Assembly: GCA_016235815.1 (NCBI GenBank)
Contig: JACRIM010000059.1
Span: forward strand, 1-38,856
Origin: Planctomycetota bacterium
GTDB lineage: Bacteria > Planctomycetota > Phycisphaerae > UBA1845 > UTPLA1
Length of the DNA stretch: 38,856 nucleotides
Reading direction: 5' to 3'
A model generated the notes under the pieces. The model saw only the letters and a program-made list of their open reading frames with translations, did not search any database and was not told where the DNA came from. Below are positions 1 through 38,856 of this stretch, piece by piece (positions within the stretch are counted from its first letter, which is position 1; each line of letters begins with the position of its first letter). The position numbers and the translations under genes were made by a program.

Positions 1-92
1 CTGGTCTCAAATTGTGCGGGCGAAGCTGAATGACCTGCATGGTGGAGCGGGTGGAACACCGGCTCGCTCCATCCGGCTCAGATCATCGGGAA

Positions 93-485
93 TCACACCG
101 CGATGTCGCGGACATCCTGGTGAGTCGCACTGGCTTCCGCCGTGTGCGGATCGCCGGCGACATGCTGGAGGGCGATGGCCAATACCCGGCGACGGCGAAT
201 CTCGACGGCCAGCCACACGCAGCAGGCCGTGAGCGCGAAGGCCAGCATCACACAAATACCCCGCAACGCGTCGATCCGGCCGGTGAGATCGCTGATCTCT
301 TCGGCATGGCGCATTCGATCGATGTCGCGTAGGCGGGTGAGGTGACTGATCTGCTGGTTCGAATCGGCGGCCTGCTGGATGGACTGCTTCGCCAGTTCAT
401 CGCCGGGCGGATCGGGAACGGTGGATGGCTGGCATGCGCAGCCGGAAATCAGTGCGCAACACAGCACGGAACGAATACAGGGCAT
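93..485 (-). CDS. small predicted lipoprotein with one C-terminal membrane helix
   Basis: A 130-residue protein with no recognised family. Residues 1-16 form a short hydrophobic leader ending in a lipobox-like I-S-G-C with Cys16 as the possible lipidation site. A polar Gln/Asp/Arg-rich stretch follows (about residues 25-72) that looks helical. A strong transmembrane helix lies at about 75-95, followed by a basic stop-transfer segment (RRRR) and a polar tail. The start is supported by AAGGAG placed 6 bases before the ATG. A lipoprotein signal plus a second membrane helix recalls phage or plasmid envelope proteins such as spanin-like or entry-exclusion proteins, but that is only analogy. Its partner genes, if any, lie left of the window edge. 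The gene is probably real; the function is unknown. Confidence 0.6.
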   Translation of the reverse strand: MPCIRSVLCCALISGCACQPSTVPDPPGDELAKQSIQQAADSNQQISHLTRLRDIDRMRHAEEISDLTGRIDALRGICVMLAFALTACCVWLAVEIRRRRVLAIALQHVAGDPHTAEASATHQDVRDIAV

Positions 486-547
486 GGATAACTCCTTGTC
501 ATGGGGGTTAAGGAACGACGGGCCAGAATGGACGCGAAACCCGTCGC

Positions 548-568
548 GGGAGGATGGCTAATCCTCCC
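548..568. repeat. perfect inverted repeat, possible terminator or operator
   Basis: GGGAGGAT and ATCCTCCC pair around a 5-base loop (ggcta). An AT-rich stretch follows on the plus strand (TTATTAAT). It lies 63 bases upstream of the small lipoprotein gene and between it and the integrase gene, both on the minus strand. Read on the plus strand it has the form of a weak intrinsic terminator, but no plus-strand gene is seen before it. It could equally be a regulatory site for the lipoprotein gene. The rest of 486-697 shows no gene. An imperfect inverted repeat (GTTG-ACCGGT-GG-CAAC) sits at 605-620. Confidence 0.4.
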
Positions 569-697
569 TTATTAATATAACACAAAATGGATCCAAATTT
601 ACCTGTTGACCGGTGGCAACCAGTTCCCCAAAAACCAATTCGGGGTCTGGGTTTAGTCGGGGGTATGGAGGTGTGTCGAAACGACTGGTCATTCGGG

Positions 698-1912
698 CTA
701 TGCAGATTCATTCACCAGCCGCAGACCCTTCTGATGGGCCTCGACGCGCACGTTGGCATGCCGGCTGTTCTCCATCGGCAGCGGCCCACCAGGGGTATCG
801 AATTCGACGGCCTCGGGATGGGCCTCCGGCAGCCAGGCAGCATAGTGTCGCCGCACGATCTCGGGGCTGTTTCCCATGAGTTCCGCAATGGTGCGTTCGT
901 CACGGCCGGCCATGGCCAACTGGGTACCGAAGGTGTGCCGAAAATCACCACAGCTCCAGGTCAGGCCACGTGCTTTGTTGAGATCGCGAAGTACAGTGCT
1001 GAAATGATCCGGGTCCATCCGGAAGCCGTTCGGTGTCGGGAAGTACCACGGACCCTTCGTCCGGCGTACATAGCCGCGGAGGAAGCCCATGAGCGCGGAG
1101 CTGATCGGGACCCGCCGATTGCGATTGGTCTTGGGCCGCCAGGACTGTTCTCCAATCGTCTTGGCGCGCACGTGGATGATCCGGCGCTGCAGGTCGACGT
1201 CATCGATGGTCAGCCACAGCAATTCCTCGCGGCGCAGACCAGCGTACAGGTAGACCGCGACCATGACCCGAACCTGGGGTTCCTCTTCCAGGGCCTCCAG
1301 TTGCTCCCGCATCTGGGGCAGGGTCAGGAAGGTGATCCGGGGCGGATCCACGCGCCGGGCGGGAACCGCGGCGACCGGATTGACGCCCCCGGGCATGTTG
1401 ATGTTCTGGGTTCGGATGGCCCAGGCGAAGAATCGGTGCAGCACACCCCGGTACTCGTTCCAGGTCTTCGGCCCGATCCCCCGTTCGAAGGCAAGCCGCG
1501 TCAGGAATTCGATGACCATCGCGGTGGTGACCTGTTCGATGTAGCCCGCGTGCAGGGCGAACCGGGCGACGCCCCTCGGCTGGGGGCGGAGGGGTGTCTC
1601 GGGGTATTGTGATTTGAGAAGCTCGAGGAACTCGCCGCCGAAGGCCTCGCGGAGGCGGCCGATGTCGGTCTTCGCCCCCTTGGGTCGCTGGTGGGTCAGG
1701 AGGTGCTGGGCGAACCGGGCCAGAAGCGACGGGATGTCACTCTTGGTGGTGATCCGCAGGCCGGTGGTGGCCGCATCATGCTCAAGCTTGCCGACCATCG
1801 CCTTGGCGATGCCATAGTTGTCGGTGCTCAGGCTGAGGGTGCGGCGCCTGCCGCCTGTCCAGAGTTCGACGTAGTAATTGCGGCTTCCACGTTTACGAAA
1901 GGGCTTGGCCAT
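698..1912 (-). CDS. tyrosine-family site-specific recombinase/integrase
   Basis: Integrase of about 404 residues that would cut and rejoin DNA through a covalent phosphotyrosine to move or excise the element. An N-terminal DNA-arm region begins MAKPFRKRG. A SAM-like core-binding domain follows, then a C-terminal catalytic domain. Visible catalytic pieces are the first Arg in AGLRREEL, a Lys in the RAKT beta-turn, the second Arg in DFRHTF and the nucleophile Tyr in RRHYAAW. The His normally found three residues before the second Arg is Gly here (GDFR), and the usual LGH motif reads MGN. Both conserved histidines therefore appear replaced while Arg-Lys-Arg-Tyr is kept. I chose the start at 1912 because GGGAG lies 8 bases upstream; the frame stays open to a TTG at 2017. 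No attachment site could be identified next to it. Confidence 0.9.
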   Translation of the reverse strand: MAKPFRKRGSRNYYVELWTGGRRRTLSLSTDNYGIAKAMVGKLEHDAATTGLRITTKSDIPSLLARFAQHLLTHQRPKGAKTDIGRLREAFGGEFLELLKSQYPETPLRPQPRGVARFALHAGYIEQVTTAMVIEFLTRLAFERGIGPKTWNEYRGVLHRFFAWAIRTQNINMPGGVNPVAAVPARRVDPPRITFLTLPQMREQLEALEEEPQVRVMVAVYLYAGLRREELLWLTIDDVDLQRRIIHVRAKTIGEQSWRPKTNRNRRVPISSALMGFLRGYVRRTKGPWYFPTPNGFRMDPDHFSTVLRDLNKARGLTWSCGDFRHTFGTQLAMAGRDERTIAELMGNSPEIVRRHYAAWLPEAHPEAVEFDTPGGPLPMENSRHANVRVEAHQKGLRLVNESA

Positions 1913-2548
1913 CGGGGATGCTCCCGTGGGCCATCGGCGCGAGTCAGTGGTCCCGCGTCGAGCTCCGATTGCCGATGACCCCGGAAAAACCCCGGAAGTT
2001 GGGCCTTTTTTGCCCAATAAAAAAGGAGCTCGCGCACGCGCAAGCCCCTGTCACAAATAAAGTAGCGGGGGCTCGCTATGCCCGCCATCGCGCTAAACCG
2101 GACGATCATAACCTCGTTTTTCGGTCGATCCGAGCAGTTTTCTGGCTTCGCTTTGTGGAAGCGGCCTGAACTGGCGGACCATAAAGCCGTGAAAGATGCA
2201 AAACCGACAGGTCACGGCCGCTCACCCGCGGCACGGCAGAACCGTCTATCGGTGTTGTGGAAGCCGAGTACGAGCACTCCGTGCCGTTTTCATTCATCAG
2301 GGCCGTGCGGTGTTCGATCTTGTTCAGCCTCCACAGGCAATAATTGCGCTTTGATCATTTTCTGACTTGCTGGTTTGCACCTGAATATCAATCTGATCCG
2401 ATATCCCATACGGCATCTTGACTAAATGGCGCCTCGCCGTGAGCCGACTGGACTCCCTTGATCAAGTCCGGGCTTCAGTTTGACGATAACGTCCGAATCC
2501 GTTTACACTTACGCGCGGGACGATTCCCTGCGCCGGGGAGCTATTCGA
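1913..2548. other. intergenic region upstream of the integrase and the methyltransferase operon
   Basis: No convincing gene is seen. The region separates a minus-strand integrase from a plus-strand operon, so it should hold divergent promoters. It contains a short inverted repeat (TTGGGC at 1999-2004 and GCCCAA at 2012-2017, with a T-run as loop). AGCCCC/GGGGGCT arms lie near 2043-2074. No tRNA-like fold was recognised, so no integration site can be named. The methyltransferase frame is open from a TTG at 2480, but I place that gene's start at 2549. Confidence 0.4.
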
Positions 2549-3898
2549 GTGGCTGCTGCAGCGACGAAACAAGCGAAGAATTTGGCGGCGCGGTTGAAGG
2601 CGTGCACGACTTCAGATCCCGAATACTGGTCATTTCGCGGGAACGCAAAGCGCGACCATTGCCATGGCCTGATGCAATACCCAGCAATGATGGTTCCGCA
2701 GATGGTCCGCGCGCTATTGGACGAAGTCTGCTCGGTAAAGAAGAACTTGACACGGGTAGGTGACCCATTTGTCGGCTCGGGAACAGTGCTGACGGAAGCG
2801 ACTTTGAGGGGCTTGAATTTCATCGGGCGGGACATCAATCCGTTGGCATTGCTGTTGTGTCGAGTAAAATCGGGCCCCATTTTTCCAGAGGCACTGATCG
2901 AGCGAGCGGATGAGCTTGTCCGCCGCATAAAGGCGGATCGCAAACACCGCGTCGAGGCCCAATTCCCTGGTATCGACAAGTGGTTCAAGCCCGAAGTCAA
3001 GCAATCATTGTCACGAATCCGCCGAGCGGTCCGTGACGAACAGAGCGTCTGGGCAAGGCGATTCTTCTGGGTAGCCCTTGCAGAAACAGTGCGCCTGAGC
3101 TCGAATTCGCGCACATCAACCTTCAAGCTGCATATTCGATCTCGTTCGGATTTGGTCAACCGGGTTGTGGAAGCAGAAGAAACATATACTCGCGTATTGA
3201 CGCGCAATCTTTCCAAATTCTCATCGCTGGCCGCGACACTCCGTGAGAAGGCATTCCTTATCCGAGGCCATTATGCAGGACAGATAAAGCTTGCGCTCGG
3301 AGACGCGCGGCTGCCACTGCAGGCCGATGGTGAGGATGAGCAATGTGATCTCATAATCACGTCGCCCCCTTATGGTGATAACGCCACCACCGTTCCGTAT
3401 GGACAGTATTCTTATCTGCCACTCCAATGGATAGATCTATGCGACATCCAGAGCGATATCGACACCGACTGCCTGCGAACAACTCATGAGTTAGATCACC
3501 GGAGTCTAGGAGGTAGTCGCCGACTACCTCCGGATGCGGTTGCAGAAGTACGTGACCATTCTCCGACGCTGGCACGAGCCCTGGATCGATTGCGAAACGA
3601 ACCTCGCGATCGAGCTCGTCGCCTAACTGCTTTTGCCCGGGACCTCGGTGCATGCGTTCCCCACGCTCTGAGCATGTTGCGACTCAACGGGCTAATGATT
3701 TGGGTGCTAGGGAATCGGCGAATTGCTGGCAAGAGTGTGCCTCTTGACGGCATCTTGTCCGACTTTATCCGCGAAAATGGAGGAGAGCTTGTTGCGCGGC
3801 TTCGACGAAGCATTCCGTCGAAACGAATGGCAATACGAAACAGCGTAGCGGAAACTATGGGGAAAGAGACTATCCTGGTTTTCCGGAAGGCTAAGTAA
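2549..3898 (+). CDS. amino-type DNA methyltransferase (N4-cytosine or N6-adenine)
   Basis: Predicted S-adenosylmethionine-dependent DNA methyltransferase of about 449 residues and first gene of a three-gene operon. A motif X-like stretch (HGLMQYPAMM) comes first. Next is the SAM-binding motif I DPFVGSGT, then motif II (GRDINPLALL), about 190 residues of mostly helical sequence that could hold the target-recognition part, and the catalytic motif IV TSPPYGDN. The order I, long spacer, IV resembles alpha-type amino methyltransferases. The start is uncertain. The frame opens with TTG at 2480, but GTG at 2549 has GGGGAG 8 bases upstream. The stop is one base before the ATG of the next gene, so the two are very likely cotranslated. 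It probably marks host DNA for the ATPase/receiver pair that follows, or sets the signal they read; that role is inference. Confidence 0.85.
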   Translation: MAAAATKQAKNLAARLKACTTSDPEYWSFRGNAKRDHCHGLMQYPAMMVPQMVRALLDEVCSVKKNLTRVGDPFVGSGTVLTEATLRGLNFIGRDINPLALLLCRVKSGPIFPEALIERADELVRRIKADRKHRVEAQFPGIDKWFKPEVKQSLSRIRRAVRDEQSVWARRFFWVALAETVRLSSNSRTSTFKLHIRSRSDLVNRVVEAEETYTRVLTRNLSKFSSLAATLREKAFLIRGHYAGQIKLALGDARLPLQADGEDEQCDLIITSPPYGDNATTVPYGQYSYLPLQWIDLCDIQSDIDTDCLRTTHELDHRSLGGSRRLPPDAVAEVRDHSPTLARALDRLRNEPRDRARRLTAFARDLGACVPHALSMLRLNGLMIWVLGNRRIAGKSVPLDGILSDFIRENGGELVARLRRSIPSKRMAIRNSVAETMGKETILVFRKAK

Positions 3899-3899
3899 A

Positions 3900-6389
3900 A
3901 TGCCACAATCGGAGGATCATCTCCACTTCGAAGTCCATCCTTCTGTTGTCTATCAATTGGGCGAAAGCCTTATTTCGGACGCTGTTCAGGCCATCATTGA
4001 GCTTGTAAAGAATTGCTACGACGCTGATGCGACCTACGCAAAGGTTGTTATTGATACGCAAGGAGCCGTCGCTGTAAGCGAAAGCGACTTTGATTCCAAT
4101 GCCGGGCGTATTCTCGTTGAAGACGACGGACATGGAATGACCGAAGATGCTGTGACACAAGGATGGCTCTTGATCTCGAATCGCGCCAAACGCGATCTCA
4201 AGGAGGCCAAGAAAACAACTCCAGGCGGTCGTACCCCGCTCGGTGACAAGGGGCTTGGCCGGCTCGGTGTTCAGCGGCTGGGCGATGGATTAGATGTTCT
4301 TACGAAGACATCCAAGACGAGCCCTCTGCACTTCGCGTTTTCTTGGCTAGACTTCGCAACGGCTCCATCACTTCGCGATGTTAAGGTCAGTATGAAGTCC
4401 TGTACCTTTCCCCGCAAACATGGAACAACAGTAGTTGTTTCTAATCTTAGGGAACCGGCACTCTGGCGTGGACAGGACTCGATCAATCGACTCACACAGG
4501 ACCTGTCCCGAATGATCTCTCCGTACAAGGCCATTCGTGACTTCGTGGTTTATGTCGAAGTTGACGGGAAACCACTCGAACTCTTGGAGGTCAGCGAAAA
4601 AGTCCGGGACATAGCGCCGATCCGATACAATATTCGCTTTGATGGCTCGTGCATTCAATACCGAGGACGTGCACGACTTGATTTCTTTCGGCCTGACAGC
4701 GAAAAGGAAGCGGAGGAATTCGCTCTAATCGCTGAGTCTGACCACGGAGATGAGTTCTTCAAGTACCTTTCCGGAAGACGTGAAGCCGATCAATTCCACC
4801 TAAAGCGGACCAGCTCAAAGAAGTGGTACGTAGAGTTCAACCTGGAACGAAATTTCGGCGACCTTGACGCGCTGGAAACAGATCCCGTTGACGCCTCTCG
4901 TGTTGCCAATCCTGGTGCTTTTGTTGGTGAAGTGGATTCGTTCGATTTGGGATTGTCAGCGTTCCGGGCACAGGGTGTATTTGACGCCCTGAATGAATAT
5001 CGTATGCACGTAAAGCAATTGAGCGGCATTCGTGTTTATCGCGATGGTTTTGCAATTCGCGTTGACCAAGACTGGTTGAAGCTCGGCGCGGGCTGGACAT
5101 CGGCTCGCTCATACTATGGGCTAAAACCAGATAATACGCTTGGATACATTGCGCTATCCGCTCGGGACAATATGGTGCTGGAGGAGACGACGGACCGCGA
5201 GGGGTTCAAGGATACTCCATACTATCGCAATTTCTTTGCCCTCTTGCAGGGCTTCAAGTCCTTTGCGACGGGTCTCCATACGTTCTTCGGACGTGCATGG
5301 GTGGATTTTAAGAAGGCGCGCACTGAACAACTGGCCCGTGTCGATACTCGAAAAGACGTTCAGGAACTGTCTCGGACGATCCGGACGACCGTAGACGGCG
5401 CCGGCGACCAACAAGCAAGCGTGGAGAAAATTGCGCATCGCATAGAAATCGGCGTGAACAAGTCTGTTGCCGTTCTTGGGCGCCTTGCGGAGGCGGAGCG
5501 CATCACACCCGTGATGCAAAAGCAGGCACGCGAGACGTTAGGATTGCTGGAGTCACTCGTTACCGACGCGAAGCGTATCATGGACAGCGTCGCTCATTAT
5601 TTGGAGGAGCTTCGCAATCTGCGTGGGATTGGGCAAGTCTTAGAGGACCGCGTGGGGAGTATTCGACGCCAGGTGGATGACATGTACGAGGCCGTCGCCT
5701 TGGGGCTTACTGCCGAGGCCATTGTGCATGAGGTCTTCCAAATCACAGACGGTCTAACAGGCCGCACAAAACGATTAATCGCCCGGAGCGAAGAGAAAGT
5801 CGATGCGAAGGCGGTACGCAACTATCTTGAGTACGTTCACAGTAGTACGGCAGCCCTGCGTCGGCAGGTATCATTCCTCTCGCCGGCGCTCCGCTATGTG
5901 CGAGAGCAACGCGAAGAGTTCACGCTTCCGGACTTTCTGAAGGAATTGGCCGACTTTTACTACGATCGCCTTGCTCACAACAAGATAGTGCTTTCTATTG
6001 TGCCCCGTTCCAACGAGGCGTTTGGCGTTCGCATGAACCGCGGCAAGCTGACACAGGTGCTCGGGAACTTCATCCTAAACAGCGAGTACTGGCTACGCGA
6101 AGATATTCGACAGGGCCGGATAGACAAAGGACAGATCACCATCGAACTGGAACGGCCATTTCTGCGAGTGTCGGACAGCGGGCGCGGGATCGACCCGAGT
6201 GTTGAGACCATGCTCTTTGAGCCGTTCGTAACCACAAAGGCGCGCGGCATTGGGCGGGGCCTTGGTTTGTTCATCGTAAAGCAACTGCTTGACGCCGATG
6301 ATTGCCATGTTGGGATTCTCCCTCAGCGTAATAGATCGCGCAGACTTTATGCGTTTCAGATTGATCTGCGAGGAGTTCTCCATGAATGA
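3900..6389 (+). CDS. two-module GHKL ATPase: MORC/Hsp90-like plus histidine-kinase-like
   Basis: An 829-residue protein with two ATP-binding modules of the GHKL class. The N-terminal one shows the N-box as E34...N38..D41 (IIELVKNCYDADA), the G1 motif DDGHGM and the G2 motif GDKGLGRLG. This is the pattern of MORC, MutL and Hsp90-like ATPases. Residues about 490-600 are helical, coiled-coil-like sequence. A histidine-kinase-type dimerisation helix follows with a candidate phospho-acceptor, H610, in AIVHEVF. The C-terminal ATPase has N727 in GNFILNS, G1 SDSGRGID, an F-box FEPFVTT and G2 GIGRGLGL. No membrane segment or signal peptide is seen, so it should be cytoplasmic. It overlaps the next gene by 8 bases. 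It probably senses DNA or an invader signal and phosphorylates the downstream receiver-like protein. MORC-like ATPases beside methyltransferases are known from prokaryotic restriction-type loci. Confidence 0.85.
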   Translation: MPQSEDHLHFEVHPSVVYQLGESLISDAVQAIIELVKNCYDADATYAKVVIDTQGAVAVSESDFDSNAGRILVEDDGHGMTEDAVTQGWLLISNRAKRDLKEAKKTTPGGRTPLGDKGLGRLGVQRLGDGLDVLTKTSKTSPLHFAFSWLDFATAPSLRDVKVSMKSCTFPRKHGTTVVVSNLREPALWRGQDSINRLTQDLSRMISPYKAIRDFVVYVEVDGKPLELLEVSEKVRDIAPIRYNIRFDGSCIQYRGRARLDFFRPDSEKEAEEFALIAESDHGDEFFKYLSGRREADQFHLKRTSSKKWYVEFNLERNFGDLDALETDPVDASRVANPGAFVGEVDSFDLGLSAFRAQGVFDALNEYRMHVKQLSGIRVYRDGFAIRVDQDWLKLGAGWTSARSYYGLKPDNTLGYIALSARDNMVLEETTDREGFKDTPYYRNFFALLQGFKSFATGLHTFFGRAWVDFKKARTEQLARVDTRKDVQELSRTIRTTVDGAGDQQASVEKIAHRIEIGVNKSVAVLGRLAEAERITPVMQKQARETLGLLESLVTDAKRIMDSVAHYLEELRNLRGIGQVLEDRVGSIRRQVDDMYEAVALGLTAEAIVHEVFQITDGLTGRTKRLIARSEEKVDAKAVRNYLEYVHSSTAALRRQVSFLSPALRYVREQREEFTLPDFLKELADFYYDRLAHNKIVLSIVPRSNEAFGVRMNRGKLTQVLGNFILNSEYWLREDIRQGRIDKGQITIELERPFLRVSDSGRGIDPSVETMLFEPFVTTKARGIGRGLGLFIVKQLLDADDCHVGILPQRNRSRRLYAFQIDLRGVLHE

Positions 6390-8100
6390 AGTGCCGGAGA
6401 GTCCAAGAGATGTGGTTTCTGCACTCCTGGATGCTCTTGGGATAACGCAAATCGTCTTTGTTGATGATCTCTTCGCGAAACGAGTCGCCTTGTCTGATGT
6501 GCAGGCCGCACAACTCTCCCTTACGGCAGACAACGTAAAGGCCATCACTGGCAAGGCCGATTTCAACCTGCCGAACGATGTCGATGTCCGTCGGCAGGTC
6601 TTTGAGCGATTCTGGAACGAGCAGTCTTCCGACTCGCAGCAACAAATTGGTCAGCAATTGATTGCAGCGGCCCAGGAAACGCAGTCCGTTACGGCGGATG
6701 ACGCCAAGGCAACAACTGCGCTGACGGATATTGTTGGATCGAATCGGTTGAAGACCCTGTCGCCCCTGGAATGGACGACGCAGCGGGATACTATTCTGGA
6801 AAGTGCGAAGACTGGCCGAACGCTCCTATTGTTCGACCAGGATCTTCGGGATGCTCAAGGATCGTCCACTGGCGGCATGACGCTTATCGCATCCGTGTTA
6901 GCGGTGGCCGATTCCGCATCAGTCATGTGCGGGCTTTTAACTCATACAGTCCAAATGTCAAACGAGCGGGACGCCTGGCAAACACTTGCTAATGAACATC
7001 ACGTTGACCGAGATCGCTTTATTGTTATCGCAAAAGAGAATCTTCGCGCGGACCCGTTGCAGTTTGCGAGGATGCTGAAGCTTGTTGCCCTATCTCCCGA
7101 CTGCCGGGAAATGAAGCGATGCATTCAGCAACTGCTAGTAGACTCCGTGACTGTTGCCGCAAAAGAGGTTGCCGATCTCGACGTATTCGATTTCGAACAT
7201 GCTGTGCTGCGCGTGGCGAATCGGGAGGGAATGTGGGAGCCGGATATGTTATTCCGGCTCTTTGAGATCTTCCAGCGGACGGAATTGCGGCGCAGGGCAT
7301 ATGATGATACGGCGCTTGATACCGTTACGCAGCGCCTGCGGAAACTCAGCAACATACCGACCGATTCTCCATCTAAGTCCCCGGTATCTACATGGCGATT
7401 ACAGCAACGCGAATTGTATGATGCAGGTGAGCAGATTAACAAGTTGCATCTTCCGATCGAAATTGGGGACGTATTTGTTAAGACCGGCGGCGGCACCACA
7501 AAATCTTACATATTGCTCGGTCAGCCTTGTGACTTAATGGTCCGGCCCAACGGGGTACGAAGCCCAGACGCACGTTGCGTGCTCGTGGGTGAAGTAACGC
7601 AGGTTGAAAAAACAACGCGATATGACGAAGAGATTCAGTACTTCGGCGATGATGCATCGAACAAATATTATGTACGGTTCAAGAGGATTAGCGCAGTTCC
7701 AATCTTGGTACTGGACCTCTGCGTATTTAACGCTGATGGTGTATCTCGATTTGTTTATGAATGTCCTGACAGAGTGCATCCTGCCTGGCAACAACGCCAC
7801 GAGGCAATTAAGCGACAAGTCGATAAGCTATTGAGCGAGTACGACTCGTTTGGATCAGGAAAGGCAAACGAGAATGATCTGACGACACTTCGGGAGAGTC
7901 TTGTCCAAATGTTTCCGCCGATCGTCGGCAGGGACGGTTTGTTCAAAGCCAAGATCGACGTCACGGGCACTCAAAAGACCTTGGTATTTGATTGTGCTCG
8001 CGTAAAGCGATTGAATCGCGCACGGGCGGCGGCATTGGCACTCCAGTATGCGTCATGCTTCAGTCGGCCGGCGTTTGGCCCCGATCTTGGATCGGTTTGA
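6382..8100 (+). CDS. receiver-domain-like protein, partner of the two-module kinase
   Basis: A 572-residue protein whose first 220 residues show the landmarks of a response-regulator receiver domain. These are the acidic pair D28-D29 (VFVDDLF), a candidate phospho-acceptor Asp in LLLFDQDL (D152 or D154), the switch Thr in LLTHT (T187 or T189) and the conserved Lys in VIAKEN (K218). About 120 residues of mostly polar helical sequence are inserted between the acidic pair and the acceptor Asp, which is unusual. The remainder is one helical region and a C-terminal part (from about residue 350) with GDVFVKTGG and ILLGQPCDLM. I do not recognise a nuclease or HTH motif there. The start at 6382 has GAGGAG 6 bases upstream and lies inside the end of the kinase gene, so translation is coupled. 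It is probably the output arm of the system; what it acts on is unknown. Confidence 0.75.
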   Translation: MNEVPESPRDVVSALLDALGITQIVFVDDLFAKRVALSDVQAAQLSLTADNVKAITGKADFNLPNDVDVRRQVFERFWNEQSSDSQQQIGQQLIAAAQETQSVTADDAKATTALTDIVGSNRLKTLSPLEWTTQRDTILESAKTGRTLLLFDQDLRDAQGSSTGGMTLIASVLAVADSASVMCGLLTHTVQMSNERDAWQTLANEHHVDRDRFIVIAKENLRADPLQFARMLKLVALSPDCREMKRCIQQLLVDSVTVAAKEVADLDVFDFEHAVLRVANREGMWEPDMLFRLFEIFQRTELRRRAYDDTALDTVTQRLRKLSNIPTDSPSKSPVSTWRLQQRELYDAGEQINKLHLPIEIGDVFVKTGGGTTKSYILLGQPCDLMVRPNGVRSPDARCVLVGEVTQVEKTTRYDEEIQYFGDDASNKYYVRFKRISAVPILVLDLCVFNADGVSRFVYECPDRVHPAWQQRHEAIKRQVDKLLSEYDSFGSGKANENDLTTLRESLVQMFPPIVGRDGLFKAKIDVTGTQKTLVFDCARVKRLNRARAAALALQYASCFSRPAFGPDLGSV

Positions 8101-8124
8101 GCCCTAATTCAAGGAGGCAGGCCA

Positions 8125-10674
8125 TCACGATTCATATGGCCCGAGGAACCGCTCGCCGTTGAAGTGGATCAAGTGGCTCGGAGCGTCCGCTACCCAGACT
8201 TCCGTTTCCCATGCAATGTCAGGTAGGTATTCGCGCATTGCCTGCCGGTCGAGAAAAGCTGTGACGAAGACAAGGCCGGCCTTGGACTCTTTGAACAGGT
8301 CTTTGAGTTGCGTGTGCCGGAGCTTGTTCACTGGTCCATGCGAAGTTACGGCTTCAATCAATACAAGCCAATTACGATCCTTGTAGTGGATGACCACGTC
8401 GGGCATTTTGCCGTGTCGCTCGGTGACGACGCCGAGCTTTGCGAGGTACTTCTCGTCATTCAACAGGTGCTTCTCGCCGGCGTCGCCGACGTAGATGACG
8501 TGTCCGCCCGGCGTGTATCGCGGCGCAAATTGCTCGATAATCTCCTTGATGAGCACGTTCTGCCCGCCAGCGGTTAGTTGGAAAGTCTTGCCATCAGGGA
8601 GCGTGACTGGAATCTGCGCCATCTTACGGGCAGCTTCGCGCAGTCGATTCTTGCCCTGAATTGAATCCAGATATTCCTTCAGATTCTTTTGCCAGTCGTC
8701 GGTGCCGAAGGTCCGCAGCAATGCAAGTGCCGACGGTTCGATTTGGTACACGTTTTTTGGGCTATTCGTTGGCCGGCTCGGATCGTCGGAATTCAGGAGC
8801 ACCAGGCCCATTTGGACGAACTGGTGAAGCGTGAACCGGCGGATCGTCTCGCGGGTGTTCGGCGCGTACTTCTTGCCGTACTTCTCCGCCATCCAATCCA
8901 TCATCTCGGTGACACCTCGGCGCGGATCAGCGGCTCTTGACCACTTTGCCTTCGGCTCAAGGTCCAGCAAAGCGAGCAACGTCAACGCCGACCGCTCGTT
9001 GCATTGCCCCTTTGGGGCTTTGAGAGCCTTGAGAGCGCCGACGGCGGCCTCCACTTTGGTCTTGACGGCAATGGGGTCGTCGCCTGCGCTCATGGTCGGA
9101 ATCTCCTCGTTAACGATGCGGTTGATTTCCTCCGTAGTCGGCATCCTGCCGTTGACGTGCCGGCCCAATCGCTCCAGCGTGTCGCGGTCGGGGTAATGCA
9201 GCGAACGAAGGTCGCGGGCGTTGACCTGTGTGTGTCCGCTGAACTGCCGGAAGTAGGCGTCCACGACCGTCGAATTGAGAAACAGCGCCAGCCCCTTGGC
9301 GAGCGCCGGCGGAAGCCCGCGGCCGTGGCGATGAAAGATGTTCAGCTTGTTATCGAAACCAATACCCGACTTCGGAAGCCTGCCCGGATCGCAGAGTGAG
9401 GCCACGATCCGCCGCTTCTCTTCCTTGGAACTGAACCGCTTGACTAAGACGTACCAGCCGGCGGGCAGAATGTCGGGGTCGTCCTCGCCGCGAACATGGA
9501 TGGCGTTCGGTTTGCCGCGCACGTCGCGCGGCCATGTGACGAAACCGTCCATGCAATGGCGCGGGAAGACGAGCGGCACGTCCCCGTTCGCCGCCTTCTC
9601 GCGCAGTCGGTCGCGCGCCCGGAAGTCCACGACCCGTCCGGTCGAAACCTCGATGTCGAGTTCGCTCAGGACGCGCGGCAAACCGCGCATCTTCTCGCCG
9701 ATCTGCGCTTCGGTGTCGTCAGAGACGACGTGCATCACCGAGTCGCGGTCGTCCGGCAGGACGAACTCCGCCGCGTCGAGCGTCCGCGACGCCATGCCTT
9801 CGTCGTGCGGGCCGTGCGACGTGCTGACGACGATGGGTGCCGCTTCTTCGCCCTTCACCGCATGGATGATCGCGTTCTCCTGGAGAACGTCGTCGCCGTT
9901 GAAGGCGGTGTCCCGCGTGTCGTACACGTGGACCCGCCGGAATCGCATCGAATCGAGCAACGCCCGCCGGAACGGCCGGAAATACGAACCGTTCATGTAG
10001 CTGCGGGGCGTGATGGCGACCATTTCGCCCTGGTCGGTGAGCAATTCCATCGCGAGCCACACGAACGCGGCATACAGGTTGCTCGTCTCGATGCCGGCGC
10101 TGCTGAGCCGAGCGCGTTCGATGCTGTCGGTGCGGAGCTTGCGGTAAGGAGGATTTAGGATCGCAGCGTCGAAGCGCGGCGCGTTGCCGGTGAACAGTTG
10201 ATTGCCGCCCAGCATGTCGGCGGCTTCGAGGATGAAATCTCCTTGCCGGATGTCCGCCTCGAACCGGACGCCGCTGCGCTCGCAAACCGATTGGCATAGC
10301 CGCAGCGAGTCTTCGAGTGAAGGAATCAACTCTTCATCCAATTCCCAAACGGTAGCGATGATGGCTTGGGGGTGCGGCCGCTTCTCGGAGCACAATTCCG
10401 CGACGAACGCGGCGGTTAACATTCCGTTGCCGCCTCCCGCGTCCAGCACGCGGAGCGTCTCAGGCATCCGGGGAAACGCGAACAGCGACGCCATGAATTG
10501 GGCGATCGGCTCAGGAGTGAAGAACTGTCCGAATCGGGCGCGCCGTCCCTGGTCGGCCGCAATCCGCGCCGACACGTCGAGCCTCTGGAGGTCGATGCGG
10601 TCCAAGAGCGCGGCAGCGCTGACGGCGGCGTCCGCCGGATGGATTCCTGTCTGCATCGCCGCAGTTCGAGGCAC
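8125..10674 (-). CDS. fused N6-adenine DNA methyltransferase and PstI/BsuBI-type restriction endonuclease
   Basis: A single 849-residue polypeptide that would both methylate and cut DNA. The methyltransferase half has motif X FGQFFTPEP (about 48-55), SAM-binding DAGGGNG (77-83) and catalytic NPPY at 173-176. A linker and a winged-helix-like part (about 560-700) follow. The last 95 residues match the conserved C-terminus of BsuBI/PstI enzymes, with PD at 758-759, a hydrophobic strand and EAVTSHG beginning at E774, which are the likely metal-binding residues. In classical PstI-type systems these activities are separate proteins, so a fusion resembles one-polypeptide (type IIG/IIL-like) enzymes. 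It starts with GTG at 10674, preceded by AGGAG; an ATG at 10656 is the alternative. It converges on the receiver-protein gene, with 24 bases between the stops. Confidence 0.88.
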   Translation of the reverse strand: MPRTAAMQTGIHPADAAVSAAALLDRIDLQRLDVSARIAADQGRRARFGQFFTPEPIAQFMASLFAFPRMPETLRVLDAGGGNGMLTAAFVAELCSEKRPHPQAIIATVWELDEELIPSLEDSLRLCQSVCERSGVRFEADIRQGDFILEAADMLGGNQLFTGNAPRFDAAILNPPYRKLRTDSIERARLSSAGIETSNLYAAFVWLAMELLTDQGEMVAITPRSYMNGSYFRPFRRALLDSMRFRRVHVYDTRDTAFNGDDVLQENAIIHAVKGEEAAPIVVSTSHGPHDEGMASRTLDAAEFVLPDDRDSVMHVVSDDTEAQIGEKMRGLPRVLSELDIEVSTGRVVDFRARDRLREKAANGDVPLVFPRHCMDGFVTWPRDVRGKPNAIHVRGEDDPDILPAGWYVLVKRFSSKEEKRRIVASLCDPGRLPKSGIGFDNKLNIFHRHGRGLPPALAKGLALFLNSTVVDAYFRQFSGHTQVNARDLRSLHYPDRDTLERLGRHVNGRMPTTEEINRIVNEEIPTMSAGDDPIAVKTKVEAAVGALKALKAPKGQCNERSALTLLALLDLEPKAKWSRAADPRRGVTEMMDWMAEKYGKKYAPNTRETIRRFTLHQFVQMGLVLLNSDDPSRPTNSPKNVYQIEPSALALLRTFGTDDWQKNLKEYLDSIQGKNRLREAARKMAQIPVTLPDGKTFQLTAGGQNVLIKEIIEQFAPRYTPGGHVIYVGDAGEKHLLNDEKYLAKLGVVTERHGKMPDVVIHYKDRNWLVLIEAVTSHGPVNKLRHTQLKDLFKESKAGLVFVTAFLDRQAMREYLPDIAWETEVWVADAPSHLIHFNGERFLGPYES

Positions 10675-10982
10675 GAAGTTGCTCCTGTTGCTTTCAGGTC
10701 TGGCCTATCACGCGCATCACGCTCCGTCAAGCGGACCCGGCCGCGCCGTTCTCCGTCAGGCCAGATTGTAAAGCCGCAACGCCCACTGGCCAGCCTCGGC
10801 CCCGGCTTCTTTCACGGCACGGCACCCCAAGCATGAAAAAAGCCCGGCGGGTGCGAGCCGCCGGGGTGAAGCGACGGATCAGGCGGCGTGCGCCTGCTCC
10901 TCGGGCGCGTGTAGCGCCACGCGAGGCTGACAATACCGCAGTCTGTCGCGCCGCACTCGGTACTGAGTTGGTACAAGCCGAT
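10675..10982. other. intergenic region with terminator and possible gene remnants
   Basis: This gap separates two minus-strand units. It holds the strong terminator listed separately. Two short minus-strand frames read like C-termini of proteins. One ends at 10879 with the sequence HAPEEQAHAA. The other ends near 10767 with GQWALRLYNLA. Neither has a convincing start, and they may be remains of older genes. Nothing else is supported. Confidence 0.3.
10836..10866 (-). terminator. rho-independent terminator of the radical SAM/ABC operon
   Basis: On the minus strand CCCGGCGG and CCGCCGGG form a perfect 8-bp GC stem with a 7-base loop, followed by C and six T residues. It lies about 120 bases after the stop of the last gene of the 11-19 kb operon and before the next minus-strand gene, so it cleanly ends that transcript. 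Confidence 0.85.
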
Positions 10983-11690
10983 CTACTTGAGCGAGATATT
11001 TTCGAGTAAGTTCCACTCACCATTTCGCTCGAAATACAAGCGGCACAGTTGACGGTCGTACTTTGTTAGCGCCCCCATGTAGAGTCCCCAGTTTGCGATC
11101 AGATCGCCGATCTGATTGTCGAAGATTGTATCGCGGACCGCCGACCCACCCGCAGTGCTTGGCCAACCTTCGTGGCATGCCCGGATTATGGGCTGCAGGT
11201 CTTTCGACGTTCCCTCATGCCACGAGTCCCAGCAGGATAGGAGCGCACCAGCCGCAAGCTGGACAGCATCGCTCGTGGCGGGACTACTTTGAAGGTATCG
11301 CAGGTTGTGACGCAATTGCCGCAGGGTTTCGTCTCTTGACCTCCCCTGCGGAATATCCTGTTCATAACGAGCCAGTAGCACTCCAATAAGGACGAGCGCC
11401 CACTCCGGCTCTATGAAGGATGGGTCGATGGCAATCCGGAATGCGTCGGCAAGGAGTTCCTCGACGTTTATCGAATCTCGCTTTAGTCGATCGCGGCCGT
11501 ACCAAAGAAATATGGACAGTATGGGCAGCGCGCCCGAGCGATTACCCGGGCGCACCCGATGAATTGCGTTGCGGCACATGTCAATGGTTTCCCGGTATCG
11601 CTCTTCGCTTAACGCCAAGATTGATGCGGGATTCTCAATGAATTCTCTAAACTTCAAGACTCCCAGGTCAAAAGGCTCAGGCTCGGTCAT
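10983..11690 (-). CDS. hypothetical helical protein, last gene of the radical SAM/ABC operon
   Basis: A 235-residue protein with no family I recognise. It looks all-helical and soluble, with regularly spaced Leu/Arg and Trp residues, no signal peptide and no membrane segment. The pattern could fit a TPR- or HEAT-like repeat scaffold, but no repeat is clear enough to claim. The start has GGAG 9 bases upstream. It follows the B12-type radical SAM gene after 52 bases and is followed by the operon terminator, so it is probably coexpressed with the transporter and enzymes. A role as an adaptor or regulator is only a guess. Confidence 0.6.
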   Translation of the reverse strand: MTEPEPFDLGVLKFREFIENPASILALSEERYRETIDMCRNAIHRVRPGNRSGALPILSIFLWYGRDRLKRDSINVEELLADAFRIAIDPSFIEPEWALVLIGVLLARYEQDIPQGRSRDETLRQLRHNLRYLQSSPATSDAVQLAAGALLSCWDSWHEGTSKDLQPIIRACHEGWPSTAGGSAVRDTIFDNQIGDLIANWGLYMGALTKYDRQLCRLYFERNGEWNLLENISLK

Positions 11691-11742
11691 ATTGCGACAC
11701 TCCGTGCGTAACTACCCGTCGAGACTGCAATTGCTTTATTCT

Positions 11743-13104
11743 TTATCTCAAGTATTCGCCGGCGGCAACGCAATCGCGGACGAAAAGCTCCTCGCGGATT
11801 TGCAACAGCCGATCATATCCATTGGGGCCAAGTCGGCAGAACGCATCGACATAATCCCGCCGGAGTTCCTCAACTTCAAAACGATAAGCGTCGCCATACT
11901 TTGCGGCAAAAGGCTCGCGGAGCATCATCTGATCCCAGATAGGCGAGCCCGGCAATGGCAAGATCAGGTTCCAGTAGGTGATTTGGGCCTCGCACAGGCT
12001 GTGGACCTTTTCCGCGAAGGCCCGCGTTTGCAGCAACGTCTCTTCGGTTTCACCCATGAGGCCGAGCACGTACGCGTCGCAAATCTTGACGCCGTTCTTC
12101 CCGAGTAGATCGGCCGCCTTCAGCATTCGCTCGTTCCTCATCGGCTTTCCGTTGATGCGGAGCGTCCCTTCGTCTCCTGACTCCATGCCGACAAGTACAG
12201 CGTCGACACCGACTTCCCGAAGCAGTGGTGCTGTATGTTCGGTGATGTCTCGCACGTCGCCATAGACTCGGAATCGAGCACCTATCTCCCCGTGTCGTTC
12301 CATCAAGTCCAGAATATCTTGCAACCACTCCTTCCGAATCCACGTGTCGCTGTCATCGCAGATATAGTCCACGCTGAATTCGTCCACGAGGTAGCGATAC
12401 TCGTCATACGCCTGCTTCGCGGTTTTGGAACGTACGCTCATGTCAATCCGCGCGCAAAAGCTGCACCCGTATCCCGGACCCCGGCGCGGACAACCTTTCC
12501 GAGTGTATGCGTTGGTCGGACGCAAACAGCCGAATTTTTCCTCGCTCCCACGTTCCAGAAAATTGCGAATGTGGGCTTCGAGATCAAGTCCCGGCAGCCG
12601 CCGATCCGGGAATGGCAAAGTGCTCAGATCGAGTTCCTCGCACTCGGTGAGGCGAATCAGGTCGCCGTCGCGGTAGGCCAAGTTCGGAATCGCTTCGAGC
12701 GATATCGCCTCGCCCTCAGCGCGGCGCGCCAACAATTCCATCGCACGCTCACCATCGAAACGAATCACGCAATCGACATTTGTATTGTTCCGGAGTATCT
12801 GCTGTGCGACCGGGGTCGCTGATTGTCCTCCATAGACGACGGTACGCCCTTGCGCCTTGGCGGCGGCGGCAACTCGATCGGCGATGTGTGTCGAGTTGAT
12901 AAAGTAGCCGATCCCGACGATGTCACCGTCGAGGCGGGATACAATCTCGTCGTCGCACAAGATCTGACCGTCGAGAATCTCCACCGAGTGCCCGTGAGCC
13001 CGGAGATAACTTCCCACCCAGACGAGACCCAACGGCGCATACCAGCGGTCGCGCTGGAGCCCTGGTCCCTCGGCTACTACCGATACCAACTGTACACGTG
13101 CCAT
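11743..13104 (-). CDS. B12-binding-type radical SAM enzyme
   Basis: A 453-residue enzyme in two parts. Residues 1-160 have the Rossmann-like pattern of cobalamin-binding domains (PLGLVWVGSYLRAHGHSVEI, then GIGYF, VVYGGQSATP and a FDGE turn). The radical SAM core covers about 195-400. The iron-sulfur cluster cysteines are spaced Cx8Cx2C (KGCPRRGPGYGCSFCAR) instead of the usual Cx3Cx2C. That leaves three cysteines for a 4Fe-4S cluster but with a longer first loop. Later SAM-binding-type segments include VGMESGDE and LGLMGETEE. Such enzymes methylate or rearrange unreactive carbon or phosphorus centres using 5'-deoxyadenosyl radicals; the substrate here is unknown. AGGAGA lies 5 bases before the start. 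It sits 9 bases after the neighbouring membrane-protein gene in the same operon. Confidence 0.87.
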   Translation of the reverse strand: MARVQLVSVVAEGPGLQRDRWYAPLGLVWVGSYLRAHGHSVEILDGQILCDDEIVSRLDGDIVGIGYFINSTHIADRVAAAAKAQGRTVVYGGQSATPVAQQILRNNTNVDCVIRFDGERAMELLARRAEGEAISLEAIPNLAYRDGDLIRLTECEELDLSTLPFPDRRLPGLDLEAHIRNFLERGSEEKFGCLRPTNAYTRKGCPRRGPGYGCSFCARIDMSVRSKTAKQAYDEYRYLVDEFSVDYICDDSDTWIRKEWLQDILDLMERHGEIGARFRVYGDVRDITEHTAPLLREVGVDAVLVGMESGDEGTLRINGKPMRNERMLKAADLLGKNGVKICDAYVLGLMGETEETLLQTRAFAEKVHSLCEAQITYWNLILPLPGSPIWDQMMLREPFAAKYGDAYRFEVEELRRDYVDAFCRLGPNGYDRLLQIREELFVRDCVAAGEYLR

Positions 13105-13113
13105 GACATTCTC

Positions 13114-13983
13114 CTACGTATTAGTGGCCGGCACGGCCGCCGACCGGGGCACCAGTCCCTCGAAAAGCAACGTTCCGATCATCAGATGAAAACACAGGCT
13201 ACCGGTGTTGAAGGCTATCATGAATTGATCGTCAATCCGATCTCCAAGCAACCCGAGCAGTACCGAGCTCACCACGAGTGTGCATACGATAGCGGCATCG
13301 GCTACTATGGCGGCCTCTTTATTTCGTAGTAGCTCACTTCCCACAAGGTCCGCTGCAAGAAAGAGACCCGCGACCACTATGATCCATGCGTTCTTCATTG
13401 TTGGTACGAGCCAGTGAATCGACGAGGGGAGTTCCCAAAAGAACACATCCCACTTTGGAGGAAGAACGTGTCCAGCTGCAAGTGCGACCAACCCCACGAA
13501 CAGAACACCGATGTTCAGACCGATTGCGTACTTGACCAGCATACCTCCCTTAGTCTTCTCCGCCTCGGTCAGGTATGGCCCCGTAAAGTACTGAACGAAC
13601 GTGAATACAATCGTAAAGAGTATTGCAAGCCCCAATACGACCCGGGCGACAATGTTCCCTGGGGAATGTCGATGGACTACAATTCCATGTTCACGAGCAC
13701 AGAAAGTCAAATCGCAGGTTCCATGCGCGACATCGCGAAGAGACCATCGCTTCGAGGGTTCGACAACGACGATCACAAATTGATCAGGTAAAACGACCCC
13801 TGCGCCTCTTAGAACACTCACGTCGTCTTGATGCAGTGTAGCTCCGTTCAGCCCCTCCTTGAGGCCCGCTGGGAGCACCGGACTTCCTGTGAGTGCGCGT
13901 GTGACAGCAATGCTAATGGCAAGAAACAGAATGATCGCTACTGCTTTCGCTACCCACATACGATGATGTCCAGGAATCGCCAT
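13114..13983 (-). CDS. multi-pass membrane protein of the radical SAM/ABC operon
   Basis: A 289-residue integral membrane protein with about six hydrophobic helices, at roughly 12-30, 108-135, 150-170, 195-215, 225-245 and 250-270. Between the first and second is an outside or inside domain of about 75 residues with two Cys (GTCDLTFCARE). No transporter signature or catalytic motif was recognised. The start is ATG at 13983 with a weak GGAAAG upstream. The gap to the preceding gene is 43 bases and to the following radical SAM gene 9 bases, which supports a shared transcript. It may anchor or supply substrate to the operon's enzymes; this is inference. Confidence 0.65.
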   Translation of the reverse strand: MAIPGHHRMWVAKAVAIILFLAISIAVTRALTGSPVLPAGLKEGLNGATLHQDDVSVLRGAGVVLPDQFVIVVVEPSKRWSLRDVAHGTCDLTFCAREHGIVVHRHSPGNIVARVVLGLAILFTIVFTFVQYFTGPYLTEAEKTKGGMLVKYAIGLNIGVLFVGLVALAAGHVLPPKWDVFFWELPSSIHWLVPTMKNAWIIVVAGLFLAADLVGSELLRNKEAAIVADAAIVCTLVVSSVLLGLLGDRIDDQFMIAFNTGSLCFHLMIGTLLFEGLVPRSAAVPATNT

Positions 13984-14026
13984 AGTCCGCTTTCCAAGCC
14001 AGCGTCTTGGGTGCGATCAACGCCTG

Positions 14027-15304
14027 CTATGCAGCGCCAACCGTCCCAAGCCGATCTTCCGGCTCCACATTACACGTACAATCCTTTAACACACTCCATA
14101 CCTTCTTCAGACAATCCAGAGTGTCCACTCGTGGCTTCATTAGATGCACAATATATAGTCCTTTGGGGTTCTTTCTTAGCTCCTGGAATACGAGATACAT
14201 GTTCCATCCATTGTCAGTCTCATGTACGACTAATTGAAAGCTGTCTAGAAATAAGCCGGGAACTTGTTTTGCTCGCAGTAGGTTTCTATCCTTCACAATT
14301 GATTGAGTCGAGTACTCGGCGAGGACTTCCTTACGGATTCGTTCTAGAGCCAGTTGAGCGCCGTCCGTAATCATATAGCGATATTCCTTGCCCTTGCTGA
14401 GATTTGGCAAGACAACGGACTTTCGCCATTGTTGATCCAAATCCAGCTCGCTTGCAAACACCCAGACAGTTCTCACCGATTCGTCTTTTTCTATTTGCAT
14501 GGCTCGCTCAAAGTCATACCATTGGATTTCTTGTCGCCGCCGCGCCGAGTCAATGGCATGCCCCAAGTGACCAAATACCTCTTCCATTAGGCGCGCGGTT
14601 TCCGTACACGCTATGGACAGTGATTCGAGAGACGCGATACGCCGATTTAATTCCGTATTTACTGCCTTGGTTTGTTGCAGTTGGTCAGCAGTGATGCTCG
14701 CCTGTCGAGTCAGTTCTGCAATGGTGCTTTGTGCAGCATTACCTTCTGTTCTTATCTGATCGCGCTCGGATGTAATGTGGGAAACCTGCTCTTCTAATCC
14801 AGCACGCACAGTTGTGAGAGTCGTGCAACGCTCTTCCTCTGTCTTGCGCTGCTCAGCGAGCATACCGACCTGTCGGAGCAGATCGGCGTTCGAAGCGCCA
14901 AGAGCGGCCAACTGGTCGTGTAGGCTGCGATTTGTATTCTTAGCCTCCGCCAAAGCGGCTTCTAGAGCGGGCACCTGGTCCTGGGTATCTGCACTGTCCC
15001 GACCACGCAAGAGTAGACGGGTTCCCGCGACCAACGACGCCAAAGCACCGAGGGTGAGTACGATCGCAGCGCCGAGTACGAGCGTTCGAGACAGAGTGCC
15101 CTGCTGCCGAAGCCATTGCATCGAGGCAAGTGCGCCTTGTTCACAGATATGGCTTAGCTGTTTTGCTGTGCTCGTGCGTCCATTGCCTTCGTCCTCAAGC
15201 CAACCTAGAAAACCCAATAGCGAGGCGATGCCGAAAGCGGCAACCAAAAGCTTGCCCCACAGGGGGAGAAAGGTGCGACGCGGCTCTGGTGAGTGGGCGA
15301 TCAT
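14027..15304 (-). CDS. two-TM coiled-coil protein with a C-terminal alpha/beta domain
   Basis: A 425-residue protein. Two transmembrane helices near the N-terminus (about 18-36 and 72-95) enclose a short loop. A long coiled coil of heptad-like Leu/Ala/Glu/Gln sequence runs from about 105 to 235. The C-terminal 180 residues form a globular domain beginning VRTVWVFASELDLD and containing NLSKGKEYRYM, a pattern I associate with cytoplasmic sensor or effector domains in other bacterial proteins, but cannot name. The start is ATG at 15304, overlapping the stop of the radical SAM gene upstream as ATGA, so translation is coupled. A membrane-anchored coiled coil with a cytoplasmic head suggests a scaffold or signal-transducing component beside the transporter. 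Confidence 0.7.
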   Translation of the reverse strand: MIAHSPEPRRTFLPLWGKLLVAAFGIASLLGFLGWLEDEGNGRTSTAKQLSHICEQGALASMQWLRQQGTLSRTLVLGAAIVLTLGALASLVAGTRLLLRGRDSADTQDQVPALEAALAEAKNTNRSLHDQLAALGASNADLLRQVGMLAEQRKTEEERCTTLTTVRAGLEEQVSHITSERDQIRTEGNAAQSTIAELTRQASITADQLQQTKAVNTELNRRIASLESLSIACTETARLMEEVFGHLGHAIDSARRRQEIQWYDFERAMQIEKDESVRTVWVFASELDLDQQWRKSVVLPNLSKGKEYRYMITDGAQLALERIRKEVLAEYSTQSIVKDRNLLRAKQVPGLFLDSFQLVVHETDNGWNMYLVFQELRKNPKGLYIVHLMKPRVDTLDCLKKVWSVLKDCTCNVEPEDRLGTVGAA

Positions 15305-16395
15305 GTTTCCCAGCAAAAAGGATCACTTTGGGTCGCGGTTCCGATGACATTAAACGCAGTCGTCCGAGTTCCAAAGCAGAAAGTAGAATGCCGACAGCGA
15401 TGGCACACGCCGGTGAGACCAAATGATGGATCGGGCCTCCCAAGAGTCGAAAAGGAAAGCGCGCCATAGTGATTAGAAAGAAGCGTACTCAGAGATCTCT
15501 GCCCGATCTCAAACTCGGGGTTGGCCAGACCAGCGTATGGCATGAGGTGCCGATGCACATCGACATAGGCCATCGTAAGCTGGTAATGCTTGCAATACTC
15601 GGAGGGGCCGAGGAGCATCAACTCGGGGCGATGTTCGAGATTGGCCCGAAGCCCGTAAAGCTCGCGGAGTTCGTGGCGATTAAGCGCCCAAGTGGAACTC
15701 GTCGAACAGGCGCGCCCGGTGCGGACCATCGGGTATAGTGCAGTAGTACCTAGCCTTTTGTGGATGAGCGCGAACTCCAGTGTTTCATGAAGTCGCTCGG
15801 CAGCAAGACGCGTCAACACAACATAGAAATAGATGCGATCCGGGCTGAAACCAGATGCGAGGATGTGGTCAAGGTTGTCAAGCGTCTGGGCGAGCATTCG
15901 TCGGCCTTGGAGCTGTGTGACGTTATTAAGCGCGACAAAAACGTCGGGGGCGATCGTGTCGAGATGGAACATGATCCGCCCGGTCAAAGGAGCGATATGC
16001 GCCCAGAGAGAAGGCGTAAGTAATGAACCGTTCGTGAACAAGACATTTTCAATTCCATTTTGGGCTGCGGTCTCGAAAACGGCTGGCAGTTCGCGATACA
16101 GCGTCGGCTCGCCGCCAAGCCAGGCAATTTGTCGAATGCCCGCCGCACGCGATTCGGCGATGAGCCGTTGAACGAAATCGAGAGGCAGGTCCGGGATTCC
16201 GCACGATCGACCGGACGAGTTGTAGCAGTAGAAGCACTCGCGGTTGCAGCGATTTGTCAGTTCGACTTCGAGGGAATAGAACCGGCGCTCCTCCCACGCC
16301 CGAACGCGCTCATCGAGGTCGTAGTATTGACGAAGGTACGCGCGCAGCTTCTCCAATAGCACGGCATGTTCGCTATCGGCAAGGAGGCTCGTCAT
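15301..16395 (-). CDS. radical SAM enzyme with SPASM-like C-terminus
   Basis: A 364-residue radical SAM enzyme. The canonical cluster motif CNRECFYC (Cx3Cx2C) lies at about residue 52, followed by the GGE-type motif WLGGEPTLY. The C-terminal 100 residues carry a cysteine set (EYC, then CHRC, TFCFG and DPFCW) in the style of SPASM or twitch domains, which bind auxiliary 4Fe-4S clusters. SPASM enzymes often modify peptides or proteins at unactivated carbons, but no precursor peptide gene was seen in the operon gaps. ATG at 16395 overlaps the TGA of the ABC ATPase gene (ATGA) and has GAGGAGA 6 bases upstream; a TTG directly before it is less likely. Its end overlaps the next gene the same way. 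Confidence 0.88.
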   Translation of the reverse strand: MTSLLADSEHAVLLEKLRAYLRQYYDLDERVRAWEERRFYSLEVELTNRCNRECFYCYNSSGRSCGIPDLPLDFVQRLIAESRAAGIRQIAWLGGEPTLYRELPAVFETAAQNGIENVLFTNGSLLTPSLWAHIAPLTGRIMFHLDTIAPDVFVALNNVTQLQGRRMLAQTLDNLDHILASGFSPDRIYFYVVLTRLAAERLHETLEFALIHKRLGTTALYPMVRTGRACSTSSTWALNRHELRELYGLRANLEHRPELMLLGPSEYCKHYQLTMAYVDVHRHLMPYAGLANPEFEIGQRSLSTLLSNHYGALSFSTLGRPDPSFGLTGVCHRCRHSTFCFGTRTTAFNVIGTATQSDPFCWET

Positions 16396-17183
16396 CAAAC
16401 TTCTCCTCGCATGGCGACGTGAATCTGGCGTTCCATCTCAATGAACGGCGCGGCCCGCGTGATCGAGCGATCCCGCGTAACTCCATAGGGTACTGAGAAT
16501 TCGCGCAGCAATCTAGCTGGCCTGGGGGAAAACACAGCGATGCGATCCCCAAGAAAAATGGCCTCCTCAACGTCGTGCGTTACGAAGACGATGGTAGTCG
16601 GGCTTTCGCGGCGCAGGTTGAGCAGCATTTCCTGCATCTGCCAGCGTGCTTGAGCATCGAGAGAGCCGAATGGTTCATCCATCAGAACGAGCTTCGGCTG
16701 AACGGCCAGCGTCCGAGCTATGGCAACGCGCTGTTGCATCCCGCCGGAGAGGTCCCTCGGATAGAACGACTCGAAGCCATCCAGCCCGACCTTACGGACC
16801 CAATCTGCAACAGTTTGGCGAACCTCGCCCGGATCATGTGGTCGAAGCCGCAAGCCGAAGGCGATGTTCTCCGAAACAGTAAGCCAAGCGAATGAAGTAA
16901 AGTCCTGGAATACCATGCCGCGTTCTGGCGACGGCCCCTGGACACGACGCCCGTCAAGCCGAACCTCACCGGATGATGGCGGTTCCAAACCCGCAATGAT
17001 CCTCAGGACCGTCGTCTTGCCGCAGCCGGATGGACCGAGCATTACGAACAACTCCCCTCGCTTCACCCGAATCGAGGTCGGTTCGAGGACAGGCAGGCGC
17101 GCGCCGTCACATTCAAAGCACTTCGCGAGTTCATCAAGAACAAGCGCGGCATCGTTTCGCGAACCTTCAGCCACATCACTCAT
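16395..17183 (-). CDS. ABC transporter ATP-binding protein, NitT/TauT family
   Basis: A 262-residue nucleotide-binding subunit that powers import by binding and hydrolysing ATP on the cytoplasmic face of the permease. Walker A is GPSGCGKTT, the Q-loop region is VFQDFTSFAW, the signature is LSGGMQQRVAIAR, Walker B is LVLMDEPFGSLD and the switch His lies in VTHDVEEA. Length and motifs fit the SsuB/TauB/NrtD group (aliphatic sulfonate, taurine, nitrate, thiamine-precursor importers). It lies 15 bases after the permease gene and overlaps the SPASM radical SAM gene by ATGA. Confidence 0.93.
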   Translation of the reverse strand: MSDVAEGSRNDAALVLDELAKCFECDGARLPVLEPTSIRVKRGELFVMLGPSGCGKTTVLRIIAGLEPPSSGEVRLDGRRVQGPSPERGMVFQDFTSFAWLTVSENIAFGLRLRPHDPGEVRQTVADWVRKVGLDGFESFYPRDLSGGMQQRVAIARTLAVQPKLVLMDEPFGSLDAQARWQMQEMLLNLRRESPTTIVFVTHDVEEAIFLGDRIAVFSPRPARLLREFSVPYGVTRDRSITRAAPFIEMERQIHVAMRGEV

Positions 17184-17198
17184 CTTCCACGCACCAAA

Positions 17199-17954
17199 CT
17201 AATTGCGCGCCCACGGGAATAGGAATCGATAACCGGCGCGAAAGCACAAGTCGCTTGCGACTCCCAAGAGTCCAATGATGCAAATGCCCGCCATGATTTT
17301 GGGAGTCTGCAGAAACCGCTGCGCATGAATTATCTTTGCACCGATTCCGGCTTCGGCCCCTACCAACTCAACAACCACGATCATTGTCCAACCAACCCCA
17401 AACATCGTGCGCATCGCGTTCCAGACATCAGGGGCGGCCGCGCGGACCACAACCTTCGTCACTACTTGCAGGCGATTCGCACCGAGTGTAAGTGCAGTAT
17501 CGATCCAAGGTTTCTTAACGTTTGCAGCTGCGTCAGCGACGAGCAGCACAAGATAAAAAAAGATCGACATGAAGACGAGCACGACATTTTCAACGTATCC
17601 GACGCCAAACCAGAGGATCGCAAGAGGAATGAACGCCGTTGCCGGCATGTATCGAATGAAGCCAATAATTGGGGCGAAGAATGTGTCGGTTGTCCGCGAT
17701 GCACCCATTAGGATGCCGAGTGGTACGCCGAAAGCCGCAGAAATCAAAAAACCGCCGAAAACACGAGCCAAACTCAATAAGATGTCATTGTGAAATCCCT
17801 CTTCGGCGAACATCCGAAACCCTTCGGAAATGACATTCGTAGGCGTCGGCAAGAAAAGAGCACGGACGACTCCGCCATAGCTCAGAATGCACCAAAGCGC
17901 CAACACGAGTAGGAACGGCGCTATGCCAAGAGCTCGTCGTTGCCCATGCTTCAC
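17199..17954 (-). CDS. ABC transporter permease, NitT/TauT family
   Basis: A 251-residue inner-membrane permease with about six helices, including one at the N-terminus (IAPFLLVLALWCIL). The EAA-type cytoplasmic loop, where the ATPase docks, reads DTALTLGANRLQVV. The pattern matches SsuC/TauC permeases of the binding-protein-dependent superfamily. The start is GTG at 17954 with GGAG 7 bases upstream. The gene lies 38 bases after the binding-protein gene and 15 before the ATPase. Substrate specificity cannot be read from the permease. Confidence 0.92.
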   Translation of the reverse strand: MKHGQRRALGIAPFLLVLALWCILSYGGVVRALFLPTPTNVISEGFRMFAEEGFHNDILLSLARVFGGFLISAAFGVPLGILMGASRTTDTFFAPIIGFIRYMPATAFIPLAILWFGVGYVENVVLVFMSIFFYLVLLVADAAANVKKPWIDTALTLGANRLQVVTKVVVRAAAPDVWNAMRTMFGVGWTMIVVVELVGAEAGIGAKIIHAQRFLQTPKIMAGICIIGLLGVASDLCFRAGYRFLFPWARN

Positions 17955-17992
17955 AAAAATGCTCCGATGATTCAGTAGGCAGCACGATCTGC

Positions 17993-19000
17993 TTACTTGT
18001 TCAAATCACGAAGGAAGGACACATCATAAGTCTTACGGGGATCAAGCTGTTTTTCTGTGTTGATTAGTCCCGCTTTCTTGTAAAGGTCCGCGGCAGTTTT
18101 GAACATTTGCTCAAATCGGTTCTCTCCGCTGGGAATGCCGAAGAACCGTAGGTTTTCGTCGTAGGACGGAAATCGTATTCCCTCAAGCATGCCGGCAAGC
18201 TCTTCGGGGGGAAGTTCAAGGTGCTTCGCCATCAGGGCGATGGCCTCCTGACGATGGTCCTTGACGAATTGAATAGCCTTGAACCACGCCCGCAACAGCG
18301 CAGTCACATCTTTCGGGTGGTCGCGCGCCAAGTTCGGATGCACGACGAATATGTCGGCGATCACTCCCGGGTGCTCTCGAGATGTTGTGATTACGCGGCC
18401 GTGCTCAGTCTCCTTTGCTTTGGTCAACCACGGTTCCCATGTGACTGCTGCGTCAACTTGTCCTGCAACGAACGCGGCACCAGCATCGCCGGCTTCCATT
18501 GGCTTCAGCGTGAAGTCGCTCGGCATCAACCCCTCTCTGTCGAGGAGATACAGGAGGAAGAAGTGTGAAGGGGTGGACTTGGCGCACGCGATGGTCTTGC
18601 CTTTGAGTTCGGCGAGAGAGGAGATCTCTTTTCTTGCGACGATGCCGTCGCCTCCGTAGGACTCGTCGACGACGAGCACTTCTAACGCGGGCAGGCCCTC
18701 CGCTAGACCGACGGCTAGGGAATCGACAGTCTCGACGGACGCATCCAGCTTTCCGGATGCGAGTGCCGCCCGACGAGCGCCAAAGTCATCGATTCGCGCA
18801 AGTTCGACGTTGAGCCCCTCTTCCTTGAAGAACCCCTTCTCCTGGGCGATGTAGAAGGGACCAAAACCGACCCAAGTGACGACAGCGACCCTGAGAGGTG
18901 TGCGCTCTCGCGAGGCCCATAGTCGCCAAACGACCAACACGACGACGATTGCGATGGCGGCGATCGCCGCACCAGTCTGGACCATCTTGCGATTCGGCAT
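17993..19000 (-). CDS. ABC transporter substrate-binding protein, SsuA/NMT1-like, membrane-anchored
   Basis: A 335-residue periplasmic-type solute-binding protein. A single N-terminal helix (about residues 9-27) has no lipobox Cys and no clear cleavage site, so it is probably an uncleaved anchor. The mature part opens with VAVVTWVGFGPFYIAQEKGFFKEEG, here matched in pieces (VGFGPFYIA, KGFFKEEG), typical of the NMT1/THI5-like and SsuA family. GGDGIVA and the TWEPWLTKA pair occur later. Related proteins bind sulfonates, nitrate, taurine or pyrimidine thiamine precursors. I chose ATG at 19000 because GGAG lies upstream at good spacing; the frame is open to 19036. It is the first gene of the eight-gene operon. 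Confidence 0.9.
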   Translation of the reverse strand: MPNRKMVQTGAAIAAIAIVVVLVVWRLWASRERTPLRVAVVTWVGFGPFYIAQEKGFFKEEGLNVELARIDDFGARRAALASGKLDASVETVDSLAVGLAEGLPALEVLVVDESYGGDGIVARKEISSLAELKGKTIACAKSTPSHFFLLYLLDREGLMPSDFTLKPMEAGDAGAAFVAGQVDAAVTWEPWLTKAKETEHGRVITTSREHPGVIADIFVVHPNLARDHPKDVTALLRAWFKAIQFVKDHRQEAIALMAKHLELPPEELAGMLEGIRFPSYDENLRFFGIPSGENRFEQMFKTAADLYKKAGLINTEKQLDPRKTYDVSFLRDLNK

Positions 19001-19344
19001 GGCGCATTCTCCATTGATAGGTTTAACCCGAGTCAAGGCGCTGCCGAGCGTTCATGTACAGCTCGACCAGGGGCTAAACATGTCGGCCCACGCGGCTGGA
19101 AATTATGCTCCGCGTGTGGTTCATGTCCAGCGATCTTGGCCTCAACCGCTAGACCCCGCTACCGGGTGCAGCTTATTCCGTCTTGTCGATGCTCGCCGAT
19201 CTCCCGGTCGGAACCACATTGTGCATTGTGTACTTGGCTGTTCGATTTGGCCAGATCGCAATCTTACGCCAAACTGCACGAATTCCTGGGCGCCGCAACG
19301 GCAGAGGGCGGTGGCGCAGGCTGACCCGTGGCTTAGATTCGCGC
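19001..19344. other. intergenic region upstream of the transporter/radical SAM operon
   Basis: These 344 bases separate the end of the helicase-methyltransferase gene from the start of the operon on the same strand, so the operon's promoter should lie here. No clear -35/-10 pair, riboswitch fold or gene was recognised. A short direct repeat (ATTGTG twice, 7 bases apart, near 19218-19230) is the only pattern noticed. Confidence 0.35.
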
Positions 19345-22300
19345 TTAGCGGCTCTTCGTTAGCTGGCGAGCGACGGCTTCTGTGAATCCCCGCTGATGTC
19401 CCTCTGCCTGGCGTGGGGCTTCCACGGTCCGCGATGCTGCGGCTTGGCGCAAGATACGCACCGTGACGGGCTCCTCGGCGTCGAGGCGGCGGGTGGCGGT
19501 GCGTTCGGGGGCCGCGTCGATGGCGTGGTCGGCCTTGAGGGCCTTGATCCGGTCGGCCAGCTCGGCAGTCGAGAGCAGCGGTTCGGCGGCGGGATCGGGA
19601 GCATCGTCGCCGCCGGCGTTCGATGGGACGCCGGCAAGGCTCGACTTGAGCCGGTCGCGCAGCGCGGTCAATTCAGCCTGGTACGACTCGTGGACGAACG
19701 GCTTGCCAATGCGGGCCTGATAGTCGCGGAGCTGCGACTCGGCGATTGAATGGTCCTGCTTTACGCCGGCAATCTCGTTGCCGTAGGCGTTGCAAAGGCG
19801 CTCCAGGGCGTTGAGCACGGCGCGCGGGCCGTGGCTGCCACGAATGAGACGGTCGTCGCGCGTCGTCGCGCCTTCGATGTACACGTCGGGCGGGAAGTCT
19901 CGATGCAGCACGAGGCCGAATCGCAGGCCGCGATACACGCCGAGCGGGCTTGGCTGTTCTTGCCGCACGTCGTGCGGCAGCTTGTCCAGTTGCGCGCCGA
20001 GCACGGCGATGGCCTCGTCCTTTGGATACTCGCGGCCGTTGATCGTGACCGGGTCGCGGGCGTGCGCGGTGGCTGTCGATTGATCGGCCGACAGGTTCGA
20101 CAGCCGATCGTTGAGCCGGGCGATTTTCTCGGGCAAATCCCGCACGTTGCGGCGGGCGACGTACTGCTCATCGACGTGATTCTTCTTCAACAGGGCGAGC
20201 CGCTGCAATTCGGCGTCGGCCTCGGCGAGCGTCAGCACGGCCGGGTTGCCGGAGGCAATCGCCTTCACTTCCGCGTAGGAAAGCTCCTGCCCGCCGACAT
20301 CCTCGGCGCGGCGGGCGGCATTGTGGCCGGTGATGACCTGGCCGATGAATCGGGCCTTCGTCTCCAGCGCCTGCCACATGTAGGCGTCGAACGAGCCTTC
20401 GGTGACATAGCGGTACACGGCCACTTCCTCGTTGGTGTTCCCCTGACGCAGGATGCGGCCCTCGCGCTGCTCGACCTCGGCTGGCTTCCACGGGGCGTCA
20501 AGGTGGTGCAGGGCGACCAGCCGCTGCTGTACGTTGGTGCCGGTGCCCATCTTTTGCGTGCTGCCGATTAACACGCGGACCGAGCCGTTGCGGACCTTCT
20601 CGAAGAGTGCCTGCTTCTTGGCGTCGGAATCGGCGTCGCCGATGGCTGCGATCTGCCCGCGCGGGATGCCGCGTGCAACCAGTTTTTCGATCACGTCGTC
20701 GTAGGCGGAGTATCCCCAAGGCGTCGCGTGTACACCCATGTCGCAGAAAATCATCTGCGCGCCGCGTGTCGCGGCCGATTTTTCCCATGTGCCGGCGACG
20801 TTTTCCACCATGCGGTTGATCTTTGAGCCGGGATCGTCGGGAGCGGAGGCGGAGAGCATCCGTCCGTCGAGGGCGAGCTTGCGGCCGTCGGTCGTGATGT
20901 TGAGGGCGTTGTCCTCGCGCGGGTCCACCTTCTCCGTCCGCAGCCGTTCGTATCGCGCAACGAGTCCGTCCTGAAGGGCGTGCTGCTCCGCCGACATTGG
21001 ACAGGCGACGACGATGGGCTTGCCGCTTTCGAGCCGCGGCCGCGGCAGGTTGAGCATGTCGGCCGTCTGCACGTCGGAAAAAGCACGAAACATCTGCTGC
21101 AATTCCGGGAGGTTGGTGAACTTGGCGAATCGGCTGCGCGGGCGCAACGACGCGCCGTCGGGCGAAATCTCCATCGTGTCGATGACTTCGCCGAACGTGG
21201 CCGCCCATGCGTCGAAGTGTTCCAGTCCCCGGCTCTTCAGTCCGGCCGGGTCGAGAAAGCGTTGCATGGTGTACATCTCGACCATCGTGTTCGACACTGG
21301 TGTGCCGGTGGCGAAGGTGACGCCGTAGCCGGGATGCTGCTCGCCCAGGTAGCTCGCCTTCATGTACACGTCGAAGGCTCGCTCGCTGCCGCCGGTCTGG
21401 ATGCCGGCGACGCGGTCCATCTTCGTCGGCGTCTCCAGGTTCTTGAAGAAGTGCGCCTCGTCGATGAACACATGATCGACGCCCAGCTCGTCGAACACGA
21501 GGCCGTCGTCCTTCTTCTCCTCGGCCAGCAGGTCCTTGAGGCGTTCGACGCGGGCCGCCTTCTGCTTCTCGATCTGCTTGATGATGTTGCGGTTCGACCC
21601 CTTGGCGCCGGCATGTTCAAGGAGCAGTTCGTCATACTCGGCGATCTGCTGCGTGAGGAACTTCTCCTGATATTCCCGCGACATGCCGATCCGCTCGAAC
21701 GAGGAATGCGTGACGAGGATGCCGTCCCAGTCGCCGCTGGCGATCTTGGCGGTGAGCAACTTGCGGCGGTCGCGGCGCAGATTCTCCTTGCCTGCGACCA
21801 GTAGTCGGGCGTTGGGGTAGAGCTGCATGAACTCGCGGGCGAATTGTTCCAGCAGGTGATTGGGCACGACGTACATCGGCTTCTTGACAAGGCCGGCCTG
21901 TTTCATCTTCATGCCGGTGGCAGCCATCGTGAACGTCTTGCCGGCGCCGACGGCGTGGGCCAGCAGCGTGTTGCCGGAACTCATCCCCCGCCATATCGCG
22001 TCGGCCTGGTGTGGCCGCAGGCGAATAGTCTGGTTCATGCCGGGGAAGTCGAGGTGCGAGCCATCGAAGAGGCGCGGCCGGAGATTGTTGTAATTGTCGT
22101 TGTAGATTCGCACGAGGCGTTCCGTGCGCTCAGGGTCGGCGAATACCCAGGCGCGGAAGCCCTCCTTGATAAGCTTCTGCTTCTCGCGGGCGGCGAGCGT
22201 CTCATTCTGGTTGACGACGCGCTCTTCCTTGTCGCCGTGGTCGATGATGTCGTAGATCACCGGCGACTTCATGTTGAGGGCCAATTCCAGCAGCCAAGCG

Positions 22301-24444
22301 CCGTTGGCGCGGGCCGTGCCGAAGTCGGAGGTTGCGGCGACCGACGCCCGCGCGGCGTGACCGGCGTCCAAGCTCCACACCGCGTCCTTCTGGAGGTGCG
22401 TCACCGGAACGGCTGACGCATCGACATGGAACAGGTGGGCCGCGAACGCCTGAATATCGCTCGCCGGAATCCACGGCGCGCCGAGATTGGCTTCGATGTC
22501 GCCCGGCAGCACGTCCTCGGGCTGCACGCGCCGCAGCGCCTCGGCATTCTGGCTGTAGGCCCGTCCGGCCTTCTCGGCAGCGGCCAGCCTGGCGCGGACG
22601 TTGCCCGACAGGTAATCGTCGGCGGTCTTCCACTGCTTCGACTCCGGATCGTGGTAGATCAGGTCGCCAAGTTCGGTGACGACCCGCTCCTCCGGCTTGC
22701 CGTACAGTTCGGCGATGAATGGCAGGTCCACCCTTCCCCGCTGGTTGAGCGATACCAGCAAGCCTTCCTCGGCGCTTCGGACCTGCGTGACGGGCGGGGT
22801 CCTGCCCACCACGTCCTTGCTCATGATGGCGGCTTTCTGGGCCTTTTCAGTGACTTCGTCGTAGTCTTCAAGCGACATCACGAGCATGGCGTCGGGATCT
22901 TCAATGAACTTGACCAGGTTGGGCCGGCGGCGGATGACGCTGCCGTCGCGGCTCTCGCTGAAGCTGGTTTTGTTGATCGGTCCGTAGGCGCGGTGGAACC
23001 GGTCGTAGGCTTGATTGAGTTCGCGCCGCGCTTCGTCTCGATGCTCCGCCGGCCAGCCTTCGTTCTGTGATTGCAGCACGCGGCGGGCGCGGTCGCGCAG
23101 GCCGATCAGGCCGGCGAGCCTTCGACCGGTCAACGTCCCGTTGGCTTTCAATGCCTTGCCGCCGTAATCGACGGCGACGCCCTGGCCGTTCACCAACTGG
23201 CAAATGGCGTTGTCGTCCCGGACGAAGAAACTCCCCTCGTTGATGTGCTTCTCGGGCGGCGGCGGCGTGAATGTCGCGGCGGTTTGCTCGGATTCGCGGG
23301 ACGCCGGCGCCATTTGGAATTGCGGCAACTGCCGGATTGCAACGTTTAGCTTTGCGGCGAGATCGCCGTCGCCGCGAACGCTGTAGCCTTCCCCGCCGTA
23401 AAGCGTGTCCTGCCTCGTCCAGGTGCCGAGCACCATCTCAGGGTGATTGAGGAAATAGCGGTTGACCGGAACTTCAACGCCGTCGATGGCGAGCGGGGCT
23501 ACGGCAAGCCATTGGGAATCGACGTGATGGGCCGGTTCGCCCGCTGCCCGCTTTCGCAGAAACACGATGTCGGTGACGACGGCCGTGCCTTCTCGCTTGA
23601 ACGCATCCGACGGCAGCCGAATCGCGCCGACAAAGTCGGCCTTGTCGCCGAGATTCTCGCGGACGGCAGCGTTCTGCTTGTCGAGCGTGAAATGCGATGT
23701 GACCACGGCCAGCACACCGCCGGGCTTCAGCGCATCGACCGACTTGGCTAGAAAGTAATCATGCAGTGACAGCTTCTGCCCGTGATAGTCGAGTTTGATG
23801 TCGGCGAACGGCACGTTGCCGACCACGGCGTCGATGCGATCCTCGGGCAGCTTCGTGTCGCGGAAACTCTCGGTGCGAATGTCATGTTCGGGATGCAATG
23901 CCCGCGCGATTCGGCCTGAGATTGAGTCGAGTTCGACGCCGATGAAGTGGTGCCGGCAGCTGCCGTGCCCCATGAAGTTGCCGATGCCGCATCCCGGTTC
24001 CAGGATGGTGGCATCGTCGGGAACGCCCAGCCGCGTGATAGCCTCGTGAATGGATGCGATGACGGTGGGCGACGTGTAGAAGGCGTTGAATGTCGTGCGT
24101 TTGGCGCTGTCGTACTCGGCGGGAGTAAGCAGGGATTTCAGTTCCTCGCCGAGCTTCTCCCAGCCGGCGTCCTTGTAGCGATGCGTCAACGGGTCGGGAA
24201 AGATCGACAGGGCGACCGGGCCGAAGCCGGCGAAGCGGGCGAGCGCCTGCCGCTCCTGCGGCGTCGCCGGTCGCTGTTCGCTTTCGACTGTCTGAAGCGT
24301 GCGGATGGCCGCGATGATGTCGCGGGCCTTTTCCTTCTCGCCGCTGGCGATCTGGACAGGTGTCGTCGGCTCGACCTTGTCGGTGGCCGGCGTGGTTCGA
24401 TCAGAAGACGGACGGGATTCAGACGGTGACGGAGCGGACAGCAA
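19345..24444 (-). CDS. giant N6-adenine methyltransferase-helicase protein of mobile elements
   Basis: A protein of about 1700 residues combining a DNA methyltransferase and a superfamily 2 helicase. Methyltransferase motif I ILEPGCGIGNF lies near base 24000, and the catalytic motif IV is the variant GNVPFAD instead of NPPY/F, near 23810. The helicase has Walker A HAVGAGKTF near 21950, a DEAH box FIDEAHFF near 21460, GTPVSNT near 21300, and the C-terminal motif QREGRILRQGN near 20460. A helical, charged tail follows. This architecture is common on plasmids and integrative elements, where it may protect incoming DNA from restriction. The start is unresolved. The frame is open to 24915, but its first 150 codons overlap the upstream small gene and read like non-coding, Arg/Pro-rich sequence. 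The TTG used here lies just after that overlap and lacks a good ribosome site. Confidence 0.85.
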   Translation of the reverse strand: MLSAPSPSESRPSSDRTTPATDKVEPTTPVQIASGEKEKARDIIAAIRTLQTVESEQRPATPQERQALARFAGFGPVALSIFPDPLTHRYKDAGWEKLGEELKSLLTPAEYDSAKRTTFNAFYTSPTVIASIHEAITRLGVPDDATILEPGCGIGNFMGHGSCRHHFIGVELDSISGRIARALHPEHDIRTESFRDTKLPEDRIDAVVGNVPFADIKLDYHGQKLSLHDYFLAKSVDALKPGGVLAVVTSHFTLDKQNAAVRENLGDKADFVGAIRLPSDAFKREGTAVVTDIVFLRKRAAGEPAHHVDSQWLAVAPLAIDGVEVPVNRYFLNHPEMVLGTWTRQDTLYGGEGYSVRGDGDLAAKLNVAIRQLPQFQMAPASRESEQTAATFTPPPPEKHINEGSFFVRDDNAICQLVNGQGVAVDYGGKALKANGTLTGRRLAGLIGLRDRARRVLQSQNEGWPAEHRDEARRELNQAYDRFHRAYGPINKTSFSESRDGSVIRRRPNLVKFIEDPDAMLVMSLEDYDEVTEKAQKAAIMSKDVVGRTPPVTQVRSAEEGLLVSLNQRGRVDLPFIAELYGKPEERVVTELGDLIYHDPESKQWKTADDYLSGNVRARLAAAEKAGRAYSQNAEALRRVQPEDVLPGDIEANLGAPWIPASDIQAFAAHLFHVDASAVPVTHLQKDAVWSLDAGHAARASVAATSDFGTARANGAWLLELALNMKSPVIYDIIDHGDKEERVVNQNETLAAREKQKLIKEGFRAWVFADPERTERLVRIYNDNYNNLRPRLFDGSHLDFPGMNQTIRLRPHQADAIWRGMSSGNTLLAHAVGAGKTFTMAATGMKMKQAGLVKKPMYVVPNHLLEQFAREFMQLYPNARLLVAGKENLRRDRRKLLTAKIASGDWDGILVTHSSFERIGMSREYQEKFLTQQIAEYDELLLEHAGAKGSNRNIIKQIEKQKAARVERLKDLLAEEKKDDGLVFDELGVDHVFIDEAHFFKNLETPTKMDRVAGIQTGGSERAFDVYMKASYLGEQHPGYGVTFATGTPVSNTMVEMYTMQRFLDPAGLKSRGLEHFDAWAATFGEVIDTMEISPDGASLRPRSRFAKFTNLPELQQMFRAFSDVQTADMLNLPRPRLESGKPIVVACPMSAEQHALQDGLVARYERLRTEKVDPREDNALNITTDGRKLALDGRMLSASAPDDPGSKINRMVENVAGTWEKSAATRGAQMIFCDMGVHATPWGYSAYDDVIEKLVARGIPRGQIAAIGDADSDAKKQALFEKVRNGSVRVLIGSTQKMGTGTNVQQRLVALHHLDAPWKPAEVEQREGRILRQGNTNEEVAVYRYVTEGSFDAYMWQALETKARFIGQVITGHNAARRAEDVGGQELSYAEVKAIASGNPAVLTLAEADAELQRLALLKKNHVDEQYVARRNVRDLPEKIARLNDRLSNLSADQSTATAHARDPVTINGREYPKDEAIAVLGAQLDKLPHDVRQEQPSPLGVYRGLRFGLVLHRDFPPDVYIEGATTRDDRLIRGSHGPRAVLNALERLCNAYGNEIAGVKQDHSIAESQLRDYQARIGKPFVHESYQAELTALRDRLKSSLAGVPSNAGGDDAPDPAAEPLLSTAELADRIKALKADHAIDAAPERTATRRLDAEEPVTVRILRQAAASRTVEAPRQAEGHQRGFTEAVARQLTKSR

Positions 24445-24473
24445 GTCGAACAGCGTCGGCTCGCCTGCCCATC

Positions 24474-24791
24474 TCAGGCGCGCGACGTGCGTTTGCGGGA
24501 CCGCGCCCTTGCGGTGCCCGACGACGAGGGGTTCCTTTCGGCCGGCAGCGACGCGTTCCGCAAACGAGGCTTCACCTCGGCGAGCGCGATCTCCATCGCC
24601 GCGCTGGCGAGCTGGATCGGATCGATGTCCGGATGGCTCCTGGGCAGATCCGCCTTCCAGTGTTCGTGGCGCGTCTTCAGTTCGCCTGCGTAGTGGTTCA
24701 CGACCGCGAGCACCTTCCGCTTGCGGCGAAGCCTGCCGTGAAGCCAGGGCTGCTGTCGAAGCAGCTCGATGATGATCGTCTTGTACGGCAT
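24474..24791 (-). CDS. small conserved plasmid/ICE-type protein upstream of the helicase-methyltransferase
   Basis: A 105-residue protein starting MPYKTIIIELLRQQPWL. It is mostly helical and basic, with a conserved-looking core ending near MEIALAEVK and an Arg/Ser-rich tail. The start has a near-perfect AGGAGG 5 bases upstream. I recall similar small proteins with the MPYKTI opening on integrative conjugative elements and plasmids, but know no function for them. It ends where the large helicase-methyltransferase most likely begins and overlaps only the doubtful N-terminal extension of that frame. This is the main argument for the shorter start of the larger gene. Confidence 0.7.
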   Translation of the reverse strand: MPYKTIIIELLRQQPWLHGRLRRKRKVLAVVNHYAGELKTRHEHWKADLPRSHPDIDPIQLASAAMEIALAEVKPRLRNASLPAERNPSSSGTARARSRKRTSRA

Positions 24792-25599
24792 GGTGGCCTC
24801 CTGATTGTGTGTCGGGGGGTTCTTCGAGCGCGACCGGCGGATCGTTCGCATCGGACGGGAACGGGAGAATGGGATGCTGAGGGGGACGTGACCTGCGACC
24901 CATGCTCAGGAACAATCAGGACGGTTGGGTTCCTGAGTGCCCGATCGGCCCCGAGAGTCTCCCGATCCGGCTTTCAGCGGTGACAGTTCGACAGTGCCCG
25001 CGTTGGGCTTTGCGAACAATTCGTTGTCACTATGCAACGTTCCGTCGGACATGTTCCCGCGATGCGATTCTTCGCAGTTCGCATAGCACGCTTTGAGGAA
25101 TCGTTCAACCGGAAACGCGGAACCGTGCTTCCTGATTGCGGCACGGCAGGCAAGCCGCCGGCGAGGCCCGCGAAATGGAGCAGGACGAATGACGGACCGG
25201 ACCCGAAGGGCGCCAAGCGGGTTCGGCGTGAAGCGTGCAAGCCTCGGAGGCGGAAAGCGAAGCGGTGCCGGCTGGGAGCAGCGGTTGAAAGCCGACAAGC
25301 AAAATGCCGCGCTGCCCAACGCTCTTATGGTGCAAGAGCGTCCCCCGTATCTCGTGTCGATTCATGCCGCGCGCTCGGTCGCTCGACGGTACTCTTTATG
25401 GCAGCGACAATGACAGGCGCGTCGATGCCCACATGGTTGCTAACCCAACGTCGGCCGTCGTTACGATCTACACGATCCTAGTTTTTTTGTAACGACGTTA
25501 GGAACGATGGTAAAGCAATTAGGAACGACTCGCCTGGATTCGTTACCGCCATGTTCGTTCCATGAGACTTACTCTGGCAGTACGATGTGAAATCACCCT
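24792..25599. other. 808-base gap with no supported gene
   Basis: Several frames are open here on both strands, but none has a good start or protein-like composition. The best of the weak candidates is a minus-strand frame beginning MSDGTLHSDNELF at 25052. The promoter of the helicase-methyltransferase unit should lie near its left end. The right end holds the inverted and direct repeats listed separately. Confidence 0.35.
25456..25528. repeat. inverted repeat followed by two 10-bp direct repeats 21 bp apart
   Basis: CGTCGTTAC at 25456-25464 and GTAACGACG at 25489-25497 are perfect 9-bp arms separated by 24 bases that include a run of seven T. Immediately after come two copies of TTAGGAACGA, at 25498-25507 and 25519-25528. 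Their 21-bp period equals two helical turns, so a protein could bind both on one face. The site lies in the gap between the helicase-methyltransferase gene and the FG-GAP protein gene. It could be a recombination site, operator or accessory replication site; the sequence does not decide. Confidence 0.5.
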
Positions 25600-27072
25600 T
25601 CAACTTAATAACACGTCAGCGAACGGCTGAATATCCAGTCCATCGACAACGCCGGAACAGTCCAAATCTGCCAGCAACACATGGGCAGGATTAACATCCA
25701 CGCCTATCAAGACCTCTACAAATATGGCCATATCAACGCCGTCAACATCATGGTCACCGTCCATATCTCCTGGATGTGTTGCTGAAAGAAGATCGTAGAC
25801 GTACGCCGCGCCTGCACCGATGGCGCCTTCGTTCGAGTCGTTTGTTGACCCAATCACGGTGATATCGCCCGAAAGTGCGACTGAGAAGCCAAAATAATCC
25901 CCGCTGGCCGCATCGGATGCCACCAATTTTGCTTGCTCGGTCCATATCGCGCCGCTGCGAATGAACGCAAAAGCCGCCCCTGCGTCCGTCGCTCCCATTT
26001 CGTCTACCTCGAATGCTCCGATCACCGCAGTATTCTCAAAAAGCGCGACCGCATCGCCAAAACGATCATAGGCTGCTGCACTTGCGGCGAATAACTGGGC
26101 TTCTTGATTCCAGAGCGCGCCAGTGCGAACAAAAATGTAGGCGGAACCGGCCTGGATCACACCCGGCAGATCGCGGAAAGGAGCGCCCACAATGATAATA
26201 TCGCCTGACACTGCAACTCTCGTTCCAAACTGGTCGTTCGTCGCAGGATCTGCTGCAGTTAATTTTGCTTGCTGAGTCCAGACCGAACCAGAACGCACGA
26301 AGACATACGCCGCGTTCGCCTCAGGAGCACCTATGACTGACGTTTCGCCAGAAATAGCAACCGAATTGCCAAAATGATTATTCGGTGCCCCATCTGCAGC
26401 GGTTAATTTAGCTTGTTGCGTCCAGACTCCGGCGTTGCGGACGAAGACATAGGCCGAGCCCGCGTCGGTTCCCCCTGAACTGTTGTCCAAATACGACCCG
26501 ACCACTATGGTATCACCAGAAATTGCGACCGAAGTACCAAACCAATCATCGGCTGCACCGTCTGAAGCAAGTAATTTCGCTTGCTGATTCCAGTTCACAC
26601 TAGGGCGGACAAAAACATAGGCCGCGCCAGCATCAGAGCCTCCCGAATTGTCGTCACGTACGGCACTGACGACGGTCGTGTTTCCTGAAACGGCAACGGA
26701 CCAACCAAAGAGGTCACCCGCTGCACCATCAGAAGCAAGCAATTTGGTCTGCTCAGTCCATTGGCTACCGGACTGTACAAAAACGTAGGCCGATCCGGAG
26801 TTCGGCATGTTGAAACGATCATCAAACTCGTCCCCGATGATGACAGTTTGGCCGGATACGGCGACTGCATTTCCCATCAGATCATTCACGCCAGCGTCGG
26901 AGGCGATAAGTTTAGCTATCTGGTTGGGGCTGCATTGCCCAAGCGAGCGATTCACCGCCAGTAAGAATGCTATTGGACAGCAGAGTAGGACAACGAGAGT
27001 GTTAACGCTTAGAGTTTGAACTTTCATTGCTAGTGAAATTGTCCTTTGTGTATTCCTCACGCGCTTGGTCAT
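25600..27072 (-). CDS. secreted FG-GAP repeat (beta-propeller) protein with dockerin-like tail
   Basis: A 490-residue secreted protein. A long signal sequence has a basic n-region and hydrophobic core TLVVLLCCPIAFLLAV, with likely cleavage near SLG-Q. About seven repeats of some 55 residues follow. Each carries variants of FGxSVAxSGD, then a V-I-G strand, then DAGAAYVF and WTQQAKL. These are FG-GAP blades of an integrin-like beta-propeller. The last 60 residues hold two Asp-rich calcium-loop-like segments (GDMDGDHDVDGVD and DLDCSGVVDGLDIQPF), similar to dockerin type I repeats. AGGGAG lies 5 bases before the ATG at 27072. Such proteins are frequent in Planctomycetota; the job here is probably extracellular, binding or structural. 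The tail resembles that of the secreted protein at 27769-28767. Confidence 0.85.
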   Translation of the reverse strand: MTKRVRNTQRTISLAMKVQTLSVNTLVVLLCCPIAFLLAVNRSLGQCSPNQIAKLIASDAGVNDLMGNAVAVSGQTVIIGDEFDDRFNMPNSGSAYVFVQSGSQWTEQTKLLASDGAAGDLFGWSVAVSGNTTVVSAVRDDNSGGSDAGAAYVFVRPSVNWNQQAKLLASDGAADDWFGTSVAISGDTIVVGSYLDNSSGGTDAGSAYVFVRNAGVWTQQAKLTAADGAPNNHFGNSVAISGETSVIGAPEANAAYVFVRSGSVWTQQAKLTAADPATNDQFGTRVAVSGDIIIVGAPFRDLPGVIQAGSAYIFVRTGALWNQEAQLFAASAAAYDRFGDAVALFENTAVIGAFEVDEMGATDAGAAFAFIRSGAIWTEQAKLVASDAASGDYFGFSVALSGDITVIGSTNDSNEGAIGAGAAYVYDLLSATHPGDMDGDHDVDGVDMAIFVEVLIGVDVNPAHVLLADLDCSGVVDGLDIQPFADVLLS

Positions 27073-27318
27073 ACGTACTCCCTGACTTTACAACAGGCCG
27101 CACGGCAGTCCATGATCGCCTCGTGTTTGACTCTTACAACGCTTCGGCAGCCGGGACCAGATTCTAGCCTTCGACCGCAGGATCATCACAATTGAGCCGA
27201 GTCGACTCGGCGGTCGCCGATCTCGGACCGGTGCACCATCGTGTTGTGGATCCTGAGTTTACGGGCGAGGTTCCACAACGTCTGCTTCAGTCCAAAATTC
27301 CCTGGTGCGATCACGAAA
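27073..27318. other. intergenic region with a perfect 16-bp palindrome
   Basis: GCCGAGTCGACTCGGC at 27196-27211 is a perfect palindrome. A minus-strand frame of 42 codons (27186-27314, GTG start) contains TLWNLARKLRIHNTMVHR, which reads like a helix-turn-helix end. It lacks a ribosome site and may be a remnant. Nothing else is supported. Confidence 0.35.
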
Positions 27319-27597
27319 TCAACGGCGGCGGGCGGAGTTGATCACCACGAGCGGATCGTCGAATTCCAGGGCCTCGCACCAATCGAGGAATTCGATGGGG
27401 TCGAGGCGGCGGTCGCCGCAAAGCGTCTTGTGGACCGTTGTCCGGGGCTTTCGCAGCCGGGCCGCGAGCGACCGAACGGACAGCCCGAGTTCGGTCGCCC
27501 GGGTCCGAATGATCTTCGCAAGGGCCTGATAGCCGCTTTTTTGGAGGGGCTGCTTGGCAGGAAGCGGTCTTGATTTGGCGCGTCGTGGTCTTGACAC
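27319..27597 (-). CDS. small helix-turn-helix DNA-binding protein (XRE/Cro-like)
   Basis: A 92-residue protein with a basic N-terminal arm (RPRRAKSRP) and a Cro/C1-type helix-turn-helix in the middle. The turn region reads LGLSVRSLAARLRKPRTTVHKTL, seen here as helices around SVRSLAARL and RTTVHKTL. A short C-terminal helix with LDWCEALEFDDP follows. It is probably a transcriptional repressor. A perfect 19-bp palindrome lies 27-45 bases upstream of its start, between it and the divergent secreted-protein gene. Autoregulation and control of that neighbour are therefore plausible. It could also be an antitoxin-type regulator, but no toxin gene is adjacent. Confidence 0.8.
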   Translation of the reverse strand: MSRPRRAKSRPLPAKQPLQKSGYQALAKIIRTRATELGLSVRSLAARLRKPRTTVHKTLCGDRRLDPIEFLDWCEALEFDDPLVVINSARRR

Positions 27598-27623
27598 GCC
27601 CCCAGTGAAACCGTTATTCTAAC

Positions 27624-27642
27624 TGTCCCCATAATGGGGACA
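27624..27642. promoter_or_regulatory. perfect 19-bp palindromic operator
   Basis: TGTCCCC-ATAAT-GGGGACA is a perfect inverted repeat with 7-bp arms and a 5-bp AT spacer. It lies in the 171-base gap between the divergent HTH gene and the dockerin-like secreted-protein gene. On the minus strand a TAGAAT that could be a -10 box follows it directly. It is probably the binding site of the adjacent HTH protein. Confidence 0.75.
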
Positions 27643-27768
27643 CCGCGAAATGCCCGAAAACCAAGCGGGGCAAGTGATGCCGCGCCGGCGAATAGTGGCT
27701 GATTTCGCGTCGGAAGCGCTGCCCGTGGGGAATCTATGGTCTTGGATGGCGCGGGAATGGAGTTTGCT

Positions 27769-28767
27769 ATGTCGCGTGGATTAAGGGTGTTCGGTGTCTG
27801 TGTTTTCTCGATTCTCTTGGCGTTGGCGGCGGCTCCCCGGTTCGCTCTCGCGCAGCCGGTGTGCCTGGTCAGCTTGGGCAAGACGCTCTATCGGGTAAAC
27901 GCAGCCGGAAGCGGGATCGTCGAGACGTTTCCCAATCAACCGGGCAACATCATTGGGATAACGCAGGTACAGGGCGGAGTGACGGTCGCCGGCTGCGCCG
28001 CCTGCGACATCCTCGCCGTCGAGAAAAACGACGGGGGCCGGCTCTGGCGTGTGGACAACGCGTCCTCCGGCACGCCGTCGCTGGTTCAAGTCGGGCAGCT
28101 TGAGCCAACCGTCCACGTCGCTTCCATTGCGTTCGCCCACGGGCAACTGTATGGGATCGGCGGCGGGGGATTGTTCCACCAGTTCGACCCACTCACTTTC
28201 GTGGAAGTCGGGGCACCAATCCATGTGACCACAGGAAACACCAACATCGGCGGAATGGCCTTCGACGGCGCGGGAACATGGTACATCACCGACGGGGGAG
28301 ACAACAATCCGTCGCCCAAACTGTATCGGTTTCCCGATCCGCCGGCTGCCGCGAGTTGGGTCGCGCTCGGCAACATCGGCTTGACCCTGGATAACAGCGG
28401 TCTGGAAATGTACGCAGGTCAATTGTGGGGGGCGGTCCGGTCCCTTGACGCGCCCAGCCGTCTCCTGGTCGGCACGTTCGATATGCAGGCCGGTGCTTTC
28501 ACGCAAGCGTGGGACGTGGCGCCGGGTTCGTCGCAGAGCCTGGGGTTCGTCGCCATCGCATCGGTCGCTGGCCTTCGTGGCGACATCAACTGCGATGGGC
28601 ACGTCGATGAAGGCGACACGTCGCCGTTCGTGCTGGCGCTGACGAATCCGCCGGGCTACGTCACCGCCTATCCGGATTGCAGCATCCTCAATGCCGACGT
28701 ATCCGGTGACTGCATGGTCAACGGCCTAGATATTCAGCCGTTCGTTGACCAATTGCTCGGGTCGTAG
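27769..28767 (+). CDS. secreted protein with dockerin-like C-terminus
   Basis: A 332-residue exported protein. The signal peptide runs from MSRGLRVFG through a hydrophobic core ILLALAAAP to a cleavage site near ALA-QP. The body (about 30-270) is Gly/Val/Thr-rich beta sequence with spaced Trp and YxxG segments, probably a beta-propeller-type fold of unclear function. The last 60 residues carry two Asp-rich loops, GDINCDGHVDEGD and NADVSGDCMVNGLDIQPF, a tail typical of planctomycete exported proteins. The ATG at 27769 has GGAG 7 bases upstream; earlier ATGs at 27736 and 27757 are less well placed. It is divergent from the HTH gene and may be controlled through the operator between them. Confidence 0.8.
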   Translation: MSRGLRVFGVCVFSILLALAAAPRFALAQPVCLVSLGKTLYRVNAAGSGIVETFPNQPGNIIGITQVQGGVTVAGCAACDILAVEKNDGGRLWRVDNASSGTPSLVQVGQLEPTVHVASIAFAHGQLYGIGGGGLFHQFDPLTFVEVGAPIHVTTGNTNIGGMAFDGAGTWYITDGGDNNPSPKLYRFPDPPAAASWVALGNIGLTLDNSGLEMYAGQLWGAVRSLDAPSRLLVGTFDMQAGAFTQAWDVAPGSSQSLGFVAIASVAGLRGDINCDGHVDEGDTSPFVLALTNPPGYVTAYPDCSILNADVSGDCMVNGLDIQPFVDQLLGS

Positions 28768-29038
28768 CGCATCGACGATCGGATGTTGATGAACGCGTTG
28801 TAACAAGTGCCAGAAGTGTTGAATTGGTTATCGGGGTAGAGGATTCTGCTTTGCGTCGCTTCTCGTCTGTACGGCCTTCCTATTGCGAAGCGACGGCGGT
28901 TCAACCGGCTCGAATCCTCCCCTGAATGCCATACAGCCTCACCGCGAACTCGAAGTCACGGCTTCCTGGATCGTCCGCGCAACACTCGGCTTGCTCGGTG
29001 TTGCCTTCTCGTCGCGGCTCGTCTGATGTTCCCAAGAG

Positions 29039-29047
29039 TTATCCACA
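29039..29047 (+). promoter_or_regulatory. DnaA box
   Basis: TTATCCACA matches the strict DnaA-box consensus. It stands 153 bases before the first iteron and about 275 bases before the Rep start, the usual setting for host DnaA recruitment at a plasmid origin. Confidence 0.7.
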
Positions 29048-29199
29048 GGCTCGTCGCATGTTGGGGCGTTCTTTCAATGGCGTGCATAGGCCGACGCCGT
29101 CGCCAGCGATCCGGAGGCGCGCTCCGTCGTCGGCCACATTGGGTGCTATTTAGTGATAAGAAAGAGCGAGGGTGCAACCCTTTGATTTTCCTCGAACCG

Positions 29200-29262
29200 A
29201 ACCGTCACGATTTGACGGCCAACCGTCAGGATTGGTCGGTGAACCGTCAAAAAGGACTTGCG
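29200..29262 (+). repeat. iterons (three copies, 21-bp period)
   Basis: AACCGTCA occurs at 29200-29207, 29221-29228 and 29242-29249, exactly 21 bases apart. The first two units also share GATT about 9 bases in and a TGACGG or GTCGG end. The first unit therefore includes the inverted pair CCGTCA/TGACGG. The third unit is partial. Spacing of two helical turns and position 58 bases before the Rep gene indicate Rep-binding iterons. Confidence 0.8.
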
Positions 29263-29320
29263 CCTTTGTCGGTAGTGTGCCAACGTGCTGTCTGTCTAGT
29301 GACAAATTCGGAGGGGGAAA

Positions 29321-29947
29321 ATGACGGAAGGACGACAGAACACGGTGTTTGCGGATAATCAGGTCAGCACGAAGCGCGGCTTCCCTGTGTACCGAACGAA
29401 TCCGAGCGTGCCGACTACAAGCGGCCTGACGACGCGGACCAAGCGGTTCCACGTGCCTGGCGGCAGGGGATCGGTCATCGTGGACAACAGCAGCGGTGAA
29501 ATCAAAGGCATCGGCGGCATGGGCTTCTGGTGGGAAGAGGAAGTGGACAGCAGCCGATTCGTGAAGATGTTCCTCGACGGCATCAAACAGGCGGCGGACC
29601 TGTCCAAGACAGGCTTGCAGGTGTTCGAGCTCGTCTACCACGAAATGCGGGCGAATCCCGGCTCCGACGAAATCAAGCTCAATCAATACGTCGCCAAGGA
29701 TCACGGGATCAGCGACCGCACCTACCAGCGGGGCGTTCGGGAATTGCTGGAGAAGGAATTCCTGTACCGAAGTCCCAGCGACGGCGTGTTCTTCGTCAAC
29801 ATCCGGTTCATGTTCAACGGGGACCGCCTCGCCTTCGTGCGGACGTACCATCTCAAGGGAGCGGGCCGGCAACAGGAACTCCAGCTTGGCGACACGCCGA
29901 CTGCCCTGCCTTCTCCCGATCCAGACGACGAATCAGCGAACAATTGA
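29321..29947 (+). CDS. plasmid replication initiator (winged-helix Rep, RepL-like)
   Basis: A 208-residue protein that should bind the iterons upstream and start replication. The N-terminal 70 residues are polar and beta-rich. Residues about 75-175 look like a winged helix. A helical part (FVKMFLDGIKQAAD, LQVFELVYHEM) leads to a recognition-helix region, DHGISDRTYQRGVRELLE, and a wing with KEFLYRSPSDGVFFVN. The order resembles RepL/RepA-type initiators; I cannot assign a precise family. GGAGGGGG lies 3-4 bases before the ATG at 29321, a strong ribosome site. Iterons and a DnaA box immediately upstream support the role more than sequence likeness does. Confidence 0.75.
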   Translation: MTEGRQNTVFADNQVSTKRGFPVYRTNPSVPTTSGLTTRTKRFHVPGGRGSVIVDNSSGEIKGIGGMGFWWEEEVDSSRFVKMFLDGIKQAADLSKTGLQVFELVYHEMRANPGSDEIKLNQYVAKDHGISDRTYQRGVRELLEKEFLYRSPSDGVFFVNIRFMFNGDRLAFVRTYHLKGAGRQQELQLGDTPTALPSPDPDDESANN

Positions 29948-29972
29948 GGGCAGTTGAGTAAACGGAGCATTG

Positions 29973-30854
29973 CTATTCCTGTTCAAGGAAGAACTGAAAC
30001 AGGTAGATTCCGTGAAAATCCTGTACCCAGCAATCAACGTGGGCGGCCTCGCCATCGGACATGTCGAAGACGTCGCCACGCGGATCGCGAAACTCGTCCA
30101 GGCGTTTTGCTACGGTCTGCTTCGGGGACAGGACCAGCACTTCACTCGCATATGCATCCTGAAAACGCCACTCGTGGCGTCCGGTCTTGGATCGGAATAG
30201 GCCGACTTGGACATTCCGCATGGGCTCCTCGCCGAGGTTTTCCAATGAAAACGAGTCCCGTGAAATAGCGATTGATAAATGAACCCGGTGTGCCTTCATC
30301 AGGGCAGGAGTGAGCGAAAGCAGCGGACGCGCGTCAATGACAAGGTCGATCGTGACAGGGTTCGGGGGGGGAGGAGGAGACGGTTTCAACTCAAGCTTGT
30401 TTACAGATTCGGGATTGGTGCTTTGAATCAAGCGTTCCCGCACTGCCGAATTCAATTGTGGTTGGAATCGCCGGACGATCTGCTTCTTGAGTTTGGTCAG
30501 GCCCTCGGCCATGTCCGGTAGTTCAGAAACACCCTTCATGATCGTGTATGCTGTGCCGACAGTTCCGCACAGCACTACGGCCGCTTCAAGAATCCATGAT
30601 CCTTGATACCGCTCGCCCGCCTTGACGAATGGGAGATTGTCATCGGGTATGCCTAGGCTTGAGAAATAGCTCCTGATTTCCGCCTGTGCGGATTCGATGA
30701 ATAGAGCTTCCCAAGTGTGGCCAAATTCGGAAAGAAACGACGCCCCTTCGTCGCGCGCAAACCATGCATCCGGATGCTGTTGAAGCCACCTTTGTCCCGC
30801 TCGATCGAAGTCGATGGTCAGCCTCAATCTCGCGAGAATAGTCGTCTTATCCAT
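29973..30854 (-). CDS. hypothetical protein with one hydrophobic segment, between rep and par genes
   Basis: A 293-residue protein with no recognised family. The N-terminal 75 residues are helical and charged. A hydrophobic stretch at about 86-105 (SWILEAAVVLCGTVGTAYTIM) could be one membrane helix. A short helical region, a proline-rich linker (PSPPPPPNP) and a beta-rich C-terminal domain follow. GGAGGG lies 9 bases before the ATG. It converges with the Rep gene (25 bases between stops) and follows the partition operon after a promoter-like sequence. A role in plasmid surface exclusion, maintenance or defence is possible, but none is shown. Confidence 0.65.
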   Translation of the reverse strand: MDKTTILARLRLTIDFDRAGQRWLQQHPDAWFARDEGASFLSEFGHTWEALFIESAQAEIRSYFSSLGIPDDNLPFVKAGERYQGSWILEAAVVLCGTVGTAYTIMKGVSELPDMAEGLTKLKKQIVRRFQPQLNSAVRERLIQSTNPESVNKLELKPSPPPPPNPVTIDLVIDARPLLSLTPALMKAHRVHLSIAISRDSFSLENLGEEPMRNVQVGLFRSKTGRHEWRFQDAYASEVLVLSPKQTVAKRLDEFRDPRGDVFDMSDGEAAHVDCWVQDFHGIYLFQFFLEQE

Positions 30855-30899
30855 TCGTACATTCCCTCCAGGGTCGCGTCCTGACGGTGTACAGTGGTA

Positions 30900-30957
30900 C
30901 GAACTGAGTTCGTCCGGTTCGTGGGTGATTCTACAACGAGTTTAACAACATGCTCAA
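30900..30957 (-). promoter_or_regulatory. promoter with palindromic operator for the hypothetical gene
   Basis: On the minus strand TTGAGC (30952-30957) and TAGAAT (30928-30933) are separated by 18 bases, a fair sigma-70-type promoter. Just downstream of the expected start point lies the perfect inverted repeat CGAACT-G-AGTTCG (30900-30912). It ends 46 bases before the gene at 30854. A repressor bound there would block transcription; candidates are the element's RHH or HTH proteins. Confidence 0.45.
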
Positions 30958-31244
30958 GACAGGTAGCCGTTGGCTTTGAGCCAAGGCTCGATGGCTTCTT
31001 CGAGAATGTCCTGGAGCGTGTTCGGCTCCCTGCCCTCTAGCTGCCGCTCAAGCGACGCACGCTTCAGAGCTCGCGCGTAGTCGTCGCGGATGCGCGTGCT
31101 GATCGGTACGCGGCTCAAATTAGGTGCGGCAACATTGGGCTTGGCCGGCTCCTTCTCACCGAATACGAACGCCTTTTCCTTGCCAATGTCGATCGGCGGC
31201 GGCGTAGCTTTCAATCCCTCGGTAAGTGAACGTCTTTCGGCCAT
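30954..31244 (-). CDS. ribbon-helix-helix partition partner (ParB-like centromere-binding protein)
   Basis: A 96-residue protein. A flexible N-terminal half is followed by a C-terminal ribbon-helix-helix. The beta strand VPISTRIRDD is followed by helices YARALKRASLERQLEG and LQDILEEAIEPWL. Small RHH proteins directly after ParA act as centromere-binding and autoregulating partners in type Ib-like plasmid partition. The ATG at 31244 has AGGGGA about 9 bases upstream; the in-frame GTG at 31253 is too close to it. The gene begins 13 bases after the ParA stop. The likely binding site is the repeat array at 31944-32120. Confidence 0.82.
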   Translation of the reverse strand: MAERRSLTEGLKATPPPIDIGKEKAFVFGEKEPAKPNVAAPNLSRVPISTRIRDDYARALKRASLERQLEGREPNTLQDILEEAIEPWLKANGYLS

Positions 31245-31257
31245 CGCTTGCACTCCC

Positions 31258-31923
31258 CTACCCTTTCATCGCCTGGTGTTTCGCGGCCGGCGTCACGGCG
31301 TCCGGCAGTATCTCGCGGAAAAGCGCGTCGGCTTCATGGGCGGCTTCGCGGGCGCGGGCGCCCAGATTCCAGACGACGGACCCCTGCCCCGGCGCGTCGG
31401 CGTAAATCTGGCGCAGAATCATCGCGTTTGAAGCCAGCGGTAGAGATAGTGCCGCCGCGGCGTCCTTCATGTCCTGCGTCAGTCGGTAATTCTTTCCGAT
31501 CATGCTCAGGACGATGATGGCCTTGGGTATCCCGCCCCGTATGTCCTGGGCTTGGCGCAGTACCTCGGTCGCCTTGGCGAGTGCCCGGACCTCTAACATG
31601 CTGGCCTTACAGGGAACAATTGCCAAGTCGCCGCGTAACAAGAGCGCGCGGCTGGTTTCAGTCTGACTGCCCGGTCCGTCGGCTACGACGTAGTCGGCGT
31701 CCTGGGCGAGAATCGGCAGCTCGTTCAATATGATGTCGGGGGTGTCGAGGCGGACCGCCTTCACCTCGGGTATCGCCTCGCGTATCCATTCCGACGATGA
31801 TTGCTGCGTGTCGCAATCGGCGAGCGTCACCTTGTGGCCCTGCTCGTAGAGCCAAGCGGCCAGGTGGACGGACAGCGTCGATTTGCCGACGCCCCCTTTG
31901 GAGTTTGCCACGACAATAATCAT
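31258..31923 (-). CDS. parA: ParA-type partition ATPase
   Basis: A 221-residue Walker-type ATPase that segregates plasmid copies by forming a dynamic gradient on nucleoid DNA. The deviant Walker A is KGGVGKST at residues 10-17, the A' motif is DCDTQQSS and Walker B lies in YVVADGPG. It is short and lacks the N-terminal HTH of large ParA proteins, so the RHH partner should provide autoregulation. I chose the ATG at 31923, which opens with the MIIVVANSKGG motif; the frame runs on to 31983 without coding character. The ribosome site is weak. It is the first gene of the parA-RHH operon, and the repeat array lies immediately upstream. Confidence 0.92.
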   Translation of the reverse strand: MIIVVANSKGGVGKSTLSVHLAAWLYEQGHKVTLADCDTQQSSSEWIREAIPEVKAVRLDTPDIILNELPILAQDADYVVADGPGSQTETSRALLLRGDLAIVPCKASMLEVRALAKATEVLRQAQDIRGGIPKAIIVLSMIGKNYRLTQDMKDAAAALSLPLASNAMILRQIYADAPGQGSVVWNLGARAREAAHEADALFREILPDAVTPAAKHQAMKG

Positions 31924-31943
31924 GCCTGATGGATAGCATGATT

Positions 31944-32120
31944 TCATGCAGGCTGGCAAGCAGTATTTGCATCCGTCATGCAAGCTCGCCGTCTTGCAAG
32001 CAATCTTTCATGCTTGCTTACTCGCAAGCCAGACTGATTGCTTTCCATCCGTCTTGCTATCCTGCCGTCCTGCAATCTGTCATGCCAGACTGACGACATG
32101 CCGTCATGCTTTCATGCAGG
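31944..32120. repeat. centromere-like repeat array upstream of parA
   Basis: About ten degenerate copies of a short unit close to GTCWTGCAAG occur here. Examples are TCATGCAGGC (31944), GTCATGCAAG (31976), GTCTTGCAAG (31991), TCATGCTTGC (32008), GTCTTGCTAT (32051), GTCCTGCAAT (32067), GTCATGCCAG (32079), GTCATGCTTT (32103) and TTCATGCAGG (32111). Several neighbours are 8, 12, 15 or 16 bases apart. Dense short repeats beside parA are the hallmark of plasmid centromeres (parS/parC) bound by RHH proteins, and they often also serve as the par-operon operator. Confidence 0.75.
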
Positions 32121-32508
32121 CTTTCACGGTGAAAGTAGTCCTTAGCAGCGCTAAGGGGAGACGTCTGACAACAAAATTTGGTCGTCGTTATTGGGTGTAT
32201 CACATTTTCGTCAGTGTGAAAATCAGTATGATTCCATCGTACTTTCAGGTCGTTGGTAGGTAATTATTTCCTGTCGTTGTTCCGGATTGGAACAGTATCG
32301 GCGTCGGGCTGCTCTGCCGTATAAGGCCGTCGCCGTCGGGTTCTCACGCTCGGCTGGAACCCGGCGCGACCGGCCGGAGGCGAGGCGCTGGTCACGCCTT
32401 CGCCGCACCTGTCTGCCGGCATGGCTCCGAGCCGGGGGATTCTCCAGGAATTACAAAGGCAAGGGGCGTGACAGACATGTCCGTCTGGCTCGTCCATTGT
32501 GGGATGAA
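32121..32508. other. gene-free stretch with two perfect palindromes
   Basis: CTTTCAC-G-GTGAAAG (32121-32135) and CCTTAGC-AGC-GCTAAGG (32140-32156) are perfect inverted repeats lying next to each other at the end of the centromere-like array. ATTTTC and GAAAAT arms lie near 32204-32222. These may be operators or part of the partition site. From about 32260 to 32508 the sequence is GC-rich with no supported gene. Confidence 0.45.
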
Positions 32509-33270
32509 TCAGCGATATGTGGCTCTCGGCTTCTCGAACACCATGCACACGTCGTGCAAGCCTGGGATGAAGCTGGAACGGTAGACTTTGCGGCTGCTGC
32601 TCGCGCCGTGGCTGAATCGGATGATGTCGGTGCAAGCGTGGCGCAAGCCACATTCAAAGGCAAGCCGCTTGGTGTAGTAGGTGAGGGGGGTGAAGCCGAC
32701 CTCGCGGTCATTGTAATCGCCCATGAGAATGGCGAGTTTTCCGTTCGGCGTCATTGCCTTGACGCAATTGCCGATGACAGCCGCGTAGCGTTCAAGGAAC
32801 GCCTCAAGCGTCGGTGCGCGCGACAAGTCGCGGGCGTCGGCAGCGTAGAGCTTCTGCCGCCAATACGGCGGATGAATCCACACGAAGTCAAATCGCTCGG
32901 TCGGAAGTTGTGCCGGATCGGCGGCATCGAAGCCGCTGTGGATGTCCCTGGAATCGCACGGGATTTCCAGTTCGCGGCACACGTCGCGGCAGGTCCCGCT
33001 GCCGCTCATGGCGTCGAACACGCTAACCGGCTGGAAATAAAGCAGAAGATCGCGGATGAGATTCCCGCCACAGTTGCCGGGGTAGCGGCGGTCGCCGTAA
33101 TCGCCGGCTCGGTCAAAATGATAGAGGCTGGTCAGCCGCGGCACGGGACTGGCCGTGATGGGCGCAAGCGGAAGCCGGGCGAATTGCCAGCGCTGCCGTG
33201 ACGGCAGGCAAACCGGTTTAGCTGCTGCCGGCCGCGCGCGGTAGAAGGGGTTCACGACAGGGTTAGTCAT
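32509..33270 (-). CDS. plasmid-borne orphan DNA methyltransferase
   Basis: A 253-residue amino-type DNA methyltransferase with no restriction partner nearby. SAM-binding motif I is DAMSGSGTC, and the catalytic motif IV is IHPPYWRQK (HPPY in place of the commoner DPPY or NPPY). A later strand, GKLAILMGDYND, fits the fold. A TRD-like C-terminus follows. AAGGAGG lies 6 bases before the ATG at 33270. The gene overlaps the preceding small gene by 8 bases. Orphan methyltransferases on plasmids can protect against host restriction; that role is inferred. Confidence 0.85.
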   Translation of the reverse strand: MTNPVVNPFYRARPAAAKPVCLPSRQRWQFARLPLAPITASPVPRLTSLYHFDRAGDYGDRRYPGNCGGNLIRDLLLYFQPVSVFDAMSGSGTCRDVCRELEIPCDSRDIHSGFDAADPAQLPTERFDFVWIHPPYWRQKLYAADARDLSRAPTLEAFLERYAAVIGNCVKAMTPNGKLAILMGDYNDREVGFTPLTYYTKRLAFECGLRHACTDIIRFSHGASSSRKVYRSSFIPGLHDVCMVFEKPRATYR

Positions 33271-33556
33271 GGGACGCCTCCTTGGGCAAGAGCACGAGGA
33301 TTCTCGCATCCGGTGGCGCGGGCGTTTCGCTGATGTAGAAGCCGATACGGTTGACGTAGCGGAAGCCGCTCAAGATGTACTGGCCGCCGTTGTCGCCATC
33401 GACTAGCGTCCATACGGTATAGGGGTTCTGTCGGCGTACGAAGGCGAGATCTTCGCCGTAAGTCTCGAAGAGCCTGCCGCCGTGATGGGGATTGCGCCGC
33501 AGCGGATAGCGCTGGGCGAATTCAGCTTCGCTGAGTTGCAGAAGGGGCTGGGTCAT
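33263..33556 (-). CDS. small plasmid-type hypothetical protein
   Basis: A 97-residue soluble protein. Sequence such as YTVWTLVDGDNGGQYILSGFRYVNRIGFYIS suggests a compact beta-rich fold with conserved-looking Gly and aromatic residues. No family is recognised. Its ATG overlaps the stop of the upstream gene by 4 bases (ATGA) and its end overlaps the methyltransferase start, so these genes are translated together. Similar short proteins are common in plasmid maintenance and early-transfer regions; the function is unknown. Confidence 0.7.
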   Translation of the reverse strand: MTQPLLQLSEAEFAQRYPLRRNPHHGGRLFETYGEDLAFVRRQNPYTVWTLVDGDNGGQYILSGFRYVNRIGFYISETPAPPDARILVLLPKEASHD

Positions 33557-33795
33557 GGCCGGCCTCCGCTCTTGTGAGGCGTGGGGAACATCTCGTCCGC
33601 GACGACTTCGATGTGCGTCCAGGTGAAGCCATACTCGCAGTCATGGCAGGCTAGACACTCCTGAAGCACTTCCCAGGCCTGGTCGTCCGTCAAGTGGGGA
33701 CGGACGCCTCGCACGTCCTCGATGCTCCAAATAACTGCGACTTGGCGGCGCCGCGCGAGTTCGGTTTCGATGTCGATGACACATTCTGTGGTCAT
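33553..33795 (-). CDS. small acidic hypothetical protein, first gene of the methyltransferase operon
   Basis: An 80-residue protein beginning MTTECVIDIE. It is helical with an internal LTDDQAWEVLQECLACHDCEYG segment whose two Cys could bind metal, although only a C-x2-H-x-C type cluster is visible. The start at 33795 has AAGGAGA 6 bases upstream; the frame is open to 33951 but that extension crosses the terminator hairpin. It overlaps the next gene by ATGA. Unknown function. Confidence 0.7.
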   Translation of the reverse strand: MTTECVIDIETELARRRQVAVIWSIEDVRGVRPHLTDDQAWEVLQECLACHDCEYGFTWTHIEVVADEMFPTPHKSGGRP

Positions 33796-33810
33796 AACGA
33801 TTCTCCTTGC

Positions 33811-33841
33811 ATAAAATGGGGCGGGCCGCGAAGCCCGCCCC
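33811..33841 (-). terminator. intrinsic terminator between two small minus-strand genes
   Basis: On the minus strand GGGGCGGGC and GCCCGCCCC form a perfect 9-bp stem with a 6-base TTCGCG loop, followed by ATTTTAT. It lies 10 bases after the stop of the gene at 33852-34064 and just before the ribosome site of the next gene. It probably ends or attenuates that transcript. The T tract is short, so read-through is likely. Confidence 0.75.
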
Positions 33842-33851
33842 GGTTGAACGA

Positions 33852-34064
33852 TTACTCTTTCGGTTCCGATACGACGCGGAGCGTAATGCGTCCGTCGAGC
33901 GGCACGGCCTCGATCTGGAGGTTGAAACCCTTGCCGTCGGCGTGCGCCCAAGCGGCGCCGATGCGGGTCCAGATTGCCTTGCCGCCTTCGCGGTCGCGCA
34001 CCTGGTAGGCGACGTGCGTCGGGGTCTTGGACGTTTGTCCGGGGTTGTTCTTGGCGTCAGTCAT
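33852..34064 (-). CDS. small plasmid-type protein (beta-rich, unknown function)
   Basis: A 70-residue protein beginning MTDAKNNPGQTSKTPTHVAY. It continues with VRDREGGKAIWTRIGAAWAHADGKGFNLQIEAVPLDGRITLRV, seen here as strands around KAIWTRIGAAW and FNLQIEAVPLDG. This resembles a family of short plasmid and ICE proteins of unknown function. AAAGGAG lies 9 bases before the ATG; upstream in-frame ATGs lack ribosome sites. It is followed by an intrinsic terminator. Confidence 0.75.
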   Translation of the reverse strand: MTDAKNNPGQTSKTPTHVAYQVRDREGGKAIWTRIGAAWAHADGKGFNLQIEAVPLDGRITLRVVSEPKE

Positions 34065-34580
34065 GATTCGTCTCCTTTTCATAAGTGTCCGGCCGCGACC
34101 ATCGCGGCCTGATGGCACTGCGAACTAAGCCGCAACAGTCCGGGGGCTTTAGCCAAGCGCAAGCGCATCGGTCACAGCGGAAAATGGTGGGTCCCTTCAG
34201 GGGAAACGATTTTCTGCTTGACCGGCCCGGCGGCGGCTTTAAGTGCCATAAGGAAGGCCGCGGGCGGGGCAGGCACGAGAAAAGGAAAAGACGAATCTCT
34301 GGCGACAAGGCAAGGCCGGCAGTCCAAGAAACCACGAAACGCCGGTGCGGATGGTGCTCGGCGAAGCAGCGGCAATCGGACTCGCGCGAGAAGCGATGCG
34401 TATCGCGCACGCAAGGGTTGCAACCGACGCGGGCCGTGTATCAACGCGATACGGACGCGCACTCAGGTGTATCACTTTGAATCGGAAGCGCAAGTTCAAC
34501 CGGCGGGCTACGTGAAAGAAAGTATCGAATGCGAGCAATAGTTAACTGATTGGCAGTAATCGCATCGTAGAATAAGAATC
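34065..34580. other. gene-free region upstream of the relaxase with clustered palindromes (possible oriT)
   Basis: No gene is supported in these 516 bases. Within 72 bases, at 34381-34452, are four inverted repeats: CTCGCGCGAG, GCGAT-gcgt-ATCGC, GGTTGCAACC and GTATC-aacgc-GATAC. ATGCGA and TCGCAT arms flank a 25-base spacer near 34528-34565, just before the relaxase start. MobF relaxases usually act at an oriT upstream of their gene with such repeats near the nick site. No nick sequence could be named. Confidence 0.4.
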
Positions 34581-37229
34581 ATGCTTCGCATTACGCAGAA
34601 TACCGCGCCGCAGGGCGCGAAGTGCTACTACTCCACCGCCGACTATTACTCGGAAGGTCAGGAGCTTACCGGCCGCTGGTGCGGCGAGGGGGCCAAGCGC
34701 CTCGGTCTTGCTGGAACCGTGCAGCAGAAGGACTGGGACGCGCTCTGCGACAACCGCGATCCCAACATTGGACGGGTATTGACCGTGCGGCAGAATCAGG
34801 GCCGTCGCGTCGGCTACGACTTCAACTTTCATGTACCGAAGAGCGTGTCCGTGCTCTACGGCGTCTCGAAGGATGATCGCATCCTGGAGGCGTTCCGCGA
34901 GTCGGTCGGCGCAACCATGCGGGACATAGAAGCGGAAATGCAGACCCGCGTCCGTGCGAAGGGTCAAAATGAAGACCGCTTGACTGGCAACATGGTATGG
35001 GGCGAGTTCATCCACACGACCGCTCGGCCGGTGGACGGCGTGCCCGATCCGCACCTGCACGCGCACTGCTTCGTGTTCAACACGACCTGGGACGAGAAGG
35101 AGGGCCGCTGGAAGGCCGGGCAGTTCGCGGGACTCAAGCGCGACGCGCCGTACTTCGAGGCGGTGTTTCATTCGCGGCTGGCGCGGAAGCTGGAAGAGTT
35201 TGGCCTGCCGGTGGAACGCACAAAAAAGGGCTGGGAGCTTGCCGGCGTCCCGAAGCCGGCGACGGAAAAGTTCTCACGGCGCACGGCGCTCATCGAAGAC
35301 AAGGCGCGGGAGAAGGGCATCACTAACGCCGAAGATAAGGGCGAGCTTGGCGCGAAGACGCGGGAGCGCAAGCGTAAGGATCTGACCTTCGATGAATTGC
35401 GACGGGAATGGAAGTCGCGGCTCTCGCCGGATGAACTGGCGGCGCTGGACGCCGTCAGGGGCCGGCTCGGACAAAAGAGCATCGCGGAGGACGACCGCCT
35501 CGCCGGCGAAGCTGTTGCGCGGGCCGTCGAGCATTCGTTCGAGCGGAATTCCGTGGTGCCGGAGCGGAAGCTCCTGGCCACGGCACTCAAGCGATCCTAC
35601 GGCGCTGCATCGCCGAACACCGTGATGGGGAAACTGGCCGGGCACAACCTCGTCGGCGCGGAGCGCGACGGTCAGCGGTTTGTGACGACGGCCGATGTGC
35701 TCCAGGAAGAGCTAGGGATGATCGCGTTCGCGCGACAGGGCAGGGGGACTTGCCGTCGCCTGGGCGACGGCACGCACACCTTCAAACGCGACTGGCTCAA
35801 CGCCGATCAGCGAAGCGCCGTGCTGCATGTCCTCAACTCGCCGGATCGCGTCATGCTCATCCGTGGCGGAGCCGGCACGGGCAAGACGACGATGATGACG
35901 GAAGCCGTCGAAGCGATTGAGGCGCATGGCAAGCATGTCTTCACTTTCGCGCCCTCAGCTGACGCGAGCCGCGGAGTGCTGCGGCGGGAAGGATTCGCCG
36001 ACGCCGAAACCGTTGCACGGTTGCTCAAGGATGAACAGCTTCAGGCGAAGGCGCGCGGACAGGTGCTATGGATCGACGAAGCCGGGCTTCTCGGAACGAA
36101 AGCGATGGCGCAGGTGTTCGACCTGGCTGACCGCCTCGATGCCCGCGTGATTCTCTCGGGGGACCGGAGGCAGCACGGCTCAGTGGAGCGCGGGGCAGCG
36201 CTCAGGCTGCTGGAGGAAGGGGCGGGCCTGGTTCCCGCCGAAGTCCGCGAAATACAACGGCAAAAAGGCGCGTACAAACAGGCCGTGCAGGCGCTCAGTG
36301 AAGGGCGGACGGAAGAGGGGTTCCGGCAACTCGACAAGCTGGGCTGGGTGCGCGAAGTCACGGACAGTGAGCGCTGCGAGGCGCTGGCGGAGGACTACGT
36401 CACCACAGTCGCCGAAGGCAAGTCGGCGCTGGTGGTATCCCCAACCCATGCTGAAGGCAAGAAAATCACGAACGAAATACGTTCGCATCTCAAGCAGACC
36501 GGCCGGCTTTCCGGCGGCGAGCATCGCATGTTGACGCTCCAGAACGCCAATTACACCGAAGCCGAGCGAAGCGATCCGTTGAACTACTCGGCCGGCGATG
36601 TGCTGGTGTTCCACCAGAACGCCAAGGGCCACCGCAAGGGCGAGCGCCTCGTCGTCGGCAATGATCCGCTGCCGCTCTCCGAAGCGGCGAAGTTCACGGT
36701 GTATTACCCCGATATCCTGCCGGTTGCGGCGGGCGACAGCCTTCGCATCACGCGCAACGGCACGACCGTCGATGGCGAGCACCGCCTCAACAACGGCGCG
36801 ACTTTCACCGTGAAAGATTTCGACGCGAAAGGCAACATCGTTCTCACGAACGGTTGGAAAATCGCCCGCGACTTCGGGCACATTGCTTATGGCTATGTCG
36901 TAACGAGCCACGCAAGCCAGGGACGAACGGTGGACCGCGTCTTCATCGGCGAGTCGGCGCAGAGTTTTCCGGCGGCGTCGCGCGAGCAGTTTTACGTCTC
37001 GGTCTCGCGCGGCCGGCAGCGAGCGACGATCTATACCGACGACAAGGAAGCGCTGCTCGATGCCGTCAGCCGCTCCGACGACCGGCTCTCGGCGACGGAG
37101 TTTTTGAACGGCCGCGAGTTTCGCGAGCGAGCATTCATGTTCGAGCGGCTGGAACAATTGCAGCCAGCGTCCCAAGACGCGCAACGCATAGCTCAACTGG
37201 AAGAACGGAGAATGGACTATGAGCGGTAG
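34581..37229 (+). CDS. MobF-type conjugative relaxase-helicase (TrwC/TraI-like)
   Basis: An 882-residue protein that should nick one strand at oriT through a tyrosine, stay attached to the 5' end and unwind DNA for transfer. The relaxase domain has paired tyrosines near the N-terminus (Y16-Y17 and Y22-Y23) and the metal-binding triad H158, H160 and H162 (PHLHAH). The helicase (superfamily 1) follows, with Walker A GGAGTGKTT at 429-437, IDEAGL as Walker B, SGDRRQHGSV, and the C-terminal motif VTSHASQGRTVDRV with YVSVSRGRQ. It is shorter than TrwC (about 966) or F TraI (about 1756), lacking long extra domains, but both activities look complete. The ribosome site is weak. It overlaps the next gene by 11 bases. 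Confidence 0.95.
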   Translation: MLRITQNTAPQGAKCYYSTADYYSEGQELTGRWCGEGAKRLGLAGTVQQKDWDALCDNRDPNIGRVLTVRQNQGRRVGYDFNFHVPKSVSVLYGVSKDDRILEAFRESVGATMRDIEAEMQTRVRAKGQNEDRLTGNMVWGEFIHTTARPVDGVPDPHLHAHCFVFNTTWDEKEGRWKAGQFAGLKRDAPYFEAVFHSRLARKLEEFGLPVERTKKGWELAGVPKPATEKFSRRTALIEDKAREKGITNAEDKGELGAKTRERKRKDLTFDELRREWKSRLSPDELAALDAVRGRLGQKSIAEDDRLAGEAVARAVEHSFERNSVVPERKLLATALKRSYGAASPNTVMGKLAGHNLVGAERDGQRFVTTADVLQEELGMIAFARQGRGTCRRLGDGTHTFKRDWLNADQRSAVLHVLNSPDRVMLIRGGAGTGKTTMMTEAVEAIEAHGKHVFTFAPSADASRGVLRREGFADAETVARLLKDEQLQAKARGQVLWIDEAGLLGTKAMAQVFDLADRLDARVILSGDRRQHGSVERGAALRLLEEGAGLVPAEVREIQRQKGAYKQAVQALSEGRTEEGFRQLDKLGWVREVTDSERCEALAEDYVTTVAEGKSALVVSPTHAEGKKITNEIRSHLKQTGRLSGGEHRMLTLQNANYTEAERSDPLNYSAGDVLVFHQNAKGHRKGERLVVGNDPLPLSEAAKFTVYYPDILPVAAGDSLRITRNGTTVDGEHRLNNGATFTVKDFDAKGNIVLTNGWKIARDFGHIAYGYVVTSHASQGRTVDRVFIGESAQSFPAASREQFYVSVSRGRQRATIYTDDKEALLDAVSRSDDRLSATEFLNGREFRERAFMFERLEQLQPASQDAQRIAQLEERRMDYER

Positions 37230-37635
37230 GATTCTGGAGCGGCACCTTGGCCGCAACGGGACAGGCAACGGCGCAGCCGACGTGCCCATTGTCGATCAGA
37301 GCGAAATCGACGACCTGGGCTGCTTTGGATGGCTGCGGGGCATCCGGGACCGGTCGCTCTGCCTGGAGCTTCGGAAGGCGAACGGAAACATCGTCGCCAT
37401 CCCGTATCACGGCATCGACCGGTTCGATTTCGATCCCTCGGAAGGCATCCTACTTTCATTGGGCGGACGGGAGATTCGCATTAAGGGTCGGCATCTCAAC
37501 GCCGAGATTCGCCCGGCGATTCGTTTGTTCGAGGGGATGACGCGGCATCGAGTGTCATGGGTCCGGGAAGCGGACAATCATGCCGAAGCCGCAGCAATGG
37601 GAACCGACACTGTGATTCACGAAATTGATTGGTGA
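37219..37635 (+). CDS. hypothetical protein translationally coupled to the relaxase
   Basis: A 138-residue soluble protein without a recognised family. It looks beta-rich (IVAIPYHGIDRFDFDPSEG, GILLSLGGREIRIKG), with an acidic start and a short C-terminal helix. The ATG lies inside the end of the relaxase gene, with GGAG 8 bases upstream. It is therefore almost certainly translated with the relaxase and may help in DNA transfer or regulation. The next gene is on the other strand. Confidence 0.7.
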   Translation: MSGRILERHLGRNGTGNGAADVPIVDQSEIDDLGCFGWLRGIRDRSLCLELRKANGNIVAIPYHGIDRFDFDPSEGILLSLGGREIRIKGRHLNAEIRPAIRLFEGMTRHRVSWVREADNHAEAAAMGTDTVIHEIDW

Positions 37636-37661
37636 GCGACGCGAGGATTGGGTCCGCGGGC

Positions 37662-37874
37662 CTAACGATCTCGGCCGCGCCCACGGTGATGCTTGGATTC
37701 ACGGTGGTTGATTTCACGCAGAATTGGCTGGAGCATCTGGACGACCGACGCCGCTGCCATGACTCCCATGCAAATCATGGCAACCTTGTTGAACACGACG
37801 GCGTCGGCCGCCGGCGCGTTCCGGGCCATGTTCTGCGCCGTATTGGCAAGGTGAAGCGGATTCGGGTTCGTCAT
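37662..37874 (-). CDS. small membrane protein
   Basis: A 70-residue protein with a polar N-terminal half (MTNPNPLHLANTAQNMARNA) and one hydrophobic helix at about 30-48 (VAMICMGVMAAASVVQML). A basic tail rich in His and Arg follows. GAGAGG lies a few bases before the ATG. It converges on the relaxase operon. The form is like that of short plasmid-encoded inner-membrane proteins; function unknown. Confidence 0.6.
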   Translation of the reverse strand: MTNPNPLHLANTAQNMARNAPAADAVVFNKVAMICMGVMAAASVVQMLQPILREINHRESKHHRGRGRDR

Positions 37875-38011
37875 AGTACCTCTCAGTTCAACAGAGTTTC
37901 AGCAAGAAATCTATAACCCATACTACATTACTCGTGTGTCAGGAATATGACAGTTGCGTTGCATTTCTGTGACAACTGGGAACGATGGGCAATCCGGCGG
38001 GTCGCAAGGCG

Positions 38012-38711
38012 CTAAATCGAAATCCTCTCCACCACGTTCCTGGTGACCGTCCGATCGCGGCGGTCATAAAGACGTGTCGTTCTGGGATCGGCGTGGCCTA
38101 GCAGTTCCTGAACGTCCTCAAGCGGTACGCCCTGTTCCAGAAGATCGGTTGCGGTGGTGGCGCGGAAGGAATGGCAGGTCAGGATCGAAGGAAGTCCGGC
38201 GGCTTTCAGCCGGCGTTTGACCATGCGGTGGATGTCCTTAGCCTGAAACGGACGCTCGCTCAATTGCAGCGTCCGGCCGAGCGCGGCGCGAAAGAGCGGC
38301 GCGTCGTGGTCGCCGGGAGCGGCGGCGATGTATTCCTCGATGTAGCCCTGCAAATCATGCCGGCAGGGGATCTGACGAGCGGCTCCGCCCTTCTCATCGA
38401 GCCGCAAATACCACTGACGGCCGTCGGTATGGAAGTCGCGACGCCGGAGCTTCGAGACCGCGCCGACGCGGCAGGCCGTGTACATCATGGTGGCGAGAAT
38501 CGCCCGGTCGCGGAGTCCGACGACATGGCCGGTGGTGATGGATTGAAGCAACGCCCGCGCGTTCGCCGGGTCGGTGGACGGCGTCTTGCCGGAGACGTTT
38601 CTGACTCTCGGGCCGCGAACGGAAGCGGCCGGATTCAGGACGACGGCGTGGCGCTGCACGAGCGCGTCGAAAAACTTTCGGATCGCAGCCAGGTGAAGTT
38701 TCTGGGTCGGC
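38012..38711 (-). pseudogene. tyrosine recombinase gene truncated at its 5' end by an insertion sequence
   Basis: The remaining frame encodes about 232 residues of a XerC/D-like recombinase. The surviving part begins in the middle of the core-binding domain (LAAIRKFFDALVQRH) and includes the whole catalytic domain. This has Arg in ACRVGAVSKL, Lys in DEKGGAARQ, HSFR, LLGH and the nucleophile Tyr in TRLYDRR. The frame stays open up to 38711 and then meets a CTAG and foreign sequence, so about the first 80-100 residues are missing. Translation could still start at GTG 38659, giving 215 residues without the DNA-clamping domain, which should be inactive. It was probably a multimer-resolution or integration enzyme of the element before the insertion. 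Confidence 0.82.
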
Positions 38712-38715
38712 CTAG

Positions 38716-38856
38716 TACTACAACGCTAAGAAGGCTCAAGTTCCATTAGGCCGCAACTCGATGAGATTCCTGGGTGAGCCTTACACTCAGGAGGTCATGG
38801 GCATGGATGCGGCGACGATTATGAGGATCAAGCCAGCTTTGACCGAGTATTTGCAC
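38716..38856 (+). mobile_element. left end of an insertion sequence, probably IS701-like, cut by the window edge
   Basis: The recombinase reading frame ends at a CTAG at 38712-38715, which fits the YTAR 4-bp target preferred by IS701-family elements. The sequence after it, TACTACAACGCTAAGAAGG, is the probable terminal inverted repeat. A transposase start follows about 85 bases in. The right end lies outside the window, so the target duplication cannot be checked. Confidence 0.6.
38803..38856 (+). CDS. transposase, N-terminal fragment (probably IS701 family)
   Basis: Only the first 18 codons are in the window: MDAATIMRIKPALTEYLH. This resembles the opening of IS701-type DDE transposases, which begin with a short helix ending around L-x-P-x-L and then a conserved FDDCF segment that would lie just outside. 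AGGAGG is 8 bases before this ATG; another ATG at 38797 is only 2 bases after it, so 38803 is favoured. Family assignment rests on memory of a short segment. Confidence 0.55.
   Translation, partial: MDAATIMRIKPALTEYLH

Follow-up and report, generated by a model that had tools for sequence, protein, structure and literature searches.

Comparative sequence evidence indicates, with good probability, that the region upstream of and including a rep gene in this planctomycete DNA is a vegetative replication origin (oriV) with its initiator gene, of the RepL/RepY (PF05732) type, carried by an integrative mobilizable element of the Planctomycetota. By analogy, the element can probably copy itself once excised, since distant plasmids that are reported to replicate share its repeat layout. 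The window, by which we mean the whole stretch of DNA analysed (38,856 bp), is an entire contig (C42), and its relevant features are as follows.

19345–24915, −, large helicase/methyltransferase-like backbone gene (ResIII/SNF2 domains; shared with 5 of 8 chromosomal regions at 79–89% DNA identity)
29039–29047, +, DnaA box TTATCCACA (exact match)
29088–29135, +, predicted hairpin with outer stem, inner stem and conserved loop (covariance model and covariation)
29157–29164, +, AAGAA box, TAAGAAAG (near-invariant columns in alignment A1)
29176–29187, +, AACCCTTTGATT box directly before the array (similar box in homologues by eye)
29200–29249, +, iteron array with a 21-bp period (CGTCA half-sites at 29203, 29224 and 29245; inverted half-sites at 29213 and 29234)
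29258–29304, +, probable rep promoter/operator (extra half-sites TGTCG at 29267–29271 and TGACA at 29300–29304)
29321–29947, +, rep, encoding a RepL/RepY-type winged-helix protein of 208 aa (Pfam RepL, PF05732, E 1.3e-5)
30954–31253, −, small partner gene beside parA, possibly ribbon-helix-helix (Pfam 56B_RHH E 0.012, below cutoff)
31258–31983, −, parA partition ATPase (PHROG ParA E 1.5e-36; Pfam CbiA and related)
34581–37229, +, MobF (TrwC-type) relaxase-helicase (Pfam TrwC E 2.6e-69)
38012–38659, −, tyrosine recombinase, C-terminal part (Phage_integrase E 7.6e-24; the N-terminal part is on contig C30 of the same genome)

A phased array of half-sites precedes rep

The three repeats of exact 21-bp period that an earlier note on this DNA had claimed before a Rep gene were located at 29200, 29221 and 29242, and these are the only copies of AACCGTCA in the window. 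Their count alone is weak evidence (3 found against 1.19 expected, with at least 3 in 13 of 100 shuffles). When the 141 nt preceding the ATG were shuffled 100 times by dinucleotides, no shuffle gave a perfect three-fold 8-mer at one spacing between 18 and 24 (row L001). The direct CGTCA half-sites alternate with inverted ones, TGACG (29213–29217) and GGTCG (29234–29238). Each unit of 21 bp, or roughly two turns of the helix, forms an imperfect palindrome, and the sequence is therefore a half-site array rather than a series of simple direct iterons. The five half-sites of the window score 23 out of 25.

For comparison we assembled 48 distinct upstream regions, 42 from genomes and 6 from plasmids; nine duplicates, two loci with too little upstream sequence (L033 and L035), and L052, L055 and L056 are absent from this set. 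L027 and L034, which had wrong start points in the half-site and period tests, are counted there as scored and were excluded from the helix comparison below. In 40 of the 48 regions no more than 2 of 100 shuffles equalled the score for five alternating half-sites at 21 bp, so the check that had been proposed, a search for the same iterons beside homologous Rep genes, found them present; the eight regions that failed at this level were L032, L039, L049, L058, L059, L060, L062 and L063. When three direct 8-mers were scored instead, 21 was the best period among 18–24 in 42 of 48 regions, and in 36 of the 48, one of them with period 22, no more than 2 of 100 shuffles reached the score. For most closer relatives, and also for L045, L053 and the Acidisoma plasmid, the start of the array is at −118 relative to the ATG. 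Judged by these comparisons, the array belongs to the Rep family, whose homologues keep it at a nearly fixed distance before rep. Because close relatives are not independent, the stronger support comes from distant homologues, in which the letters vary while the layout is constant. As in an iteron-type oriV, phased repeats adjoin rep and are conserved with it. To this extent the "iteron-type origin" of the earlier note stands, with the refinement that the unit is palindromic and the half-sites alternate.

Rep is a RepL/RepY-type winged-helix protein

The gene that follows the repeats had been called a winged-helix Rep gene, and this description held: an AlphaFold model built from 27 sequences (mean pLDDT 60) predicts a winged helix-turn-helix (wHTH) at residues 77–159, where pLDDT is mostly near 80–88, and the protein matches Pfam RepL with 25.2 bits, above the gathering score of 20.3. 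Membership of a non-initiator family, which had been named as grounds for abandoning the origin, did not appear, as PF05732 includes the reported initiators RepY and pMOS6 Rep. Among 24 diverse Rep relatives, 9 matched PF05732 at E≤0.01. At E≤1 the only Pfam matches were RepL and a sub-threshold HTH_36, with no Rep_3/TrfA-type theta initiator, and NCBIfam and PHROGs returned nothing at E up to 1. Foldseek searches with the Rep model recovered wHTH regulators (best E 0.028, none significant); the best PDB sequence match, also at E 0.028, was unrelated and was set aside. Tyr24 and Tyr106 are invariant in 27 closer relatives, which have no invariant His, and the 24 diverse relatives have neither an invariant Tyr nor an invariant His; an HUH nickase site is therefore not visible in Rep. 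Against seven relatives, dN/dS over residues 34–190 is 0.006–0.075, which indicates that the gene is maintained under purifying selection.

Relatives of Rep were found in 11 of 150 genomes, the window's own included, and the remaining 10 carry 16 copies. A scan of genome contigs gave 39 Rep loci, mostly from Planctomycetota at 68–91% identity; one further locus is titled Cyanobacteria (83%) and one Verrucomicrobia (72%). Loci at 47–56% identity derive from Proteobacteria, Bacteroidota, Cyanobacteria and one Pirellulaceae bin, and three others are partial or outside these groups. Among plasmids, 190 records contain a Rep relative at E≤0.01. They include plasmids of 2.7–3.4 kb on which the RepL relative is the sole replication candidate seen in the PLSDB annotation, which is incomplete. 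Relatives are reported to be functional in plasmid replication, which Rep itself may also support.

Half-site letters vary with the recognition helix

We compared the recognition helix with the half-sites in 47 rows; for L025, L041 and L054, in which the printed phase was shifted, the half-sites were read from the sequence. In every one of the 30 loci with an RTYQRG helix, one or more of the direct half-sites read CGTCA or CGACA, and these loci include L044 (Pseudomonadales) and L045 (Bacteroidota). An RTFRRG or RTYRRG helix, found in two lineages (L040, L041 and L046), is accompanied by GGACA, GGCCA or GGTCA in 3 of 3 loci. The Rep of L046 is 73–76% identical to those of L044 and L045 and 52% identical to that of L041, and between the L041 protein and the window's Rep the identity is 66%; two events therefore seem to lie behind the joint difference of Gln to Arg and C to G. 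All three loci with a PATFRRG helix (L047, L048 and L053) have AATCA/GCTCA, so that an Arg in this position is not in every case accompanied by G. Other pairings are VTYRRG with GTTCA and GCGCA (L049), KYHRA with AGACA (L051), and TYYxG with TCCGC (L050; as TTCCGC in L054) or TCTCC (L057). The half-site letters thus vary together with the recognition helix, which suggests that the repeats are probably Rep sites. The link is an association, confounded by ancestry and with exceptions to a simple reading, and does not amount to proof of binding. We did not meet this association in print; if the reading is right, it would provide a test of specificity and a means to predict the compatibility of co-resident copies.

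The DnaA box and other conserved boxes

The DnaA box that had been claimed upstream of rep is exact, and it is the sole perfect copy of TTATCCACA in the window; with up to one mismatch the window holds 5 copies against 3.67 expected, which is the level of chance. In 37 loci of Rep relatives (355,470 bp), 10 of the 11 perfect copies fall in the stretch of up to 420 bp that precedes rep and have the same strand as the gene; these stretches make up 4.2% of the total, and since the loci are related the copies are not 10 independent events. A perfect box is present in 14 of 32 closer upstream regions and missing from the other 18, and hence is not universal. At −320 to −250, a box within one mismatch occurs in 15 of the 32 closer regions and in none of the 32 in a control interval. 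The DnaA box looked for in an iteron-type oriV is thus exact in the window and enriched before rep in relatives.

By eye, the AAGAA box has counterparts in distant homologues (TAAGAAG/GAGAAG); it is a possible strand-opening element. Between the array and rep, a −35-like TTGCGC/TTGACA can be seen by eye in homologues, in keeping with a probable promoter/operator of rep at this place.

A covarying hairpin between the DnaA box and the AAGAA box

The earlier note had overlooked a hairpin in this region. In the window, 9 of the 10 positions of its outer stem are paired, with one C/T mismatch, and the inner stem reads AGCG/CGCT; it scores 61.6 bits (E 6.9e-11) against a covariance model whose training set includes the window sequence. 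An alignment of 25 closer regions, 24 of them distinct, shows 22 double-sided-change cells in the ten-pair stem before the AAGAA box, compared with 6.0 in shuffles, and 89% of cells are paired; when the stem partner is slid by 1–3 columns just 3–5 such cells remain. One-sided changes in the ten-pair stem (5 cells) are confined to the outermost pair, a pattern more in line with pairing in DNA than in RNA, although 5 cells of the added inner stem are wobble pairs. The single-sequence DNA fold is ordinary (z −0.56, with 58 of 200 shuffles folding equally well), so the case for the hairpin rests on covariation.

The covariance model was built from 20 rows, with L022, L027, L030, L041 and the duplicate L020 excluded. 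In 359 kb from eight chromosomal copies, of which three or their duplicates are also in the training set, it located a single site upstream of rep in all 8 of 8, and the only other match below E 0.1 was the same site on the opposite strand. Outside the training set, on-site matches were obtained for L041, L027, L049 (E 6.9e-8), L022, L050 (4.4e-5), L040 (1.5e-4) and L030 (0.0018). In that same search, which is larger than that of the plasmids below, off-site matches begin at E 0.05 (20–22 bits), and the on-site matches of L054, L061/L064 and L045 (E 0.21–0.97) therefore prove nothing alone; five distant loci (L044, L046, L048, L051 and L053) gave no match at E 1. Among 11 plasmid sources, pMOS6, p5041 and pDSM110277_f match on-site with 16.7–18.3 bits (E 0.055–0.13), scores below those of the off-site chance matches of the larger search, and the other eight gave no match up to E 10. 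The place of these three matches and a loop likeness seen by eye (GCGTGACGAGCGCCACT in pMOS6, GCGTGGTGAGCGCCACT in L028) incline us to take them as real, though these signs are no more than suggestive. In several distant loci the stem base reads, by eye, TTAyCCAC...GTGGATAA. Rfam returned no match for the window at gathering scores and none for 28900–29400 at E up to 5. We did not meet a description of the hairpin in print; a drawing may exist in a supplementary figure of PMC3832669.

These observations might be drawn together more boldly, in a reading that we hold to be rather doubtful: RepL/RepY-type origins would share an undescribed, obligatory single-strand hairpin, together with DnaA-dependent helicase/primase loading and a recognition-helix code. 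Such a class would be large and common to Planctomycetota, Verrucomicrobiota and Proteobacteria, and possibly to Bacteroidota and Cyanobacteria, and its start would differ both from the classical iteron-theta type and from HUH rolling-circle origins. In distant members the stem base by eye forms two inverted DnaA-box-like arms, and the hairpin, as DNA, may then mediate loading through DnaA; within RT(Y/F)xRG helices Gln136 would pair with C, and Arg with G, as the first half-site base. The proposal is made less probable by the plasmid hairpin matches, which are no stronger than chance matches of the larger search, and by the PATFRRG loci, which also have Arg and whose first base is A or G.

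The element and its chromosomal location

The small partner gene and parA lie beside rep in 20 of 26 loci (L018–L043). A relative of the MobF relaxase is present in all 10 rep-bearing relative genomes, and in 15 of the 16 copies of other genomes it lies within 9 kb of rep, none having been found on G012:C39; elsewhere, as on G012:C22, a relative of the relaxase is present and this rep is not. Copies of the backbone were seen in large contigs: G019 has three in a contig of 3.4 Mb, G013 has one in a contig of 4.3 Mb, and CP054190.1, whose title calls it a complete chromosome, has two. Judged by these contigs, copies of the element are located in the chromosomes of relatives.

The 3′ end of the window matches G008:C14 down to region base 15788, from which C30:136–487 resumes, and this shared endpoint indicates that the window and C30 hold consecutive parts of one recombinase gene, which is split over the two contigs with about 280 unmatched bases between. 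The connection of the window to C30 is thus drawn from comparison with G008:C14. C30 carries, in order, a NACHT protein, ParB, a type IV secretion system (T4SS) coupling protein (7644–9623; T4SS-DNA_transf E 1.6e-71), a large serine recombinase and tRNA-Met, followed by UvrD, a ManC-like gene and ClpB. The serine recombinase is 92% identical to that of G008 and ends inside tRNA-Met, an arrangement that G008 has as well. A search of the window's own genome for a relative of G008's coupling protein, run without a control, gave no match, and no other copy of the 20-base tRNA-Met 3′ end was found there, with up to 2 mismatches, as a second attachment site.

With a MobF relaxase, an integrase and a chromosomal location, the last by way of the presumed C30 link, the element has the features of an integrative and mobilizable element, and it is very probably integrated in its own chromosome. 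The earlier note had left the choice between a plasmid and a formerly replicating integrated element; the chromosomal copies and the C30 context favour the integrated form, and "formerly replicating" is disfavoured by an intact Rep with uniformly low dN/dS in the seven comparisons above. A circular contig was rejected, as no exact terminal repeat of 10–299 bases was found and the continuation on C30 also argues against it. We also considered whether an insertion sequence might lie where the window and C30 part, and saw no target duplication in the ends inspected. The window integrase at 698–2017 was discarded as a shared backbone gene: its matches in 8 of the 10 rep-bearing genomes are mostly weak and do not lie beside rep, that on G035:C17 being some 28 kb from it.

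Several other genes of the element and its relatives deserve mention in their own right. Window 3900–8100 encodes a protein with two GHKL-type ATPase domains and then a 603-aa partner with no family above cutoff; this possible defence pair adjoins restriction-modification genes, and in the product of 8125–10674 an Eco57I/N6-type methylase is fused to a BsuBI/PstI restriction enzyme in a single chain. The cargo at 11743–19036 includes two radical-SAM proteins and an ABC transporter with an NMT1/THI5-like binding protein. A conserved block of ∼165 bp (25138–25303; 78–87%) has changed sides relative to the helicase gene when the window is compared with G008:C14 and with two copies of G019. In the sister element G008:C14, a Gabija pair (L067 1025–4506; GajA E 7.9e-194, GajB E 1.4e-175) lies beside the helicase. 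On C30, the NACHT-domain protein (L086 823–4941) has 1372 aa, lies between the recombinase fragment and ParB, and had no match in PADLOC.

Proposed mechanism and alternative explanations

In the mechanism we propose, Rep would bind the palindromic half-sites of the phased array and, helped by DnaA, open the AT-rich AAGAA region, and it would repress its own transcription through the further half-sites that the rep promoter overlaps. Whether extruded or exposed on single-stranded DNA, the hairpin might serve helicase/primase loading or the lagging-strand start; this is the least certain step. The recombinase would excise the element, and the circle would replicate transiently, held by ParA/ParB and mobilised by the MobF relaxase. 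The island SGI1 offers a precedent for replication of an integrated island after excision (PMC7433901), and the reported dispensability of the RepL-like gene SEN1990 of ROD21 (PMC10655114) speaks against reading the region as an oriV. On the mode of replication the literature points in two directions: staphylococcal RepL plasmids are described as rolling-circle (PMC5703833), and for pBAS2 neither an obvious nick site nor ssDNA was reported (PMC5779722).

One alternative is that Rep is a transcription regulator only, with the repeats as its operators and no origin in the integrated elements. Deletion of SEN1990 left copy number and the excised form unchanged, and besides SEN1990 one gene is reported to have changed significantly in expression (PMC10655114); moreover, half-sites lie within the likely rep promoter, and the best structural neighbours of the modelled Rep, none significant, are wHTH regulators. 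We nevertheless regard this as quite unlikely: the hairpin, the DnaA box and the AAGAA box are conserved though an operator needs none of them, PF05732 relatives are reported as initiators (PMC9025767, PMC3832669), and with ROD21 excised in just 3% the replication of a subset might be missed (PMC10655114). A rolling-circle origin, with RepL nicking near the AAGAA box and the hairpin as single-strand origin, is also unlikely in our view. It would agree with the classification of the staphylococcal (pSN2) plasmids, which have a dso and an ssoA (PMC5703833), and with a covarying hairpin that has a conserved loop, and Tyr24 and Tyr106 are invariant in the 27 closer relatives. No HUH site is visible, however, given that His is invariant in neither set of relatives and Tyr is not in the wider one; neither an obvious nick site nor ssDNA was reported for the RepL plasmid pBAS2 (PMC5779722), and DnaA boxes with phased sites fit theta initiation.

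That the hairpin region instead serves conjugation, as a transfer origin or as a site of priming, and is not a vegetative origin, we consider highly improbable. The proximity of the relaxase to rep in 15 of 16 copies would suit it, and a poorly transcribed region upstream of SEN1990 has been suggested as a possible transfer origin of ROD21 (PMC10655114), but the hairpin stays with rep and is 5.4 kb from the relaxase gene in the window, MobQ plasmids also have a hairpin before rep (by eye in Acidisoma, as a weak match in pMOS6), and on pMOS6 the predicted oriT is a separate site, located between the mob genes (PMC3832669). It is very unlikely, too, that a formerly used origin is now decaying in the integrated element. 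Integration itself and the tyrosine recombinase gene split by some 280 unmatched bases are compatible with decay, which is opposed by the intact Rep under purifying selection, by half-sites that score 23/25, and by a hairpin of 61.6 bits with only one outer-stem mismatch. An oriV with a RepL/RepY-type initiator therefore remains our preferred reading.

Planctomycetota have few genetic tools. If the preferred reading is right, the region is a defined, clonable origin-initiator cassette for this phylum, and a family of chromosomal elements is linked to the plasmid replicons of other phyla. The role of the conserved hairpin would then become testable, as would the way in which RepL/RepY initiators, with no visible HUH nickase site, begin replication.

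Comparison with known replicons

Repeats of 21 bp before a RepL-family gene are already in print. On pMOS6 of Paracoccus marcusii, for which autonomous replication is reported as "data not shown", two identical 18-bp repeats lie 3 bp apart (PMC3832669). For pDSM110277_f of Sulfitobacter pontiacus, with a calculated 124 copies, replication in P. inhibens is reported from the RepY gene when it is flanked by no less than 450 bp on its upstream side and 100 bp on its downstream side (PMC9025767). Upstream of the latter gene we found AGCGAA repeats with a 21-bp period at −118, and pMOS6 has the same period (each 0 of 200 shuffles). Like the window, both have a PF05732 initiator after the 21-bp-period array, a GAGAAG box (by eye) and a weak hairpin match, the pDSM110277_f RepY being 30% identical to the window's Rep; unlike it, they are plasmids with AGCGAA half-sites and show no MobF element or integration. 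Seven of ten plasmids tested had repeats at ≤7 of 200 shuffles (six at period 21 and an E. coli plasmid at 22), those of the Comamonas plasmid being weak at 7/200. Ungapped three-fold repeats were not found in the other three, Enterobacter 2.9 kb, Sulfuriferula pl1 and Rhizobium pC5.7b (165–186 of 200 shuffles). The Sulfuriferula plasmid has CCGCAAAA at −173, −152 and −130; separately, we note that its gene order (SGTM_pl1, L095 865–2352), with rep, a small reverse gene and a reverse parA, is that of the planctomycete elements.

The best plasmid Rep (52% identity) is that of the 13.3-kb Acidisoma sp. plasmid NZ_CP126998.1, which resembles the window in its 21-bp array, a hairpin seen by eye, parA and a relaxase, and differs in that it is a circular plasmid with a MobQ relaxase and its hairpin is not found by the model. 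The staphylococcal RepL plasmids (pSN2 family) share the RepL domain with an HTH and differ in being described as rolling-circle with dso/ssoA (PMC5703833).

Two integrated islands invite comparison. ROD21 has, like the window, a RepL-like wHTH gene (SEN1990, Salmonella) on an integrated island with a relaxase, and differs in that deletion of this gene is reported to have had no effect on copy number; its authors note that, with the island excised in just 3%, replication of the small excised subset might be missed (PMC10655114). SGI1 is likewise an integrated mobilizable island and is reported to replicate after excision with a rep and an iteron oriV that includes a DnaA box (PMC7433901), all of which the window element resembles, whereas its initiator is of the RepA_C type, its 17-bp iterons lie downstream of rep, and it is under helper-plasmid control.
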